Below, piece by piece: positions 1-64,000 of a stretch of 64,000 nucleotides of DNA (positions are counted from its first letter, which is position 1; the number at the start of each line of letters is the position of its first letter). The notes beneath the pieces were generated by a model. It saw only the letters and a program-made list of their open reading frames with translations. It ran no database searches and was not told where the DNA came from. A program made the translations under genes and the position numbers. Source of the stretch: Micromonospora foliorum (GTDB taxonomy: Bacteria > Actinomycetota > Actinomycetes > Mycobacteriales > Micromonosporaceae); the NCBI RefSeq assembly GCF_022229015.1, contig NZ_JAKKFF010000446.1, forward strand, positions 1 to 64,000, read 5' to 3'.

Positions 1-108
1 CCTTCGAAGGTCCCTGCGCCCCTGGTCTGTCCCGGCCATCGCCACATGACGGGCGGCGGTGGCCGGTGCCGCTTCGATCTCTCACAACCATCTCACGGGC
101 GGTCGGGC

Positions 109-589
<481 letters not shown>

Positions 590-623
590 GTGCATCGTGA
601 CTTGTCCGCCAAGGGGTCAGGTC

Positions 624-1232
624 TCAGCCGCCGTTATCAATTCGATTGTCCACGGCGATCCAGTTCGTCTCCCACGTCTGCCCACCGTCGTCTGAGTAGG
701 CCTGTTCGAACCTCGCCTTGTCCGGGCCCTGCCGGAAGATGAGGAAGCGCACCGTGATGGCACGTCCCCTGAGCTGGTCGTCGCCGTAGAACTCGCCCAC
801 ACCGTCGTGGAACCCGCCGTACACGGACGGGGTGAGCAGTCCATCTCGGATGTTGACAAAGGTCAGGCTCCAGCGCATCGCCTGGGGCTCATAGAGCCGC
901 AGATTGAGGCCTTCGATCCGTCCGTTCGGCCCCGAGACCTTGAGTTCGACGACATTCGCACGCCGGTCCAGCAGCGGACGCACGACGCTCGTACCCTCGA
1001 ACTGGAGCCATTCATCCTCGGATTCCGAGAGCGGATCGGCGAGCACCCGCACCTTGGTATGCCAGGCACCGATCTCCCAGTCGAAGTCACGTTGGCCATC
1101 CTCGACAGCCGCCGGAGCCCTGAAGGAGGCTGTCGCCGCGCCGCCCGACGCCGCCATCGCCAGCATGAGGAGCGGGAGGCACGTGACGAGGATTCGCTTG
1201 TATGGCACGGCGATTTTGGTGTGAAGGTTCAT
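624..1232 (-). CDS. secreted DUF1579-like protein
   Basis: The 202-residue product starts at the ATG at 1232 (MNLHTKIAVPYKR). Longer upstream starts would run into the divergent gene. Residues 1-35 form a signal peptide: basic start, LVTCLPLLMLAMAASGGA core, Ala-rich cleavage zone. The mature part is a beta-rich domain with WEIGAWHTKV, many alternating hydrophobic stretches and a C-terminal SDDGGQTWETNWIAVDNRI. This resembles lipocalin-like DUF1579-type proteins of unknown function. It is divergent from the HxlR-type regulator, so co-regulation is plausible. No catalytic residues are recognisable. Confidence 0.75.
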   Translation of the reverse strand: MNLHTKIAVPYKRILVTCLPLLMLAMAASGGAATASFRAPAAVEDGQRDFDWEIGAWHTKVRVLADPLSESEDEWLQFEGTSVVRPLLDRRANVVELKVSGPNGRIEGLNLRLYEPQAMRWSLTFVNIRDGLLTPSVYGGFHDGVGEFYGDDQLRGRAITVRFLIFRQGPDKARFEQAYSDDGGQTWETNWIAVDNRIDNGG

Positions 1233-1260
1233 GATTCGACTATCTGAGTGGAGCACTCCC

Positions 1261-1668
1261 ATGAGCAAGAAGGCACCTGCACGTAACCCCTCGCCGTCGC
1301 GCCCCAATCCTCTACCCGGCTGCCCGATGGCCGCGGCGTTCGCCGCGGTCGGTGGAAAGTGGAAGCTGACCCTTGTGTATTGGCTAGCCCATGGCGAGTG
1401 CCACTTCGCCGGCCTCCGCCGTCTGGGCGCGCCGATCACGCCCAAAGTGCTGGCCGAGCAGCTGCGCGAACTCCAGGCTGACGGGCTCGTCGAGCGCGTC
1501 GTGACCGGACCCATCCCGGCGCCGGTCATCTACAGGCTCACCTCCTATGGCACTACGGTTCTGCCTGTCGTGGAAGGCGTCCGGGTCTGGGGCGAGGCGC
1601 ACCTCCAGCGCACCCATGGTCAGGCCACACCCGACGAGTCGATGCGCTGCCCGCATGCGATCGCGTAG
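1261..1668 (+). CDS. HxlR-family transcriptional regulator
   Basis: The 135-residue product has the HxlR winged-helix signature: CPMAAAFAAVGGKWKLTLVYWLAHGECHFAGLRR, then the recognition segment APITPKVLAEQLRELQADGLVERVV and the wing PAPVIYRLTSYGTTVLPVVEGVRVWGEAH. The conserved Cys of the N-terminal CP motif, used for redox or electrophile sensing in some members, is present. I prefer the ATG at 1261 over 1231 because GGAG at 1249-1252 gives a normal spacing and 1231 would overlap the divergent gene. It probably controls itself and the divergent secreted-protein gene (inference). Confidence 0.88.
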   Translation: MSKKAPARNPSPSRPNPLPGCPMAAAFAAVGGKWKLTLVYWLAHGECHFAGLRRLGAPITPKVLAEQLRELQADGLVERVVTGPIPAPVIYRLTSYGTTVLPVVEGVRVWGEAHLQRTHGQATPDESMRCPHAIA

Positions 1669-1934
1669 GCCCGCCCCGGCCTTGGTCGGGTGTCGCCCCT
1701 GATCTTGGGCACTTGAACCTTTGGATCGTGACGGTCATCGGACACGATCTGAATTCCCACGGCACAACCACTGCCGCAGCAATCATCTGCGTATCAGTTG
1801 CAGTTCTGCGCGGACGGCGATCATGGATTCCTGGTCGACGTCGACCCACCGACATGAACCCCCATGTTTGCGGTAGGCGGGATCGCGACGGGTGGGACGC
1901 CCCGTGTCCCGAGGACACGCCCAACATCGTTTCG
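1669..1934. other. intergenic, no gene seen
   Basis: This segment lies between the HxlR gene and the 3' end of the membrane-protein gene. No ORF with family resemblance, tRNA or clear terminator was recognised. Confidence 0.5.
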
Positions 1935-3782
1935 TTAGGGGTTCTTGGTGTTGGTGTCGATGGTGTAAACCACGTCTGGCCCGACGTCATGGCGGGTGAT
2001 GCCGGGTACGTCGGGGATGTCAAGCAGTGGTTCGTACGGGGTACCTTGTACCCGGTCGCGCAGCAGGACGACGCTGCGGATGCCGAGCTGGTGCAACCGA
2101 TCCAAGGCCGGCTCGCTGGGGAAGGTCGCCATAACGTCGCGGATCGACTGACGGTTGGGTGTGGTGTAGCTGGCCGCACCGTTGACCATGGTGGGAAAAC
2201 CGTCGGTCGACCAAAGCAGGACGTGGAGGTCGATACCGTCGTTGGATGGCAATACCATTATGGGAGCGTGCGCGGAGGCTAGCGCCATCGCGGCCGGTTC
2301 GGCTGGGGTTTGGGGGTGGTCCAGGTCAGGCAGGCCCTCAGCTAGCACGAGGACCAGCAACGGAACGGTCAGCAGACGTGCCGCTCCCACCGACCATTTC
2401 GGCTTGGCGCCCCTGCGAGCCACCTCGGCCAGGTGGGTAACCAGGCCAGCCGCGAGGATGGCCAGGCAGAGAGTGGGCCACAAGATCAACCGGCCTGGTG
2501 TACGGGATCCATCGAACCCGGGCACGTAAAGATAGAGCAGGCGGTAGATCGGCCCGTTCGTGCCCAGCGCGAACAACACTCCGACGACCGCCCCAAACAG
2601 CAGCAGAAGCCGTTGCACCGGTGACCAGCGCGATAGGAACAGGCCGGCGAAGGCCAGTAGATACAGTGCATACCCGCATAGCAGCACTTTCTCAGTCGGT
2701 ACGTCACCAAGAGCGGTGCGGGCGTCGCTGTGCAGGGTGCCCCAGGGCAGCGAGGACTGCGGCGCCACGAGAAGCCCGCGCAGTGTCGGGGAGAAGAACG
2801 CGACGTAGTCCCAGTCCCGGGTGACATCTGGGTTGAGCTCGCGCACGTGTTTGTACGCGTACGCGAAGTATCCGGTCACCGCGGTGAAGACCAGCCCGCC
2901 GATCAGATCACCGACGATCAGCCGGAGGCTAAGGCGTGGGCGGTGGATCAGCCAGGCTGCCAGTGTGATCAGGCAGAGGGCGGCGAGGACGTACACGAAT
3001 CCCAGCCCCACGCCGAAGCCTAGGCTGACCTGCCAGGCCGCAACCAGCCAGCCAGCGAACGCCCAGCCCGGCCGGACTCGTTCGGCAAGGTAGCCGCGGG
3101 TGAACGAGAGTCCGTGGCCGCGCGCCAGCATCGCCAGGGCCAGAGTGATACCACCGGTGGAGAGAATATTCAAATGGCCGTCGTGGCCGTAGCGCCAGGG
3201 CGCGTAGGCGAGGGCGGCCCCGGCTACCGCGGCGGCGACCTTATTCGCGCCAAGCTGGCGCAGGAGCGCGTAGCCGCCGAGGAAGGCGAGCGCGAAAGCC
3301 AGCACGAACAGGATGTTGTAGCGCAGCACGGCGCCGACTACACCGTTGCCTATCAGCCCTGCCGGGGCATAGCCGAGCAGGCTGTCGTTCAGGGCTAGGC
3401 CGTACGTGTCGGGATAGAAAGCGTTGGTATCCCACAGGCCACGCAGACCGTGGGTGAGAGCGTGGCCACCCCATCCCACCAGCCATGCTTGGGCCGTCGG
3501 GTCACCCACGTCACCGACGATGGTGTGGGCCGGGTCGGCGATCGGCACAGTCTTGGCGCCGGCAGTCACCACGCGAACCGCGTACGGCGGAATCAGCCAG
3601 ATCATCGCGACAGCGAGGAGCACTGAACCGAGGCCCGCGATGCTCAGTTCCCGCCGATGGGCCCCACGTGTCAGCCAATCCCTCGTGCCTGAACTGGCAC
3701 GCGCGAGTCGGCCATTTTTTCCAAGCTCGCTGAGAGCGACGGCTGATGTGGGGCCTCCTGCCGGTGGCTCTACCTGCGTCAT
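1935..3782 (-). CDS. polytopic membrane protein, GT-C glycosyltransferase-like
   Basis: The 615-residue product is read from the ATG at 3782 (MTQVEPPAGG), preceded by GAGGG about 8 nt upstream. It has a short cytoplasmic N-terminus, a first membrane segment, then an extracellular loop rich in acidic residues (GDVGDPTAQAWLVGWGGHALTHG). About 10-12 further hydrophobic helices follow (for example YNILFVLAFALAFLGGYALL and LIVGDLIGGLVFTAVTGYFAYAY), and the C-terminus is soluble. An acidic first loop followed by many helices is the arrangement of lipid-linked sugar GT-C enzymes and YfhO-like proteins. The specific substrate is unknown. There is no operon partner; flanking DNA is decayed. Confidence 0.65.
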   Translation of the reverse strand: MTQVEPPAGGPTSAVALSELGKNGRLARASSGTRDWLTRGAHRRELSIAGLGSVLLAVAMIWLIPPYAVRVVTAGAKTVPIADPAHTIVGDVGDPTAQAWLVGWGGHALTHGLRGLWDTNAFYPDTYGLALNDSLLGYAPAGLIGNGVVGAVLRYNILFVLAFALAFLGGYALLRQLGANKVAAAVAGAALAYAPWRYGHDGHLNILSTGGITLALAMLARGHGLSFTRGYLAERVRPGWAFAGWLVAAWQVSLGFGVGLGFVYVLAALCLITLAAWLIHRPRLSLRLIVGDLIGGLVFTAVTGYFAYAYKHVRELNPDVTRDWDYVAFFSPTLRGLLVAPQSSLPWGTLHSDARTALGDVPTEKVLLCGYALYLLAFAGLFLSRWSPVQRLLLLFGAVVGVLFALGTNGPIYRLLYLYVPGFDGSRTPGRLILWPTLCLAILAAGLVTHLAEVARRGAKPKWSVGAARLLTVPLLVLVLAEGLPDLDHPQTPAEPAAMALASAHAPIMVLPSNDGIDLHVLLWSTDGFPTMVNGAASYTTPNRQSIRDVMATFPSEPALDRLHQLGIRSVVLLRDRVQGTPYEPLLDIPDVPGITRHDVGPDVVYTIDTNTKNP

Positions 3783-3925
3783 CACATTGACCCTCACTGT
3801 TGAACCGCCGCAGTAAATCATGAGCAGGGCGGCGCATAGAGTCAAGACCTCGATCAATGTCCTTCCGGTAGCCGGGCCTTAACGCTGTTTGTCAAAGGCG
3901 CCTTGTCACGCAGGAGTCGCGATCG

Positions 3926-4030
3926 GTGCAGCGGCGAAAGTTGCCGCTGTCGGAACAGGACACGCCAGGGTTGCTGCAGGCCCTCGCCCGGGTTCCGGAC
4001 CCACGGGACAGTGGGCCGACCGGGGCCCAG
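3926..4030 (+). pseudogene. transposase N-terminal scrap (ISAs1/DDE-like)
   Basis: The translated stretch around 3956-4000, GLLQALARVPDPRD, matches the N-terminal motif of ISAs1-type DDE transposases (LLxALAxVPDPRxxRGxRHxL). The match fades after a few residues and runs into unrelated sequence, so only a fragment remains. It abuts the broken ATP-grasp gene, which may have been truncated by this element. Confidence 0.35.
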
Positions 4031-4049
4031 GCGCATCTGCTGGCCGCAC

Positions 4050-4549
4050 TAAACCAGGCAGGCGGTGGTCGGGTCGGTGAGGTCGGGGATGAAGGTGGCG
4101 TCGTGCCAGTGGTATTTCATCGACTTCGTGTAGTCGCGCAGCACGGCGGCGCCGGTACCGAGCCGGATGCGGGCCTGGGCGAATGCGGCCCGTTCCTTGC
4201 TGGTGGTCCAGGCGGAGGTTGGGGTGACCGGGGCGAGTTGGTGGTACCAGCCGGGAAGTTCGTGCGCGCGGCGGTAATCATCGCCGCTGGTGCGGAGGGT
4301 TACGCCACGAGCGGCGACGGCGTCGTCGAAAGCTGCTTACTGGTCGCTGCGGAGCATCCACCCGTGGTAAACCGCGGAACCGCTGGCGGGCACGGCCGCG
4401 ATCGCGCGGTGCGGGTCGTCGCGGGTCAGCGCGTCGTGGTCGATCACCGCGACGTCGATCCCGGCGGCACGGGCCGCGTGGGCTTCGGGCGCGAAGTGGT
4501 CGGCGGGCCGGCGTGGCTGTAGGGGGTTCGCAGGGACCAGCAACATCAT
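4050..4549 (-). pseudogene. ATP-grasp family protein, broken
   Basis: Reading starts at 4549 (MMLLVPANPLQPRRPADHF), passes AARAAGIDVAVIDHDALT and YHGWMLRSDQ, and hits TAA at 4337-4339 where family members have Tyr. The same frame then continues as AAFDDAVAARGVTLRTSGDDYRRAHELPGWY and VLRDYTKSMKYHWHDATFIPDL. These features are typical of actinobacterial ATP-grasp proteins, including the nucleotide-binding segment RDYTKSxKxxW. The frame ends at about 4050 without the C-terminal ATP-grasp half. One nonsense mutation plus 3' truncation make it a pseudogene. It lies next to an intact but different ATP-grasp gene at 5931-7163. Confidence 0.75.
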
Positions 4550-4772
4550 CCGGGCATCGTGCCGGAGTGACGACCTCGGGCTCTACCTGATATTCCGATC
4601 GGGCAGGTCATCCTGATGATGTCCCCCGGGTAACCGCCCACCCGTCCGCTCAGCGGTCGGCGTTGTTGCGGCAGCGGCCGCAAGAAAGTTCGTAGTCGGG
4701 CCGGGGTTGCCGTGGAGAAGCCGAAGACGTCTTCGTCGCTCATCATGGGGTAACGGACGCGTTGCGGTCGGG

Positions 4773-5927
4773 TTAAGCATCTACAGTAGACATCGACAAG
4801 CGTCGCCACTGGTCTCGGACAGTCTGTTCGATGCGGACCGCCTCGCTCGTGGCCATCGATCCCAGTCGCGCATCCGCCAGGTCTGCTGCTTGAGGGATAT
4901 GTTCGGCCCGCGGTGGCAGTAGAGACCAGAGGGGTCTTATCCGGGCCCCCCGCCGGACCTTCGCCTCGTAGGAGCTCACTCCGAGGTTCAACCGTGGTAT
5001 CCCGCGCTGATAACAGAAGTCAAGTGGGGCATGTACGGCTAGCCTCGCGTACTCGCCGACACCGGGCAGGGCGTCGTAGTCGAAGCCGACGCCGCGGAAG
5101 CTCAGTTCTCCCGCAGTCTTGTAGAACAGGGAGAAGCCGACTAGCCGATCGGCCAAGAAGCAGCCGAACACGACGGCGTCCTCGTCCAGCATGGCTGCTT
5201 GGCGAGCGAGAGAGGCAGCATAGACTTCGGTCGGGCTGTGGTCGCCGTACTTTCGCTGGACGTTGGCCAGCAACGGTGCCAGGTCTCGCCAGCTCTCAGA
5301 GAGGCGCAACTCCTTGATTCGTAAAGGGCTCCTGTCGAATCGCGCAGCTTCACGGCGGTAGTGGGACCGTCTGTTGGCCGTCGGTAGGGCTTCCACGTGA
5401 TCCTCAACGCTCGAGCCTGCTAGGTCAATGACACAGTCTGCCCGAGCGAGCCGCGTGTGGGGCTGGGGAATGCCCCCGTCAAGTAGACTCGCGCTGAGCA
5501 CTGATTCAGCATCCTCGAACAAAAGGAATGGCCACCAGCAACCACATTCCGGGTTCGCTGCCTCTATGGCGCGAAGCAGCTTGGCCAACGCAGATTCTAC
5601 GACATGGGCTGGGAAACGCTGGTTCCGGATAAAGCCCGACAGGTAGCCCTGCCGACCGCCGAGGATCGCGGGTGCTGAGTAGTGGGATGTGTCGACGTCA
5701 AACAGTGCGCTGAAGTTGTACGCCTTGCTCATCAGGGACAGCGGATTATGCGATGAAACGCCCGCAACCAGGGAGCCGTCCGCATACGCACCCCAGTAAG
5801 TGCCTCGCCCGCGGGCATCCGAGTCAACATAAGCCAACCAGCGAGGGTTCAGATAGAAGGTCTTGTCGATAGCGAGCTCGCCCCATCCGGATAGATCTGC
5901 CGCGCGCTCGGCTTGCATGATGTTCAT
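4773..5927 (-). CDS. GNAT / BioF2-like acyltransferase
   Basis: The 384-residue product has the FemAB/BioF2-type double-GNAT organisation: an N-terminal sensor half (FYLNPRWLAYVDSDARGRGTYWGAYADGSLVAGV) and a C-terminal catalytic half with FGCFLADRLVGFSLFYKTAGELSFRGVGFDYD and the late LNLGVSSYEAKVRRGA stretch seen in acetyltransferase-6 members. Such enzymes transfer acyl or aminoacyl groups to amines of peptides or sugars. The start is at 5927, with an alternative ATG at 5918. It begins 3 nt after the ATP-grasp stop codon, so the two are almost certainly co-transcribed. Its likely role is N-acylation or aminoacyl extension of the pentapeptide product (inference). N-acetylation is known for biarylitides. 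Confidence 0.78.
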   Translation of the reverse strand: MNIMQAERAADLSGWGELAIDKTFYLNPRWLAYVDSDARGRGTYWGAYADGSLVAGVSSHNPLSLMSKAYNFSALFDVDTSHYSAPAILGGRQGYLSGFIRNQRFPAHVVESALAKLLRAIEAANPECGCWWPFLLFEDAESVLSASLLDGGIPQPHTRLARADCVIDLAGSSVEDHVEALPTANRRSHYRREAARFDRSPLRIKELRLSESWRDLAPLLANVQRKYGDHSPTEVYAASLARQAAMLDEDAVVFGCFLADRLVGFSLFYKTAGELSFRGVGFDYDALPGVGEYARLAVHAPLDFCYQRGIPRLNLGVSSYEAKVRRGARIRPLWSLLPPRAEHIPQAADLADARLGSMATSEAVRIEQTVRDQWRRLSMSTVDA

Positions 5928-5930
5928 CCC

Positions 5931-7163
5931 TCAGCTGCCTTGGGGTTCGACGATGACCGAGACGCCCTTCAGCAACTCGTCGGCTCGTTGGTCGGCTGAC
6001 GTCTCGTCCTCGGCGGTGACGATGAAGTAGGCGACGCGGGCGCTGTTGCTGTCCGGACTGGCCACCGATGCGCCGATTTCGGTGGTCACCTCGGAGAAGG
6101 GCACGTTGTCTCCGGTGCAGGGCATGCCCTGCACGGCGACGAGCCGGCCGCCGCGCGGCGCTAGGGGACGCCTGATGGCCGCGACGGCACGCCGAGTTGG
6201 GGCAAGTTCAACCGGTTGCCCGAGGGCGACCGCCAAGGCCGCTCCGGCCATGTCGATTCCAAGGGCGAGGCTGGTCAGCAACGTGATTCGGCCACCGCCG
6301 ATCCGTGGAGCGATCTCCAGCACCACCCATGCACCATCCGGCTTCCGCTTCACCTCGCAATGTGACCAGCTATTGCGTATACCCGTTGCTGCTGCTGCCA
6401 TCGTCACCTGCTGCAGAACCAGCCGCGTGGCGATCGGATCAAGGTTCGACGGGAGAGTGTGACCCGTTTCGACACGGTAGGCGCCAAAGGTCGTCTGCTT
6501 CTTGGTGATGCACACGTGCTCGGTCTGGCCATCCTGCGTCAGCGATTCGACGCTGAACTCCTCCCCGTCGATGTATTCCTGCACCACCACACGGGGGTCG
6601 AGGTGGATCCCATACGGTCCACGTTGCAGACGTACACGTTGGAACGCCGCGGTCAGCTCGTCCAGCCGTTCCACCACGCTGACCCCCGTTGAGCCGGCGT
6701 TCTCGGCAGGCTTCACGACAAGCGGAAATGAGAAGGTCTGGCGACGGAGGTGATCATGAACCTCTTCTTCGTCGGTCACCGCAATCGTCGATGGCACAGA
6801 AACTCCGGCTTCACGCAGCCGCTCGACCATTGTGATCTTGTTTCGAGCTGCCATGGCGAGCGTGGCGTCATTTCCGGCAAGACCCAAAGTCGCACAGGCG
6901 AGTGCTGCCACCGGGGTGAGGAACTCGTTCACGGTCGCGATCGCCTCTACCCTCCGGGAACGCGCAAACGCGACGATGTCTGAGACTGCCGCGTCGTAGG
7001 AGGAAAAGTCCACGACGACGGTGCCAGTGACCCCCCTCGGCGTTGTCGCAGACGTTTGACCGCGCGGTGTAGCCGCGTATACCTCATGCCCCATGGCGAT
7101 GGCCGCCTTGAGTAGGTCCTCACGGTCAGGGCCGGACACATCTAGGAGCAGAACCCGATTCAA
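5931..7163 (-). CDS. ATP-grasp peptide/amino-acid ligase
   Basis: The 410-residue product is an ATP-grasp carboxylate-amine ligase. The N-terminal Rossmann-like part (MNRVLLLDVSGPDREDLLKAA) and central part (NKITMVERLREAGVSVPSTI) precede the ATP-binding segment FPLVVKPAENAGSTGVSVV. EYIDGEEFSVESL and the Mg-binding VVLEIAPRIGGGRI follow; the usual E-x-N is E-x-A here, as in several L-amino-acid ligases. The C-terminal domain carries PRGGRLVAVQGMP, typical of the BacD/L-amino-acid-ligase branch. It would activate a carboxylate as acyl phosphate and couple an amine. It lies between the MFS and GNAT genes. ATP-grasp extension of ribosomal peptides has a precedent in pheganomycin. Confidence 0.85.
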   Translation of the reverse strand: MNRVLLLDVSGPDREDLLKAAIAMGHEVYAATPRGQTSATTPRGVTGTVVVDFSSYDAAVSDIVAFARSRRVEAIATVNEFLTPVAALACATLGLAGNDATLAMAARNKITMVERLREAGVSVPSTIAVTDEEEVHDHLRRQTFSFPLVVKPAENAGSTGVSVVERLDELTAAFQRVRLQRGPYGIHLDPRVVVQEYIDGEEFSVESLTQDGQTEHVCITKKQTTFGAYRVETGHTLPSNLDPIATRLVLQQVTMAAAATGIRNSWSHCEVKRKPDGAWVVLEIAPRIGGGRITLLTSLALGIDMAGAALAVALGQPVELAPTRRAVAAIRRPLAPRGGRLVAVQGMPCTGDNVPFSEVTTEIGASVASPDSNSARVAYFIVTAEDETSADQRADELLKGVSVIVEPQGS

Positions 7164-7210
7164 TGCGTGCCCCTCATCGTCGTCGTCGCAGCGCCAGCAC
7201 GACTGGTGCG

Positions 7211-8467
7211 CTAGCCGTGCCGAAGGTTGTAAACGGAGCGGGAAAGCAGCGGAAGAAGCGCCGCCGCGAGAAACAGGATGCCACCGACCAGGGCGACGCG
7301 CTCATTGCCGAATATGGCGCCGGCAGGGGCAGCGCACATCATCCCAATAGGAACTGTGACGTAGGAAAACAAGTCGTCGTAGGAAGCGACCCTGGACAGG
7401 GCGTTGTTCGGAACGTGCTCTTGTAGCGAAGTTTCCCATGCGGGACCAAACATGCCCGAGCCGATTCCAGCCATGAACGCCGCGATGAAGAGCAATAACG
7501 CGTTGGCACCGACCCCGAGCGCGATGAGGGGGAGGCACCCCAGCGCGAAGAACAGTTGGCCGGTGCCGAGTAAACGTCTCACCGTCAATCGGTACATCAC
7601 AAGTCCCATGACCAGCAGGCCTACTGCACGCGCGCTGAGGACCCCACCCCACGAGGCAGCCCCGATGGTGGTGATAGCGATAGCCGGGCCAAGAACAACC
7701 CAGATCCCGGTCTTGAGGAGATTGGTAACCGCCAGGGAGGCAACGACGGACCAGACCCAGGGGATACTGCGGAACTCGCTCCACCCTTCGCGTACGTCCG
7801 ACAGGACGCTCCGGGAACTGCGGGTGATCTCTTCGCTTAGGCGGATGCGGGAGATGAAGAACGCGGCCAGTAGGTAACTGGCCGAGTCGAGCGCAATCGC
7901 CCAACCGCCGCCGACCGTGGCGACCGTGATTCCCGCCGCAGTAGGACCTAAGATCGTTATTGCGTTCTTGGACGAGGCGACCAGGGAATTCGCCCGTCGC
8001 ATCTGTGCCTTGGCGACCAGTTGGGGAATGATCCCCCGCATGGCGGGCTGAGTGAACGCGGTCAGGGAGCCGTTGAGAAATTCAAGAGCGATGATGAGCA
8101 TGAGGCTGTATCTGCCCGACAGCAGCAGGAAAGCGACGACGCCTTGAGTGGACGCAGCTCCGAGGTTCGACAGCTTAAGGACCGTGCTGCGTGGGAATCT
8201 GTCGGCCACAGCACCGCCGACGAGGAGGAATGCCACTAGCGGAATGCTCCGTGCGGCTAATACCCAGCCGAGGTCATACACGCTGCTCGAATGCTCGAGC
8301 ACGGAGAATGCCAAGGCTACCGGGGCCATCGCGGTGCCGAGGAGGGACACGGACGTGCCGGTGAGATACCATCTAAAGCCGGAGGTCCACAGTGTGGTTT
8401 CGGCATTACCAATATCCGCCTCCGCGGGCGCGTCCATTCCATGCTGCTGCAACTCTTTATCCTTCAT
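7211..8467 (-). CDS. MFS transporter, drug-exporter type
   Basis: The 418-residue product has about 12 hydrophobic segments and the layout of DHA/enterobactin-exporter-like MFS proteins. The N-terminal WTSGFRWYLTGTSVSLLGTAMAPVALAFSVLE is followed by the motif-A loop GGAVADRFPRSTVLKLSN. The second half repeats a related layout. The start codon at 8467 lies 99 nt after the stop of the MSYDH pentapeptide gene, with a hairpin between them. The gene ends 47 nt before the ATP-grasp gene. It is probably the exporter of the pentapeptide-derived product, giving self-resistance. Confidence 0.88.
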   Translation of the reverse strand: MKDKELQQHGMDAPAEADIGNAETTLWTSGFRWYLTGTSVSLLGTAMAPVALAFSVLEHSSSVYDLGWVLAARSIPLVAFLLVGGAVADRFPRSTVLKLSNLGAASTQGVVAFLLLSGRYSLMLIIALEFLNGSLTAFTQPAMRGIIPQLVAKAQMRRANSLVASSKNAITILGPTAAGITVATVGGGWAIALDSASYLLAAFFISRIRLSEEITRSSRSVLSDVREGWSEFRSIPWVWSVVASLAVTNLLKTGIWVVLGPAIAITTIGAASWGGVLSARAVGLLVMGLVMYRLTVRRLLGTGQLFFALGCLPLIALGVGANALLLFIAAFMAGIGSGMFGPAWETSLQEHVPNNALSRVASYDDLFSYVTVPIGMMCAAPAGAIFGNERVALVGGILFLAAALLPLLSRSVYNLRHG

Positions 8468-8523
8468 GAGGAACAGGAAGTCCGAGGGTCTGGGGTAGTG
8501 GACCTCGACGGGTCAGTGAACCT

Positions 8524-8557
8524 CTGTCGGGCCCGGCGTGGTCGCCGAGCCCGACAG
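8524..8557 (-). terminator. strong hairpin between pentapeptide gene and MFS gene (attenuator-like)
   Basis: The 9-nt arm at 8524-8532 pairs with 8549-8557, a C/A mismatch follows, and a 5-bp inner stem (8534-8538 with 8543-8547) closes a 4-nt loop. On the minus strand it begins 9 nt after the MSYDH stop codon. No U-tract follows, so partial termination or 3'-end stabilisation is more likely than full termination. Such stems often give an excess of precursor transcript in RiPP operons. Confidence 0.7.
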
Positions 8558-8566
8558 GCCTCAGGC

Positions 8567-8584
8567 TCAGTGGTCGTAGCTCAT
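8567..8584 (-). CDS. 18-bp gene for pentapeptide MSYDH (candidate minimal RiPP precursor)
   Basis: On the minus strand the sequence reads ATGAGCTACGACCACTGA, five codons and a stop: Met-Ser-Tyr-Asp-His. An AAAGGAGGTG Shine-Dalgarno lies 7 nt upstream, the strongest I saw in the window. A stable hairpin follows, then MFS, ATP-grasp and GNAT genes on the same strand; a P450 gene is divergent. Biarylitide precursors (bytA, also 18 bp) are pentapeptides of type MRYYH, in which a P450 (BytO) joins Tyr3 to His5 and the tripeptide is N-acetylated. Tyr3 and His5 are kept here, while position 2 is Ser instead of Arg and position 4 is Asp. The alternative is a leader peptide that only tunes the downstream operon. 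Confidence 0.72.
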   Translation of the reverse strand: MSYDH

Positions 8585-8591
8585 GATTACA

Positions 8592-8599
8592 CCTCCTTT
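8592..8599 (-). promoter_or_regulatory. near-perfect ribosome-binding site of the MSYDH gene
   Basis: AAAGGAGG on the minus strand is complementary to the 16S rRNA 3' end and sits 7 nt before the ATG at 8584. This site is the main argument that a five-codon ORF is deliberately translated. Confidence 0.8.
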
Positions 8600-8808
8600 G
8601 TGAGGGAAATTTATCCCCGGGCGCCCTGAGGCGTCTCCGGTGGCATGGGCGTCCGTAAGGCGCGATATTGTTCAACGCGGCCTGTGGCCGTTTGAGAACC
8701 GACGGAGCTGCTGCCCGATTGCTCAGCATCGTGGCTGCTGTCGACACGCTGATAGCCGGCTCACGCGCTACGCCATGGTGACGACGAAAAAGCGAGGAGT
8801 CTCGGGAT

Positions 8809-8845
8809 GCCCATTTACTTCAAACACTAGTTTGAAAAAATGGGC
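8809..8845. repeat. nested inverted repeat, possible operator
   Basis: An outer arm of 8 nt (8809-8816) pairs with 8838-8845. An inner TTCAAAC (8819-8825) pairs with GTTTGAA (8830-8836) around a 4-nt centre. It lies between the pentapeptide operon and the P450 gene. No U-tract follows on either strand, so a protein-binding operator or RNA structure is more likely than a terminator. Confidence 0.5.
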
Positions 8846-9426
8846 GAACCGTAGTTGCTGCCGACTAGCACGACTCTGTCTACCGACAACTGGGCACGGA
8901 AGTAGACATCGATCTAGAGCGCGGCGTGTTTCGCCACTGAGTGCGTGCGGCCTATGGCAGGCGCGCGCAGGCAACGCGGGCTTCTATAGAATGATCAACC
9001 ATCACGCACTACCCCCGTGGTGTCATGTCGGCCTAGGTGATCGCTTGATCACGTGACGACTGCAGATTTGCATCGTTCCGCGACTAGCGTCAAGAGGCAC
9101 TTTGATGAGAGTGCCTTGGGTGTGACCACGTCATGCATAGCAAAGTCGGCCGACGGCTGAAAGAGATCACCCCTGTTAATCGTGAATCCCTGGCCCCGCC
9201 AACCAGCCTGACGCATGTCGCACAGTAACCCGGACGGTTGCCTGGGGCAACCCCCTGGCCAAGCAAGAGGGGTTTCCGCAGGTGGGCGACCATTACACAA
9301 GGAGCTGCAGGCAGTTCACGGGTAAATTTTCTTCGCCTGCAGCCCACGTCGTTGACAACGATGTCCAGCCGGTCGTAGCGTCAAGTCAGTACCGATCACG
9401 GAGTCGGGCCTAGGACAAGCTGTCAA

Positions 9427-9455
9427 TTGACCAGGCTCGGACGCGTCGTTATGTC
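9427..9455 (+). promoter_or_regulatory. candidate promoter for the P450 gene
   Basis: TTGACC (9427-9432) and TATGTC (9450-9455) are separated by exactly 17 nt. Transcription would begin about 35 nt before the TTG start at 9497. Confidence 0.4.
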
Positions 9456-9496
9456 GCGCACATTGCGCACGGGGAACCCATCAAAGGGGTGGCAAT

Positions 9497-10660
9497 TTGA
9501 CTACAGCCGTGGAATACGACCCTCTGTCTCCAGAAATGCTCGCAAATCCGTACCCTCAGTACGCTCGGTTCCGTAGAACAGCGCCCATCTTCTGGCACGA
9601 GGGAATGAAGTCATGGGTGCTCAGCCGGTATCAAGACTGCCGCGACGTGCTGCGCGACAACGACATGTTCGCGCGAGACCGCCGGCGGGTAGGGGCGGAG
9701 CTGCCGGAGTTCCTGCAGAACATCCAGACGATTGATCCACCGGACCAAGGCCCACTGAAGAGCGTCCTAATGAACGCCCTGCGTTCTCAAGACCTTGACA
9801 CCGCTGGCGCCCAGGCTCGGGAGCAGATCACGGGGATCTTCGCCGACCTCGCGCAGCGTGAACGCTTCGATTGGATCAAGGAGGTCGCCGCTCCGGTCGC
9901 CCTCACGATCACCTCGCACTTGTTTGGAGTGCAGCGCCCCGACCTGCACTGGTACGTCAAGTTGTCCGACTCCATTGCCCGCCGGATGGATATCGGGCTG
10001 CGCCCCGAACGAGCAGCGGTCGGGAACGATGCCCGCACTCAGCTCAACTCGTTGGTCGACCAGTGGTACGCCGCCGAACGACGGCCTGGAGTGTTCGCCA
10101 CCATCCGGGAAACCGCCGGCCAGCTCCAGGTTCCGCCGCACTACGTGCACAACACCGCAGGTGTGATGTTCAACGCGAGCTACGGGACCCTGTTTGCGAC
10201 GGTCAGCAACATTGCTATGACACTGATCGAACGACCTGAAACGCTCGATGCCCTGCGCGGGGCAGACCGCAAACTCCTCGATTCCGCTACTGACGAGCTG
10301 ATCCGCTTCGAGGGGCCGGCCCAGGGAACTAGTCGCGTCGCTACCGAGCGAACGGTCATCCATGGCACGACGATCGAGCGTGGCCAGATCGTGCTGACCC
10401 TGATGGCCTCCGCGAACCGCGACGAGACCGAGTTCACGCGTCCGGATGAGCTGGTGCTGGACCGATCGCCTAACCGGCATCTGTCGTTTGGCTGGGGCGT
10501 TCATGGCTGTCTCGGAGCAGCCTTCGGCAGAGTGGCGGTTCGCGAGCTGATTCTATGCTTGACCGAAGCCCCTCGGCTGCGGCTAGCTGGCACACCGGTG
10601 CGACGGACGACGGCAACGGTCCGAAGCCTCGATTCATTGCCGGTCTCCTTCACCGCCTGA
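9497..10660 (+). CDS. cytochrome P450, proposed pentapeptide-modifying (BytO-like role)
   Basis: The 387-residue product starts at TTG 9497 with AAAGGGG upstream. Cys338 in FGWGVHGCLGA is the heme ligand, and E267-x-x-R270 (ELIR) is the K-helix motif. In the I-helix (ASYGT, about 227-231) the usual acidic residue of the acid-alcohol pair is Gly230 while Thr231 remains. This is atypical for a hydroxylase and fits a radical-coupling enzyme. No redox partner is encoded nearby. It is divergent from the MSYDH operon, whereas bytO normally follows bytA on the same strand. The proposed role is Tyr-His cross-linking or another oxidation of the pentapeptide (inference). A role unrelated to the peptide cannot be excluded. 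Confidence 0.85.
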   Translation: MTTAVEYDPLSPEMLANPYPQYARFRRTAPIFWHEGMKSWVLSRYQDCRDVLRDNDMFARDRRRVGAELPEFLQNIQTIDPPDQGPLKSVLMNALRSQDLDTAGAQAREQITGIFADLAQRERFDWIKEVAAPVALTITSHLFGVQRPDLHWYVKLSDSIARRMDIGLRPERAAVGNDARTQLNSLVDQWYAAERRPGVFATIRETAGQLQVPPHYVHNTAGVMFNASYGTLFATVSNIAMTLIERPETLDALRGADRKLLDSATDELIRFEGPAQGTSRVATERTVIHGTTIERGQIVLTLMASANRDETEFTRPDELVLDRSPNRHLSFGWGVHGCLGAAFGRVAVRELILCLTEAPRLRLAGTPVRRTTATVRSLDSLPVSFTA

Positions 10661-11269
10661 CGCCGTCATCGTCCGGCAGCCTCAGGGGACAACTAGGGCA
10701 GTTGCGAAAGAGAGCAGATCGGTAACCCTAGCCCGGGTAGCGGCCCGTTCCCCTACGTGCTGAACTCAAGCTCCTACTGCCGAACCTGCCGCCAAGACGC
10801 GGCCATGCCTGTCGACTAGTCGCAACCCTGGTCACACGCCCTGTCTGCGGCTCGGGTCGTCCGCCCCCGCCTACCCTTGGTGATGGGCGGACGACCTCAG
10901 CACGATCAATCGGGGGCGCGTCGGCCGTCTGCGCGATTGCGCGGGCACGGCGGACGTAGCTGCTCGCATGCCGGCCCTTATCCCGCGTCGTGCGCCGCGC
11001 GAGTTGAACGAGCCGAATCGTTCCGGCGGAAAGAATGCGCACGCGACGACGCCACTCGGACGCGATCCGTCGCCGGCTCCCCTTCGGCGGCCGGTAGCCA
11101 CAGGACTCCGAACGGGTGCAGCCCTGCCGACGGCACGACACGAAGAAGCCCCGGGCCACCAGCGGAGGCAGCTCGGAGGTTGTGTCGTTGACGGCGAATC
11201 GGGGTCGCAGTACCGCCGACGCGGAGGTGGGAGGCGACGTGCTCTCATGACCGCCTGCAGCTGACGTCG
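10661..11269. other. 600-bp region without a recognisable gene
   Basis: Open frames here are GC-rich shadows with Arg/Pro/Ser-rich translations. I see no family resemblance on either strand. The only clear structure is the 12-bp stem at 10855-10896. Confidence 0.5.
10855..10896. terminator. 12-bp stem-loop
   Basis: GGTCGTCCGCCC (10855-10866) pairs perfectly with 10885-10896 across an 18-nt loop. It is about 200 nt downstream of the P450 gene and could end that transcript, but there is no U-tract. Confidence 0.4.
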
Positions 11270-11470
11270 TTGATCCGGGCAGTAAACGCAATTCTTCTGG
11301 GTGCAGTGATGTGGGGCATCGGCGTTCCGCTCATTTTCTACGCCCTCTCCCAAGGGATGCCGACGCTCGACCTCATGGGTTTGACAACCATGGCCGCGGG
11401 CAGTGGCATCGTCGCGACGTGTCTGCGGCAAGCGGCCTCCCGGCAAGCAGCCAGCGGCCGTCAGCTCACT
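11270..11470 (+). pseudogene. small membrane protein, N-terminal part, probably decayed
   Basis: TTG at 11270 opens a frame with two hydrophobic segments (AVNAILLGAVMWGIGVPLIFYAL and LMGLTTMAAGSGIVATCL). The frame then degenerates into Arg/Ser-rich sequence that overlaps another remnant. No family was recognised. It may be a small two-helix membrane protein whose 3' end has been lost. Confidence 0.3.
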
Positions 11471-11499
11471 GATCTGCGACACGTCTCGCTGCGGCGGTG

Positions 11500-11675
11500 C
11501 AGGCGGTATCCGAGCGGCACGACCCTACTCGGTGGCAGCGGCGGACCCGTTTGCCGCGCGACACGCGATCACCGGAGAAGTGCCACTCGACAGCGTCCGG
11601 CGAGTCGCCGTGCTGACCAACGGAGCAGCACGTTTGGTCGTATCAGGACCTGGGTGACACGGCTTGGGGGTAGCT
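11500..11675 (+). pseudogene. phosphatase-2C-like C-terminal fragment
   Basis: The translated piece ARPYSVAAADPFAARHAITGEV plus VRRVAVLTNGAARLVV resembles the C-terminal region of actinobacterial PP2C-like proteins (pattern AxxxTDGAxRLVDxF). It is followed by a frame slip and stop. No N-terminal catalytic part is nearby. Confidence 0.33.
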
Positions 11676-11705
11676 GGGGCCTGAGCGATCAATCACGATG
11701 AGCGA

Positions 11706-12359
11706 GTGATCGAGCGATTGATCGAGCAACGACCGATGAACATCGTCCGTCGGCGGGTGATGGCAATCGTGCTCACCGGCCTGGTCGTCGTTGCGGTGCC
11801 AGCCGTGCTCGTTGCCTGGCGCAATCCGTGGCACTACGTACACCTCATGCCGTTCGGCAGCTCGTCAGTCGTGGCGGCTGTGCTATTCGCCGCATCGGTG
11901 TTGCTCGGCGTCGCGGCGTGGCTTGTTCTGCGCCCAGCACTCGCGCGGGCGGTGGCTGTGGTCGCAACCGTCTTGGCGTTGATGGCGGCCTGTAGTGGCG
12001 CCGAGTTTTTGGGGCCGTCGCTCTACGGCGTGGAGCCGGACCGGGATACCGAAGTTGTAGCCCTTTCCTCAGGCGGTTCGTTCGAGGTGGTCCTGCTGCA
12101 CTACCCCGAATTTATGATGGGCTTTGATGTCTTACGTATTCGGTCGCGGGCGGGGCTGAGGAGCCGGGAGGCCAACCAGGACGTCGCATGCTTCGCCACG
12201 CCATTCGATGGACTTGGCCCCGAGGGCACCTTCGGTACCGCTCGTTTCCTCAGCGATCACGAGATCGAAGTCCGCACCGAGGCAGGCCAGCCCTGGACGA
12301 CCCGGTTTGACCCGCGCACCCTCCTGGCCGTCTCCACCCTGTCCCACGGCTGCCAGTAG
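11706..12359 (+). CDS. membrane protein of unknown function
   Basis: The 217-residue product has three hydrophobic segments (VMAIVLTGLVVVAVPAVLVAW, SVVAAVLFAASVLLGVAAWLVL, VAVVATVLALMAACSGAEFLG) and then a soluble C-terminal domain of about 115 residues. That domain is beta-rich (SSGGSFEVVLLHYPEFMMGFDVLRIRSR and TARFLSDHEIEVRTEAG) with two Cys. The start may be GTG 11706 or ATG 11736 (MNIVRRRVM). No family was recognised and there is no operon partner. Confidence 0.65.
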   Translation: MIERLIEQRPMNIVRRRVMAIVLTGLVVVAVPAVLVAWRNPWHYVHLMPFGSSSVVAAVLFAASVLLGVAAWLVLRPALARAVAVVATVLALMAACSGAEFLGPSLYGVEPDRDTEVVALSSGGSFEVVLLHYPEFMMGFDVLRIRSRAGLRSREANQDVACFATPFDGLGPEGTFGTARFLSDHEIEVRTEAGQPWTTRFDPRTLLAVSTLSHGCQ

Positions 12360-12768
12360 GCGGCGGTCTAGCCGCAATTGTCACCCACGTCCCGAGACTG
12401 ATCTGTCACCCAGGTCCTGAGACCCGACACCGGCTGCCGGCGAAGTGGTGAGAACTTTCTGTACGTCTTCAAGGCGGCCCTGAACGGGCCGCACGCGCCG
12501 CCGCCTGGGCGCGCGTCCGTCGCTCCGCTGGCGCTCCGACTCCGGCCGCGCAGAACGCCCGGCGGCTGGCGCGGAAGAAAGGGCCGCCGCAGAACGACAG
12601 GCGGTTCATCGGTGTAGAAGTGGGCCGGCACCCGGCCGGGAGCCTACGACGACAGGTGCGCCAACTGCGCCCCCGAAAACGTACCGGTACTGGCGGTGAC
12701 GAGCACGAGCGTGGCCAGGAGCCCGAGCGGCAGTCGGCCGCCCGGGCTCCCGGATCGTGACGCGTTCG
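12360..12768. other. intergenic region with repeat and decayed sequence
   Basis: Apart from the imperfect direct repeat at 12379-12423 nothing gene-like was recognised. It is GC-rich with Arg/Pro-rich shadow frames. Confidence 0.5.
12379..12423. repeat. tandem 20-nt repeat resembling an IS481-type end
   Basis: TGTCACCCACGTCCCGAGAC (12379-12398) and TGTCACCCAGGTCCTGAGAC (12404-12423) match at 18 of 20 positions with a 25-nt period. Repeated TGTCxCCxxxGTCCxGAGAC sequences resemble ends of IS481-like elements in actinomycetes. No transposase is present, so this would be a leftover end. Confidence 0.45.
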
Positions 12769-15700
12769 TCACGGGTACATCTGCGTGACGGTGAAATTCA
12801 TCGATTGAGCGAAGAGGCTGACACCGGTCGGGCTGTTGGGGTGGAAGGACTGCTGCGACGTCGGGCCGTCCGGGGTGTCACCCGGCGACTTGTCCGTCAC
12901 GACCCCGTGGATGCCCGCCGGCGAGCCGCAGACCGACTTGCCCGCGAACTCGTCCATCGGGTCGGAGTAGTACGCGATCGTCCCGCCGCGCGCGGTGTTG
13001 AATTCGCGGACGACGTCCAACTGCTCGTCACGCAGCAGCACGCTCATTTCGGACAGCCACACCCGCTCCTCGTCGCTGAGGACGAGCTTGATGGCGCAGA
13101 GCGGGTCGCCGCCGATCTCGACGAGCTTCGGGTACCCCATGAGCATGATCTTGGCGTTCGGCGCCTTCTTGTGGATCTCCTCCAGCACCTTCGTGTTCGA
13201 CCGGGGAATCGTGTCGGTGATGCGGCGCCTGGTCGAAACGTCCACGGTGTCCGTCTCGCCCGACAGGTTCGCCTTGAAGCAGTCCAGCGGGCCGGCCATG
13301 ATGACGCACTCCTTGACCACCGGGCCGAACTTCGCGTCGTTGCCGCCGATCGAGACCGTGACGAGCGTGGTGTTCTCGTCCAGGTAGCCCTTGTCGAGCT
13401 GGGACACCTCCAGGTACTGGCCCTTGCCCCGTTCGTTGTCGGCGTTGCGGGGCTCGTTGCTGACGGTACGCAGTGGCAGGATGTTCTCCGTCTCCGCGCC
13501 CGAGCAGGCGATCAGGTGGTAGTCCATGTTGACGTCGTGCTGCTGGCTCGTGATGTCCGCCCGCGACCCGATCGGCGTGGACGACCCGGGCAGCACCGCC
13601 TTACGCGACCACGCGTTCTTCGAGCGGTGGCAGCCGTTGCGGAAGGCGTTGTCGCGGTTGTTGTCCGTCTCGCGGTAGTAGTCCGAGCCGTTCACCGGCG
13701 AGGCGCCCTCGCCCGACGAGAACGAGTCGCCGAGCGCCACCACCTGGTGCTGCGGCTTGCCCGGCAGCGGGATGAACGCCGCCGCGTCGAAGGCCACGTT
13801 CTCCTGCGGCCGGCCCAGGGCGAGGTCGCCCTGCCCGCTGGTCGGCACGTCGTCCCGCAGTTGCGCCAACTCCTCCGGTGTCAGGTCCGACACCATGTTG
13901 GTCAGCTCCACCTTCGGGACGTTGTTGAACTCGAACACGCCGAGCGCCACCCAGCGGTTCGCGTACCCGCGCTGCTGGACCATGCGGGTCTTGACCACGC
14001 CGTTCTTCGTCGTGATCTTGTACGCCGCCTGCTGGGTGGTGCCGAGGTGATCGGGGATGTGGACCATGACCCGCATCCAGCCGTTCACCGTCCGGTCCAG
14101 CGTCCACGTCCCACTGACGTAGAGGTTGCTGCCCGGCTGGCGGGTGTGCGTGAACCAGTAGTGCGCGCCGTACCCGCCGCCGACCTGGTGCAGGTCGATC
14201 TTGCCGGGGTACTGGAGCGTGCCGTTCTGCGTCTCGCCGGCGAACCCGTGCGTGAACGTGCCGCTGTTCGTCCGTCGGGTGCAGAGCCAACCGGCCTCGT
14301 CACGGCGTGGGCTGACGACCTCGTTGATCACGTCGTCCACCACGAGCGCGTTCGCCGGCAGGTCGGTGCCGCACTTCGGGTAATAGCTCACCCCGGCGGC
14401 CGGATACGCCCAGCCGGGGTCGTACCTGATGGCGGCGTTACCACAGTCCAGACAGCCCGGTTTCCAGTCCGCGGATCGGTTGTACCAGCACTTGAGGTCC
14501 CGTTCGCCAATGCCGTTCACGTGGTGGCACGGGCCGGCCGGCTCGTCGATCACATCGGGCGCCGTCGGCGGGAGGTTGTTGCCGTAGAAGCAGTCGTTGG
14601 ACTGGTCGCAGAACGTCTGGAGGTGCGGCTTTACCCGCGCGCGCCCGTCGTTCGTGCTCCACCACGCGTACCGGTAGCCGTCGGTGTAGGTGTCCGGCTT
14701 CTCGATCGCGTTGAGCGGGTGTCCGGCCCAACCCATGATCTTCTCCGGGTACGGCCAGTGGCTCGGGTGCCGCGCGTCGTCGTAGGTGAACTCCAGGAAC
14801 GCCTTGCGATTCGCCGGGTACCGCGGGTTGGCCGGGTTGTTCGCCCAGCCGACGCCCCACGGCCCGTCCGTGCTGCCCTCCGGCGCGTAGAACCCGGTGT
14901 TGTAGGCCCACACCGCGAAGAACCAGCTCTCGATGTACTGCGGGTCGCCGCCGTTGACCTTCATGTTGTACGCGTGGACCTGGTTCCACTTGTCCTGCAG
15001 GATCCGCAGCGACTGGGAGATGTTCGCGGCGAAGTCCACGGTGATGGCCAGCTGCTGGTTGTACGGCAGCGGGACCTCGTTCGGCTTCTGGAACCCGGGC
15101 TTGCGCATGCCGTCGGTGACCTGCCCGACGCCGTAGCCGCAGTCGGATTTGTCCCAGCGGATCGTCCAGTCGTCGCTCGTGTCGGCGTCGTAGATGTCCA
15201 GCCCGTAGTAGTTACCGACGAGCGGGTTGCCGAACTCGCCGGGCAGGACGTGCGGCGAGGCCTGCCACAGGTTCGACTCCTGGGCGAGGATGCCGAGCAT
15301 GATCTGCGCGGGCACGTGGCCACCGCCGTTGAGCGGCCGCATCGGGAACCAGTCTGCGACGTTGTAGCCGGGCAGGCCGGACTGGTTGAAGTTGTTGCCC
15401 CGGTTGAGGACCAGCGCGTCCTGCACCGCCATGTCGACGACCCACTCGATCTCCCGGGCGCGGGGCTGGTACACCTGTACCCGCACGTCGTTGCGGGGGA
15501 TCGCGCACCAGGCGGCCGTGTCGACCGGGTCGTGCAGCGGTGTCGCCAGCGTCGTGGCGCCCGGTGCCGACCGGGCCCGCCCCGGCGTCTTCGGGTTCGC
15601 CCGAGCGCCGGCGTCGCCCGACGCCGGCGTGGTTGGCGCGACCGCGAAGTCCACGCTGCGACCGGTCGCCGGCACCTTGGCCTTCATGGTGAGCGACCGT

Positions 15701-16803
15701 TCGCGGCGGCCGTCCGCGGCCTGCGCCGCCCGCGGGTCGGTCGTCCACCGGATGTCGTCCAGCAGCAGGTCACCCTCGCTGGACATCTCCGCCTGCACGG
15801 TCGCGTCGAGCTTTGCGACACCCGTGGGCAGCTTGTGCACCTTGCCGGGGGTACCGGTGATGCCGACCCGACCGCCCGCGCCCTTGACCACGTTCATGTC
15901 GGTCGTGCCGCCCTCGGCCAGGGTGGCTGTCGCGCCGGACTTCACGACGGTCCGCTTGACCCGGCCGGCCTTGCTGTCGGCATCCATGTACACGACGGCG
16001 TCGCCGTTGGCCGCCAGCCGGAACGGTACCCCGGTGGTCCTCGCCACTGCCGACCGGCGCCCCTTGCCGTCGACCCTGACCAGCGCGCCGTTGTCGGCGG
16101 CGATGATCTCGTTCTTGACCGGTAGCGCCGAGGTGAGCTGGCCCGCCACCTGAATCGGCGCGGCCACGGTGCCGGTCGCGGCGTCGAGCTGCGTCAGGCG
16201 GGTCCTGCCCGAGCCGGTGTCGCCGCCGGTGAACGTGCTCAGCACGACGTTCTCACCGGTACCGCAGCCGGGGCTGAAGTATGCGAGGGACGCGTGCGCG
16301 GCCACCTTCCGGACGGACTGGTCCTTGATGTCCACGACCGCCACGAAGGCGCCGCGGTCGAACAGGTCGGGTTTGTTGGTGTAGGCGCGCGGCGCGTACG
16401 TGACGACCAGCCGCCGGCCCGACTCGGTGAGGCAGCCGTTGCCGATCCACTGGTCGGTCTCCAGCCCCGGCTCGCTCAGCGTGGCTGCGGTCGTCCAGCT
16501 GTAGCCAGAGGCCGCCGATGCCACGAGCACGTGCAGGCCGGTCATGTCGCCGGAGAGGGTCCAGGCCCGGTCCTGCGACGTCCGCCAGCCCTGCTTGAGG
16601 GCGGAGTCCCGCTGACCGGGCGGTATCGTCGTGGACGCCGCATACTTCGGGGGCGGGTCCGGCGCCGCGGCGGCCGGCGCGGGGAGCGCCACGAGACCGC
16701 TGGCGACGATCGAGGCGGTGGCGAGCGCGACGGTGGCGCCGCGACGGGCGGTTCCGGGGCTGAGCCCGCGCGGCGGCGCGGGGCGGTGCGGTGATGCTGA
16801 CAC
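12769..16803 (-). CDS. very large secreted protein with transglycosylase-like and SGNH hydrolase domains
   Basis: The 1344-residue product starts at GTG 16803, preceded by GGAGGAA. Residues 1-45 form a signal peptide ending in PAPAAAAPDPP. About 60-360 is a beta-propeller-like region. Around 495-560, ILAQESNLWQAS, GNPLVGNYYG and CGYGVGQVTDGMR look like a lytic-transglycosylase (SLT) fold, with the Glu of AQES as candidate catalytic residue. Near 1017-1340 is a GDSL/SGNH esterase: GDSFSSGEG (Ser about 1022), GGNDAKFGP (Asn about 1151) and SFHPN (His near the C-terminus). Many Cys suggest disulfides. It probably acts on peptidoglycan or cell-surface esters outside the cell. The combination and length are unusual. 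Confidence 0.85.
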   Translation of the reverse strand: MSASPHRPAPPRGLSPGTARRGATVALATASIVASGLVALPAPAAAAPDPPPKYAASTTIPPGQRDSALKQGWRTSQDRAWTLSGDMTGLHVLVASAASGYSWTTAATLSEPGLETDQWIGNGCLTESGRRLVVTYAPRAYTNKPDLFDRGAFVAVVDIKDQSVRKVAAHASLAYFSPGCGTGENVVLSTFTGGDTGSGRTRLTQLDAATGTVAAPIQVAGQLTSALPVKNEIIAADNGALVRVDGKGRRSAVARTTGVPFRLAANGDAVVYMDADSKAGRVKRTVVKSGATATLAEGGTTDMNVVKGAGGRVGITGTPGKVHKLPTGVAKLDATVQAEMSSEGDLLLDDIRWTTDPRAAQAADGRRERSLTMKAKVPATGRSVDFAVAPTTPASGDAGARANPKTPGRARSAPGATTLATPLHDPVDTAAWCAIPRNDVRVQVYQPRAREIEWVVDMAVQDALVLNRGNNFNQSGLPGYNVADWFPMRPLNGGGHVPAQIMLGILAQESNLWQASPHVLPGEFGNPLVGNYYGLDIYDADTSDDWTIRWDKSDCGYGVGQVTDGMRKPGFQKPNEVPLPYNQQLAITVDFAANISQSLRILQDKWNQVHAYNMKVNGGDPQYIESWFFAVWAYNTGFYAPEGSTDGPWGVGWANNPANPRYPANRKAFLEFTYDDARHPSHWPYPEKIMGWAGHPLNAIEKPDTYTDGYRYAWWSTNDGRARVKPHLQTFCDQSNDCFYGNNLPPTAPDVIDEPAGPCHHVNGIGERDLKCWYNRSADWKPGCLDCGNAAIRYDPGWAYPAAGVSYYPKCGTDLPANALVVDDVINEVVSPRRDEAGWLCTRRTNSGTFTHGFAGETQNGTLQYPGKIDLHQVGGGYGAHYWFTHTRQPGSNLYVSGTWTLDRTVNGWMRVMVHIPDHLGTTQQAAYKITTKNGVVKTRMVQQRGYANRWVALGVFEFNNVPKVELTNMVSDLTPEELAQLRDDVPTSGQGDLALGRPQENVAFDAAAFIPLPGKPQHQVVALGDSFSSGEGASPVNGSDYYRETDNNRDNAFRNGCHRSKNAWSRKAVLPGSSTPIGSRADITSQQHDVNMDYHLIACSGAETENILPLRTVSNEPRNADNERGKGQYLEVSQLDKGYLDENTTLVTVSIGGNDAKFGPVVKECVIMAGPLDCFKANLSGETDTVDVSTRRRITDTIPRSNTKVLEEIHKKAPNAKIMLMGYPKLVEIGGDPLCAIKLVLSDEERVWLSEMSVLLRDEQLDVVREFNTARGGTIAYYSDPMDEFAGKSVCGSPAGIHGVVTDKSPGDTPDGPTSQQSFHPNSPTGVSLFAQSMNFTVTQMYP

Positions 16804-16871
16804 TGCGGTTCCTCCAGGATGGCTTGGGGTCGATGCAGTGTCGGAGCCGCGCTCATCGTCGGCGCATCACG

Positions 16872-17279
16872 ATGTCATCGTGGGCGTACCGCGCCGGCGT
16901 CACGGCACGCCCGAGGGGCATCACGAAACGCGCACATGCTTCGACACTCCGCATCACCACAGGCGCCGGCCCGATCGAGGTCACGGGCCGGCGCACCCAG
17001 CGGATCACCGCGATGCTGCTCGTCAGCTACCGCCGGACGGTCGCGACCACCGACGTGACCGACGCGCTCTGGTCGGGCAACCCGCCCACCACGGCGGTCG
17101 ACCAGGTTCGGAACGTGTCCCGGCTCCGGCGGACGCTCTTCCGCGCCCACCTCGACCGGAGCACGGGCGGCCACACGCTCGAGATCGCCGCCGAGTACGT
17201 GGACGTCGCCCGCTTCGAGCGGCTCCTGACGGTCGCGCGCGAGGAGAGCAAACGCCGCAGCATGACACGGTGCGGATGA
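16872..17279 (+). CDS. truncated SARP-like DNA-binding protein
   Basis: The product is about 135 residues from the ATG at 16872. The segment TGRRTQRITAMLLVSYRRTVATTDVTDALWSGNPPTTAVDQVRNVSRLRRTLF is the OmpR/SARP winged-helix domain (trans_reg_C), followed by a wing-like hairpin ending EVDVARFERLL. The BTAD domain that normally follows is absent: the frame ends about 20 residues later. It may be a degraded SARP or a free-standing DNA-binding module. It is divergent from the giant secreted-protein gene, whose start is 69 bp away. Confidence 0.6.
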   Translation: MSSWAYRAGVTARPRGITKRAHASTLRITTGAGPIEVTGRRTQRITAMLLVSYRRTVATTDVTDALWSGNPPTTAVDQVRNVSRLRRTLFRAHLDRSTGGHTLEIAAEYVDVARFERLLTVAREESKRRSMTRCG

Positions 17280-17353
17280 GCTGACGATGCGGCCGCAGTG
17301 CAGGGACGCCGAAGGATCACCCCACGACATGCAGCACGACTGAGGAGGACGGC

Positions 17354-17845
17354 ATGACAGTAGGGAAGGTTCGGAAGCATCGCCTGGTGGGGGCGCTGGT
17401 CGCCCTGATGGCGTTCATGGGACTCGGTGTGGTCACCGCGGCGGTACCGGCGTCGCCGGCGCTGGCCGCGTGTTCGGGCACCGGCTGTTACAACGTCAAT
17501 CCCAACGGCCAGTGCAGCGGCACCCGGTACGGCTGGACCGGCGGCGGCTATGACAGCGGACTCGGCATCGTCGTCGTGAAGTCGTCCGGCTGCAGGGCGG
17601 CCTGGGCACGCCTGCAGAACGACCAGTACATCCGGTACGCGGGTGCGACCTTCACCGTGCGCATCGAGCGCCGGGTGTGGTCGTCTTACGGCTGGTGGTA
17701 CACGGGCAGCCTCAGCAAGCAGTTTCTCTCCACCAACGGCGGGGTGTGGACCAACATGCTCGAGGATTTCGACTCCTCGGACGAGCACCAGGCCTGCTTC
17801 AGCTTGAATGGCGGCGCCTGGACCTGCACCCCCTGGGTCTTCTGA
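17354..17845 (+). CDS. small secreted DUF2690-like protein
   Basis: The 163-residue product has GAGGAGG before the ATG. The signal peptide runs to about residue 38 (LMAFMGLGVVTAAVPASPALAA). The mature part has CSGTGCYNVNPNGQC, then VVVKSSGCRAAWARLQ, the pattern of DUF2690 (paired N-terminal Cys and SxxCRAAWAR). It ends with an aromatic-rich WSSYGWWYTG section and further Cys. It is probably disulfide-stabilised and extracellular; function unknown. A strong terminator follows at 17860. Confidence 0.8.
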   Translation: MTVGKVRKHRLVGALVALMAFMGLGVVTAAVPASPALAACSGTGCYNVNPNGQCSGTRYGWTGGGYDSGLGIVVVKSSGCRAAWARLQNDQYIRYAGATFTVRIERRVWSSYGWWYTGSLSKQFLSTNGGVWTNMLEDFDSSDEHQACFSLNGGAWTCTPWVF

Positions 17846-17859
17846 ACAGCAGGCGGACG

Positions 17860-17889
17860 TCAGGGCCCCCGGCGGCGCGGGGGCCCTGA
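17860..17889 (+). terminator. GC-rich terminator hairpin
   Basis: TCAGGGCCCCC (17860-17870) pairs perfectly with 17879-17889 around an 8-nt loop, 15 nt after the stop codon of the DUF2690-like gene. Confidence 0.75.
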
Positions 17890-18057
17890 GATCCGTCATC
17901 CGGCCAGCTGGGTGTCGACCCGGGGGAACTGCGGCATCGGGTCATCATCCCCCGTCGTGGCGGACATGCCGAGCACCGGGGAAACTGCCCGCCGGGTACG
18001 CCCCGCATAGACGTATGGCCCTCCATCGAAATCAGTTTGCCTTGTTAGCCTGCGGCT

Positions 18058-21000
18058 GTGGAGCTGCGCCTGCTTGGCCCCGTCGAGGCTGTCATCGACG
18101 GACGGGTCGTGCCCGTCCGACGCCGTCAGGAGCGACGGCTGCTCGCCATCCTCTCGATGCGACCGGGCCAGTTCCACTCCGCGGAGCGACTCATCGACCT
18201 GCTCTGGGAAGACCGGCCTCCGGCCCAGGCACGAGCGGGCCTGCAGGCCATGATCTCGCACCTGCGGTCCACGCTGGAGCTGGGCCGGTCGATGGAGCCC
18301 GCCTTGCTCGCCCGACCCAACAGCTACGCACTGGAGATCCGGGCAGAGCGTGTCGACGTGCACCGGTTCACCGCCCTGGTGGCCCAGAGCAGGGGCGTCA
18401 CCGACGCCGATCAGCGCATCGCGATGCTCAGCACCGCGCTCGGTCTGTGGCGGGGCGCCGCCCTGGCCGACGTCTTCGACGACGCCCAGCGGGGCCGGCT
18501 CTTTCCGGATCTCGACGAGGCACGACTGACCGCGCGGGAAATGCTGCTCGACGCGCGCCTCGACGCCGGCCAGCACCGAGAGATGTTGGCGCCGCTGCAC
18601 GAGCTGATCAGTGAGGCGCCGACACGCGAGCGCCCGGTCGAGCTGCTGATGCTGGCCCTGAGCGGGACCGGTCGTCGCACCGAAGCCATCGCGGCCTACG
18701 CCGCCCTCACCGAGAGGCTCGCCACCGACCTCGGTGTCGCTCCCGGTAAGCAGATCCAGGAGACCTACCGGACGCTGTCACGCGCCACCGCACCCTCGGA
18801 CGCCGCGCTGACGTCTCCCGGCGGGCCGGCGCAGCTACCGCGGCCGCCGGGGCACTTCGTCGGCCGCGGCGCCGAGTCGCGTCAGCTCGACCGCCTGCTC
18901 GCCAACGCCGCAGGGGCGCAGGTCCTGATCCTCTCCGCAGTCGTCGGCACGGCAGGTGTCGGAAAGACGGCGACCGCCATCCGGTGGGCGCACAGCGTCC
19001 GGGACCACTTCCCGGACGGGCAGCTCTTCCTCAACCTGCGTGGTTACTCTGCCGGCCGGCCCATGCGCTCGGCGGAGGCGCTCGGCGCGCTGCTGCGGGG
19101 TCTGGGCGTGCTGGCGGCCCACATTCCGGCGGATCCTGAGGAGGCAGCGGCCCTCTACCGCACTGTCGTCGCCGATCGCCGGCTGCTGATCGTGCTGGAC
19201 AACGCCCTCGACGCCGAGCAGGTGCGGCCGTTGCTGCCCGGGTCCGCGGACAGCCTGGTGGTGGTCACCAGCCGCGACCGCCTGACCGGGCTCGTGGCCC
19301 AGCAGGACGCCCACCGCCTGACCATCGGACTGCTCCCGGAACCGGACGCGATCGAGCTGCTCACCGTCCTGCTCGGTGCCGACCCGCGAGCCGCCGAACG
19401 CGACGCGATCCGGGACCTCGCCCAGGTCTGCGGTCGGCTCCCGCTGGCCCTGCGGATCGCGGCGGCGCTGCTGCACGACGAGCCTGACCTCGCGGTGTCG
19501 GCCTACGTGCGGCAGTTGCGGCAGCGGAGCATCGCCGCCCTGGCGATCGACGACGACCCCAGCGTCGCCGTGCAGACGGCGTTCGACCTCTCCTACACCC
19601 GGCTTCCCGGCGAGGCCCAGCGGATGTTCCGCCTCCTCGGCACCGTTCCGGGGCTCAGGCTGTCGGTCGACGCGGTCGCGCACCTGGCGCAGACAACCGT
19701 GGACGCGGCCCGTCGGACGCTGGCCCGACTCTTCTCGGCGCACCTGCTGGAGTTCGACGACGATCGCGTCGCGCTGCATGACCTGCTGGGGCGCTACGCG
19801 GGTCAGCACAGTGCGCGGCAGGCCGGCCGGCCGGAGGCGCAGACCGTCCTCGCCCGCCTGTTCGCGTGGTACCTGGTCCGCGCGCAGGCTGCCGGTGACC
19901 TGTTGGCGCCGGGGCGGGTCCGCCTGGAGCTGCCGGCGGGCCTGGCGGCCGGTGACGCGGGCCTTCCGGACCGTGACGCGGCACTGGCCTGGCTCGAGGC
20001 CGAGGAGTCGAACATGGTGGCACTGATCAGGGCGGGCGCCGACGGCACGTCGAGGGCCGCTGCCGCCCTGCTCGCCGACCAGCTACGAACGTACTTCTGG
20101 GTCACCCGCAATTCACTGAACTGGCTGCTCGTGGCGCAGGCGGCGCTGCACGCGTCGGGTGGGGACGCCTACCCGGCCCTGCGGGCGTCGGCGCACATGA
20201 GTCTGGGCAACGTGTACCACCTCACGGGCAACCAACTGGTCGCGATCGCGCACCAACGACGGGCGGGTCACCTGTTCCGCAGCGCCGGGCACGCGCAGGG
20301 CCAGGCCGCCGCGGCCGGCTCGCTCGGCGCGGTCTTCGGCGACCTCGGGCAACTGGCGAAGGCGGCGGCCTGCTTCGAGCACGCGTTGCGGCTCAACGAG
20401 CGGATCCGCCACCGTTACGGCATCGCGGTGATGTCGAGCAACCTCGGGACGATCTACGCTATGGCGGGTCGACTGCGGCTGGCGGTCGAGCGACTCACCG
20501 CCGCCATCGTCATCCACCGGGAGGACGGCGGACGACCCAACGAGGCGGTCATCCTCACCAACCTTGGCCTCGTGCGAATCATCCGGGGTGAGTACCCGGC
20601 CGCCCTGGGCGATCTTCACGCGGCGGTGCGGATGGCCCACGAGGTCGACATGGCGTCGATCGAGGCGAATGCGTTGGCTGGGATCGGCCAGATCCACACG
20701 CTACGCGGCGACGTGCCGGAGGCGAGGTCGGCGCTCGCCGCCGCGCAGCGTCTCGCCGACCGTACCGACGACTGGCACTGCAAGGCGTCGATCGACATCG
20801 CCGAGGGGTGCCTGCTCCGGCTGACCGGCGACCCCGCCCGAGCGGCGGCCCGGTACACCCGGGCCGCCGAGTGGGCCAGGTCGGCGCGCACGCTGGCGAC
20901 GGAGGCCGAGGCCCTGGTCGGCCTCGCCGCATCCGTCGCGGAGCGGACGCCGCTGTTGGCCAGGTCATCCCTGGAGCGGGCGGTCACGTTGGCCCGACAG

Positions 21001-21309
21001 TCCGGAGCCGCGGTGATCGAGATCGACGCGCTGGCGGCGTTGGGCGAGGTCGCCCGGAGGCACGGCGACCCCGTGCAGGCGGCCCGGCTCGCCGGCGAGG
21101 CGGCGCATCGCGCGGAGGCGATTGGGGCACCCCTGGTTCGCGCCCGCGCGCTGATCACCCTGGGTCACCTGGAGGACTCCTCGCGGGCCTGGCAGGAGGC
21201 ACTGAGCATCCTGGATTCGCTCGGCACTCCCGAGGCGGACATCGTCCGGGCCCTGCTGGAGCGGCACGACGGCCGTCCGGCCGGTGTCCCGGCCGGACAG
21301 CCGACCTGA
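18058..21309 (+). CDS. AfsR/SARP-family regulator (DNA-binding, BTAD, NB-ARC, TPR)
   Basis: The 1083-residue product starts at GTG 18058 (MELRLLGPVEAVIDGR). Residues 1-95 are the winged-helix domain (RRQERRLLAILSMRPGQFHSAERLIDLLWEDRPP) and about 100-245 the BTAD helical domain. An NB-ARC ATPase has the P-loop VVGTAGVGKTATAI near 297-310, LLIVLDNALDAEQV as Walker B, and LPLALRIAAALL as the GxP-type motif. Tetratricopeptide repeats fill about 660-1060. This is the full AfsR architecture: a signal- and ATP-gated transcriptional activator. Target genes are not obvious. It is the first of a row of paralogues. Confidence 0.92.
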   Translation: MELRLLGPVEAVIDGRVVPVRRRQERRLLAILSMRPGQFHSAERLIDLLWEDRPPAQARAGLQAMISHLRSTLELGRSMEPALLARPNSYALEIRAERVDVHRFTALVAQSRGVTDADQRIAMLSTALGLWRGAALADVFDDAQRGRLFPDLDEARLTAREMLLDARLDAGQHREMLAPLHELISEAPTRERPVELLMLALSGTGRRTEAIAAYAALTERLATDLGVAPGKQIQETYRTLSRATAPSDAALTSPGGPAQLPRPPGHFVGRGAESRQLDRLLANAAGAQVLILSAVVGTAGVGKTATAIRWAHSVRDHFPDGQLFLNLRGYSAGRPMRSAEALGALLRGLGVLAAHIPADPEEAAALYRTVVADRRLLIVLDNALDAEQVRPLLPGSADSLVVVTSRDRLTGLVAQQDAHRLTIGLLPEPDAIELLTVLLGADPRAAERDAIRDLAQVCGRLPLALRIAAALLHDEPDLAVSAYVRQLRQRSIAALAIDDDPSVAVQTAFDLSYTRLPGEAQRMFRLLGTVPGLRLSVDAVAHLAQTTVDAARRTLARLFSAHLLEFDDDRVALHDLLGRYAGQHSARQAGRPEAQTVLARLFAWYLVRAQAAGDLLAPGRVRLELPAGLAAGDAGLPDRDAALAWLEAEESNMVALIRAGADGTSRAAAALLADQLRTYFWVTRNSLNWLLVAQAALHASGGDAYPALRASAHMSLGNVYHLTGNQLVAIAHQRRAGHLFRSAGHAQGQAAAAGSLGAVFGDLGQLAKAAACFEHALRLNERIRHRYGIAVMSSNLGTIYAMAGRLRLAVERLTAAIVIHREDGGRPNEAVILTNLGLVRIIRGEYPAALGDLHAAVRMAHEVDMASIEANALAGIGQIHTLRGDVPEARSALAAAQRLADRTDDWHCKASIDIAEGCLLRLTGDPARAAARYTRAAEWARSARTLATEAEALVGLAASVAERTPLLARSSLERAVTLARQSGAAVIEIDALAALGEVARRHGDPVQAARLAGEAAHRAEAIGAPLVRARALITLGHLEDSSRAWQEALSILDSLGTPEADIVRALLERHDGRPAGVPAGQPT

Positions 21310-21641
21310 CCTTCTCTCCCGGGGCGGGACCGGCGCCCGGGTGTAGTACCTCCGGCAACTGGTCGACAACCCGCTCACCGAGCAGTAGTCGCTTGTCGCT
21401 AGCGGCGGCGACGCGACAAGCAGCGGCGCCTCCGCTCCCGCGACCGCTGCGGCGGCCAGGCATCTGCGGGCCCGTCTGGTGATTTCCACCGTGCCTCCTG
21501 ATGGGTGTTCTCAGCCCCGCGAAGCCGGGGACGCTCCGTTTGGTTGCCACGGCGTACGCGCTGCCAAGGAAACGCCAACCCGTGCTGCGCAACCTGATGA
21601 CCAGGCCGTGCGCGGGGTGCGGTCGGCATGGAGGTCATCGC
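21310..21641. other. intergenic, no gene seen
   Basis: 332 bp lie between two SARP-type genes. Frames extending upstream of 21642 show no family resemblance. A short CCCGGG-rich inverted repeat just after 21310 could terminate the upstream gene. Confidence 0.45.
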
Positions 21642-22421
21642 ATGGAGTTCCGGATCCTCGGCCCGCTGGAAGCGTCCGTCGAAGGAACGCCCCTGCCGCT
21701 CGGCGGACGCCGGCAGCAGCGGATCCTGGCTGTGCTGCTGCTGCGGGCCGGCCGGGTGGTCCCGGCCGACAGACTGGTCGACTGCCTGTGGCCGCTGCGG
21801 CCGCCGGCCACCGCGGCGAGTCAGATCCGCAACTGCGCCGCGGCCCTGCGCCGCCAGCTCATCGCCGGCGGCCTGCCCGAGCGCTCGCTGGTACGCCGGC
21901 CGGGCGGTTACCTGCTGACGGTGGAGCCCGGCGCGCTGGATCGGACCCGGTTCGACGATGAGGCCCACCGGGCTCGGCGAGCGCTGGCCGCGGGTCGCGC
22001 GGCGGAGGCCGTCGGGTCCTTCCTGCGGGCCGAGGACCTGTGGCGCGGACCCGCCATCGCCGGTCTAGCCGATGGCATGCTGGAGCCGGAGGCCATGAGC
22101 CTGGAGGAGTCGCGGCTGCAGGTGATCGAGGAACGGCTGGAGGTCGAGCTGAGCCTGGGCCGGCACGCACGGGCCGTACCGGAACTCACCGCGCTGGCCC
22201 GGACTCATCCCGGCCGTGACCGGCTGCAGGCGGCCCTCATGGTCGCGCTCTACGGCAGCGGGCGGGGTGCCGACGCGCTGGCCTCCTTCGACCGGCTGCG
22301 CTCGTCGCTGCGCCGTGAACTCGGCCTGGAGCCGAGCCGGCGGCTGCGGGACCTGCGCCAGGCCATCCTCACCGAGGACGAGGCCCGGCTGCCGCCGATG
22401 GGCGTGGGGGCCGGCGCGTGA
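21642..22421 (+). CDS. SARP-family regulator (DNA-binding plus BTAD only)
   Basis: The 259-residue product starts at the ATG at 21642, preceded by GGAGG with 7-nt spacing. Residues 1-95 are the winged helix (GGRRQQRILAVLLLRAGRVVPADRLVDCLWPLRPPATAASQIRNCAAALRRQL). Residues 100-250 are the BTAD domain (EARLQ-like SRLQVIEERLEVELSLGRHARAVPELTALARTHPGRDRLQ and LRRELGLEPSRRLRDLRQAIL). This is the short ActII-ORF4/RedD-type activator of secondary-metabolite genes. No NB-ARC domain follows. It lies between two long paralogues, and its target is unknown. Confidence 0.9.
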   Translation: MEFRILGPLEASVEGTPLPLGGRRQQRILAVLLLRAGRVVPADRLVDCLWPLRPPATAASQIRNCAAALRRQLIAGGLPERSLVRRPGGYLLTVEPGALDRTRFDDEAHRARRALAAGRAAEAVGSFLRAEDLWRGPAIAGLADGMLEPEAMSLEESRLQVIEERLEVELSLGRHARAVPELTALARTHPGRDRLQAALMVALYGSGRGADALASFDRLRSSLRRELGLEPSRRLRDLRQAILTEDEARLPPMGVGAGA

Positions 22422-22833
22422 CGGTGAGCCTCATCGGCGGGCATCTCCTCTTCGTCCGCAAGGAAGGTGACGAGATGCAGCTTGGGCAGTCGAGACATCA
22501 GCGGAGCATCGTCACACCCCCGATGTCGTCCGGTGCCGTCTGCACCGGTCGCTGCGAAACAGCATCGAGAGGCCACCGTCGGGTGAGGTCCCGGTGACGG
22601 TTGTACTGGCCGAGAAAGGGCTGCCACAGGTTATGTCAGTCTGCATGCCGTGCGGCGGGCGCTGCGCGCCAGCGGAAGGAGATTAGACCTGGCGGGTTCT
22701 GTATGGGACCCCCGTTCGCCCCCCGAAAACCCTGCCCAACACCGGGGTCGGCGACCAGTATTCGTCATCCCTGTGCATCGTTGGGCAATGCGGGTGTGGG
22801 ACGTCGCCCGTGGTCGGTGCCGAGCGGCGCCAC
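22422..22833. other. intergenic, no gene seen
   Basis: 412 bp lie between the short SARP gene and the 3' end of the Imm49 gene. A minus-strand frame starting MSRLPKLHLVTFLADEEEM is open but lacks a Shine-Dalgarno and overlaps the SARP 3' end, so I do not call it. Confidence 0.45.
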
Positions 22834-23763
22834 CTACGGCTGCGGGGCAGCCACTAGTGCTTCGGGCAGATAGGCGGACCGGATGCCCAATTGCCAGCCG
22901 TGCGCGAGATGGGCGAGGGCGGTCAGCGTGACGGCCCCGACCGGTAGCAGGCTCCGTGCGGCCGGGTCGGCGCCGACGCTCTCGCGGTGCGTCACGAGGC
23001 GTTGCTGAAGGGCCTGCTCGAACGCGGGCTGGTCGTCGTCGAGCAGGACGCGCAACAACCGCTGGTCCGGTGTCAACGTCCCCGCTGCGTCGAGCTGCTC
23101 GGCCGCACGCGTGCGCTCGAAGGTCGTTGGCTTCTGCAGCGGCGCCGGCTCGGAACGTGCGTCGGGATAGCCCCCCTGGACAAGGGGCAGGTATCCGCAC
23201 AGAGCATCCATCTCGGCGAGGTCAGCCGCGGCGGACACCGACTCGCGCTTCGAGTACGGAACGCCGTCACGGATGGCGGGAGCGTAGTCGTCGCGCAACA
23301 GGGGGCCGAAAGCGCGGTCCGGCTCCCACAGCAGTCCGCTGAGGACGGACCACGCGAACGCGTCGGTCCACGTCCGCGCCGAGGTCCCGGGTAGGGCCGG
23401 CTCCCACGCCTCCTCATAGTGCAGCTCCTCGCTGTCAAGTGTCCTTGTCGCGAGCGGGAGGGGCACCGAAAAGTCACCGTCAGGGAAGCAGGCGAGGCTG
23501 AGCACGCCCATCGCGCACTCGGCAGCTGTGATCAGGGCGGTGCGCGACTCGGGCGCACGTAGAGCCGGGTCCGGCAGGGTGCGCGCGGCGAGGTGGTCGG
23601 TCAGCTCCTCGCCGAGTTCCCGCAGCCCGCGCCGCAGCGGCATGTCGCCGTAGCGCATGTCGTGCCATCGGCTGAAGGCCCGCCCCGACATGTCCTCAAG
23701 TGCCGGCATTATTCGCTGCTCCGCGACTGAATGACGCGTCACCTCAATCGTCATGCGTACCAT
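22834..23763 (-). CDS. Imm49-family immunity protein
   Basis: The 309-residue product is read from the ATG at 23763 (alternative 23754, MTIEVTRHSVAEQRI). The pattern RHSVAEQRIMPALEDMSGRAFSRWHDMRYGDMPLRRGLRELGEELTDHLAARTL, then ALITAAECAMGVLSLACFPDGDFSVPLP, matches Imm49, an all-helical immunity family for polymorphic toxins. No toxin gene is adjacent: the neighbours are SARP-type regulators. It may be an orphan protecting against kin-delivered toxins (inference). It is divergent from the long regulator at 23875, sharing a gap of about 110 bp. Confidence 0.8.
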   Translation of the reverse strand: MVRMTIEVTRHSVAEQRIMPALEDMSGRAFSRWHDMRYGDMPLRRGLRELGEELTDHLAARTLPDPALRAPESRTALITAAECAMGVLSLACFPDGDFSVPLPLATRTLDSEELHYEEAWEPALPGTSARTWTDAFAWSVLSGLLWEPDRAFGPLLRDDYAPAIRDGVPYSKRESVSAAADLAEMDALCGYLPLVQGGYPDARSEPAPLQKPTTFERTRAAEQLDAAGTLTPDQRLLRVLLDDDQPAFEQALQQRLVTHRESVGADPAARSLLPVGAVTLTALAHLAHGWQLGIRSAYLPEALVAAPQP

Positions 23764-23874
23764 CCTGACAGGGCCACGACAGCGCGGTCCCCGCTGGGTC
23801 ATCCGTCAATCGATGTCAGTACCGACGGTGCCCGTCGTCATCAGGGCACTGCCGCCCGTGGCAGGATCTGCCGC

Positions 23875-26800
23875 GTGAAGATCGGGATGCTTGGGCGTTT
23901 CGAGGTTCGCACCGACGATGGCGCTCTGGCCGACGTGCCGGGCGCGCGGCTGCGCGGCCTGTTGATCGCCCTCGCGCTGCAACCTGGTCGCGTGGTCCCC
24001 AAGGCGGCGCTCGTCGACTGGATCTGGGGTGAACATTCCCCCGCCGACGCGACGAATGCCCTGCACCGTCTGGTTTCCCGGCTGCGCAAGGTGCTGCCGG
24101 AGGGATCGGTCGAGGGACAGACGGACGGCTATCGGTTGGCGGTGGGACCCGACGACGTCGACGCCGTGCGTTTCGAACGCCTCGTCACCGCTGCCCGGGT
24201 CCGAAATGACGACGACCCGCAACGGGTGCGTCTCCTGCGTGAGGCTCTGGCGTTGTGGAGCGGCGCCGCCATGCAGGATGTCGATCTGCCGGACAGCGGA
24301 GCATTCGACGCGGCGGCCGCCCGGCTCGAGCGGCTACGCCTGACGGCCATGGAGGATCGGTTCGAGACGGAGATCAGCCTCGGCCACGGCGCGGAGCTAA
24401 TCGCGGAACTGACTGACCTGGTGGCCGCACAACCGCTGCGAGAGCGGCTTGTCGCGGCGCTGATGCGGGCACTTGTCGCGACCGGTCGCGACACCGAGGC
24501 GCTGCTCGTGTACGAGCGCACGAGGGAAGCGCTGGCTGACACGCTCGGTGTGGATCCCGCACCGGAGCTGTCCGCGCTGCACGTCGCACTCCTGCGGGGT
24601 GAGGTGGGACGGCGGGAGGAGGAGCGGAAGACGAATCTGCGTGTCGAGCTGACCAGCTTCGTCGGCCGGGACGCCGACGTTGCCGCGGTCTGCGAGCGCA
24701 TCGGCGTCCATCGGCTCACCACCCTGATCGGGCCGGGTGGGTCGGGGAAGACCCGGTTGGCCACGGAGACCGCGCGCACGCTGCTCGGCGACCTGCCCGA
24801 CGGGGTCTGGCTGGTGGAGCTCGCGGCCGTCGGCGCCGACGGTGACGTGGCACAGGCCACGCTCGCCGGGCTCGGTCTCCGGGATGCCCTGCTCGGCGAG
24901 ACACCGGGCGCGGAGCCGACGGATCGGGTCATCGCCGCAGTCCGCGACCGGGCGATGCTGCTGGTGCTGGACAACTGCGAGCACGTGATCGGGTCGGCGG
25001 CGACATTCGCCCATCGGGTGCTCGGAGAATGCCGATGGCTTCGGATTCTCGCGACGAGCAGGGAACCACTCGGCATCACCGGTGAGTCACTGTGGCCGGT
25101 CGCGCCACTGGTCCTGCCCGCGCGAAACGCGAACCCGGGCGAGATCGCGTCCGCGCCGGCCGTACGGCTGCTGCGGGACCGGGCCGGCGCGGTGCGCAAG
25201 GATCTCGCGGCCGACGTCCACACGTTGGCGATGATGGCGCGCGTCTGCCGTGCGCTGGACGGGATGCCACTGGCGATCGAACTCGCCGCGGCCAGGTTGC
25301 GCACCATGTCCCTCGATCAGCTCGCCGACCGGCTCGACGACCGGTTCCGCCTGCTGACCGGTGGTAGCCGCACGGCACTGCCGCGGCACCGGACGCTGCG
25401 TGCCGTGATCGACTGGAGCTGGGAACTGCTCACAGACGCCGAGCGAGTGGTGCTGCACCGGCTCTCGGTGTTCTCCGGTGGGGTGAGCCTGAAAGCGGCC
25501 GAGCGGGTCTGCGTCGGCGACACGGTCGAGACGGATCAGGTGTTCGACCTGCTGACCGCGCTGACCGAGAAGTCACTGGTGCTCACCGAGGGGGAGAGAG
25601 CGCCGCGCTACCGCATGCTCGGCACGATCAAGGAGTACGCCCAGCAGCGTCTCGCCGAGGAGGGGGAATCGGAATCGGCCCGCCGCGCGCACCTCGCGTA
25701 CTTCACCGAACTCGTCGAAACCGCGGAGCCGCATCTCTACCGCGCTGAGCAACTGGATTGGCTTGCAGTGCTCGATGCCGAGCACGACAACATCGGTGCG
25801 GCGATGCGCGGTGCGATCGCGGCCGGCGAGGCCGACGAGGCGATGCGGCTCGCTGCCGCGGCCGGCTGGTACTGGTGGCTCGGCGGGCACAGGGCGGAGG
25901 GCAACGAGCTGATCATGGCGGCCGCTGCCCTGCCGGGCGAGGTGGCCGACGAGAGCCGGGCCGTGGTGTACGCCCGCGCCGTCCACGCCGGCGTACACGC
26001 TGGTCGTTCCGTTCGTGACCTCGCGACCTGGGGGCCGGGTGATCAGCAGCAGGCGGAGGAGTGGATCCGCAAGGCGTACGAGATCAGCCAGCGTGTCCCC
26101 AGACACCACCGCGCGCTGAGGTTCGTCGCCGCGCTGGAACGCCTGTTGCACGCCCCGGACGCGGCCATGCCCGCGTTCGAGCAGCTGCTCACCGACGAGG
26201 ATCCCTGGCTGCGCGCCCTCGCCCGGCTGCACCTCGGCAGATTGCGGATCGTGCTCGGCCATGACGGCTACGACGCCGACGTGCACCTGGAGACGGCGCT
26301 CGGCGAATTCCGTGCCCTCGGTGACCGGTGGGGGACGTCGTTCGCCCTGACCGAGCTGGCGAACCGGATTGCGATGCGTGGCGAGTTCGCCGGTGCCTGC
26401 GAGTACTACGAACAGGCGATCGCGGTCGTGACCGAGGTCGGCGCCAACGAGGATGTCGTCTCGATGCGGTCGCGGCAGGCCCAGTTGTACTGGCTGTCGG
26501 GGGATGCGGAGTCGAGCGCGGCCGCTCTCGCGGAGGCGCAGCGGCTCGCCGAGCAGGTCTCCTGGCCGAACGCGCTTGCGGAGCTGGCCCTGGCAAGGGC
26601 GGATCTCGCCCGCTGGCGCGGCGACGCCGAGCAGGCACGCCGGCAGCTCGACGTCGCGACAGCGATGCTGGGCGACGAGGCCAGGCGTGCCTACGTACGC
26701 GCCGTGGCACATGACCTGCTCGGCTACCTTGCCGAGGACCTCGACGAGGCTCGCGAACACCGCATCGCCGCCTTTCGCACGGCGACCGAGACGGGACACG

Positions 26801-27051
26801 GGCCCCTGATCGCCCAGGTTCTCGTCGGGGTCGCGGACCTGGCACTGCGCCTCGACCAGTACGAGCAGGCCGCGCGGTTGCTCGGGGCGAGCGCCGGAGT
26901 GCGCGGACTGCCGGACCTTTCCCATCCCGATGTGGCGAGGATCGAGCGGACGGTGCGGTGCCGCCTCGGCGAAGCGGTGTTCGCCGAGGCGACGCTGGAG
27001 GGCGCCTCTGCGGACTGGGGTCAGTTGGTGACGGTCACGCTCGCTTCGTGA
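23875..27051 (+). CDS. SARP/LAL-like regulator (DNA-binding, BTAD, ATPase, TPR)
   Basis: The 1058-residue product is read from GTG 23875 (MKIGMLGRFEVRTDD); more upstream starts would overlap the divergent Imm49 promoter region. The winged helix (PGARLRGLLIALALQPGRVVPKAALVDWIWGEHSP) and BTAD precede a STAND ATPase. Its P-loop is LIGPGGSGKTRLA (about 284-296), with LLVLDNCEHVIG as Walker B, ILATSREPLGITGE as sensor and DGMPLAIELAAARL. The C-terminal 450 residues are TPR-like helices. This ATPase is the subtype with the LDNCEH motif and differs from the AfsR-type at 18058 and 27592, so it is not a recent duplicate of them. Confidence 0.9.
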   Translation: MKIGMLGRFEVRTDDGALADVPGARLRGLLIALALQPGRVVPKAALVDWIWGEHSPADATNALHRLVSRLRKVLPEGSVEGQTDGYRLAVGPDDVDAVRFERLVTAARVRNDDDPQRVRLLREALALWSGAAMQDVDLPDSGAFDAAAARLERLRLTAMEDRFETEISLGHGAELIAELTDLVAAQPLRERLVAALMRALVATGRDTEALLVYERTREALADTLGVDPAPELSALHVALLRGEVGRREEERKTNLRVELTSFVGRDADVAAVCERIGVHRLTTLIGPGGSGKTRLATETARTLLGDLPDGVWLVELAAVGADGDVAQATLAGLGLRDALLGETPGAEPTDRVIAAVRDRAMLLVLDNCEHVIGSAATFAHRVLGECRWLRILATSREPLGITGESLWPVAPLVLPARNANPGEIASAPAVRLLRDRAGAVRKDLAADVHTLAMMARVCRALDGMPLAIELAAARLRTMSLDQLADRLDDRFRLLTGGSRTALPRHRTLRAVIDWSWELLTDAERVVLHRLSVFSGGVSLKAAERVCVGDTVETDQVFDLLTALTEKSLVLTEGERAPRYRMLGTIKEYAQQRLAEEGESESARRAHLAYFTELVETAEPHLYRAEQLDWLAVLDAEHDNIGAAMRGAIAAGEADEAMRLAAAAGWYWWLGGHRAEGNELIMAAAALPGEVADESRAVVYARAVHAGVHAGRSVRDLATWGPGDQQQAEEWIRKAYEISQRVPRHHRALRFVAALERLLHAPDAAMPAFEQLLTDEDPWLRALARLHLGRLRIVLGHDGYDADVHLETALGEFRALGDRWGTSFALTELANRIAMRGEFAGACEYYEQAIAVVTEVGANEDVVSMRSRQAQLYWLSGDAESSAAALAEAQRLAEQVSWPNALAELALARADLARWRGDAEQARRQLDVATAMLGDEARRAYVRAVAHDLLGYLAEDLDEAREHRIAAFRTATETGHGPLIAQVLVGVADLALRLDQYEQAARLLGASAGVRGLPDLSHPDVARIERTVRCRLGEAVFAEATLEGASADWGQLVTVTLAS

Positions 27052-27172
27052 ACGTGGATCGGGCCCAGAAGTATCCGACGAGGGCGATGCCGACGCACCA
27101 GGCGAGGGCGGGGATCACGTCGTTGGCGGCTGGTGCGCCGTTGAGGCATCCGCGCAGGGTTTCGATGATCGG
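27035..27172 (-). pseudogene. ABC-2 transporter permease, C-terminal fragment
   Basis: On the minus strand the frame ending in TGA at 27035-27037 reads PIIETLRGCLNGAPAANDVIPALAWCVGIALVGYFWARSTF. This matches the C-terminus of DrrB-type ABC-2 permeases (PIIETxRGLLxG...AxAWCxGIALVGYxWA). The rest of the permease is missing and the fragment stops exactly where the receiver-domain remnant begins. It overlaps the 3' end of the plus-strand regulator. Confidence 0.65.
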
Positions 27173-27348
27173 TGGCCGCCGCGCTCGTGGTGGCCCCGTG
27201 CGACCTGCTGCTGCTGGACCTCAACCTGCCGGACGGCGACGGCATCGAGGAGTGCCGCACCCTGCGAGGACGCAGTGCCGAGCTGGGCATCATCGCGGTC
27301 ACCGCGCGGGGTGAGGAACGCGACCGGGTCACCGGGTTGCGGGTGGGC
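27172..27348 (+). pseudogene. response-regulator receiver domain fragment
   Basis: The frame from 27172 reads CDLLLLDLNLPDGDGIEECRTLR, where LLDLNLPDGDG carries the phospho-acceptor Asp. SAELGIIAVTARGEERDRVTGLRVG follows, with the receiver Thr/Ala switch segment. It then breaks off before the Lys of the KPF motif. No N-terminal acidic pocket or output domain is present. Two unrelated fragments are fused at 27172, indicating a deletion or recombination scar. Confidence 0.65.
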
Positions 27349-27591
27349 GTACCCGGGTCCAGGCAGCTTCCAGACTCGCCGGCCAACGGAACCGCCTCGC
27401 GTCGCGGTGAGCCCGGGTGGAGCGCCAGTCAAGATTTGCTCACGCTCGCGCGCGATCTCCCAATCGTCGATCTCCGAAGTGGCACCGCCGGTCGGGATGG
27501 GCGCGATGACTCGCAGCCAGCGCCCAGGAACCACGCAGCCAGCTGACCGACCGTCCACAACGGACAGGCATACTCACGGGCAGGAGGTTCG
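27349..27591. other. intergenic, no gene seen
   Basis: Nothing is recognised here beyond the AGGAGG ribosome-binding site just before the ATG at 27592. Confidence 0.4.
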
Positions 27592-30500
27592 ATGGAGTTC
27601 CGGCTGTTGGGCGCGGTCGAGGCGTGGGCGCAGGGCGCCCGGATCGACCTGGGTGGGCGCCAACCCCGACTGGTTCTCGCGGTGCTGCTGCTGGAGCCCG
27701 ATCGAGTGGTGACGGTGGACCGGCTGGTCGACCTGGTGTGGGGCCACGCGCCGCCCCCCAGCGCCAGGGCCACCGTGCAGGCGTTGATCTCGCGGCTGCG
27801 CGCCGCGCTGCGCCGGGCCGGGGCGCCGGTGGAGCTGATCAGCCGCGTACCCGGCTACCTGCTCCGGGTCGACCCACTGGCGGTCGACGCCCACCAGTTC
27901 ACCGCACTGATCGCGCGAGCCCGTACGGTCGACGACGACACCGCCGTGGACCTGTTCGACCAGGCGTTGGCCCTGTGGCGGGGAGAGCCGCTCACCGACG
28001 TGGCCGACGAGCAGGTGCGGCACCAGCTCTGTGCGGGCCTGCGCGAGGCCCGCTGGTCGGCGGTGGAGGATCGAGCGGAGGTGTTGTTGCGACAGGGCCG
28101 TTCCCGACGGCTGATCGACGAGTTGACCGACCCGGTGGCTCGGGAGCCCGGCCGTCAGCGGCTGGTCGGCCAGCTCATGATCGCCCTGTACCGGGAGGGC
28201 CGCGCAGACGAGGCGTTGGCCACCTATCGGCGGGTCCGGGACCGTCTCGCCGATGAGCTGGGCCTTGACCCGGCCCCGACGCTGCGCCTGCTCGAGGCAC
28301 GGATCCTGCGCGCCGACCCGACCCTGGGGTCGCACGCTGACGCCGTCGCGACGGGCGGGGGAGCGAGCGCCGTGCCGATCCGCCCTGCCGGGCTGCCGCA
28401 CAGCCTTTCCAGCCTCGCCGGGCGGGACGCCGAGCTGGCCCAGCTCGATGCCGGGCTGGCCCAGTCTGGCACCGGTACCCGGATCTGGGTGGTCAGTGGA
28501 ACCGCCGGGGTAGGCAAGACCGCCCTCGTACTGCATTGGGCGCACCGGGTTCGCGCGGCGTTTCCGGACGGCCAGCTGCACCTGGATCTGCGTGGCTTCG
28601 ACGCCGATCGGGATCCGCTGCCGCCCGAGGCAGCGCTCGCCCACCTGCTGACGGCGCTCGGGGTCGACCCGAGAGCGGTGCCGGATGACCTGGACAGCCG
28701 GGGGGCACTGCTCCGGTCGCTGCTGGCCGGCCGCGACGTGCTCCTGGTGCTGGACAACGCCCGTGACGTCAGCCAGGTCCTGCCACTGATCCCGTCCGCC
28801 GGCACCGTGCTGGTCACCAGCCGGCATCGCCTCGGCGAGCTGGTGGTGCGAGCCGGGGCACGGTCGCTGCCGCTGGGCGTGCTCACGCCCGGGGCGTCGG
28901 TACGGCTGCTGGCGACGCTGTTGGGCGAGGCGGCTGTGCAGGCCGAGGCGGCCGCGGTGGCGGAGCTGGCCCGGCTCTGCGGTCACCTGCCGCTGGCGCT
29001 GCGCATTGCTGCGGCCAACGTTCAGGCGGCGGGCGAGCCGGACATCGCCGGCCTCGTCCGCGAGCTGACTGACGGTGACCTGCTGGCAGGTCTCACCCTC
29101 GATGGCGCCGAGGAGGGCGCGGTCACGAAGGCGTTCGCCGTGTCGTACCGCGCGTTGCCGGCGCCGCAGCAGGAGATGTTCCGCCGCCTCGCTCTGGTGC
29201 CCGGGTCGAGCGTCACCGCCGGTCCGGCGGGCGCGGTCGCGGGCGTTCCGGTGGCTGCCGCCACCCAGCGACTGCGCGCGTTGGCTGCGGCGCACCTGCT
29301 CGAACGGCACGCCGGGGAGCGCTACCGCTTCCACGACCTGCTGCGCCGCTACGCCGTGGACCGGGTCGTCCGGGAGGAGGACGGAACCTCTCGGGAGGAG
29401 GCCCGGCGGCGGCTGCTCGACCACTACCTGAACACGGCGGACGCAGCGGGTCGCCGGATCATCCCGCACTTCGTGCGGTTGCCGCGCCCGGCGACCGCGG
29501 ATCCGTTTCCCGACAACGATGCGGCTGTCGCCTGGTTGGACGCCGAGTCGTCGAACCTGACCGCCGCGGTGGAGCAGGCTGCCCAGCGCGGTCCCCGCCG
29601 GTACGCCTGGCACCTCACCGACGCGCTGCGCGCCTACTTCCACCAGCGGGGTCGGCGAGCGGAGTGGCTGACCGCGGCGACGGCCGCGCTGGTCGCGGCC
29701 CAGGCCGAGGGCGACGCTCAGGCCCAGGCCGCCATGCACCAGAGCATCGCGCTGGTGCAGGTCAACAGCGGCCGGTACGAGGAGGCCCGCCAGCATCTGC
29801 TCGACGGGCTGTCCTGCATCGACGCGGACAGCTGGGAGGAGGGACGAAACGGCATCCTCAACAACCTCAGCGCCGTACACCAGCGGCTCGGCGACCCGCA
29901 GGCGGCGATCGACTGTGCCCGTCTCTCGTTGGCGCTGAGCCGCCGATCGGGCAATGACGGCGGGGAAGCGATGTCCCTGGCCAACCTGGGGTTCTCCCAC
30001 TGGCAGCTCGGCGCGTTCGCGGAGGCGGACGCGCACTTCAAGGCGGCGCTGGAACGGGGTGAGCGGGCCGGGGCGAACTACAACGTGGCTGTGCTCCTGG
30101 TCGACCTGGCCAATGTGCGCCGGGATCGGGGTGACCACCGCAGCGCCGAGGACCTCTATGCCCGGGCGCTCGCCGCCAATCATGACCTGGGCTACCGCTA
30201 CGGCGAGGCGACCGCTCTGGCCGGCCGGGCCGTGCTCCGGTGCGACACGGGTCGGGCGGAGCTCGCCCGCGCCGACGCCGAGCGGGCGGTGGCGCTGACC
30301 CGCGAGATCGGCGACGCGGGCACCGAGGCGTGGGCGGCGGATGCGTTGGGGCGGGCGTTGCTGGCGTTGGGACGCCCGGGGGAGGCGGCCGAGCAGCACG
30401 GCCGGGCACTCGAACTGGCACGGCGTACACGCTTCTGCTGGTGCGAGGCGACGGCCCTGACCGGCCGCGCTGCCGCCGAGCTGGCCGCGGATGACCCGCT

Positions 30501-30681
30501 GGCCGCCGGGCGGCACGGCCGGGCGGCGATGGCCCTGGCCGTCCGGTCCGGCTACCGGCCGATCGAGGTACGGGTGTCCCGCATCCTCGCCCGTGTCGCC
30601 GAGCGATGCGGCGACGCGGCTGAGGCGCTGCGGCTGAACGATCGTGCCGCACGACTGGCCGAGGAGATCGGGTACGCGTAG
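27592..30681 (+). CDS. AfsR/SARP-family regulator (DNA-binding, BTAD, NB-ARC, TPR)
   Basis: The 1029-residue product starts at the ATG at 27592 behind AGGAGG. The winged helix (GGRQPRLVLAVLLLEPDRVVTVDRLVDLVWGHAPPP) and BTAD are followed by NB-ARC with P-loop VVSGTAGVGKTAL near 300. VLLVLDNARDVSQVLPLIPSAGTVLVTSR and LPLALRIAAANVQ come next, then TPRs from about 690 to the end. It is closely similar in layout and motifs to the protein at 18058 and is probably a paralogue. It lies directly upstream of two small secreted-protein genes, which are candidate targets (inference). Confidence 0.92.
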   Translation: MEFRLLGAVEAWAQGARIDLGGRQPRLVLAVLLLEPDRVVTVDRLVDLVWGHAPPPSARATVQALISRLRAALRRAGAPVELISRVPGYLLRVDPLAVDAHQFTALIARARTVDDDTAVDLFDQALALWRGEPLTDVADEQVRHQLCAGLREARWSAVEDRAEVLLRQGRSRRLIDELTDPVAREPGRQRLVGQLMIALYREGRADEALATYRRVRDRLADELGLDPAPTLRLLEARILRADPTLGSHADAVATGGGASAVPIRPAGLPHSLSSLAGRDAELAQLDAGLAQSGTGTRIWVVSGTAGVGKTALVLHWAHRVRAAFPDGQLHLDLRGFDADRDPLPPEAALAHLLTALGVDPRAVPDDLDSRGALLRSLLAGRDVLLVLDNARDVSQVLPLIPSAGTVLVTSRHRLGELVVRAGARSLPLGVLTPGASVRLLATLLGEAAVQAEAAAVAELARLCGHLPLALRIAAANVQAAGEPDIAGLVRELTDGDLLAGLTLDGAEEGAVTKAFAVSYRALPAPQQEMFRRLALVPGSSVTAGPAGAVAGVPVAAATQRLRALAAAHLLERHAGERYRFHDLLRRYAVDRVVREEDGTSREEARRRLLDHYLNTADAAGRRIIPHFVRLPRPATADPFPDNDAAVAWLDAESSNLTAAVEQAAQRGPRRYAWHLTDALRAYFHQRGRRAEWLTAATAALVAAQAEGDAQAQAAMHQSIALVQVNSGRYEEARQHLLDGLSCIDADSWEEGRNGILNNLSAVHQRLGDPQAAIDCARLSLALSRRSGNDGGEAMSLANLGFSHWQLGAFAEADAHFKAALERGERAGANYNVAVLLVDLANVRRDRGDHRSAEDLYARALAANHDLGYRYGEATALAGRAVLRCDTGRAELARADAERAVALTREIGDAGTEAWAADALGRALLALGRPGEAAEQHGRALELARRTRFCWCEATALTGRAAAELAADDPLAAGRHGRAAMALAVRSGYRPIEVRVSRILARVAERCGDAAEALRLNDRAARLAEEIGYA

Positions 30682-30989
30682 CCGTGCGGATCGGCTCCAC
30701 AGTCGCGGCGGGCGCCCCGACCCCGACGACGACGAGCGCGAAGGAACCGGCCCGGTCCGGCTGAAACCCCATCTTCCACCGCTGATCGGCGGATCGTTGG
30801 CTTCTTCCGCAGGGCGCTGCAGGGCCATTGCAAGCGCGTTGCAGGTGCTGGTCGAAACCATGCCACGAGACAGAGCGTTGCGACCGGAATGGCAGGTGGG
30901 CGCTGCGGCGCAGCTCGGGCGGTCCGGTGCAGGGGCAGCTCGAACGACCACGCCGCCCCCGACCGTACCGGCCCATCTCAAGGAGATCC
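30682..30989. other. intergenic, no gene seen
   Basis: 308 bp lie upstream of a secreted-protein gene. No ORF was recognised; it ends with AAGGAGATCC, the ribosome-binding site of the next gene. Confidence 0.5.
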
Positions 30990-31520
30990 GTGAAGAAGCT
31001 CATCCGTTCGGCCGCGGTGCTGATCGTCGCCGCTGCCGCGGGCGCAGTCGTGGTTGCGACGCCCGCGCAGGCAGCGACCACGAAGTGCTACGGCGAGGTC
31101 GGCAATTTGTGGGAGGTCGACCTGCCCAACAAGACCGACCTCCTGCTGGGCGCCGACCCCTGCATCGTGCGCGACGGCAGCGGCCTGTACGCGTACTTCT
31201 CCGTCCGCTGGCAGCAGTGCTGTATCCCGGCCTACGGCAGCGGCCACAAGTTCGACGGTGTGAAGATCACCGTTCGGCTGGAGCGCCGACCCAACGGCTC
31301 CAGCGACGACACGGTGATCACCTCGCGCACCTGTGACATCACCAGCGCCGTGAATTCCACCTGGAGTGACATCAGAGCGACGTGTTTCACCGACATGAAG
31401 TTCGTGTACGACTCCAGCTACGACTGGTCCGCCGACGGCACCATCCAGTGGGACATTGACAACGACGGCGATTCCTGGAAGCCGGCCAAGGCCCTGAACG
31501 GCAGTCCGTTGATCACCTGA
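30990..31520 (+). CDS. small secreted protein of unknown function
   Basis: The 176-residue product starts at GTG 30990 with AAGGAG upstream. The signal peptide is about residues 1-30 (KKLIRSAAVLIVAAAAGAVVVATPAQAA). The mature domain has an even number of Cys (KCYGEV, DPCIVRDG, QQCCIPAYG, SRTCDI, ATCFTD) and repeating beta strands (FDGVKITVRLERRPNG). It ends in DGTIQWDIDNDGDSWKP, an acidic Asp-rich stretch that could bind calcium. No family was recognised. It follows the AfsR-type gene at 27592. Confidence 0.7.
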   Translation: MKKLIRSAAVLIVAAAAGAVVVATPAQAATTKCYGEVGNLWEVDLPNKTDLLLGADPCIVRDGSGLYAYFSVRWQQCCIPAYGSGHKFDGVKITVRLERRPNGSSDDTVITSRTCDITSAVNSTWSDIRATCFTDMKFVYDSSYDWSADGTIQWDIDNDGDSWKPAKALNGSPLIT

Positions 31521-31663
31521 ACCGCCGGTTGCGGCGGCGATCGACGCGAGGAATCCCGGCCGTCTCACTTCAGCTGGGATCCGAATTACCAGAGGCGTAC
31601 TTCGCGAACGGCAGCGATACCAGCACGGTCCAAGTCGGAATACCCACAGATAGGGAGAGAATT

Positions 31664-32050
31664 ATGAGGAAGGTAACGGCGAAGCGACTCGTAGCAGCGG
31701 GAGGGACACTCGCGCTCGCCTTTTACGGCAGCCTTGCTCTCGCGGCACCGGCATCTGCGGCGGTCGCACCCGTTCCCAGCGCAACGGCGATCGAGACGGA
31801 AGTCGGAACCATGGCCTCATGCTCGGCCTGGACGCCGCACGTCAGGCGAGTCATCGTCGCCAACGCCGCCGTCCACAGCAGCTATTCGGGGTCGTCCTCC
31901 GTGATAGCTACGTGGAAGTTCAGGCAGCTCTTCCGTGTCGACAAGCGTTGCGTGAACAGTGCCGGAAACCTGTGGTGGCACTCGGACTGCTGCACCGGTG
32001 TGCAGGGCTGGATCTGGAACGATTACACAGAGGTGGCCGAATGGAACTAG
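31664..32050 (+). CDS. small secreted protein, SH3-like
   Basis: The 128-residue product is read from the ATG at 31664 behind GGGAGAG. The signal peptide ends about residue 33 (LALAFYGSLALAAPASAA). The mature part contains MASCSAWTPHV, a beta-rich core (SVIATWKFRQLFRVDKRCVNSAGNLWWHSD) and CCTGVQGWIWNDYTEVAEWN. The last segment has the G-W-I-x-x-x-Y-x form of the final strand in bacterial SH3 domains. It is probably a cell-wall-associated or extracellular protein; role unknown. Confidence 0.65.
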   Translation: MRKVTAKRLVAAGGTLALAFYGSLALAAPASAAVAPVPSATAIETEVGTMASCSAWTPHVRRVIVANAAVHSSYSGSSSVIATWKFRQLFRVDKRCVNSAGNLWWHSDCCTGVQGWIWNDYTEVAEWN

Positions 32051-32302
32051 CAGTAGCGCAGGCCATGGCATAGGGGACCAGCGTCGCGCCTTGGAGGTGG
32101 AGTGGCTAGGGCGATAAGGCGGTGCAGCGTCGTATCGGCACACAGCTTTGTCGCCCTGGCCCCTGCTGCCTCGACATCAGCGGAGGCACAGCCGACGGTT
32201 CCCCGGCCGTAGCGTGTCCCACCGTGCCGTGGACCCAGATTGACAGCGAATTCCGGTCGGGCGGTCGAAGGCGCACTCCGACGGTTCGTCGTTCGAGGGA
32301 TG

Positions 32303-32330
32303 GGACCGCCCGCCGTTGGGCGGGCGGTCC
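32303..32330. terminator. perfect 12-bp stem-loop
   Basis: GGACCGCCCGCC (32303-32314) pairs with 32319-32330 around a 4-nt loop. It probably insulates the NRPS operon from upstream transcription. No U-tract follows. Confidence 0.55.
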
Positions 32331-33022
32331 GTCGACAAACCCGAGCAACCGGTCGCGAGGTGGTGCGCCAGGGCCGAGGGGTGGCGGACCGTTGTCGATC
32401 GCGACGTGGATGCGGGTCGCGTGCTCGGCGAGCACTTCCTGAGACGGCCCAGTTGCGAGCGGGCGCGTCTGCCCGTTCGACAGCCATCACGCCTTCTGAA
32501 GACCGGACCACGAGTCCGGCGGTGCGACAGACCCGGTCAATCTCTCGCCTCAGTCCGCGGTTTCGTGCTGGCGGACTGCCCGGTCTATGCGGCGGTCGGG
32601 AATGATCCAGATGATCGCCGTGGCGACGAAGCACGTCACAGCACCCCGCCGCGGACCTGCCGCACCAGATGGAACATGTGATGGTGGTTGCCGGGAACAG
32701 GGCGCCGATTTTCGCGGTAGCTCTGCTGGGCTTTGCGCAGGCTGACCGTGGGGTGCTCAGAGTCCGCTGACCTAGGTGCCGCAGGCCGCACGGACATGCG
32801 AATCGGCGGTGACCGTCAGCACCGCCTCTGCGACGGCGTGGAACTCGCCCTATCGCGCCCACATGAGCCAGCTCTCGATGACAGTGAAATCGCGCTCGGT
32901 CAGCCCCGCGGTGTGGAAACCACAACAGGTTGAGCGGCGACCCGCGTGATCTCGCACGCTTTCGGACACTCGCGTACGGCCCCTTCCGTTGACGCTGCTC
33001 GCCGCCGGATGTCAAGGTCGAC

Positions 33023-33037
33023 GGTGTTCCGAACACC
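33023..33037. promoter_or_regulatory. palindromic operator candidate upstream of NRPS operon
   Basis: GGTGTTCCGAACACC is a perfect 7-bp inverted repeat with a single central base. A one-base centre cannot form a hairpin loop, so it is more likely a dimeric-repressor site. It lies 30 bp before the small ORF and about 135 bp before the C-domain gene. Confidence 0.5.
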
Positions 33038-33066
33038 AATCCGGAGCAACGGGGGAGGTGAAAAGA

Positions 33067-33093
33067 ATGGTGAAGAACGACTGCGCTGGCTGA
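33067..33093 (+). CDS. candidate 8-codon ORF, MVKNDCAG
   Basis: ATG GTG AAG AAC GAC TGC GCT GGC TGA follows GGGGGAGGTG with 6-nt spacing. The stop is followed by a 9-bp stem (33120-33155) and then the first NRPS gene at 33172. This strong-RBS, short-ORF, hairpin, operon order parallels the MSYDH gene. It may be a regulatory leader peptide (one Cys codon) or a peptide substrate. Evidence is limited to the ribosome-binding site and position. Confidence 0.4.
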   Translation: MVKNDCAG

Positions 33094-33119
33094 GTCCGGC
33101 AGAAACCATGCTCGTAGGG

Positions 33120-33155
33120 TCGGGGCGGCCGGTGCGACAGCCGCGACCGCCCCGA
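33120..33155 (+). terminator. hairpin just before NRPS operon (attenuator-like)
   Basis: TCGGGGCGG (33120-33128) pairs with CCGCCCCGA (33147-33155). It ends 16 nt before the C-domain start codon, so it could control termination or hide the ribosome-binding site GTGGAG at 33161-33166. Confidence 0.45.
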
Positions 33156-33171
33156 TTCCTGTGGAGATGCC

Positions 33172-34398
33172 GTGGTGGCTGGGAACGCTGAGAACGTCTA
33201 TCCGCTGACGATGGGGCAGTTTTCGCTATGGCAGGACGCTGTGCGTCGCCCCGCCGGTCAGCGGTGGGAATCAAATATGAACCCGGTCTGGTCCGTGCCG
33301 CCGGGCATTGGCACGGATAAGGTCAGGTGGGCGCTGGCCGCACTTGCGGATCGGCATGAATCACTACGGACGCACTACGTCACGGCCGGCGGCTCCAGTG
33401 ATGTCCGCCAGGTTGTTGCCGCATCTGCTCCAGCCGCCTACCAAGGAACGGTCGAGCAGGAACAGTGGTCAACGATGGCTGCCGAGCAGCTTCGGCTTCC
33501 GTTCGACCTGACCCAGCAGGCGCCGTGGCGGGCCTGGGCCGTCCAGAAGGACGGCTTGACGTCCCAGGTCCAACTGGTTGTCCACCACCTTGCCGCCGAC
33601 GGCGCGGCCCTGGCGGTCCTCCAGCAGGACTTCCAATCACTGATCGAATCACGACAGGCAACGCGGCCGGCCCCCACCCCCCGAGGGCTGGCCGCACGGC
33701 AGCGAGAACCGGTATACGTAGCGAGGCTCGCGGCTGCCGCCGAATATCGTGAACAAACGATTGCTGCCGCGCCGCAGGAGGCGGGGATTGTGCGCGAGGG
33801 CCTTCTGCGGGCCTGTGCTCATACCGGGATCTCCTTCGGTCTTGCTCGGCGAACCGCACAGAGACTCGAAGTAACGTTACCCAATCTACTTTTCGCGGCC
33901 TATTCGCACGCTCTTGCCGGCGCGGCCGGCGGCGACTCGCCCCTGCTGTGCCTGCTGTCCGCGAACCGGCTGGAGCCATCGGTGCGAAACCTTGTCTCAT
34001 CGATGACGCAGTGGGTTCCGGTCCGCAGCGCCGGAGACGCGGGACGCCCGTTCGCTGCCGTTGCCGCCGACGCCAACATCAACGCGATACGTGCCCTTCA
34101 GCACGGGATCGTGGACCCCGCTACGGTCGCGCCACTGGACCTCGACCGGGGGTGCTTCTTCACGTTCGTCTCGCCGCCACCCGGAACTGATGCCGCAGCC
34201 GGTGGTGGTCTTGGACCGAGCCGGATTGAGTGGTTGCCGCCACGAGGACGCAGCGGTCCTAGCTTCTACCTCATTGCCAGCGTCTTTCCTGAGGTCAGTC
34301 TGACCCTTCGTGTCATGCGATCGGGTTATGAGCGGGAGGACCTGGAGAGATTGCTGAGCTCGATGACGACGATGTTGCGGCAAGAGGCGACACGATGA
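33172..34398 (+). CDS. free-standing NRPS condensation domain
   Basis: The 408-residue product starts at GTG 33172, with a second GTG at 33175. The N-terminal YPLTMGQFSLWQ corresponds to core C1 and RHESLRTHY to C2. HHLAADG (138-144) is the intact HHxxxDG catalytic motif. Late elements (LLCLLSANRLEPSVRNLVSSMTQWVPVR) match the C5 region. It has no attached carrier or adenylation domain, so it must work in trans with the PCP at 36734. It is the first gene of the operon, and its stop overlaps the MFS start by the ATGA arrangement. It probably forms the amide bond of the product. Confidence 0.88.
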   Translation: MVAGNAENVYPLTMGQFSLWQDAVRRPAGQRWESNMNPVWSVPPGIGTDKVRWALAALADRHESLRTHYVTAGGSSDVRQVVAASAPAAYQGTVEQEQWSTMAAEQLRLPFDLTQQAPWRAWAVQKDGLTSQVQLVVHHLAADGAALAVLQQDFQSLIESRQATRPAPTPRGLAARQREPVYVARLAAAAEYREQTIAAAPQEAGIVREGLLRACAHTGISFGLARRTAQRLEVTLPNLLFAAYSHALAGAAGGDSPLLCLLSANRLEPSVRNLVSSMTQWVPVRSAGDAGRPFAAVAADANINAIRALQHGIVDPATVAPLDLDRGCFFTFVSPPPGTDAAAGGGLGPSRIEWLPPRGRSGPSFYLIASVFPEVSLTLRVMRSGYEREDLERLLSSMTTMLRQEATR

Positions 34399-35660
34399 GT
34401 CGGAGCCTTTGGCGTCACCGCGATTTCATGGTGCTCTGGTCGGGGCGGACGTTGAGCGAAACCGGCGACGCGATCTCGTTGCTCGCCATTCCTCTACTTG
34501 CGGTGACCGTTCTTGAGGCGAGCGCGATAGAGGTCGGCGTGCTAACCGCGACAAGGATGGTTGCGTATCTGTTGATCTCACTGCCGGCGGGGGTTTGGGT
34601 AGACCGCTGGCCGAAACGAATGCTTATGATCATTTGCCACCTGCTGCGGGCCGGGCTGGTGGCCACGGTCGCCGTGGGCGCCTGGTCGGGCTGGGTCACG
34701 ATGGCGCAGCTTTGGATTGTCGCGCTGCTTTCCGGCGTGTGCACCGTGCTCTACGAAACTGCTCACCACAGTCTGGTGCCGACCATCGTGCCGGCTGACC
34801 AGTTGCTTGACGCCAACGGGAAAATGAGCACGACCTATTCGGTTTCGATGATCGCCGGGTACAGTGTCGGCGGCGCGCTCATTTCGATGATGGGTGTGGC
34901 AAGAACGGTGGGGTTGGATAGCTTGGCCTACGTCGGCAATGCCTTCTCGCTGCTGTTGATCCGTCGAGATGAGCCGGCGCGGGCCGTGGCGCGCGAACGG
35001 CACTTCCGCCGAGAGTTGGCCGAGGGGCTCTCGTTTGTGTTTCGTCATCCCATCATGCCGAGGCTGGTTGCGGCGGCGGCGACCCTGAACCTGTTCAGCC
35101 AGATGATTTTCGCTCTCTCGGTGCTGTATCTGGTGCGGGTCTTGCAGCTGTCCGAGGGGCAGGTCGCGCTGACTCTTGCCCTGGTCACCATCGGTGGCGT
35201 CAGTGGGGGGCTGGTATCGGGACGATTGGCCCGTGTGGTGGGCTCGGCGAGGATCATCTGGGCTGCGCCGCTCGGCCTGGGCTGGCTGGTTCTGCTCGTT
35301 CCCGCGTCGCAGCCGGGCTGGGGCATGGCGACCTACACCCTCGGCATGGCCGCGCTCAGCGCTCTGTTCGCCATCTACAACGCCGCGTCGATCAGTTACC
35401 GCCAACGGGTCTGCCCACCGGAACTGCTCGGTCGGATGACGGCCTCGGTGCGGTGGGTCATCTTCGGGGTGATGCCGTTGGGCGCGCTCCTGGGCGGCGC
35501 GCTGGGCTCCTGGATCGGCGTCCGTCCGACCTTGTGGATCGCCGCAGCCGGGGTGTGGGCCTCAGGACTGTGGGTGCTTCTCTCACCGCTGCGCCGGATG
35601 CGCGACCTGCCCGCTGACACTGCCGAAAAGCGAAACGAGGAGGCGATACGCGTTGGCTGA
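34395..35660 (+). CDS. MFS exporter in the NRPS operon
   Basis: The 421-residue, 12-helix protein has FMVLWSGRTLSETGDAISLLAIPLLAVTVLEASAIEVG at the N-terminus and the motif-A loop LPAGVWVDRWPKRMLMIIC. GLSFVFRHPIMPRLVAAAATLN is typical of the TMR_3/enterobactin-exporter group. It overlaps the C-domain gene by 4 bp and the next gene by 8 bp, so translation is coupled. It is probably the product exporter and self-resistance determinant. It is not closely similar to the MFS protein at 7211. Confidence 0.88.
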   Translation: MSRSLWRHRDFMVLWSGRTLSETGDAISLLAIPLLAVTVLEASAIEVGVLTATRMVAYLLISLPAGVWVDRWPKRMLMIICHLLRAGLVATVAVGAWSGWVTMAQLWIVALLSGVCTVLYETAHHSLVPTIVPADQLLDANGKMSTTYSVSMIAGYSVGGALISMMGVARTVGLDSLAYVGNAFSLLLIRRDEPARAVARERHFRRELAEGLSFVFRHPIMPRLVAAAATLNLFSQMIFALSVLYLVRVLQLSEGQVALTLALVTIGGVSGGLVSGRLARVVGSARIIWAAPLGLGWLVLLVPASQPGWGMATYTLGMAALSALFAIYNAASISYRQRVCPPELLGRMTASVRWVIFGVMPLGALLGGALGSWIGVRPTLWIAAAGVWASGLWVLLSPLRRMRDLPADTAEKRNEEAIRVG

Positions 35661-36750
35661 CCTGCCGTACGGACAGCGGATTCTCGCGTGGGCCGGTTGC
35701 GGGGTTCCCGCCGAGCGGTTCGTCGCCGTTGGCGGCGTGCGGCTTTCGGAGAAGCCGGATCTTGACTGGATTCAAGACCGCCTCGACACCGTCGTGTCCC
35801 GGCATCCCGTGCTCGGCGCCGGCCCGGTGCTGCTGGCGGACGTAGACGATGTCTGGGCGGCGGCGTCGGCGGCAAGCTATCCGCCGGAGTCGCCGTGCCT
35901 ACTCTGGGCGTACGTCAACGGCTGCGAGCTACTACTCGTGGCGCACCACACCGTGTCCGACCCCTGGTCGATACGTGTCCTGATCCGTGACGTGCTCCAG
36001 GGAAACGGGACTCCGGCCCCGTCTTATCGGCACGAGGTGTCGGTGAGGCACCTCCGAAGGATGCCCCGGGCTGTCCCGTTCTGGGAGCACGCGCTCGCCG
36101 ATGTCCCAACGCTGACCACGGACGGTGGCTCCGGCGAGCCCGAGACCACACGAGAGCTACGGATCAGGACCGATATCACACTGGCCCAGGCGGACGCGGT
36201 CGGCCGTGCGGCGCGAAGCACCGCGTTCGTGGCGCTGTTCGCTGCATTCGCCCATGCTCTTCAGCCGCTGAGCCCAGGCCGAGATTTGGTCATCCCGGTG
36301 CTGACTTACGGGCGCGACAGGTCCGAGTGGGACACCGTGGGCCTCTACATGAACGTGTTGCCGGTGCGGCTGACGACTACGGACCTGCCCGCTGTGCAGC
36401 AAGCCTTCATTGAGGCCTACGCCCAGGAGATTCCCTTCCCGGTGCTCGTGGAGACGATGCCTGCTGCCGGCGCCGCCTTCGCCCGCGGTGGCCCGGCCCT
36501 GGCTCAGTTCGAGGTGATACAGGTTCCGGCTGACGAGGGCATCGAGCCGTTGACCATTCCCGCCGGTCTGGGTCTCGGCGGACCAATACTGCCCGTCAAC
36601 GGGCTCGCCTTCTGGCTGGAGCTCGGAAGCGGTGGCGTCTACACGGTGTGCCTGCGCTACCGGGATGATCTTTATCGCGAGTCTGGGATGCGGGCCCTCG
36701 TCCAACGGTTCGTCGACACGTGGGGAGACCTTTATGCAGCAGCGAGCTGA
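35653..36750 (+). CDS. degenerate free-standing condensation-like domain
   Basis: The 365-residue product starts at TTG 35653 behind GAGGAGG. It is shorter than usual C domains (430-450). The motif is HHTVSDP (98-104): both His and the Asp are present but Gly is Pro. The N-terminal PYGQRILAW and the late GLYMNVLPVRL follow C-domain order. It may be a second condensation, ester-forming or cyclising enzyme, or a non-catalytic partner. It overlaps the MFS gene (8 bp) and the PCP gene (17 bp), so it is a fixed part of the operon. Confidence 0.78.
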   Translation: MADLPYGQRILAWAGCGVPAERFVAVGGVRLSEKPDLDWIQDRLDTVVSRHPVLGAGPVLLADVDDVWAAASAASYPPESPCLLWAYVNGCELLLVAHHTVSDPWSIRVLIRDVLQGNGTPAPSYRHEVSVRHLRRMPRAVPFWEHALADVPTLTTDGGSGEPETTRELRIRTDITLAQADAVGRAARSTAFVALFAAFAHALQPLSPGRDLVIPVLTYGRDRSEWDTVGLYMNVLPVRLTTTDLPAVQQAFIEAYAQEIPFPVLVETMPAAGAAFARGGPALAQFEVIQVPADEGIEPLTIPAGLGLGGPILPVNGLAFWLELGSGGVYTVCLRYRDDLYRESGMRALVQRFVDTWGDLYAAAS

Positions 36751-36964
36751 ACTAGAGGGCCGGCTGATCGAGCTGTGGAGCGAGAAACTCGGTGTTCCCA
36801 CGGTCACCGCCGAGGACAACTTCTTCGCCCTCGGCGGCGACTCGCTTCTGGCCGCGGACCTCCTGATGGACATCTACGAGGAGTTCGGCCTGGAGATCGA
36901 CGCGGCGGTCCTGTTCCTCAGGCCCACTATCGCCGATCTTCTGCAGGAGGTCTCGGCGGTATGA
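36734..36964 (+). CDS. free-standing peptidyl carrier protein
   Basis: The 76-residue product is a single PCP/ACP. FFALGGDSLLAADLLMDIYEEFGLEI contains the phosphopantetheine attachment motif GGDS (Ser37), preceded by WSEKLGVPTVTAEDNF and followed by FLRPTIADLLQEV. The start is at ATG 36734, inside the end of the preceding gene; the stop overlaps the P450 start (ATGA). It carries the amino acid activated by the A domain at 38169 and presents it to the P450 and C domain(s). Confidence 0.93.
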   Translation: MQQRAELEGRLIELWSEKLGVPTVTAEDNFFALGGDSLLAADLLMDIYEEFGLEIDAAVLFLRPTIADLLQEVSAV

Positions 36965-38172
36965 ACCTGGTCCCGTCAACCGATGTGGCGGCCATCGACC
37001 TCGCACGGATCGACCTCAGCGATCCGGCGCTGTTCGCCGACGGCGACCCGCACGCGGTATGGCAGGCGATGCGCCAGCGAGATCCGGTGCGGTGGCAGGC
37101 TGTCGACAGTACGGGCTTCTGGGCCGTCTCCACGTTCGACGGGGCCGAGAGGGTGCTGACGGACCATGCGACCTTCTCGTCCACCGGTGGCGTCGTGCTC
37201 AACATGCTCGGCCGACCGGAGCCGGCCCAGGGGCAGCAGTTCTCTGCGACCGATCCGCCGGAACTCGCCCGAATTCGCGGGCCCCTACAACGTGAACTGG
37301 CGATGCGTGCTGTCCAGCAACACGCTGCCGTCGTCCGGGAACACGTCCGAGGTCTGCTTGGGTCGCTGTCGGGAAGCTTCGACTTCGCGACCGCCGTCTC
37401 GCCGCTCCCGATGGCGTTCCTTGGGCCGCTCATGGGCATCCCGGCCCAGGACTGGCCACTGATCGCTCGCCTGGTGGCGATGTCGGTCGCCGAACACGAC
37501 CCGGACACAGCGGTCGAAGAGGGCCCTCAGGCGACCCTCGACCGGGGTCACCGCGAGCTGTTCGCCTACCTGCTGAACCTGTCGCTGGAACACCGTAAGC
37601 GTCCGCGTGGCGACCTGGTGAACGCGCTCTTGGCGCTTCCGATCAGCGCGGGCGGAGTAGTGGCCAACTGTTACAGCCTGATTCTGGGAGCCGCGGCCGC
37701 CATCGCTCACGTTCCCACGGGGACGCTCGCCGAACTGCTGCGCACCGGGCAGTACCCGACGTGGGCCGCGCGGCGCGCTCACATCCCCGGCGCAGTGGAG
37801 GAAGCGATCCGCTGGACCTCCCCTGCCGGGCATTTCCTGCGTACGGCGACCCGGGACACGTTCATCGACGGAACGGCAATCGCCGCCGGAGATGCGGTGG
37901 TGCTGTGGATCGGCTCCTCCAACCGCGACGAGCGCTACTTCCCTGATCCCCACCGGCTGAATCCCTTCCGCCGAGGGCAGCGCCATCTGGCCTTTGGCGC
38001 CGGGGCGCACTACTGCATAGGGGCGGCGCTCGCGCGGCTCGCGCTGAGGATCGTCTTCGAGGAGATGTTTCAACGGTTCTCCTCCTTCGAGCTTGCCGGC
38101 GACATCGTGCACGTCCGCTCGACGTGGCTTGCCGGCATCAAGAGCCTTCCAGTGGTCGGCCGACCGCGATGA
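36961..38172 (+). CDS. cytochrome P450 acting on carrier-bound amino acid (proposed)
   Basis: The 403-residue product has heme-ligand Cys352 in FGAGAHYCIGAALAR and the K-helix motif E281-x-x-R284 (EAIR). The I-helix reads LILGAAAAIAH around 240-250: the acid and Thr of the usual A-G-x-D/E-T are both replaced by small residues. This points to substrate-assisted or unusual oxygen activation. Overlap by ATGA with both the PCP upstream and the A domain downstream implies it oxidises the aminoacyl-PCP, as in novobiocin or glycopeptide beta-hydroxylation. It is not closely similar to the P450 at 9497. Confidence 0.87.
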   Translation: MNLVPSTDVAAIDLARIDLSDPALFADGDPHAVWQAMRQRDPVRWQAVDSTGFWAVSTFDGAERVLTDHATFSSTGGVVLNMLGRPEPAQGQQFSATDPPELARIRGPLQRELAMRAVQQHAAVVREHVRGLLGSLSGSFDFATAVSPLPMAFLGPLMGIPAQDWPLIARLVAMSVAEHDPDTAVEEGPQATLDRGHRELFAYLLNLSLEHRKRPRGDLVNALLALPISAGGVVANCYSLILGAAAAIAHVPTGTLAELLRTGQYPTWAARRAHIPGAVEEAIRWTSPAGHFLRTATRDTFIDGTAIAAGDAVVLWIGSSNRDERYFPDPHRLNPFRRGQRHLAFGAGAHYCIGAALARLALRIVFEEMFQRFSSFELAGDIVHVRSTWLAGIKSLPVVGRPR

Positions 38173-39494
38173 CCAGCGATGTGTTGGGGATGATCCAGGC
38201 ACATATGCGGGAGACCCCGGCTACCGTCGCGCTCGTCGACCGTGACGGATCAACGACGTACGGGGAACTGGATCGCGTGTCGGGCTCCATAGCGAGCTAT
38301 CTGAAGACCCGGGACGTGGCCGTGGGGGAGCCCGTTGGTGTGCACGCCCCGCTGTCCCGATGGGCGATCGCCGGGATGCTGGGGGTGCTGCGGGCCGGCG
38401 CCCGATACGTGCCCATCGACATGGCGTTTCCCGCTGAGCGGCAGCAGCAGATGAAGCAGCGCAGCGGGGCGCGTATCCACCTCACCCGGGACCTGATCGC
38501 CACACTGCCCGAAGGGGAAACGCCCTGGCGGGACGGCCCGTTCGCCTACACCATCTTCACCAGCGGCTCGACTGGCAATCCTCAAGCGGTGACAGTCTCC
38601 CGGACAGCGCTGAGCTACTCCACCACAGCCCGGATCGAGTACTACCGTGAGCCACCACACCGCTTCCTGTTGTGCTCGTCCATATCCTTCGACAGCTCGG
38701 TGGCGGGCATCTACTGGACGCTGTGCACCGGCTCGACACTCATCATCCCCAGCGACAGGCCAGCAAACCTACCCGCCGTCCTGAAGGCCGGTCGGGAGTA
38801 CCAGCCGACCCACGCGCTCATGGTTCCCTCGCTCTACCGGCTCCTGCTGCGTTCACCGATTGAATCGCTCACGACGGTGATCGTCGCCGGGGAGACCTGC
38901 TCGGCCGAACTTGTTCGGCAGCATTTCGACATCGTGCCGCGAACCGCCTTGTACAACGAATACGGCCCAACCGAGTGCACGGTGTGGAGCACGGTGCACA
39001 GGTGTGCCCCTGGCGAAAACCCCGTGCCCATCGGCAGGCCGATTCCCGGTACGTCCGTATCCATTCAGGACGGGGAGCTCGTCATCTCGTCGCCCGGAGT
39101 GGCGAACGAGCAACGCGAGTACCGTACCGGGGACATCGTCAGCCTCGGTGACGATGGTCTGCTGCGATATCACGGCCGCGCCGATGATCAACTCAAACTG
39201 GGTGGAATGCGTATCGAGTCAGCCGAGATTGAAAGCGCTCTGCTCACCTTTCCCGGAATTACCGATGCGGCCATCGGCGTGCACGAGTCCCGCGTCGCCG
39301 CCTTCCTCACCGGCCTGTCCAGCATCGACGAGGGGAGGCTGAGAGCCCACCTGCTGCGGCGACTTCCAGCAGTCGCGGTACCCAGGGCGTTCCGACCCGT
39401 CACCCGCCTTCCGTCGCTCCCGAACGGAAAGCTGGACCGTGCGGAGCTGGCAAGCCGCGCCGCGGCGATCTTCGACGACGTGCCGTCGCATTGA
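38169..39494 (+). CDS. free-standing NRPS adenylation domain
   Basis: The 441-residue product has core motifs in order: A3 FTSGSTGNPQA (Lys of the usual TGxPK is Gln), A4 SISFDSSVAGI, A5 NEYGPTECTVW, A7 YRTGDIV, A8 GRADDQLKLGGMRIESAEIE and A10 LPNGKLDR with catalytic Lys. A manual alignment to GrsA gives the pocket code D-S-A-M-I-A-E-V-W-K, which I do not recognise with confidence. Asp235 indicates an alpha-amino acid. It loads the PCP at 36734. It ends the operon; a convergent regulator follows. Confidence 0.9.
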   Translation: MTSDVLGMIQAHMRETPATVALVDRDGSTTYGELDRVSGSIASYLKTRDVAVGEPVGVHAPLSRWAIAGMLGVLRAGARYVPIDMAFPAERQQQMKQRSGARIHLTRDLIATLPEGETPWRDGPFAYTIFTSGSTGNPQAVTVSRTALSYSTTARIEYYREPPHRFLLCSSISFDSSVAGIYWTLCTGSTLIIPSDRPANLPAVLKAGREYQPTHALMVPSLYRLLLRSPIESLTTVIVAGETCSAELVRQHFDIVPRTALYNEYGPTECTVWSTVHRCAPGENPVPIGRPIPGTSVSIQDGELVISSPGVANEQREYRTGDIVSLGDDGLLRYHGRADDQLKLGGMRIESAEIESALLTFPGITDAAIGVHESRVAAFLTGLSSIDEGRLRAHLLRRLPAVAVPRAFRPVTRLPSLPNGKLDRAELASRAAAIFDDVPSH

Positions 39495-39502
39495 CGCAGG
39501 TA

Positions 39503-42175
39503 TCACCCGACGCGCGGCGGCGTCGGTTCCTGGCTGCACTCGGGCCCGTGCGTCGAGATGTACGGGAGGAGTTCGGCGAGTTTGGCGGTGTCGCCGAGCC
39601 GGGTGAGGATGGCCCCGGCCTCCTCGAACGCCCCTCGCGCGGCCAGCGGCTCGGTCTGCGCGTACGCCTTGCCCAGATTCGTGAGCGCAGTTGCCTGCAT
39701 CGAATGCCACCCGCGGGTACGCCAGATCGCGACCGACTCCTCAAGGTGACCGATCGCCCGTGCGGGGAACCCGTCGGCCAACTCGATTTCGCCCAGTACC
39801 TCCAGCGCCTCGGCCAGGTGGTGGCTCATGTGGTACTCCCGGCTGAGCGCCACCGACGCCTCAGCCGTGGTGCGCGCGGCCGGATCACCGCGCTGGAGGT
39901 CCAGCCGAGCCAGCGCGAGCAGGGTCAGGACTTCGGTGTACGTGTCCCCGTAATGACGCGAGATGGTCAGCGACTCGCGGAGCATGTGTTGACTGTGCTC
40001 GAGGTTGCCGAGCTGGCGATGGGTGATGCCGGCGAACTGCAGAACGGTTGCGACCCAGCGCGGATTGTCCAGGGCTCGGGCCTCGTCCAGCGCGTGGACC
40101 AGGCCAGCGGCGGCCTGGTCGAACCGTCCCTGCTCGTAGTGGGCGATGGACAACGCCAACCGGGCCCGGATCCGCCCGCCCTGGTGCTCCGATTGGTTGG
40201 CCAACTGAAGGGCGCGGGTGGCGTAGGTGATTGCGGCGGAGTGGTCGCCGGCGGCGGTGAGCGCCCAGGAGCACATCACCGCGGCGTCGCAAATGCCCTG
40301 CTCGTGCCGCAGCAGGGTGAACATTCCCAACAAGCGGAACGCGTCGTCGTGCATCCGGGACATCGCGTCGCCGTCGCCGCCTTCGCTGATCCACGTGGTT
40401 ACGTCGATAAGGCCGCGTAGCATGACCGCCTCACCGAGCAGGTTGCCTGCCGCGCGGCACGCCGACATGACCTCGGTGTTTGTGTCGACCCAGTCGCTGT
40501 ACATGCCGCGCACGTCGAAGTATTTCTCCAGGCAGCCGGCCAGGTCGAACGCCACGTCGTCGCGGCCGAGTCGACATGCCTGCCGGATCAGGGACAGCAG
40601 CGCCGTCCGCTCGGCATCGAACCACAGGCCCGGTTCGACGCTCGGCGCGTACCGCTCGACCCAGCCCGTGGCCGGGCGCGGCCCGGGCCCACTGATCGCC
40701 GCGTAGCACGGCCCCGGGATGTGTCGAGCCATCCGCTCGGTGAGGGCCAGCCAGCCACCGAAGCCACGGGTGAGCGCGCTGGCAAGCGACTCGCCGGTCT
40801 CCTCGACCTCTGCGCGTTCCCGAGCGAATATGCGTACCAGGTCGTGGAAACGGTAGCGTTGCTGCCCCGCCACATCGGTGTCAGCTGCGGTGAGTAACTG
40901 CGCATCCACCAACGTCTCGGCGTGCTCGATCCCCGTGTCCAAACTCGACTCGAGCATGGCCGCGGCGAACCAGGCCGGAAAGTCTGGCAGGTCGAAGAGG
41001 CCGAGCAGCCGGAACAGCCGCCGTACCGTCGGATCGAGCCCCTGGTAGCTCAGCGCGAGCGAGGCCCGCACCGCAAGGTCGCCGGCCGTCAACTGGTCCA
41101 GACGGCGTCGCTCGTCGCCGAGCATCGTCGCCAGGTGTCCGAGGTGCCAGGTGGGTCGAGCGGCGAGGCGTGCACCGGCGACGCGCACCGCCAGTGGTAG
41201 CCCACCGCACAACGTGACGATCTGTGCCGCCCCCGTGTGCTGCGCGGTCACCCGCTCGTCCGTGGTGATCCTGGCCAGGAGTCGAATCGCCGTGTTAGGT
41301 GGGAACACGTCGAGGTCGACGCGGCGAGCACCCTCGATGCCGGTGAGTCGGGTCCGGCTGGTCAGGATGACAGCACAGCTCGCCGTGCCGGGCAGCAACG
41401 GTCGGACCTGTTCCTCGGTGGCGGCGTTGTCGAGGACCAGGAGTACGCAGCGGTCGGCGAGGCGACTTCGGTACAGCTCGGCGCGTTCGGTCTCGTCGGC
41501 CGGAATCACCTGGTTCGGTACGCCCAGCGCGCGCAGGAAGCGGGCCAGGACGTCGCCGGGCTGCAACGGCGACGCGTCGGCACCGCGCAGGTTCACGTAG
41601 AGCTGACCGTCGCTGTGGGCGCCGGCCAGCCGGTGTGCGACGTGCACCGCGAGGGCGGTCTTGCCGATGCCACCCATGCCGCTGATCGTCGCAATGGCGG
41701 GCGCGTGGTGGTGCCGGTCGGTATTCGTCGCGCCCGAAAGGAACCGGTGCAGCGATGCCACGTGATCCTCGCGACCGGTGAAATCGGCGATGTCGGCGGG
41801 CAGCATGGCAGGCACGGATCCATCGTTCGGTGCGGGCTGCGACGCGTCGTACATGACAGGTGCCGCAGCGGCCGGCCGGGTGGATGCGGCGGCGAGCGTG
41901 TTGCGCGCCGTAACCCACATGGCGACGACCGTCTCGTCGAGCCCGCAAGCCCGGATGAACGTCGCGACGGCCTCGCTCCTGGGCAGGCTCGAGCGCGCAA
42001 GCATCGAGGCCGTCGTACTCGCTGGCAGCATCTCGCCCGCGGCCTCCGCCCGGCGGGCCAGCTGCCGATATGACAGATCCGACCACGCCCGCAACTGGCG
42101 GAGGGCGGCAACGTACTCGCCCGGGCCGGTGAGCCCATTCGGGGGGCTCGGCAACCCGTCAACAAGCTCAGTCAT
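39503..42175 (-). CDS. STAND regulator (HTH, NB-ARC, TPR)
   Basis: The 890-residue product has an N-terminal XRE-like helix-turn-helix (residues about 20-75, RAWSDLSYRQLARRAEAAGEMLPASTTASMLARSSLP). The NB-ARC ATPase has P-loop ATISGMGGIGKTALAVH (about 162-175), CVLLVLDNAATEEQV and LPLAVRVAGARL. About 300 residues of TPRs follow (SAAITYATRALQLANQSEHQGG and so on). It is convergent with the A-domain gene, the stops being only about 8 bp apart. It may regulate the NRPS operon or its own region (inference). Unlike the SARPs it has no BTAD domain. Confidence 0.88.
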   Translation of the reverse strand: MTELVDGLPSPPNGLTGPGEYVAALRQLRAWSDLSYRQLARRAEAAGEMLPASTTASMLARSSLPRSEAVATFIRACGLDETVVAMWVTARNTLAAASTRPAAAAPVMYDASQPAPNDGSVPAMLPADIADFTGREDHVASLHRFLSGATNTDRHHHAPAIATISGMGGIGKTALAVHVAHRLAGAHSDGQLYVNLRGADASPLQPGDVLARFLRALGVPNQVIPADETERAELYRSRLADRCVLLVLDNAATEEQVRPLLPGTASCAVILTSRTRLTGIEGARRVDLDVFPPNTAIRLLARITTDERVTAQHTGAAQIVTLCGGLPLAVRVAGARLAARPTWHLGHLATMLGDERRRLDQLTAGDLAVRASLALSYQGLDPTVRRLFRLLGLFDLPDFPAWFAAAMLESSLDTGIEHAETLVDAQLLTAADTDVAGQQRYRFHDLVRIFARERAEVEETGESLASALTRGFGGWLALTERMARHIPGPCYAAISGPGPRPATGWVERYAPSVEPGLWFDAERTALLSLIRQACRLGRDDVAFDLAGCLEKYFDVRGMYSDWVDTNTEVMSACRAAGNLLGEAVMLRGLIDVTTWISEGGDGDAMSRMHDDAFRLLGMFTLLRHEQGICDAAVMCSWALTAAGDHSAAITYATRALQLANQSEHQGGRIRARLALSIAHYEQGRFDQAAAGLVHALDEARALDNPRWVATVLQFAGITHRQLGNLEHSQHMLRESLTISRHYGDTYTEVLTLLALARLDLQRGDPAARTTAEASVALSREYHMSHHLAEALEVLGEIELADGFPARAIGHLEESVAIWRTRGWHSMQATALTNLGKAYAQTEPLAARGAFEEAGAILTRLGDTAKLAELLPYISTHGPECSQEPTPPRVG

Positions 42176-42551
42176 ACGTTCCCCCGTACCGACGTTGGCC
42201 TGTAGATGATCACCATAGTCGTCGATCGGTTGTGCGGCCAGCGCCGCCCGGGCTGTCTTGGACCGACCCGAACGCTCGATCCATTGTGGTGCATATACGC
42301 AGCTGATGCGGTTGCCGCACGTCCAACATGGTCGATCGATTGGAGCCGCGTTGAAGAAGCGAATACCGGCGCTGATTGCCGAGTTCTTCTCTTGCTACAT
42401 CAAGGCGGCCCGCAAGCGGGCCGCGCCGGCCCGGCCCCGGCCTGCTGGCGGCTTCGGCCTGCATCAGCCGGATCGGTCGGGCACACCTGGGGACGACACG
42501 GGCTCCACCCCGAATCCCGGCCCGCAGAGATCCGCCGCAGCAGCGCGGTTG
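42176..42551. other. intergenic region with hairpin
   Basis: 376 bp. No gene was recognised. It contains the 8-bp GC stem at 42405-42424, which could terminate the gene ending at 42552 (minus strand). Confidence 0.45.
42405..42424. terminator. short GC hairpin
   Basis: GCGGCCCG (42405-42412) pairs with CGGGCCGC (42417-42424) around CAAG. Only a weak T-run follows on the minus strand. A similar 'AAGGCGGCCC' core occurs near 12460, so it may be a genomic repeat. Confidence 0.4.
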
Positions 42552-43256
42552 TCAGGCGTTGCCACCGGGCCCCAGCAGCAAACTGACCTGAGCCAGCATG
42601 TCCGACGACATAGCCCCAGGGCGGCGGGACGCGTACCTGGTCTCGCTGATCCGCCCGGCCGGGGTCAGAGTCCAGTGCTGCGGACCCCAGCAGCCCTGCT
42701 CCTCAAGGAGTATCCGAGCCAGCGCCCCGGTCTCTCCAGCGGCGCCGCAGGCGGTCAACATCGCAGCGAGGACGTCGCCCGCGTCTGAGGGGAGGTCCGC
42801 GTCACTCATGATCGGCAACAACAGAAGGAAGGTGTGAGGGTCAAGGCGCGGGGCCGATCCGGCTTCGGCCGCCTTGAGCGCGACGGCGAGCAACTCTGGC
42901 CAGCACAGCCCAGGCCCCCGGAAGCAACCTTCGACCCTCGCCAGGGGAACCGCCGCGTTCCAGTCAGGATGGTGCAGCAGATAGTCGTACCCTCCTTCCC
43001 CGGGAAGGTTGCGGTACAAGACATGAAGGACGTGCCCTGCCGAGAGCGGGACTGACAGCGTTGGCCACTGGCGCTCAGCGCTGACCCGTTCGAAAAACTG
43101 CAACAGGTCGGCCTTGCTGACCCCGAATCCCGCACACAGCGGCTCTTCGACGCCGTTGGTGCATTGCAGCAGGTGGCTCGCCCAGAACAGTGGCTCGTCC
43201 ATCAGGTACGCCCCATCGACCAATGGGTCGTCTTCATAGCCTGGAATCATGGGCAT
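42552..43256 (-). CDS. conserved-looking cytoplasmic protein of unknown function
   Basis: The 234-residue product is read from the ATG at 43256 (MPMIPGYEDDPLVDGAYLMDEPLFWASHLLQC). It has no signal peptide or membrane segment. It is rich in Leu and acidic residues with several Trp, Cys and His. The segment GEGGYDYLLHHPDWNAAVPLARVEG resembles immunity/SUKH-associated cytoplasmic proteins only vaguely. No family was assigned. It has no obvious partner and is followed by a GC hairpin. Confidence 0.6.
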   Translation of the reverse strand: MPMIPGYEDDPLVDGAYLMDEPLFWASHLLQCTNGVEEPLCAGFGVSKADLLQFFERVSAERQWPTLSVPLSAGHVLHVLYRNLPGEGGYDYLLHHPDWNAAVPLARVEGCFRGPGLCWPELLAVALKAAEAGSAPRLDPHTFLLLLPIMSDADLPSDAGDVLAAMLTACGAAGETGALARILLEEQGCWGPQHWTLTPAGRISETRYASRRPGAMSSDMLAQVSLLLGPGGNA

Positions 43257-43401
43257 CGGCGGATTCTGGCACAGACCTCTGACCCCAGCTCGACCCCCGC
43301 ATGACGCCAACGGCTACCAGGATGAACGCTGGCTACGTCGAGATGGCCGGACTTCTGCCTATCAGGCGATCGTGAAATGCCGTGGTGAGCGCATGAAACG
43401 C

Positions 43402-43439
43402 CGAACGGCGGCCCGCTGAATCAGTCGGGCCGCCGTTCG
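43402..43439 (-). terminator. perfect 14-bp terminator of the cold-shock gene
   Basis: CGAACGGCGGCCCG (43402-43415) pairs with 43426-43439 around a 10-nt loop, 11 nt after the stop codon on the minus strand. GCGTTTC follows. Confidence 0.8.
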
Positions 43440-43450
43440 CAGTGTGTGGA

Positions 43451-43654
43451 TCAAACCGGGCGGATGTTCTCCGCCTGCGGGCCCTTCTGGCCTTGGGTGA
43501 TGTCGAACTCCACCTTCTGGTTCTCGTCGAGGCTGCGGAAGCCGCTCGCCGAGATCGCGGAGAAGTGGGCGAAGACGTCAGCGCCGCCGTCGTCCGGGCT
43601 GATGAAGCCGAAACCCTTGTCGGCGTTGAACCACTTCACGGTGCCTGTAGTCAT
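43451..43654 (-). CDS. csp: cold-shock domain protein
   Basis: The 67-residue product starts at the ATG at 43654 behind GAAGGAGCAGAC. It contains [28 protein letters not shown] with RNP1 (KGFGFI) and RNP2 (VFAHF), then [30 protein letters not shown]. This is the standard single-domain CspA-type RNA chaperone. It has a leader of at least 95 nt containing a terminator-like hairpin (43749-43783). Confidence 0.95.
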
Positions 43655-43748
43655 GTCTGCTCCTTCGCAGGCTGTTAGAGACCGCACTGTGCGGACCCTT
43701 ACGCCGCCGCGTTGATCACCCGCGTCGAAACGACACGAAAAACGAAAA

Positions 43749-43783
43749 GCGCCTGGGGGGTTTCAGATGCCCCCATCAGGCGC
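43749..43783 (-). terminator. terminator-like hairpin in the cold-shock gene leader
   Basis: A 7-bp outer stem (43749-43755 with 43777-43783) and a 5-bp inner G5/C5 stem (43756-43760 with 4370-74 of the 43700s, i.e. 43770-43774) are separated by a 2-nt bulge. On the minus strand they are followed by CTTTTCGTTTTT. This is an intrinsic terminator shape about 95 nt before the csp start. It either ends an upstream minus-strand transcript or attenuates csp depending on temperature or translation. Confidence 0.65.
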
Positions 43784-43955
43784 TGGATAACGTCTACGGA
43801 AATCAAAACTGCAACGCGGCTACCGTAGCACATGATCCATCGTCGAGCCGATCAAGGTGAGTGGGCCCGGTCACTGGTCTGCTTCATCGGTGCCGCCCTG
43901 GCCACCCGGGAAGGAACGTCGACCAGGCCGCCGCTGCCGCGACCACACCGGTCGG

Positions 43956-44390
43956 TCAGCCGCCCGGGCAGCGGGTGTCACCGCCGCTGTGTTCCACGCA
44001 GTGCCCCGGCGGGCCGGGCGTCGTCGCTGCCGGCGCCGGATCGAGGTCCCGGCCGGCGAGGACGGCGAACGGTACGGCGGGCACGGCGATCACGACGGTG
44101 AGCACCAGGAAGACGACTGCGGTGCGTGCCCGCCGCAGTTGGTACGCGACGAGCGCGATGATTGCCGGCCCGGCGGTCGCGACCAACGCGGCGACCAGCA
44201 GGGCGACGCTCGCCCGACGTTTGAGGTCCTCGAACTCGCCGGGCTGGTCGCCGTAGCTGACGCTCCACTGCTCCAAGCCGATGCCCACCCACCACACGGC
44301 CGCCGCGATCAGCCCGCAGACCCAGACCAGGACCAGGAATCCCACGATCGGACCACCCCGTCGACCCGCGCCGACCGCATCAGACGTCAT
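43956..44390 (-). CDS. small membrane protein of unknown function
   Basis: The product has 144 residues from the ATG at 44390 (MTSDAVGAGRRGGPIVG); an upstream ATG at 44426 is possible. It has three hydrophobic segments (VGFLVLVWVCGLIAAAVWWVGIGL, ASVALLVAALVATAGPAIIALVAY, TAVVFLVLTVVIAVPAVPFAVLAG). A short loop with WSVSYGDQPGEFEDLKRR lies between the first two, and the Cys-containing tail is rich in Pro and Gly. No family was assigned and there is no operon partner. Confidence 0.65.
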   Translation of the reverse strand: MTSDAVGAGRRGGPIVGFLVLVWVCGLIAAAVWWVGIGLEQWSVSYGDQPGEFEDLKRRASVALLVAALVATAGPAIIALVAYQLRRARTAVVFLVLTVVIAVPAVPFAVLAGRDLDPAPAATTPGPPGHCVEHSGGDTRCPGG

Positions 44391-44850
44391 GCCGTCCAGC
44401 GTGGATGGGTCAACACGGCCGGGCATGAGTCGGCGTACTCAGGTTTGCCCGGCGGGGACGGGCGGGGGGACCACCTGGTCGCACGGGTTGCCGGCGACGC
44501 AGGTCGAGGCGTCGCGCCGTGCCGAGTCCCGGCTTCCGCCGATATCCACGACGGCGGCCGCCACCGACACCCTCACCGTCGGCCTGGCCCAGGAACTCGT
44601 CTCCGCTCGCACACCATCGCGACGCCGATCCGCGCCCGCGCTGACGCGGACGTATCTGGCGCCAACCGGCTACCCCTCATATTGGCTGGCATAGAACAGG
44701 TGAAGCGTCGCCGCGACCTCGACCGCGCACATACCTTGTTCGGACAGGTCAAATTCCACCGAGGTTCACCAGCCACTGTGTAAAAGCGACACGTCGAGTA
44801 CGTCTATCGATATAGGCTGGGCTGGAAGTCACCTTCGTGAAGGGAGACCG
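44391..44850. other. intergenic, no gene seen
   Basis: 460 bp with only shadow frames. The last 40 bp before 44851 are AT-richer and end in GAAGGGAGACCG, the ribosome-binding site of the next gene. Confidence 0.45.
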
Positions 44851-45213
44851 ATGACCACGCGACGAATGAGTGCTCGGCTGGCAGGTATCGCGCTGCTCGC
44901 GGCGGCGGTGACCTACGTTGTGCCCGCGACACCGGCGTCGGCGGCCTGCGGGCAGGGCTGGTCGGACCGGAGCAGCCGTACGGCCGTGGTGACGGCGGAC
45001 GGTGTCCGTTACCGTACCGGGCCGCACACGTCCTGCACCGCCTATGGCCAGGTGAATCGCGGCGTGACGGCGTACCTGGACTGCGCCACGCGCGGGGACA
45101 CGGTCAACGGCATCGCCGTCTGGTGGCACGCTCGCTTCAGCACCGGTGGGTCCGGATTCATCAGCGGGGCGTACCTCAACCCGTGGGTCCAGTACACCAC
45201 CGAGAACTGCTGA
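44851..45213 (+). CDS. small secreted SH3-like protein
   Basis: The 120-residue product has a signal peptide to about residue 32 (LAGIALLAAAVTYVVPATPASAA). The mature segment VVTADGVRYRTGPHTSCTAYGQVNRGVTAYLDCATRGDTVNG followed by WWHARFSTGGSGFISGAYLN is the bacterial SH3 pattern (VRxGPxxxxxxxGxxxxG...WxxV...GWI.xxYL). It has four Cys after the signal peptide. It is probably cell-wall-associated. It shows only the fold type in common with the protein at 31664. Confidence 0.8.
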   Translation: MTTRRMSARLAGIALLAAAVTYVVPATPASAACGQGWSDRSSRTAVVTADGVRYRTGPHTSCTAYGQVNRGVTAYLDCATRGDTVNGIAVWWHARFSTGGSGFISGAYLNPWVQYTTENC

Positions 45214-45453
45214 TCGGCCGATCGGCCGGAGCCAGGGCTCGCACTCGCGACCAACGACCTGGTTCCGGTCGATCGACGGCTCGACGTGGGTCCGGTCCTC
45301 GCGGCCCGGTAGGTTCTCGCCGCTGGTAGTGCTTTGTCAGGTGCTGGTGGCGCTGTTCGACGGCACGTTCGCCGGTGGCGAGCAGCTGCGCGGCACATGC
45401 TTCGGCACCGTCGAGTTCCCCGGCGGAAATCTGGATGGAGCTAGGCTCCCGCC

Positions 45454-45798
45454 ATGCTGATCATCGAAGGCGCGGGCCGGTGGACCGCACCCACCGGGGT
45501 CGCCAACGACTGGGTCGAACACCTCAGAGTGCCGGACCTGTCGGTGGGAACGTACTGCATCCCTGCGGGCGGTCTCGACGATCAGAGCCCGCACACCGAG
45601 GATGAGATCTACGTGGTCACCGCAGGACGGGCCCGGACCGTGACCCCGGACGGCGCGGCCGAGGTGGGGCCGGGGTCGGTGATCTTCGTGCCCGCTGGCG
45701 AGGAGCACCGGTTCGAAGAGGTGACCGAGGATTTGGCGCTGCTGGTGGTGTTCGGTCCGGCGTACGGCTCGCGCGCTCCGGGTCGGCGAGCCGAGTAG
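45454..45798 (+). CDS. cupin-domain protein
   Basis: The 114-residue single cupin has motif 1 PHTEDEIYVVTAGRARTVTPDGAAEVGPGSVIFVPAGEEHRF with metal-ligand His and Glu residues, and motif 2 PAGEEHRFEEV with the third His. The likely role is a small-molecule-binding or isomerase/dioxygenase-like protein; the substrate is unknown. It is monocistronic, followed by a perfect bidirectional terminator at 45856. Confidence 0.88.
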   Translation: MLIIEGAGRWTAPTGVANDWVEHLRVPDLSVGTYCIPAGGLDDQSPHTEDEIYVVTAGRARTVTPDGAAEVGPGSVIFVPAGEEHRFEEVTEDLALLVVFGPAYGSRAPGRRAE

Positions 45799-45855
45799 GG
45801 CGGGCCGGGGCCGCCAGCTCCGAGGTCGGCGTCGGTCCTAAGGAGAACCAGATGA

Positions 45856-45890
45856 CCTGGGGACGGCCGCCGAACGCGGCCGTCCCCAGG
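45856..45890. terminator. perfect 15-bp bidirectional terminator
   Basis: CCTGGGGACGGCCGC (45856-45870) pairs fully with 45876-45890 around CGAAC. It lies between the 3' ends of the cupin gene (plus) and the sugar-dehydrogenase gene (minus). Confidence 0.8.
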
Positions 45891-45914
45891 GGTGGTGCGC
45901 AGGTGGAGCGAGGT

Positions 45915-47159
45915 TCAGCGGTGCGCGGCTCCGCCGGTGGGGGCTGGCTGCACTCGCTCGAACCGCACCCGGCTCAGCCACCCCGGGAGGTCACTGAGTA
46001 CGTACACCTCGCCGTTCACGTCGGTGCCGAACGCGGTCGGCTGGGTGGGGAAGGTGCCGATCTCAGCGGACTCGTAGCCGCCCGTGGACTTGGGACGCAC
46101 GGCGAACGCGCGGGTCGAGCAGTAGTCGCTCGCGATGTAGGTTCCCCGCGCCTCCGGGGTGGCGGACCCCCGGTACACCAGACCGCCGATGATGGAGCAG
46201 TTCTCCGTCATGTAGTGGTCGTATTCGACGACCGGGTCGGTAAGCCGCACACCCGGCCGGCACTGCGTCTCGTCGAAGACCGGCGTGCCCTCTCGGCAGG
46301 ACCAGCCGAGGTTCGCGCCACGCTGCGACGGGCGGATGTGGTTGATCTCCTCGATCAGGCCCTGACCGACATCACCGATCCACAGCGAGTTGTCGACCGG
46401 GTCGATGGAGAACTTCCACGGGTTGCGCAGCCCGTAGACCCAGATTTCTGGACGCGCGCCCTGCGTGCGGACGAACGGGTTGTCGAAGGGCACGCAGTAG
46501 GGCTTGCCCCCGCAGGAGCGGTTGACGTCGATCCGCAGAATCTTGCCGAGCAGGGTGCCCAGGTTCTGACCGGACTTGAACGGGTCATTCGCGTAGCCAC
46601 CGTCGCCAAGGGACCAGTAGAGGTAGCCGTCGCGACCGAACGCCACCTGGCCGCCGTTGTGGTTGCCGTACTCGGCGTGCTCCTGAGTGAGCAGCACCTG
46701 GACCCGGTCGGGAGCGCCGATGGGCACCCGCGCCAGGGTCAGCGCGCCGGCCGGCAGGCTCGTGTAGGCCACGTAGAGCATCCCGGTCCGCGCGAAGTTC
46801 GGCGCGGGAGTGATGCCGAGGAGGCCGCGCTCGTTGTCCGACGTGTCGATCCGGGCGGTCAGGTCGAGCACCGGCTCGGCCGCCAGACCGGTGTCGGGGT
46901 GGTAGGCGCGGACGGTGCCGTTCTTCTCCGCGATCAGCATTCGGCCGTCCGGCAGGCCAGTGATCGCGATCGGACGCTGCAGACCGAAGGCCACCTGTTC
47001 GGATACCACGGTCAGCTCAGCGAGTGGGGCAGCGCGGGGGTGGGATCTGTCGGCCGCGGCGGTGGCGGCCACTGGCGCCGGTGGCGACAGGGACGCGGCC
47101 AGGGCCAGAACGATCAGCCCGGCCAGCATGGTGGCCGGGCGATAACGCCGTCGTGACAT
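45915..47159 (-). CDS. secreted PQQ-dependent sugar dehydrogenase-like protein (GSDH family)
   Basis: The 414-residue product is read from the ATG at 47159 (MSRRRYRPATMLAG) behind GAGGAGC. The signal peptide runs to about 38. A six-bladed propeller of the glucose/sorbosone dehydrogenase type follows: PIAITGLPDGRMLIAEKNGTVRAY, NERGLLGITPAPNFARTGMLYVAYT, YGNHNGGQVAFGRDGYLYWSLGDGG, LLGKILRIDVNR, YGLRNPWKFSIDP and IGDVGQGLIEEIN. In the family a His in the GxHNGG segment is catalytic. It oxidises aldoses or related substrates outside the membrane using PQQ. A CebR-like palindrome 36 bp upstream suggests control by a sugar-responsive LacI regulator. Confidence 0.88.
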   Translation of the reverse strand: MSRRRYRPATMLAGLIVLALAASLSPPAPVAATAAADRSHPRAAPLAELTVVSEQVAFGLQRPIAITGLPDGRMLIAEKNGTVRAYHPDTGLAAEPVLDLTARIDTSDNERGLLGITPAPNFARTGMLYVAYTSLPAGALTLARVPIGAPDRVQVLLTQEHAEYGNHNGGQVAFGRDGYLYWSLGDGGYANDPFKSGQNLGTLLGKILRIDVNRSCGGKPYCVPFDNPFVRTQGARPEIWVYGLRNPWKFSIDPVDNSLWIGDVGQGLIEEINHIRPSQRGANLGWSCREGTPVFDETQCRPGVRLTDPVVEYDHYMTENCSIIGGLVYRGSATPEARGTYIASDYCSTRAFAVRPKSTGGYESAEIGTFPTQPTAFGTDVNGEVYVLSDLPGWLSRVRFERVQPAPTGGAAHR

Positions 47160-47194
47160 GGTCAGCTCCTCGGGCAGGTGGATTGGTGTGCGGT

Positions 47195-47210
47195 GTGGGA
47201 GCGTTCCCAC
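47195..47210 (-). promoter_or_regulatory. CebR-like LacI-family operator
   Basis: TGGGAGCGTTCCCA (47196-47209, extended to G/C at 47195 and 47210) differs by one base from the Streptomyces CebR box TGGGAGCGCTCCCA. It lies about 36 bp upstream of the start of the sugar-dehydrogenase gene. Confidence 0.65.
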
Positions 47211-47379
47211 GATAACATCGGCTTGGATCAATATCCAACCGACGTCTGGCCGCCATCCGTTCGAGTTGGCGACTCCGACTCGCTACGCCCAGGGGCACCG
47301 GCGGACCCGGGCTGTCGCGCGACCTCCGGAGCGGGTGACAACGGGCGGTAGGGTGAGTTACCGATCGATACGAACGGTG

Positions 47380-47895
47380 GTGCCGGTGAGTGTGGTCCAG
47401 GCGGGTGTCACCGCGACGACGACGTTGCTGGCGGTCCTGATCGGTGGATGGCTCACCGTCCGGGCTCAGGACCGGCTGTGGCGGCGCGACCAGGATCGAC
47501 AGTGGCGTGACATCCGGTTGAACGCGTACACCGAATTCATCGGCGCGGTCCGGGAGTACGTGGCCTTCGTCCTCAACCCGGCCGCCCGCATCACCGCGGT
47601 GCCGCGCCCGCGTGATCCGGGTGATCTCATGCCGTTCTTCGACGACGAGGGCAGCCGCTACCGGGAGCGGCTGGAGAGCACCAAGACCGCGCTTCGGCTG
47701 GTAGCCGGCCAGGTCGAGGTGGTGAGCGGTTCGTCGGAGCTGGTGCGCCAGGCCCGGCTCCTGGCAGCCACCCGGGCGGGCAGCGACGCCCAGGCGTTGC
47801 CCGCCGATCGGTTCGACGCCCTGTGGGAGGCCGAGCGCCGATTCATCGAGGTGGCCCGGGCCGAACTCGGCCTGCCCTCCGCGTTCGCGACCTGA
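47380..47895 (+). CDS. single-pass membrane protein of unknown function
   Basis: The product has about 171 residues from a GTG near 47380 (other GTGs at 47353, 47377 and 47386). An N-terminal transmembrane helix (AGVTATTTLLAVLIGGWLTV) is followed by a charged helical cytoplasmic region (RAQDRLWRRDQDRQWRDIRLNAYTEFIGAVREYV). That pattern is common in actinobacterial membrane-anchored proteins of unknown role. C-terminal helices contain SSELVRQARLLAATR and RRFIEVARAELGLP. It has no enzymatic motif. Confidence 0.6.
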   Translation: MPVSVVQAGVTATTTLLAVLIGGWLTVRAQDRLWRRDQDRQWRDIRLNAYTEFIGAVREYVAFVLNPAARITAVPRPRDPGDLMPFFDDEGSRYRERLESTKTALRLVAGQVEVVSGSSELVRQARLLAATRAGSDAQALPADRFDALWEAERRFIEVARAELGLPSAFAT

Positions 47896-48001
47896 TGGCC
47901 GCCACGTGACCGATTGAGGCAACCCCAACTCACACCAGGTGAGGGCTGGCGCAACTCCGCTGGCTGCCGGCTCGTTGGTCACAAGGGGCGGACGGAGGCA
48001 G

Positions 48002-49240
48002 ATGATGGCGGCGGGTCGGGGTGCCGAGCTGCTGCGTCCTCCCACCAGCTCGGGCCGTGCGACGTTCCTGGAGCTGTTCTTCGATCTGGCCTTCGTCGTG
48101 GCCCTCACCCGGGTCTCGCAGCGCTTCGCCGGTTTGAGCGATGACAGTGGCTGGGCGCTCGTCACAGGGTTCGGACGTACCCTGCTGCTCTTTCTGGCGT
48201 TGTGGCTGATCTGGTCGCACACCGCCTGGATCACCAGTCGCTACGAACCAGAGCGGCCGATCATTCAGGCCGTCGTGGTCGGCACCATGTTCGCCGGCCT
48301 GATCATGGCGGTGACGCTGCCGCGCGCCATGGAGGAGCGGGCGCTGCCGTTCGTGGCCGCGTACCTGATGGTGATGGTGGTGCGGCCGCTGGTGGTCGCC
48401 GCCGCGCTGCGTGGTCATCCGCGACGCCTGGTGCCGTTCCGGCTTGCCGTGTGGGCTTCGGCGAGCGCGCCTCTGTGGCTGGCCGGCGCGTTGGGTCCGG
48501 ACCGACTTCGCCTGCCGCTGTGGGCTGCCGCCCTCGCCGTCGACTACCTCGCCTGGTCCCTGGGCTGGCCGCTGCCGTGGCTCGGGGCCTCGAATGTGAG
48601 CCGCTGGCGGATCGCGGGGACTCATCTCGCCGACCGTTACCAGCAGGTGTTTCTCATCGCGCTCGGTGAGTCGATTCTGGTCATCGGCGTGGTCTTCAGC
48701 GGCACGGACTATTCCGCCGAGCGGGCAGCCGCCTTCGCGGTCGCGTTCGCCACCAGCGCGTTGCTCTGGCGGATCTACTTTCACCGCGCCGGTCTGCTGC
48801 TGACGGATGCGTTGGATCGGGCGGTCATGCCCGGCCGGCTGGGCGCGGCGTCGGAACGGACGCACCTGCTGATCGTGCTCAGCGTGCTCGTCACGTCGGT
48901 CGGCTACGAACTGGTGATCGATCAACCGTTCGGGCAGCCGAGGCCCAGTTGGCTGCTGTTCGTGGTGGGCGGGCCCATGCTCTTCCTCGTCGCCCGTATG
49001 CGGCTGGAGTACGAGATCTTCGGCCGGGTCACCCAGTCCCGCGTCATCGGATTGGTGGCCCTGCTGGTGTTCACGCCGGCGTTGGCCCGTTGGACGCCGA
49101 TGGTCGGGCTGAGCGTGGTGGCCGGAGTGCTGGCCCTGGTCGCGCTCCTCGACGCGCTGCGCAGTCGGGGACAGCCGGTGGAGGTTCCCGCCTCGCCGAT
49201 CGGGAGGGCGGCACCCGAGGTTCGCGATTCCGAGGCGTGA
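48002..49240 (+). CDS. ltrA: low-temperature-requirement protein A (LtrA) family
   Basis: The 412-residue product is read from the ATG at 48002, preceded by GGAGG. The N-terminal signature TFLELFFDLAFVVALTRVSQRF is the LtrA family hallmark (ELFFDLxFVVAxxxL). About 10-12 membrane helices and HLADRYQQVFLIALGESILVIG (the conserved ERxxxFxIIxLGE-like segment) follow. LtrA proteins are needed for cold growth in Listeria, but their biochemical function is not established. It is monocistronic and ends about 100 bp before a convergent TetR gene. Confidence 0.92.
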   Translation: MMAAGRGAELLRPPTSSGRATFLELFFDLAFVVALTRVSQRFAGLSDDSGWALVTGFGRTLLLFLALWLIWSHTAWITSRYEPERPIIQAVVVGTMFAGLIMAVTLPRAMEERALPFVAAYLMVMVVRPLVVAAALRGHPRRLVPFRLAVWASASAPLWLAGALGPDRLRLPLWAAALAVDYLAWSLGWPLPWLGASNVSRWRIAGTHLADRYQQVFLIALGESILVIGVVFSGTDYSAERAAAFAVAFATSALLWRIYFHRAGLLLTDALDRAVMPGRLGAASERTHLLIVLSVLVTSVGYELVIDQPFGQPRPSWLLFVVGGPMLFLVARMRLEYEIFGRVTQSRVIGLVALLVFTPALARWTPMVGLSVVAGVLALVALLDALRSRGQPVEVPASPIGRAAPEVRDSEA

Positions 49241-49339
49241 CCGCGCGGCCGTGGCGGACCCGCGACCACGTGAAGACGTCACCGCCGTGATCGCCTGCCC
49301 CGCCGCGTAACACGGCGTCGTCGCGTGGCTGTCGTGGTA

Positions 49340-49948
49340 CTAGCCGGAGGATCCGGTCGACTGGCGCTCGGCATTGATCGAGAGAAGGCCTTCGACGCCG
49401 CGCAGGAAGGTCTCGGACACGAGCGCGGGGTCGAAGAGGCATCCGGCTGCCATGGCGCCGTCGCGGAGCATGACGAAGTGGCGCGCGGCGGGATCCGCCG
49501 TCTCCTGGTGAACCTGTGCCATCAGTGTGCTGAGCGTGTCCAGGAACCATTGCCGGTGGGCGATGATCTCCTGGCGTACGGGGTGGTCCGCGGCGGGATA
49601 TTCCGCTGCGGCGTTCAGGAAGGCGCATCCACGGAACCCGGGGGACTGGATGTGCTGCGCGATGGAGCCGGCGATGGCCCGGAGTGGGTCGACCGGCGAC
49701 GAGCCGGTGGCGATGGCCGCGTCGACCGTGCTGCGCTCCATCTCGTGGACTTCCCGCAGGTAGGCGAGGATGAGGTCGTCCTTGCTGGGGAAGTGCCGGT
49801 AGAACGTCGCCCGGGTCACCTTCGCCTCGGCGATGATCCGGTCAATGCCGACGGAATGGATGCCCTCCGCGTAGAAGCGCCTGGTCGCCGTGGCGAGAAG
49901 CCGGAGGCGCGCCTCAGAGGGCCGAGCGTCGGGTTTGCCGCGCGTCAT
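49340..49948 (-). CDS. TetR-family repressor
   Basis: The 202-residue product has the N-terminal helix-turn-helix ATRRFYAEGIHSVGIDRIIAEAKVTRATFYRHFPSKDDLILAYL, a textbook TetR DNA-binding domain. The ligand domain (SIAQHIQSPGFRGCAFLNAAAEYPAADHPVRQEIIAHRQWFLDTL) belongs to a subgroup often sensing small organic compounds. It is divergent from the DUF308 and oxidoreductase genes. Three copies of TAGAACGWTCGGTCT lie in the gap, so it very likely represses itself and that operon. Confidence 0.92.
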   Translation of the reverse strand: MTRGKPDARPSEARLRLLATATRRFYAEGIHSVGIDRIIAEAKVTRATFYRHFPSKDDLILAYLREVHEMERSTVDAAIATGSSPVDPLRAIAGSIAQHIQSPGFRGCAFLNAAAEYPAADHPVRQEIIAHRQWFLDTLSTLMAQVHQETADPAARHFVMLRDGAMAAGCLFDPALVSETFLRGVEGLLSINAERQSTGSSG

Positions 49949-49965
49949 ACCACCATCTTAGCGGA

Positions 49966-50101
49966 TAGAACGTTCGGTCTGCTGGACGTGAGCAGCGGCA
50001 GCGGCGTGTCGATGGCGAGGGACCCGCTCAAGTAGATAGAACGATCGGTCTTGACGATGGGAGCTGAGCCTGTCATGCTCGGTAGGTAGAACGTTCGGTC
50101 T
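49966..50101. promoter_or_regulatory. three repeated TetR operator candidates
   Basis: TAGAACGTTCGGTCT (49966-49980), TAGAACGATCGGTCT (50037-50051) and TAGAACGTTCGGTCT (50087-50101) are direct copies with 71- and 50-nt periods. Each contains the partial palindrome GAACG-TTC / GACCGA. They fill the TetR/DUF308 divergent promoter. Confidence 0.8.
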
Positions 50102-50129
50102 CCCTACCTCTCCGCTGAAAGGGTCACCC

Positions 50130-50690
50130 GTGACCACCATTGCTGCTCCGACCGGCATCTCCCAGACCGCGTCCGCACTGCGGCGGTTGTACTTCGTCCG
50201 CTTCGCGTTCGCCATCGTGTGGGCACTCGTGACCATCGCCACCGCCAAGGAGATCGGTCCGCTCGCGGTGGCGCTGTTCGTGCTCTACCCGCTGTTCGAC
50301 GTGGGCGCCGCCATCTACGACCTCCGGTCCTCACGGGCCACCGGCTCGCCGGCCCTGCTGTACGTGAACGTCGCGGTGAGCCTGATCACGGCGATCGGCG
50401 TGGGTGTCGCGGGCGCGTCCGGCGTTCCCGCCGTCCTGCGTGTGTGGGGCGCCTGGGCGATCGTCGCCGGGTTGGTCCAGTTGGTCGTCGGTGTCACCCG
50501 GCGGAAGATGGGCGGCCAGTGGCCGATGATCATCAGTGGCGGCATCTCCGTTCTGGCTGGTGGGTCCTTCATCGCCGGTGCTTCCGCGGATCACCCGTCG
50601 CTGACCAACGCTGCCGGCTACGCCATTCCCGGCGCCATCTTCTTCCTCATCGCGGCTGTCCGCCTCGGCCGTACCGCGAAGGGCAACTGA
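50130..50690 (+). CDS. DUF308/HdeD-like membrane protein
   Basis: The 186-residue product starts at GTG 50130. Six hydrophobic segments are arranged as helical hairpins (VRFAFAIVWALVTIATAK, LAVALFVLYPLFDVGAAIY, LLYVNVAVSLITAIGVGVAG, and so on). IISGGISVLAGGSFI and WGAWAIVAGLVQLVVG are typical of DUF308. It begins 29 bp after the last TetR operator copy and ends 1 bp before the flavin oxidoreductase gene, so the two form an operon under TetR control. Function unknown; such proteins are linked to stress tolerance. Confidence 0.8.
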   Translation: MTTIAAPTGISQTASALRRLYFVRFAFAIVWALVTIATAKEIGPLAVALFVLYPLFDVGAAIYDLRSSRATGSPALLYVNVAVSLITAIGVGVAGASGVPAVLRVWGAWAIVAGLVQLVVGVTRRKMGGQWPMIISGGISVLAGGSFIAGASADHPSLTNAAGYAIPGAIFFLIAAVRLGRTAKGN

Positions 50691-50691
50691 C

Positions 50692-52113
50692 ATGACAACC
50701 ATCGAGTACGACGTCGTCGTGATCGGTGCCGGACCGGTCGGGGAGAACGTTGCCGACCGGGTCGTGCAGGGTGGGCTGACCGCGGCCATCGTCGAGCGGG
50801 AGTTGGTCGGTGGCGAGTGCTCGTACTGGGCCTGTATGCCGACCAAGGCGTTGCTGCGCAGCGCGTCCGCGTTGCGGGCGGCGCGCCAACTGCCGGGTGC
50901 GCGTGAGGCGGTGACGGGAGCCCTGGACGCGGCTGCGGTGCTGGGCCGGCGGGACTCCTTCGCGTCGCACTGGCAGGACGATGGGCAGGTTTCCTGGCTG
51001 GAGTCGGCTGGCATCGCGCTGCACCGTGGTCACGGGCGGATCGCGTCCGCACGGGTTGTCGAGGTGACCGGCATCGACGGTGTCACGACGAGGCTGACGG
51101 CGCGGCACGCGGTGGTCGTCGCGACCGGCAGCAGCGCTCTGTTGCCGGACATCCCCGGTCTACGTGATGCGGCGCCGTGGTCCAGCCGCGAGGCCGCGTC
51201 GGCCAGGTCGGTGCCCCGCCGGCTCGCCATCATCGGTGGTGGCGTGGTGGCGGCCGAGATGGCGACCGCGTTCGCCGCCCTGGGGTCGTCCGTGACGGTG
51301 CTGGCCCGCGATGGGGTGTTGCCGTCGGCGGAGCCGTTCGCCGGTGAGCGGGTCACGGATTCGTTGCGCGAGGCCGCCGTTTCGGTACACCTCGGCGCGG
51401 AGGCCGTTTCCGTCAAACGCGACGACAGCGGAACCGTCCACATCGTGACCGCCTCCGGCGAGCGGGTCGAGGCTGACGAGGTGCTGGTGGCGGTTGGTCG
51501 TACGCCGAACACCCAGGACCTCGGCCTCGACGGCGTCGGGCTGGCGCCGGGTGCGTGGCTGGCGGTCGACGACACCCTGCGCGTCGTCGGCGGCGGTGAG
51601 TGGCTGTATGCCGCCGGCGATGTGAACCGGCGGGTGCTCCTGACCCATCAGGGCAAGTACCAGGCGCGGGCGGTGGGCGATGTGATCGTGGCCCGGGCGA
51701 AGGGTGCCAAGGTCGAGGACGGCCGGTGGGGCCGGCACGTGGCGACGGCAGACGAGCGTGCGGTGCCGCAGGTGGTCTTCACCGACCCGGAGATCGCGTC
51801 GGTGGGCTTGACGGCGGCTGCGGCCGAGGCGGCTGGGCTGCGGATCCGGGTCGTGGACTACGACCTGGGTGCGGTTGCCGGGTCCACGCTCCACGCGGAT
51901 GGCTACCAGGGGCACGCCCGGATGGTCGTCGACGAGGACCGGAAGGTGATCGTCGGCTTCACTCTGGCCGGCCCGGACGTGGCGGAACTGATCCACGCCG
52001 CGACGATCGCCATCGTCGGTGAGGTACCGCTGGACCGGTTGTGGCACGCGGTTCCGGCGTACCCGACCGTCAGCGAGGTGTGGCTGCGGCTGTTGGAGAC
52101 ATACGGCCGCTGA
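50692..52113 (+). CDS. pyridine nucleotide-disulfide oxidoreductase (mercuric-reductase/Lpd-like)
   Basis: The 473-residue product has the FAD motif DVVVIGAGPVGENVADRV and the redox-active disulfide GECSYWACMPTKALL (C-x4-C). ATGSSALLPDIPG, the NAD(P) motif LAIIGGGVVAAEMATAFAALGSSVTVL and the second FAD contact LYAAGDVN follow, with a dimerisation domain (PQVVFTDPEIASVGLT). The usual C-terminal catalytic His-Pro (HxHPTxSE) is replaced: the segment reads PAYPTVSE, with Tyr at the His position. It reduces a small disulfide, quinone or metal using NAD(P)H. It is co-transcribed with DUF308 under the TetR repressor. Confidence 0.9.
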   Translation: MTTIEYDVVVIGAGPVGENVADRVVQGGLTAAIVERELVGGECSYWACMPTKALLRSASALRAARQLPGAREAVTGALDAAAVLGRRDSFASHWQDDGQVSWLESAGIALHRGHGRIASARVVEVTGIDGVTTRLTARHAVVVATGSSALLPDIPGLRDAAPWSSREAASARSVPRRLAIIGGGVVAAEMATAFAALGSSVTVLARDGVLPSAEPFAGERVTDSLREAAVSVHLGAEAVSVKRDDSGTVHIVTASGERVEADEVLVAVGRTPNTQDLGLDGVGLAPGAWLAVDDTLRVVGGGEWLYAAGDVNRRVLLTHQGKYQARAVGDVIVARAKGAKVEDGRWGRHVATADERAVPQVVFTDPEIASVGLTAAAAEAAGLRIRVVDYDLGAVAGSTLHADGYQGHARMVVDEDRKVIVGFTLAGPDVAELIHAATIAIVGEVPLDRLWHAVPAYPTVSEVWLRLLETYGR

Positions 52114-52129
52114 CGGCGAACCGAGCACT

Positions 52130-52156
52130 CGTCCCGGCGCTGTTCGCGCCGGGACG
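52130..52156 (+). terminator. 11-bp terminator hairpin
   Basis: CGTCCCGGCGC (52130-52140) pairs with 52146-52156 around TGTTC, 16 nt after the oxidoreductase stop codon. Confidence 0.75.
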
Positions 52157-52235
52157 GGAGCGAGGTGCCGATCGGCGTCCGCGCATACGGGTGGATGGAT
52201 GTTTTCCCTGACCGGGGCCGGGATACTTGTCGCGC

Positions 52236-53099
52236 ATGTTCGACGGTTTCGAGGACGAGCGGATCGACGTCGGGGAGGTGGAACTCCGGGTCCGGTATGC
52301 GGGGCACGGGCCGCCGGTCCTCCTCATTCACGGACATCCGCGTACCGGGTCGACGTGGCATCGAGTAGCGCCGCAGCTGGTTGATCGCGGGTTCACCGTC
52401 GTCTGTCCCGACATGCGCGGCTACGGGCAGTCGGGCAAGGCGACGATCCTCGCGGATCACTCCCAGCAGTCCAAGCGGGTGGTCGCCGCGGACATGGTCC
52501 AGTTGATGGCTGAACTGGGCCATCCGAGGTTCGCGACGGTCGGGCACGACCGTGGGTCGTACGTGGCGTTACGCCTGGCGCTTGACCACCCCGATTCGGT
52601 CAGTCACCTGGTGGTCATCGACGGTGTACCCATCAGTGAGGCGCTTGCCCGGTGCGATGCCAAGTTCGCCCATGACTGGTACCACTGGTTCTTCTTCGCC
52701 CAGCCGGACAAGCCGGAGCGAGCCATCGCCGCCGACCCCGATGCCTGGTACGCCGGTAAGGCTCGGCCCGAGAGCATGGGAGCCGAGAACTACCAGGAGT
52801 TCCGGCAGGCCATCCACGACGCGGCCACCGTACGGGCCATGCTGGAGGACTACCGAGCCGGCCTCGGCGTCGACCGGGCGCACGAGGAAGCCGACCGGCG
52901 TGACGGTCCCGCTGTCCGCTGCCCCACTCTGCTGCTGTGGTCGACCCGGGACGACCTGGAAGACCTGTACGGCGATCCGCTAGCCATCTGGCGCCCGTGG
53001 GCCGCCGATCTCCGCGGCCACTCGATCGACTCCGGCCACCACGTCGCCGAGGAGAACCCCGACGACCTGACCGCGGCGCTGCACCACTTCCTGTCCTGA
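52236..53099 (+). CDS. alpha/beta hydrolase, haloacetate-dehalogenase/epoxide-hydrolase type
   Basis: The 287-residue product is read from the ATG at 52236. The oxyanion segment LLIHGHPRTGSTWH and PDMRGYGQSGK precede the nucleophile elbow GHDRGSYVALRLALDHP, where Asp replaces Ser as in dehalogenases and epoxide hydrolases. The cap region DWYHWFFFAQPDKPERAI has the His-Trp pair of fluoroacetate-dehalogenase halide pockets. The base is His in SGHHVAEENP, with Asp in the preceding strand (WSTRDD). The substrate is unknown. Its last 120 bp overlap the 3' end of the helicase gene on the other strand. Confidence 0.88.
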   Translation: MFDGFEDERIDVGEVELRVRYAGHGPPVLLIHGHPRTGSTWHRVAPQLVDRGFTVVCPDMRGYGQSGKATILADHSQQSKRVVAADMVQLMAELGHPRFATVGHDRGSYVALRLALDHPDSVSHLVVIDGVPISEALARCDAKFAHDWYHWFFFAQPDKPERAIAADPDAWYAGKARPESMGAENYQEFRQAIHDAATVRAMLEDYRAGLGVDRAHEEADRRDGPAVRCPTLLLWSTRDDLEDLYGDPLAIWRPWAADLRGHSIDSGHHVAEENPDDLTAALHHFLS

Positions 53100-55274
53100 G
53101 CCCCTCGCCGTGAGCAGCAGCTGCCCGAGTTCCTGGGTGCATCGGGTGAGCGCGACGTAGAGGCCGTTCCAGCCGCGCGGTTCGGCGGCGATGCCCTGAG
53201 GGTCGATGAGGAGCGTCGCGTCCCATTCCAATCCCTTGGACTGGGTCGCGGTGAGCACCGGCACCTCACTCAGCACGGCTTGGAGTGCGGCGATGCGGGC
53301 CGCGGGAGCGATGACGCCGACCGTGCCGCCGTGCCACCGTTGCTGCAACTGCCGCACTGCTTCGACGGCGGCACCGGCAAGCTCAGCGGTGGTGACGGTG
53401 AGCTCCCACGGAACGATGCCGGAGGAGCGTACCGCTCGTGGCGGGGTGTTGTGGCTGCCAGCCTTCCTCAGGACCGGTTCGGTGAGGTCCATGACCTCGC
53501 GCGGGGTCCGGTAGCAGATGGTGAGTTCCGCGGCGGTCCAGCGGTCTGCGAAAACGGCCTGCACCGCTTGTGCCCAAGTGGTGTGCCGATGCGCTGCCTC
53601 GGCCTGGTCGATGTCGCCGACGGCGGTGATGGAGCGACTGGGACACCGCCGCAGGACCATCTGCCACTGCATCTCGGACAGCTCCTGCGCCTCGTCGATG
53701 ACGACGTGCCCGTACACCCAGCCGCGCTGGCGGCGCGCACGGTCGGCGACGAACTCACCCTGTGGTTGCGGGGCGTCGACCTCGCCGAGCAGGTCGGCGA
53801 GGGCGTCGAGCAGAGGGATGTCGCTCGATGCCCATGGGGCGGGCTCGGCCGCGACGGCGGTGATCTCCTCGGGGGACAGCCCCGGAGCGAACCGGGCCAG
53901 CAGGGTGCGGTCGGTCAGGAGATCACCCAGCAGGGTTTCGGCGTCGCGGGTGGGCCACCATGCCTCGACGAACCGGGCGATGGCGGCGTCCTCGGCGATA
54001 CGACCACGCAGTTGCTCGATCTCCTCTTCGGAGAGCAACCCGTCGATGTCACTGCCGGTGGACGTACGGGCGGAGTGGTGCTCGTACCCCATGCCCCTGT
54101 CGACGCGGGCCAGGATGTCCTCGAACCCCTCCTCCATCTCGTCCATCAGCGCCTCGCGCTGCTCGGCGACGACATCGGCAAGGAGATGGTGCAACTGCTC
54201 GGCGAACACCGCGCGGGCACGGTGGTACGGGCGTCCCTGCACCGCCGAGGCGAGCGCCTGCGCCACGGTTGCGGCGGTGATGACGTAGAACTCGCCCTCC
54301 CAGCGCAGCTTCAGCTCGCGGGGCCGGGGGAGCAGCGACGCGACGTAGCTTTCGAGCGCGGGCTGCCAGAGGGCGCGGCCCTTGATCTCGGCGACGAGCC
54401 GGCTCTCGTCGCGACCCACCTGGATGTCGCTGAGCAGGGTGTCGCAGGTCGCCGAGACGACGGCGGTCTCACCGAGCGCGGGCAGCACCTGGGCGATGTA
54501 CCGGAGGAACCGCGGCGAGGGGCCGAGGACCAGGACCGCCTGGTCGGCCATCTTCCGGTGGGTGAACAGGAGGTACGCGACGCGGTGCAGAGCAACCACG
54601 GTCTTGCCCGTGCCGGGACCGCCCTGGACGATCAGCGGGCCGGTCGCCTCCGCCCGGATGATGTCGTCCTGTTCGCGTTGCAGGGTGGAGATCGCCGTCG
54701 ACATGCGCCCGGTGCGCCGCTGGTCGAGGGCGGCCAGCAGGGCGCCTTCGCCGACGAGTTCGGCCGTTGTGGTCCCGTCCAGTGGCTCGTCGTCCACGCC
54801 GACGACTGTCGACCCCGTCGTACGGATGTGCCGTCGCCGTGCCTGGCCCTGTGGGTCGACGGCCGTCGCGGTGTAGAACGGCCGAGCCGCGGAAGCGCGC
54901 CAGTCCACCAGCAGCGGCTCACCGTCCTCGGCATCGTTGCGGAGACCGACCCGGCCCACGTGGCGCACGGTGCCGTCAAGGCCGTCGAGGCGGCCGAAGA
55001 CCAACCCTTCCCCTGCTCGCCGGAGCTCGTCGTACTGCCGGCGGAGCATGCGCTGCCGGGCCTGCTCCAACGCGTCCAGGGCCTCTGCCGAAAGCTCGGC
55101 CTGTAGGTGGTCGGCCAGCCTGTCGCGCTGGGCCGTGGCCACGTCCAGGAACGCCTGTTCCTCGGCGACCGCGGATCGCCGCGCGGCACCCTCTGCGGTA
55201 GAGGGCAGTTGGCCGTCCGGTGTTGCTTCGCTGACGTCAACAGTGCCGTTGCGCAGAGCAGACTCCCGGTGCAT
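52980..55274 (-). CDS. helD: HelD-like superfamily 1 helicase/RNA polymerase recycling factor
   Basis: The 764-residue product is read from the ATG at 55274 (MHRESALRNGTV). The N-terminal helical arm (EQAFLDVATAQRDRLADHLQAEL) precedes DGTVRHVGRVGLRND and LLVDWRASAARPFYTATAVDPQGQARRRHI. The ATPase has Walker A GGPGTGKTVVALHR (about 218), DEAQELSEMQWQML and GDIDQAEAAHRHTTW. The C-terminal WNGLYVALTRCTQEL is the UvrD-type motif VI region. HelD proteins bind RNA polymerase and release stalled complexes; one branch gives rifamycin tolerance. I saw no clear rifamycin-associated element upstream. The C-terminus runs about 40 residues beyond motif VI into the antisense of the hydrolase gene. Confidence 0.88.
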   Translation of the reverse strand: MHRESALRNGTVDVSEATPDGQLPSTAEGAARRSAVAEEQAFLDVATAQRDRLADHLQAELSAEALDALEQARQRMLRRQYDELRRAGEGLVFGRLDGLDGTVRHVGRVGLRNDAEDGEPLLVDWRASAARPFYTATAVDPQGQARRRHIRTTGSTVVGVDDEPLDGTTTAELVGEGALLAALDQRRTGRMSTAISTLQREQDDIIRAEATGPLIVQGGPGTGKTVVALHRVAYLLFTHRKMADQAVLVLGPSPRFLRYIAQVLPALGETAVVSATCDTLLSDIQVGRDESRLVAEIKGRALWQPALESYVASLLPRPRELKLRWEGEFYVITAATVAQALASAVQGRPYHRARAVFAEQLHHLLADVVAEQREALMDEMEEGFEDILARVDRGMGYEHHSARTSTGSDIDGLLSEEEIEQLRGRIAEDAAIARFVEAWWPTRDAETLLGDLLTDRTLLARFAPGLSPEEITAVAAEPAPWASSDIPLLDALADLLGEVDAPQPQGEFVADRARRQRGWVYGHVVIDEAQELSEMQWQMVLRRCPSRSITAVGDIDQAEAAHRHTTWAQAVQAVFADRWTAAELTICYRTPREVMDLTEPVLRKAGSHNTPPRAVRSSGIVPWELTVTTAELAGAAVEAVRQLQQRWHGGTVGVIAPAARIAALQAVLSEVPVLTATQSKGLEWDATLLIDPQGIAAEPRGWNGLYVALTRCTQELGQLLLTARGSGQEVVQRRGQVVGVLLGDVVAGVDRVAAEIGGPRAPDG

Positions 55275-55493
55275 TCGCAAATCCCTGTATCGGTGTAACC
55301 CTCGGCCCGGACGAGCCGCAGTGCATTCGGCGGCAAGCATAGAGTTGCTTTTCCCCATCGGCCAGGAAATTCGCCGGCAGAGATCGGAGTCTCAATGCCT
55401 TGCAGTTCCGGGGTTGCTTGTGGCCTCACCAATCCGGATTCGCTTATTGACAGTCCAGTCCTTATCTGTTCTGCAGGTGCGTCCCCGCCCGGG

Positions 55494-56048
55494 TCAGCTC
55501 AGCGTGAAGGTCGCGTCGTCGACGTCGAAGGCCGTGGCGCCGTTGCCGGCCGTCTCGCTGGCGAGGAAGCTGACCGTCGCGGTGCGCTCGGTCGTCGCGG
55601 TCCCGCTCGACATGGCGTACTGCCGCCACTGCGCCCCGCCGTCGAAGGCCAGCGAGAACCTCGTCTTCGGGGGTATCCCGGTGACCGCCAGTCCGACGTT
55701 CAGGTAGTCGCCGCGGGTGGTCTCCGTGGTGGTGGTCCGCACCCAGAAACGGACCGTCAGGTCGCAGTTGGCCGGCACGGTGACGGTGGTGCGCAGCAGG
55801 TCGCTACGCGTCACGTCCAGCCCGGCGAAGGTGGCGTACGCGTGGCCGGTGTGTGCGGGCCGGGTCGCGTCGCCGAACACGACGATGCGGGGGCCGGCCG
55901 TCCAGCCGGTGGTGCCGTGCTCGAACCCGGGGTTCGGGTGGACCTGTCCGGTGCAGGGCGGGTCGGCGGCCGGCTGGCCGTGGGATGCCCCGGCCGTGGC
56001 CAGGAGTAGCAGGACCGCGGCCGAGGCGGTGGTGACGAAGGCCTTCAT
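55494..56048 (-). CDS. secreted beta-sandwich (carbohydrate-binding-like) protein
   Basis: The 184-residue product is read from the ATG at 56048 (MKAFVTTASAAVLLLLATAGASHG) behind GGGGAGAA. The signal peptide runs to about 24. The mature domain contains NPGFEHGTTGWTAG, a common start of CBM4/9-like jelly rolls, and repeating strands (DLLRTTVTVPANCDLTVRFWVRTTT, LAFDGGAQWRQYAMSSGTATTERTATVSFLAS, FDVDDATFTLS). It probably binds polysaccharide. It has no catalytic domain. It lies upstream of the carbohydrate-metabolism block. Confidence 0.78.
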   Translation of the reverse strand: MKAFVTTASAAVLLLLATAGASHGQPAADPPCTGQVHPNPGFEHGTTGWTAGPRIVVFGDATRPAHTGHAYATFAGLDVTRSDLLRTTVTVPANCDLTVRFWVRTTTTETTRGDYLNVGLAVTGIPPKTRFSLAFDGGAQWRQYAMSSGTATTERTATVSFLASETAGNGATAFDVDDATFTLS

Positions 56049-56173
56049 CGGTTCTCCCCGCGTCAATACATTCGAGGTGGTCAATACGTATCGACCATGC
56101 GCGATGGAGATGGGCGCGTCAAGCCCTTCCCGACGTCGGCCACGCGACGGTGGCCGACCGGAGCGTGCCCGTG

Positions 56174-58021
56174 TTACCGGCGGCGGCGGGCGTCAGCCTC
56201 GGTGTCGAGCAGGTCGTTGAGCGTCAGCGCGGAGTTGATCAGTGAGAGATGGCTGAACGCCTGGGGGTAGTTGCCGATCTGCTCCCCGGTCGCGGCGATC
56301 TCCTCGGCGTAGAGGCCGAGGTGGTTGCTGAAGGTGAACATCTTCTCGAACGTGAGGCGGGCGTCGTCGAGGCGGCCGGAACGGGCCAGCGCCTCGACGT
56401 ACCAGAAGGTGCACATGTTGAAGGTGCCCTCGTGGCCCGGGAGACCGTCGGGGGAGTGGACCGGGTCGTACCGGTGGACCAGGCTGTCGGAGACCAGCTC
56501 GCGCTCGATCGCCTGCAAGGTGGACTGCCACAGTGGGTCGCTCGGCGTGACGAAACCGACCGCCGGCATGGCGAGCAGCGCCGCGTCCAGCACGGTCTCG
56601 TCGTACGCCTGCACGAAGGTGCCGCGGGCCCGGTCGTATCCGCGGGCCATGACCTGGTCGTAGATGCGGTTGCGTTGCTCGGTCCAGCAGGTCATGTCCC
56701 CGGGGCGGCCGGTGCGGGTGGCCAGCCGGATGGCCCGGTCCAGCGCGACCCAGGACATCACCCGGCCGAAGGTGTAGTTGCGGGGGTGGTGGCGGCTCTC
56801 CCAGATGCCGGCGTCGGGCTGGTCCCAGTTGTGGCAGAGCCAGTCGACGAGCCGGACGGTGCTCTTCCACACCTGGTGCGAGACGCGGATGCCCTGCTCG
56901 TCGGCGAGGTGCATGGCGTAGAGCGCCTCCCCGTGGATGTCGAGCTGGACCTGGTCGGCGGCGCCGTTGCCGATCCGCACCGGCCGGGAGCCGCGGTAGC
57001 CCTCCAGGTGGTCCAGCACCTCCTCGTGCAGGTCCGAGGAGCCGTCCACCCGGTACATGATCTTCAGTGGGTCCTGGTGGTCGCCGGCCTCGCGGATCCG
57101 CTCGTCCAGCCAGTTCATGTACCGGCCGACCTCCTCGGTGAAGCCGAGGCCGAGCAGCGCGTGCACCGAGAACGACGTGTCGCGTACCCAGGTGTAGCGG
57201 TAGTCCCAGTTACGGGTCCCGCCGACCAGTTCCGGCAGCGCGGCGGTGGGCGCGGCGATCATCGCGCCGGTGGGCGCGTACGTCATGAGTTTCAGCGTGA
57301 TGGCGGAGCGCTCCACCATCTCCCGCCAACGGCCGGTGTAGCGGGAGCGTTCGAGCCAGCGTCGCCAGTAGTCCCGGGTCCACTCGAACATGCCCTGGAT
57401 CTCTTCCGGCGGGATGACGCGCGGCTCGGCGCCGCCGGTTTCCAGGACCACCCCGCCGGTGTCGCCTTCGTTCAACGTGCCGTACGCGACGAGGTCGCCG
57501 CCCTCGAGGTGGACGTCACCCTGTTCGGAGATCAACCGCCGCACGGGGTCGACCGGGTTGAACGTCAGCGTCGCCGACCGGCTGCGGAAGACGTAACCGT
57601 TGTGGTGGCGTTCCAACTGGTGCTCTTCGCGGGCGTAGTCGAACCGCGGCCGGCACTCCACCCGGAAACGCATGCTGCCTCGGACCATGGTGACGGTGCG
57701 GACCAGCCGGTGCGCGTCGGTGGCCCGCTCGCCGGTGACCGGCATGAAGTCCATCACCTCGGCCACACCGTCGGCGCTGATGAACCGGGTGATCAGGATG
57801 GGTGTGCCGGGGAGGTAGAGCTGCTTGGTCACGTACCGCACGTCGTGCGGCGCGATCTGGAAGTAGCCGCCCTTCTCCTTGTCCAGCAGCGCGGCGAAGA
57901 TGCTCGGCGAGTCGAACCGCGGCGCGCAGAACCAGTCGACCGTCCCGTCACACGTCACCAACGCGGCGGTCTGCAGGTCGCCGATGAGCCCGTGATCCTC
58001 GATCGCCGGATAGCTGTCCAC
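56174..58021 (-). CDS. glycoside hydrolase family 15 (trehalase/glucoamylase-like)
   Basis: The 615-residue product starts at GTG 58021 behind GGGGAGAG. N-terminal AIEDHGLIGDLQTAALVTCDGTVDWFCAPRFDSPSIFAALLD is the beta domain typical of actinobacterial GH15 trehalases. The catalytic (alpha/alpha)6 barrel has RNWDYRYTWVRDTSF, where Arg-Asp and the first acid lie. GNGAADQVQLDIHGEALYAM follows, with the conserved Glu, then EGTFNMCTFWYVEALARSGRLDDARLTFEKMF near the end with the second Glu. No signal peptide, so it is cytoplasmic. It hydrolyses alpha-1,1 or alpha-1,4 glucosides. It is downstream of the LacI gene on the same strand. Confidence 0.92.
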   Translation of the reverse strand: MDSYPAIEDHGLIGDLQTAALVTCDGTVDWFCAPRFDSPSIFAALLDKEKGGYFQIAPHDVRYVTKQLYLPGTPILITRFISADGVAEVMDFMPVTGERATDAHRLVRTVTMVRGSMRFRVECRPRFDYAREEHQLERHHNGYVFRSRSATLTFNPVDPVRRLISEQGDVHLEGGDLVAYGTLNEGDTGGVVLETGGAEPRVIPPEEIQGMFEWTRDYWRRWLERSRYTGRWREMVERSAITLKLMTYAPTGAMIAAPTAALPELVGGTRNWDYRYTWVRDTSFSVHALLGLGFTEEVGRYMNWLDERIREAGDHQDPLKIMYRVDGSSDLHEEVLDHLEGYRGSRPVRIGNGAADQVQLDIHGEALYAMHLADEQGIRVSHQVWKSTVRLVDWLCHNWDQPDAGIWESRHHPRNYTFGRVMSWVALDRAIRLATRTGRPGDMTCWTEQRNRIYDQVMARGYDRARGTFVQAYDETVLDAALLAMPAVGFVTPSDPLWQSTLQAIERELVSDSLVHRYDPVHSPDGLPGHEGTFNMCTFWYVEALARSGRLDDARLTFEKMFTFSNHLGLYAEEIAATGEQIGNYPQAFSHLSLINSALTLNDLLDTEADARRRR

Positions 58022-58172
58022 GTCTCTCCCCGGTTCGGCTGCGTCCTGCGCATCGAACCTAGGGGGAGAATCGTCGACTTAGGTGAGATTCACGTTCCGC
58101 CACCCTGTCGCGTGCCCCCAGGTGCCACGGCGACGGCCGCGGCGGCGCTGGAGCCGTGGTTGGCCCGGGGTG

Positions 58173-59153
58173 TCAGTGGTGCGGGCGGCAGGACGACCGG
58201 ATGACCAGCTCGGTGGGGAGCCGGATGTGGGTGTCCCGCTCGACGCCGGCGATCAGGTCGATGAGCAGGCGCAACGCCTCGGCGCCCATCCGCTGCAGCG
58301 GCTGCATGATGGTCGTCAGCGGCGGGTTGACCAGCGCCGACTCCGGGACGTTGTCGAAGCCGATCACCGACAGGTCGTCGGGCACCGACAGGCCCATGTC
58401 GCGGGCCACGGTCATCGTGGAGATCGCGGAGAGGTCGTTACCCGCGAAGATCGCGCTCGGCCGGTCGGTGAGGGCGAGAAGCTCCGCGGCAGTGCCGGCG
58501 GCGCTCTCGATCCGGAACCCGCCGACGCGGACGAGCCGCTCGTCCACCGGCACGCCGGCCTCGGCCATCGCACTGCGGAAGCCGGCCTCGCGTAACTGCG
58601 CCGACTTCAGGTCGGTGCGGCCACTGATGTGCCCGATCCGCGTGTGGCCGAGGGACAGTAGGTAGTTGGTCGCCAGCACGGCGCCGGCGAAGTTGTCCGA
58701 ATCGACGGTGGGCAGGTCGGACGGCCCGGTGTGTGGGTCGACGGCCACGACGTGGAAGCTGTGTTCGGTCTCGACCACGGTCGGCGTGACGATCACGGCG
58801 CCGTCGATGAGAGTGCCGGAGAGTCGGGCGAGTGAGCGCCGCTCCCACCCCACGGCGGCGCCCTCGCCGTCCCCGCTGGAGTAGGCCAGCAGCTGGTATC
58901 CGCTCCCCGCGACCTCCTGGGACGCCCCCTTGAGCAGCTCGGTCGAGAACGGCTCGAACTCGGCGACCAGGATGCCGAGCACGTTGGTGCGGTGGCTGCG
59001 CAGGCTCTGCGCCCCCAGGCTCGCCTCGTAGCCGAGCTCGTGGATGACCTGCTGGACGCGCTCCACGGTCGCCTGGGCCACGCCGTAGCGGCCGTTGACA
59101 ACCTTCGACACGGTCGCGACCGAGACGCCGGCAGTACGTGCCACATCCGACAT
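58173..59153 (-). CDS. LacI-family transcriptional regulator
   Basis: The product has about 326 residues from the ATG at 59153 (MSDVARTAGVSVATVSKVVNGRYGVAQATVERVQQVIHELGY); an upstream GTG/TTG could add up to 33 residues. The N-terminal HTH and hinge (LGAQSLRSHRTNVLGILVAEFEPF) are followed by a periplasmic-binding-type sensor domain (IFAGNDLSAISTMTVARDMGLSVPDDLSVIGFDNVPESALVNPPLTTIMQP). It is divergent from the sugar ABC operon. An ATCG-N4-CGAT site overlaps the -35 of that operon, so sugar-relieved repression is likely. Confidence 0.93.
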   Translation of the reverse strand: MSDVARTAGVSVATVSKVVNGRYGVAQATVERVQQVIHELGYEASLGAQSLRSHRTNVLGILVAEFEPFSTELLKGASQEVAGSGYQLLAYSSGDGEGAAVGWERRSLARLSGTLIDGAVIVTPTVVETEHSFHVVAVDPHTGPSDLPTVDSDNFAGAVLATNYLLSLGHTRIGHISGRTDLKSAQLREAGFRSAMAEAGVPVDERLVRVGGFRIESAAGTAAELLALTDRPSAIFAGNDLSAISTMTVARDMGLSVPDDLSVIGFDNVPESALVNPPLTTIMQPLQRMGAEALRLLIDLIAGVERDTHIRLPTELVIRSSCRPHH

Positions 59154-59231
59154 CTTGACGCGCTGCTGAAACACCACGTCGATGATGATAGGGCCCCGCC
59201 GGGGGTGCGTCGTCGGCGACTCGAAAACGTT

Positions 59232-59243
59232 ATCGATACCGAT
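59232..59243. promoter_or_regulatory. LacI operator candidate
   Basis: ATCGATACCGAT (ATCG-N4-CGAT) is an imperfect palindrome overlapping the first base of the -35 element at 59243, in the gap between the divergent LacI and binding-protein genes. Confidence 0.45.
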
Positions 59244-59270
59244 TGACATCAAGTTACATGACTGTAAAAC
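59243..59270 (+). promoter_or_regulatory. promoter of the sugar ABC operon
   Basis: A consensus -35 TTGACA (59243-59248), a 16-nt spacer with TG just before the -10, and TAAAAC (59265-59270) lie about 45 nt before the binding-protein start at 59317. Confidence 0.6.
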
Positions 59271-59316
59271 TTCGCCGCAGGCCGAGTACCGCGACTGACT
59301 AGTCGAGGAGACATCG

Positions 59317-60624
59317 ATGGCAACGAAGCGGCGTGCGAGTGCCGTTCTGGCACTGTTAATGACAAGTGTTGTCGTCCTCGCCGGGTGTTCCGGCGGCGGC
59401 GAAGAGGCAGCCTCTCAGAGCGAGCTGTACAAGGACCCGGTGACCCTGACCTGGTGGCACAACGCCTCACAGGACGGGCCCGGCAAGACCTACTGGGAGA
59501 AGGTCGCCAAGGACTTCTCCGCGCTCCACCCCACCGTCAAGATCGAGATCGAGGCGATCGAGACGAACCAGCTCCAGCGCACCCGGCTCCCTGCCGCGCT
59601 GCTGAGCAGCGACCCGCCGGACATCTTCCAGGCCTGGGGCGGCGGCGAGATGACCGAGCAGGTGGAGGCCGACTACCTCAAGGAGATCACCGACCAGACC
59701 AAGACCGAGGTCGGCAACATCGGCAGCGCCGCGGAGATCTGGCAGGTCAAGGGCAAGCAGTACGGCCTGCCGTTCCGGATGGGCATCGAGGGCATCTGGT
59801 ACAACAAGGAAATGTTCGCCAAGGCGGGCATCGCGGCTCCGCCGACTACCTTCGAGGAGCTCAACACCGCGGTCACCAAGCTCAAGGCGACCAACGTCAT
59901 TCCGATCGCCGTGGGCGCCGGTGACAAGTGGCCGGCCGCGCACTGGTGGTACAACATGGCGCTGCGCGCCTGCTCGGTCGACGCCCTCAAGAAGGCCTCG
60001 GCGGAGAAGAACTTCGACGACCCGTGCTTCGTCAAGGCCGGGCAGGACCTGAAGGCGTTCATCGACACCAAGCCGTTCCAGCCCAACTTCATCGCCACGC
60101 CGGGCCAGAACGACCCGACCAGCGCCAACGGCATGCTCGCCAACGGCAAGGCCGCGATGGAGCTCATGGGTGACTGGAACCGCGGCACGCTGGACACCGT
60201 CACCACGGACAAGGCGAAGCTCGCGTCGTTCCTCGGCTGGTTCCCGGTGCCGGCGATCTCCGGTTCGCCGGGCGACCCGAAGGCCGCTCTCGGCGGTGGC
60301 GACGGGTTCTCCTGCGCCAAGAACGCCCCGGCCGAGTGCGTCGAGTTCCTCAAGTACCTCGTGAGCCCCGAGGTGCAGAAGGGCTACGCCGAGACCGGCA
60401 CCGGCCTGCCTGTCGCCAAGGGCGCGGCGGACGCCGTGAAGGACCCCGCGCTGAAGTCCATCCTGGAGGCCACCTCCGGGGCGAGCTACGTCCAGCTCTG
60501 GCTGGACACGGCGTACGGCAGCACCGTCGGCAACGCGATGAACGACGCGATCGTCGCCATCTTCGCCGGCAACGGGACGCCTGAGAAGGTCGTCTCGGCA
60601 ATGAAGGCGGCCGCAAGCAAGTGA
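59317..60624 (+). CDS. extracellular sugar-binding lipoprotein
   Basis: The 435-residue product starts at the ATG behind GAGGAGA. The lipobox LAGC (Cys near 24) follows a short hydrophobic core. The mature protein is a family-1 solute-binding protein: VTLTWWHNASQDGPGKTYWEKVAKDFSALHPTVKIEIEAIE, LLSSDPPDIFQAWGGGEMTEQVE, LPFRMGIEGIWYNKEMFAKAGI and the late KYLVSPEVQKGYAETGTGLPV. It delivers an oligosaccharide to the two permeases that follow. With a GH3 enzyme downstream, a beta-linked oligosaccharide such as xylo- or cello-oligomers is likely (inference). Confidence 0.94.
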   Translation: MATKRRASAVLALLMTSVVVLAGCSGGGEEAASQSELYKDPVTLTWWHNASQDGPGKTYWEKVAKDFSALHPTVKIEIEAIETNQLQRTRLPAALLSSDPPDIFQAWGGGEMTEQVEADYLKEITDQTKTEVGNIGSAAEIWQVKGKQYGLPFRMGIEGIWYNKEMFAKAGIAAPPTTFEELNTAVTKLKATNVIPIAVGAGDKWPAAHWWYNMALRACSVDALKKASAEKNFDDPCFVKAGQDLKAFIDTKPFQPNFIATPGQNDPTSANGMLANGKAAMELMGDWNRGTLDTVTTDKAKLASFLGWFPVPAISGSPGDPKAALGGGDGFSCAKNAPAECVEFLKYLVSPEVQKGYAETGTGLPVAKGAADAVKDPALKSILEATSGASYVQLWLDTAYGSTVGNAMNDAIVAIFAGNGTPEKVVSAMKAAASK

Positions 60625-61619
60625 CCTCCGCCAACCAGATCCGTATGCCCGCCGGCGGCGCTTCCGCGTCGCCGGCGGGCCCCCACAAGGCCGGGCGCGA
60701 GTCCGCCCGCCGAGCCGACAACCGCCGCAAGTGGTACGAGATCATCGGGCTCACCACGCCGGCCGTCGTCATCTACGTGATGTTCGTGCTGGTCCCGATG
60801 GGCTTCGCGGTCTACTACAGTCTGTTCCGGTGGCGCGGGGTCGGGCCTCCCACCGAGTTCGTCGGCCTGCGGAACTACACCCTCGCCTTCCAGGACCCGA
60901 TCTTCCTCGACGCGTTGCGCAACAACGCCATCATCGTGTTCGGGTCGCTGCTGATCCAGGGCCCGATCGCCCTGGGCGTCGCCCTGCTGCTCAACCGCCG
61001 CTTCCGTGGGCGGGCGGTGTTCCGCCTGCTGGTGTTCGTGCCGTACGTGCTGGCCGAGGTCACCGTCGGCATCATGTGGAAGCTGTTGCTGACCGACCAA
61101 GGCACGGTCGATGCTCTGCTGCGGTCCCTGGGAATGGGCGGCCTGGTGCAGGCCTGGCTCGCCGACCTGGATGTGGTCATCTGGACCCTGCTGGCCGTCC
61201 TCACCTGGAAGTACGTCGGCTTCGCCATCATCCTGCTCCTCGCCGGACTGTCCAACGTGCCCGACGAACTGACCGAGGCGGCGGCCATCGACGGCGCGAG
61301 CTGGTGGCAGATCCAACGGCACGTCACGATCCCGCTGCTCGGCCCGACGATCCGGATCTGGATGTTCCTGTCCATGATCGGCTCACTGCAGATCTTCGAC
61401 ATGATCTGGGTGACCTCGGTGCCCGCGGTGCGGTCCCTCGGCGCATCGGCCACCATGGCGACCTACATGGTGGACAACGGGTTCTTCGCCCGGCTCTGGG
61501 GTTACGGCAACGCTGTGGCGGTAATCCTGTTCGTCATCTCCTTCGTGGCGGCGCTGCTGTTCCAGCGGTTCCTGCTCCGCCGCGACATCGAGGGCGCCAT
61601 CACCGGAAGGGCGAAGTGA
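60621..61619 (+). CDS. sugar ABC transporter permease 1 (MalF-like)
   Basis: The 332-residue product starts at GTG 60621, overlapping the binding-protein stop by 4 bp. Six membrane helices are visible, starting with EIIGLTTPAVVIYVMFVLVPMGFAVYYSLF. The EAA loop EAAAIDGASWWQIQRHVTIPLLGPTI couples to an ATPase. The N-terminal cytoplasmic tail is basic. No ATPase gene is in the operon. Such carbohydrate importers in actinomycetes usually share the multitask ATPase MsiK encoded elsewhere. Confidence 0.93.
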   Translation: MTSANQIRMPAGGASASPAGPHKAGRESARRADNRRKWYEIIGLTTPAVVIYVMFVLVPMGFAVYYSLFRWRGVGPPTEFVGLRNYTLAFQDPIFLDALRNNAIIVFGSLLIQGPIALGVALLLNRRFRGRAVFRLLVFVPYVLAEVTVGIMWKLLLTDQGTVDALLRSLGMGGLVQAWLADLDVVIWTLLAVLTWKYVGFAIILLLAGLSNVPDELTEAAAIDGASWWQIQRHVTIPLLGPTIRIWMFLSMIGSLQIFDMIWVTSVPAVRSLGASATMATYMVDNGFFARLWGYGNAVAVILFVISFVAALLFQRFLLRRDIEGAITGRAK

Positions 61620-61621
61620 CG

Positions 61622-62482
61622 ATGGCCGTGAACACGGTTCTCCCCCCGTCCACCGGGCGCCGCCAGGTTTCCTGGGGCACGCCGCTCACCTACGCGCTCG
61701 CCCTCGCGATCGCGGCGGTGTCGATCGCCCCGGTCCTCTACGTGGTCATCGGCGGGTTCCGCACCACCCCGCAGATCGTCGCGGACCCGGCCGGCCTGCC
61801 CGACCCGTTCGTCTGGGACAACTACGCCAGGGTGCTGACCCAGAGCAACTTCTGGCAACAGGCGTTCAACAGTGCGGTCATCGCCCTCGGCACCACGCTG
61901 GCCGTGGTCGTGCTCGGGCTGGCCGCCGCGTTCGTGCTCGCCCGCTACCACTTCCGCGGGCGGGAGGGGCTCTACACCTTCTTCACCCTCGGCCTGCTGT
62001 TCCCAGCCGGGGCGGCGATCCTGCCGCTCTACCTCATGTTGCGTGACCTGAACCTGATCAACTCCTACTACGCGGTGATCCTCCCGCAGGTCGCCTTCTC
62101 ACTACCACTGACGATCGTGATCCTGCGTCCCTTCCTCTCGGCCATCCCGAGAGAGTTGGAGGATGCCGCCGCCATCGATGGCGCGAGTCGGCTCGGTTTC
62201 CTCTGGCGCGTCGCGATGCCGCTGTCGCGGCCCGCGCTCGTCACCGTTGGCGTCCTGGCGTTCGTGGCGAGCTGGAACTCGTTCCTGCTGCCGCTGCTCG
62301 TGCTCAGCGACGTCAACCTGCACACCCTGCCGCTGGGCGTGCAGAACTTCTCCAGCCAGTACACCACCGACACGGCAGGCGTACTCGCCTTCACCTCGCT
62401 GGCGATGCTGCCGGCACTGCTCTTCTTCACGCTCGCGGAGAAGCAGATCGTCGGTGGCCTGCAGGGTGCGGTCAAGGGCTGA
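61622..62482 (+). CDS. sugar ABC transporter permease 2 (MalG-like)
   Basis: The product has 286 residues from the ATG at 61622; GTG 61616, which overlaps the preceding stop, is an equal candidate. Six membrane helices are visible. The EAA loop reads LEDAAAIDGASRLGFLWRVAMPLSRPAL, and the C-terminal FTLAEKQIVGGLQGAVKG is typical of MalG-type permeases. It pairs with the upstream permease to form the membrane channel. Confidence 0.93.
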   Translation: MAVNTVLPPSTGRRQVSWGTPLTYALALAIAAVSIAPVLYVVIGGFRTTPQIVADPAGLPDPFVWDNYARVLTQSNFWQQAFNSAVIALGTTLAVVVLGLAAAFVLARYHFRGREGLYTFFTLGLLFPAGAAILPLYLMLRDLNLINSYYAVILPQVAFSLPLTIVILRPFLSAIPRELEDAAAIDGASRLGFLWRVAMPLSRPALVTVGVLAFVASWNSFLLPLLVLSDVNLHTLPLGVQNFSSQYTTDTAGVLAFTSLAMLPALLFFTLAEKQIVGGLQGAVKG

Positions 62483-62520
62483 GCGGCAGCGGTACGAGCA
62501 CAACCACAGGAAGGCACAGC

Positions 62521-64000
62521 ATGACTGAGGTCCACGCGGTGGTGGACGGGCCGGCGCCGGCTCAAGCAGGTCCGGGGCACGGTCGACCGGACGGGCACGA
62601 CGGCGGGGCGCGCCTACGCGATCTCCTCGGCCGGATGACGATCGAGGAGAAGATCGCCCAGCTCGTCGGCTTCTGGGAGAAGGAGGACGGCGAGGCGGTC
62701 GCACCGTTGCAGGGGGAGTTCGGCGACGCCTTCAAGCTTGAGGACTTCTCCCGGCACGGGCTCGGTCACCTCACCCGCGCCTACGGCACCCGCCCCCTGG
62801 ACGCGGTGGAACGCGCGGCCTGGCTGTGGAAGTTCCAGCGGGACCTGGTCACCGGGACCCGGCTCGGCATCCCGGCGATCGTCCACGAGGAATGCCTCAC
62901 CGGGCTGTCCGCGTGGAAGGCGGCCACCTTCCCCACCCCGCTGGCCTGGGGTGCCGCGTTCGATCCCGAACTGGTCACCGAGATGGCCGCGGCGATCGGC
63001 GCCTCGATGCGGGCCCTGGGCGTTCACCAGGGGCTCTCTCCGGTGCTCGACGTGATCCGTGACCCCCGCTGGGGGCGGGTGGACGAGTGCATCGCCGAAG
63101 ACCCGTACCTGGTCGGCACCATCGGCACGTCGTACGTGCGCGGCCTGCAGTCGCAGGGGGTGCACGCCACCCTCAAGCACTTCGCCGGCTACTCCGCCTC
63201 GCGCGCCGGGCGCAACTTCGCCCCGGTGCACGTCGGCCGCCGGGAACTGGCCGACGTGCTGCTCCTCCCGTTCGAGATGGCGATCATCGACGGCGACGCC
63301 CGCAGTGTCATGCACTCGTACGCCGAGATCGACGGGGTGCCCGTCGCCGCCGACCCGACGATGCTGACCGGCATCCTGCGGGACCAGTGGGGCTTCGACG
63401 GCACGGTGGTGGCCGACTACTACGGGGTCGCGTTCCTCAACCTGCTGCACCACGTGGCGGGCGATAACGCGGACGGGGCCGGGCAGGCGTTGACTGCCGG
63501 TGTCGACGTCGAACTGCCCACCGGCGACGCCTATCTGACCCTGCACGAGTCGGTGCGGGCGGGCAAGCTCGACGAGGCGCTCATCGACCGCGCGGTGCTG
63601 CGGGTGCTGCGGCAGAAGCAGGACCTCGGTCTGCTCGACGCGACCTTCAACGACGAGCCGCCCCAGGCGATCGACCTCGACTCGCCGGAGCACCGGTCGA
63701 TCGCCCGCCGGCTCGCTGAGGAATCGATCGTGCTGGTCGCCAACCGGGACGCGCTGCCGCTGCCGGCGGGGCGACGGGTGGCCCTCATCGGCCCGAACGC
63801 CGACCGGCAGGGTGCGCTCTTCGGGTGCTACTCGTTCCTCAACCACGTCCTCGTCCAGCACCCCGGCGTGGAGACCGGCATCGAGGTGCCGACCGTGCTC
63901 GACGCCGTGCGGGCCGAGTTCGGCGACGACCTCGTCGCCTGGGCGCGCGGCTGCGACGTTGACACCGACGACCGAGCCGGCTTCGACGAGGCTGTCGCCA
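62521..64000 (+). CDS. glycoside hydrolase family 3 (beta-xylosidase/glucosidase-like), partial
   Basis: This is a 493-codon open segment from the ATG at 62521, running off the window end. It reads MTIEEKIAQLVGFW, then the GH3 N-terminal barrel: LGIPAIVHEECLTGL, FPTPLAWGAAFDPELV, LSPVLDVIRDPRWGRVDECIAEDPYLVG and ATLKHFAGYSASRAGRN. WGFDGTVVADYYGV follows, where the Asp of VADY is the nucleophile position. The second domain begins at ARRLAEESIVLVANRDALPL. No signal peptide, so it is cytoplasmic, cleaving imported oligosaccharides. It is 38 bp after the permease and surely in the same operon. Confidence 0.92.
   Translation, partial: MTEVHAVVDGPAPAQAGPGHGRPDGHDGGARLRDLLGRMTIEEKIAQLVGFWEKEDGEAVAPLQGEFGDAFKLEDFSRHGLGHLTRAYGTRPLDAVERAAWLWKFQRDLVTGTRLGIPAIVHEECLTGLSAWKAATFPTPLAWGAAFDPELVTEMAAAIGASMRALGVHQGLSPVLDVIRDPRWGRVDECIAEDPYLVGTIGTSYVRGLQSQGVHATLKHFAGYSASRAGRNFAPVHVGRRELADVLLLPFEMAIIDGDARSVMHSYAEIDGVPVAADPTMLTGILRDQWGFDGTVVADYYGVAFLNLLHHVAGDNADGAGQALTAGVDVELPTGDAYLTLHESVRAGKLDEALIDRAVLRVLRQKQDLGLLDATFNDEPPQAIDLDSPEHRSIARRLAEESIVLVANRDALPLPAGRRVALIGPNADRQGALFGCYSFLNHVLVQHPGVETGIEVPTVLDAVRAEFGDDLVAWARGCDVDTDDRAGFDEAVA

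Follow-up and report, generated by a model that had tools for sequence, protein, structure and literature searches.

The soil bacterium Micromonospora foliorum carries, within the 64-kb stretch of DNA analyzed here (hereafter, the window), a gene cluster from a family of ultra-small natural-product pathways that was described recently; it is a variant with different joining enzymes. The cluster probably encodes a biarylitide-type RiPP of the branch with Asp4-containing precursors, such that a five-residue peptide would be cross-linked by a cytochrome P450, then extended by a ligase and exported. What is new is an Asp4 cluster that lacks Pgm1 in the window and any PGM1_C match in the genome, along with the L-amino-acid-ligase (LAL) type of ATP-grasp protein as the partner common to Asp4 loci. 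The proposed pathway is based on the genes, their linkage, their conservation and the clade membership of the P450; the chemistry is predicted.

Table 1. Features of the M. foliorum cluster (window coordinates).
Feature	Coordinates	Strand	Basis or remarks
Block common to the window and Micromonospora arida, 94%	4747..11531		Flanks differ
Putative acyl/aminoacyl transferase, GNAT-fold, FemAB-like, 384 aa	4773..5927	-	Domain search, alignment of relatives
ATP-grasp ligase, L-amino-acid-ligase type, ATP-grasp_4 + LAL_C2, 410 aa	5931..7163	-	Domain and PDB searches; relatives in Asp4 loci
MFS exporter, 418 aa	7211..8467	-	MFS_1, 2.3e-24
GC-rich stem-loop directly after the precursor stop	8524..8557	-	15 pairs, 4-nt loop; fold tests, M. 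arida comparison
18-bp precursor gene, MSYDH*	8567..8584	-	ATG at 8584, stop ends at 8567; direct reading, mini-ORF scan, M. arida comparison, random-sequence test
Ribosome-binding site AAAGGAGG	8592..8599	-	7 nt to ATG; direct reading
Cytochrome P450, biarylitide/RufO group, Asp4 clade, 387 aa, TTG start	9497..10660	+	Domain, PDB, tree and residue comparisons

According to PMC13417212, the genes for five-residue precursors are the smallest known, and gene callers overlook them. The original prediction of such a gene behind a closely spaced ribosome-binding site was confirmed by direct reading of the minus strand, where CTCACAAAGGAGGTGTAATC is followed by ATGAGCTACGACCACTGA, the MSYDH reading frame with its stop. 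This is the single five-codon ORF of the form M-x-[YWFH]-x-[HYW] in the window, with ATG, GTG and TTG starts counted. Among 100 random sequences of 64 kb that keep the dinucleotide make-up of the window, the pattern ATG-x-Tyr-x-His-stop appeared at 0.01 per sequence, and never with a preceding AGGAGG; the reversed precursor pattern gave no match in 354 genomes and none in 392 genomes. The same gene set is present in M. arida, and the segment comprising the hairpin, the mini-gene and the ribosome-binding site (8509-8602) is unchanged between the two species, next to an intergenic region (8603-9496) with 100 changed columns in 894 bases. Given that the ORF is the sole one in the window, rare in random DNA and kept in M. 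arida, and that the reversed pattern is not found, an origin by chance was rejected.

The mini-gene accompanies P450 relatives across genomes. In five other Micromonospora genomes, it lies beside such relatives at 6 of 6 places, and among the 41 P450 relatives in 392 Streptomyces genomes, 39 have an RBS-backed mini-ORF within 2.5 kb, under a loose rule that leaves position 4 free and admits Tyr, Trp or His at positions 3 and 5. Farther from the P450, the same rule yielded only two matches in 593 kb across 49 long loci, one of which, in L099, is MRYLH. The P450 relatives have thus retained the mini-gene; neither this comparison nor the P450 grouping described below refuted the original prediction. 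The forward pattern search returned 15 loci, two of which (L053 and L054) have neither a P450 relative nor a hairpin; these were taken as chance matches and left out of the ligase counts below.

The predicted hairpin behind the stop codon is present as well. None of 296 random 60-nt stretches from the first 22 kb of the window forms a stem as good, and the fold of 8468-8640 (z = -3.06) is equaled in 0 of 200 shuffles. No U-run follows the hairpin, and it is absent from the list produced by a simple terminator scan; it is perhaps an element that sets expression ratio or mRNA stability. PMC8708641 mentions such a structure in the biarylitide context, and most of the relatives tested have one. 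A short ORF, an immediate strong hairpin and then an MFS gene is also the arrangement expected if MSYDH were a regulatory leader peptide, that is, part of an attenuator of the MFS operon. We consider this very improbable: the mini-ORF is tied to the P450 and not to the MFS gene, since it precedes P450-Pgm1 operons in nine Streptomyces loci that lack a window-type MFS relative and follows the P450 in L045, L048 and L050, and the precursor type tracks the P450 tree; furthermore, the hairpin also occurs 3' of mini-genes of the MRYLH and MRYAY types. The window MFS protein is 97% identical in M. arida; of the 17 other Asp4 loci, six (L045, L046, L048, L050, L051 and L057) encode relatives at 49-67%, and those in L097 and L098 reach only 25-29%.

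The P450, with Cys338 within FGWGVHGCLG, falls among peptide-modifying P450s, as had been predicted, in both the PDB search and the tree. Its ten best PDB sequences, which include RufO (8spp/9duj) and P450Blt (8u2m), range from 9e-65 to 8e-80, followed by a gap to 2e-37. In the tree, the biarylitide-type group (96/97) encompasses an Asp4 clade (96/92) whose precursors are of the form M-x-Y-D-H. The window P450 is only 36-37% identical to Micromonospora P450s of the R-Y-x-H type, and the alignment identifies Arg60, common to the Asp4 P450s, as diagnostic of the clade. The mini-gene is separated from the P450 gene by 913 bp, farther than in most relatives, and faces away from it.

The retention of Tyr3 and His5 for cross-linking, judged from the sequence, is plausible. 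The Tyr-His bond is nevertheless not to be taken for granted because none of the 19 Asp4-clade rows of the alignment has the His and Glu residues found around His5 in RufO and P450Blt, whereas all 14 rows of the other main group have them; RufO Asp169, His235 and Glu239 correspond to Ala161, Asn226 and Gly230 in the window P450. These changes throughout the clade, together with the amino-acid-joining ligases adjoining the P450, would also fit an enzyme that does not cross-link but hydroxylates Tyr3 or Asp4, or alters one of them in another way; the peptide would then carry a modified residue that is set free for the ligases to use. Precedent comes from RufO, whose product nitrotyrosine is released (PMC12186263, PMC13417212). 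We regard this scenario as unlikely: in all 14 Asp4-clade loci found through the P450 alone, the precursor contains Tyr-Asp-His, and a peptide acting purely as a carrier has no obvious need for both Tyr3 and His5, although the RufO substrate also retains His5. In particular, RufO-type nitration, as in rufomycin biosynthesis (PMC12186263), appears unlikely even though the two enzymes share the P450 group and a pentapeptide substrate, since the M. foliorum genome has no NO-synthase match (0/1) and the window P450 lacks the Asp169-Glu239-His235 network linked to nitration.

Cross-linking followed by extension, the reading we favor, involves the ATP-grasp ligase, which matches ATP-grasp_4 (78.9 bits, cut-off 27) and LAL_C2 (47.2 bits, cut-off 29.4). 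The L-amino-acid ligases BL00235, BacD and DdaF, which have the same two domains, are among its best PDB or NCBIfam relatives, BL00235 and BacD being those in the PDB; the window protein scores far under the NCBIfam cut-offs of BacD and DdaF. BL00235 and BacD join amino acids, whereas the acceptor here is probably a cross-linked tripeptide. In agreement with the original prediction that a ligase goes with this precursor, LAL-type ATP-grasp proteins are encoded in 18 of 19 Asp4 loci compared to 0 of 31 other loci, counts that are phylogenetically clustered, given that the Asp4 clade appears to have a single origin and several loci are near-copies. The one Asp4 locus without the ligase, L057, has its P450 only as a fragment. 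Capping of the N terminus would not require Asp4, so the link between Asp4 and the ligase suggests that another site may be used. Tentatively, and with low confidence, we propose that the site of ligation is the side chain of Asp4, or the C terminus, instead of the N terminus: Asp4 would be the activated carboxylate, yielding a side-chain-amidated cross-linked tripeptide, Arg60 would have co-evolved to read Asp4, and Asp4 mini-genes would be a general sign of ligase-extended biarylitides, whether or not Pgm1 is present.

The MFS, ATP-grasp and divergent P450 genes are all in place as predicted, and the GNAT label of the fourth neighbor held less well. This protein matches Acetyltransf_6 weakly (23.6 bits, cut-off 22), and FemAB_like matches were obtained for 8 of 11 aligned proteins (the window protein, itself without such a match, and 10 relatives picked among search hits), so an aminoacyl transferase is as likely as an N-acetyltransferase. 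The structure predicted from the single sequence was not usable (pLDDT 34), and no PDB chain matched the 11-protein profile at E 0.01. Homology to F4, a 383-aa protein of Pgm1 clusters, was tested and not found. F4 itself, with no Pfam match in L055, may be an amidinotransferase, as a relative in L097 (27%) weakly matches arginine deiminase (24.3 bits, cut-off 22.8). For another protein, F7 (about 520 aa; L046, L048, L050 and L051), scans of three members yielded no Pfam family.

The claim that the cluster founds a new branch did not survive. A 2026 paper (PMC13417212) reports Asp4 paired with the ATP-grasp ligase Pgm1 in 47 of 277 biarylitide clusters, and exact MSYDH precursors turned up in 11 of the 392 Streptomyces genomes as well as in one further genus of the Micromonosporaceae. 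In the literature text, the string MSYDH was found in one unrelated paper; Table S1 of PMC13417212, beyond the scope of that search, may list it. The window cluster resembles the published ones in the 18-bp Asp4 precursor, the biarylitide-type P450 and a ligase of the ATP-grasp superfamily, and a Streptomyces sister clade combines Pgm1, an Asp-hydroxylase and F4 with the same LAL type. Still, it is quite improbable that the cluster is one of these pheganomycin-biarylitide hybrids. A strict hybrid was sought and not found: tblastn with three Pgm1 proteins detected no relative in the window, and PGM1_C had no match in the genome (a 586-contig assembly), although this model is weak (a true case scores 24 bits, the cut-off being 22.5) and the absence from the genome is, therefore, not strong proof. 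The ligase of the window is of the LAL type, an MFS gene is present, a FemAB-like gene takes the place of Pgm1, and the P450 belongs to the other half of the Asp4 clade, where, however, L051, L097 and L098 have Pgm1. With the P450Blt and myxarylin biarylitides, the cluster shares the mini-gene, the P450 group and the hairpin seen in most relatives tested; it differs in Ser2, Asp4, the replaced I-helix His/Glu and the extra ligase.

In the myxarylin pathway, cross-linking is followed by trimming and an N-methyl cap (PMC12951456; PMC8708641). By the route we favor for M. foliorum, the mini-gene would be translated to MSYDH, the hairpin probably holding the precursor mRNA in excess over that of the MFS-ligase-transferase operon. 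The P450 would bind the whole pentapeptide, perhaps with Arg60 pairing with Asp4, and, by analogy with its relatives, oxidatively join Tyr3 to His5. After removal of Met-Ser by a protease presumably encoded elsewhere, the LAL-type ligase would couple the cross-linked Tyr-Asp-His to an amino acid, most likely through the new N terminus, the FemAB-like transferase would supply a further acyl or aminoacyl group, and export of the product would fall to the MFS protein.

Searches for such genes gain a further cue from the hairpin downstream of the mini-gene. Should the Asp4 rule prove correct, extension by a dedicated ligase could be predicted from nothing more than the precursor sequence, while the additional joining enzyme (Pgm1, another ATP-grasp protein or a FemAB-like protein) would be exchanged around a constant P450-ligase pair; clusters of this kind would then be a compact and testable means of making cross-linked peptides that carry non-ribosomal additions.

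Each element named in the original prediction is present in the window where that prediction had placed it, as a direct reading shows. The mini-gene, an 18-bp gene for the five-residue precursor MSYDH, is the sole five-codon ORF of the form M-x-[YWFH]-x-[HYW] in the window. M-x-Y-x-H ORFs are expected by chance at 0.01 per 64 kb, as estimated from 100 random sequences with the dinucleotide make-up of the window, none of which contained such an ORF with AGGAGG ahead.

Features of the window cluster and of related fetched loci (L numbers; F4 and F7 are neighbour protein families)
Feature	Locus	Positions	Strand	Remark
Mini-gene ATGAGCTACGACCACTGA	window	8584-8567	-	MSYDH
RBS AAAGGAGG	window	8599-8592	-	7 nt ahead of mini-gene
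Stem of 15 pairs	window	8557-8524		3' of mini-gene stop
P450	window	9497-10660	+	
MFS	window	8467-7211	-	
LAL-type ATP-grasp	window	7163-5931	-	
GNAT/FemAB-like	window	5927-4773	-	
Second P450	window	37045-38154	+	distant; 27% identity to first P450
Gene set	window type			LAL, MFS, FemAB/GNAT-like gene
Gene set	L045			LAL, second ATP-grasp, MFS
Gene set	L048, L050, L051			divergent LAL, F7, MFS
Single MQYDH mini-gene, two tandem P450s	L046	9730-12128	-	the two P450s fall in different halves of the Asp4 clade
MRYDHCL precursor	L097	10587-10564	-	seven residues, with RBS; also in L098
F4	L055	13253-14404	+	383 aa, no Pfam match
F7	L050	5402-7015	+	~520 aa, no Pfam match

Against the PDB, the ten best sequences for the window P450 have E values of 9e-65 to 8e-80, the next being at 2e-37, and include RufO of the rufomycin pathway (8spp, 9duj) and the biarylitide enzyme P450Blt (8u2m), as these entries are identified in PMC12186263. 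Among 151 genomes of the genus, relatives at E 1e-60 occur in five besides that of the window, at six places and with 36-37% identity, and at all six the P450 gene adjoins a mini-gene (M-R-Y-x-H or GTG-started R-Y-L-H); 396 genomes of the phylum yielded two further matches at E 1e-50, with the mini-genes MRYLH and MRYIY. The pattern GGAGG-N3-10-ATG-x-Tyr-Asp-His-stop had matches in 4 of 354 family genomes, one of them that of the window, and in 12 of 392 Streptomyces genomes; the reversed pattern had no match in either set. A P450 relative adjoins the mini-gene in 13 of the 15 pattern loci fetched besides the window, with 98% identity in the nearest named relative, Micromonospora arida LB32, and 43-68% elsewhere. 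The P450 of L057 is a fragment, with residues 182-385 in two pieces, and L053 and L054 have no P450 relative beside the match.

The original prediction implied that P450 homologues would have pentapeptide ORFs nearby, and this is borne out in the same 392 Streptomyces genomes, where the window P450 as query gave 41 matches in 39 genomes and 39 of the 41 have an RBS-backed mini-gene within 2.5 kb. The two misses are in genome G878, with an MRYLH mini-ORF ~3.8 kb off, and genome G1013, for which 10 kb of a 16-kb contig were covered. The mini-gene rule in this P450-first search was permissive, accepting four matching RBS letters and up to eight residues; in 49 long loci it matched within 2.5 kb of the P450 in 47 and, beyond 2.5 kb, twice in 593 kb, one of the two being the MRYLH mini-ORF, with one spurious extra match near a P450 (L104). 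The precursors include MSYDH (exactly so in 11 of the 392 genomes), MTYDH, MGYDH, MRYAY, MKYWH, MRYLH, MRYVH, MRYIY, MRHAH and MRHVH, the last two being His3 mini-genes beside biarylitide-group P450s in L120, L121 and L122.

In a tree of 44 P450 rows, the 39 of biarylitide type split from five other P450s of the window genome with support of 96/97, and the window P450 falls within the former group, which includes RufO, in agreement with the original prediction. The P450s of loci with Asp at precursor position 4 (Asp4) form one clade (19 rows, 96/92), the MRYAY rows lie just outside it in two groups, and the remaining group, with RufO, has lower support (74/16). One half of the Asp4 clade comprises the window, its near-copy L047, L045, L048, L050, L051, L097, L098 and L046a, and the other nine Streptomyces loci of the Pgm1 type and L046b. 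The MRYAY mini-genes of L103, L104 and L105 are each accompanied by two tandem biarylitide-group P450s from separate tree groups. Because the pattern search demanded Tyr-Asp-His, the match of clade and precursor is free of choice only in the P450-first search, in which 14 of 14 Asp4-clade loci have a Tyr-Asp-His precursor.

On the alignment with RufO, window Arg60 (RufO Thr67) is Arg in 19/19 Asp4 rows and 0/20 others, and Thr220 divides the rows as cleanly (Thr versus mostly Ser). RufO Phe69, which packs on substrate Arg2 (PMC12186263), corresponds to Phe or Trp in all 20 non-Asp4 rows, to Arg62 in the window, and to Arg, Pro, Val or Leu in the Asp4 rows, with Trp in L046b. His235 and Glu239, which surround His5 in RufO (His234 and Glu238 in P450Blt; PMC12186263), are kept throughout the RufO/MRYxH/MKYWH group (14 of 14 rows, of which 12 have a precursor with His5, the others being MRYIY and L099) and in none of the 19 Asp4 rows; the window P450 has Asn226 and Gly230 there, and Thr231 at RufO Val240. 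Given the absence of this pair from Asp4 P450s, caution is due as to which bond forms.

Neighbour genes were compared by tblastn at 1e-8 between the 19 Asp4 loci, with two pairs of near-copies (window/L047 and L097/L098), and 31 loci that have a P450 from the same group and another or no precursor (L060-L067, L099, L103-L124), with flanks of ~9 kb where the contig permits (the L123 P450 is near one end). LAL-type (L-amino-acid-ligase type) ATP-grasp genes are present in 18/19 versus 0/31 loci (Fisher P 1e-12), and the ATP-grasp ligase Pgm1 in 12/19 versus 0/31 (P 4e-7); both P values ignore kinship, although the Asp4 clade seems to have arisen once and the 31 include 12 close copies of the MKYWH type. 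LAL_C2 is Pfam-confirmed in proteins of the window, L045 (both of its proteins), L046, L051, L058 and, with a score right at the cut-off, L048, the others being assigned by tblastn; L057 is the sole Asp4 locus without a ligase. In nine Streptomyces loci (L049, L052, L055, L056, L058, L059, L100, L101, L102) the operon runs MxYDH-P450-Pgm1-Asp hydroxylase-F4-LAL and an APH-like gene lies opposite; the 64-kb window contains no relatives of Pgm1, F4, F7 or the Asp hydroxylase. If the FemAB-like gene is counted as amide-forming, as we infer, 16/19 Asp4 loci have two such enzymes (not L048, L050, L057). F4, found in the nine Pgm1-type loci and L051, is possibly an amidinotransferase, given that its remote L097 relative has an arginine deiminase match. 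F7 occurs in four Asp4 loci (L046, L048, L050, L051). The MRYDHCL precursor of L097 and L098 adjoins an Asp4-clade P450, Pgm1, a LAL-type ligase and MFS, the hairpin having been checked in L097.

A stem as good as that of the window was seen in 0/296 random stretches, and the fold at the mini-gene and hairpin has a z of -3.06; the hairpin has no U-run and is absent from the list of a terminator scan of the window. A stem score of >=10 was found 3' of the mini-gene in 18/18 Asp4 loci tested (all except L098), 7/8 MRYxH/Y-type, 4/4 MRYAY and 1/4 MKYWH loci, and 0/2 chance pattern matches. For one bytA-bytO gap, the myxarylin authors already gave a predicted structure in their supplement (PMC8708641), and the words hairpin, terminator, stem and Shine are absent from the main text of PMC13417212. 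Between the window and M. arida, 8509-8602 (hairpin, mini-gene and RBS) is unchanged, and the adjoining 894 bases of the same intergenic region (8603-9496) have 100 changed columns; at that rate, a clean stretch of 94 bases has a chance of about 1e-5, by simple arithmetic for a block picked after inspection. The block 4747-11531 is common to M. arida at 94% with gene order kept and unlike flanks: a piece of the left flank (1900-4009, 95%) is found in M. arida ~10.5 kb beyond the block's other side, on the contig that carries the block, and for the right flank (11600-17300) there are short matches only. Rearrangement or transfer is suggested by this change of surroundings. G+C is 60-65% at 5-11 kb, against 64-67% on its left and 67-74% at 12-24 kb, so that the block stands out chiefly against its right side.

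The original prediction saw here a new branch, which in outline had already appeared: PMC13417212, which allowed precursors of 5-8 residues, reports 277 clusters, of which 47 combine Asp4 with a Pgm1 homologue. MSYDH is absent from its main text, tables apart, and the sections covered describe no product of an Asp4 cluster. In myxarylin biosynthesis, the order is cross-linking, trimming and N-methylation (PMC12951456). For the window cluster, the genes, their order, conservation, clade and linkage are established; the peptide would be cross-linked, trimmed and ligated and the product exported, and the hairpin may have a role of its own. The Planomonospora biarylitides are N-acetylated. Because myxarylin is N-capped and LAL enzymes couple free amino acids to amines, our first guess is that ligation would take place at the peptide N terminus, the Asp4 side chain being a bold alternative. 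The cluster is real, conserved and functional-looking, a new variant of a published kind. Less expected are that the partner which Asp4 precursors have in common is less Pgm1 than an LAL-type ligase, that the window cluster manages without Pgm1, and that Asp4 P450s have substrate-side residues of their own.
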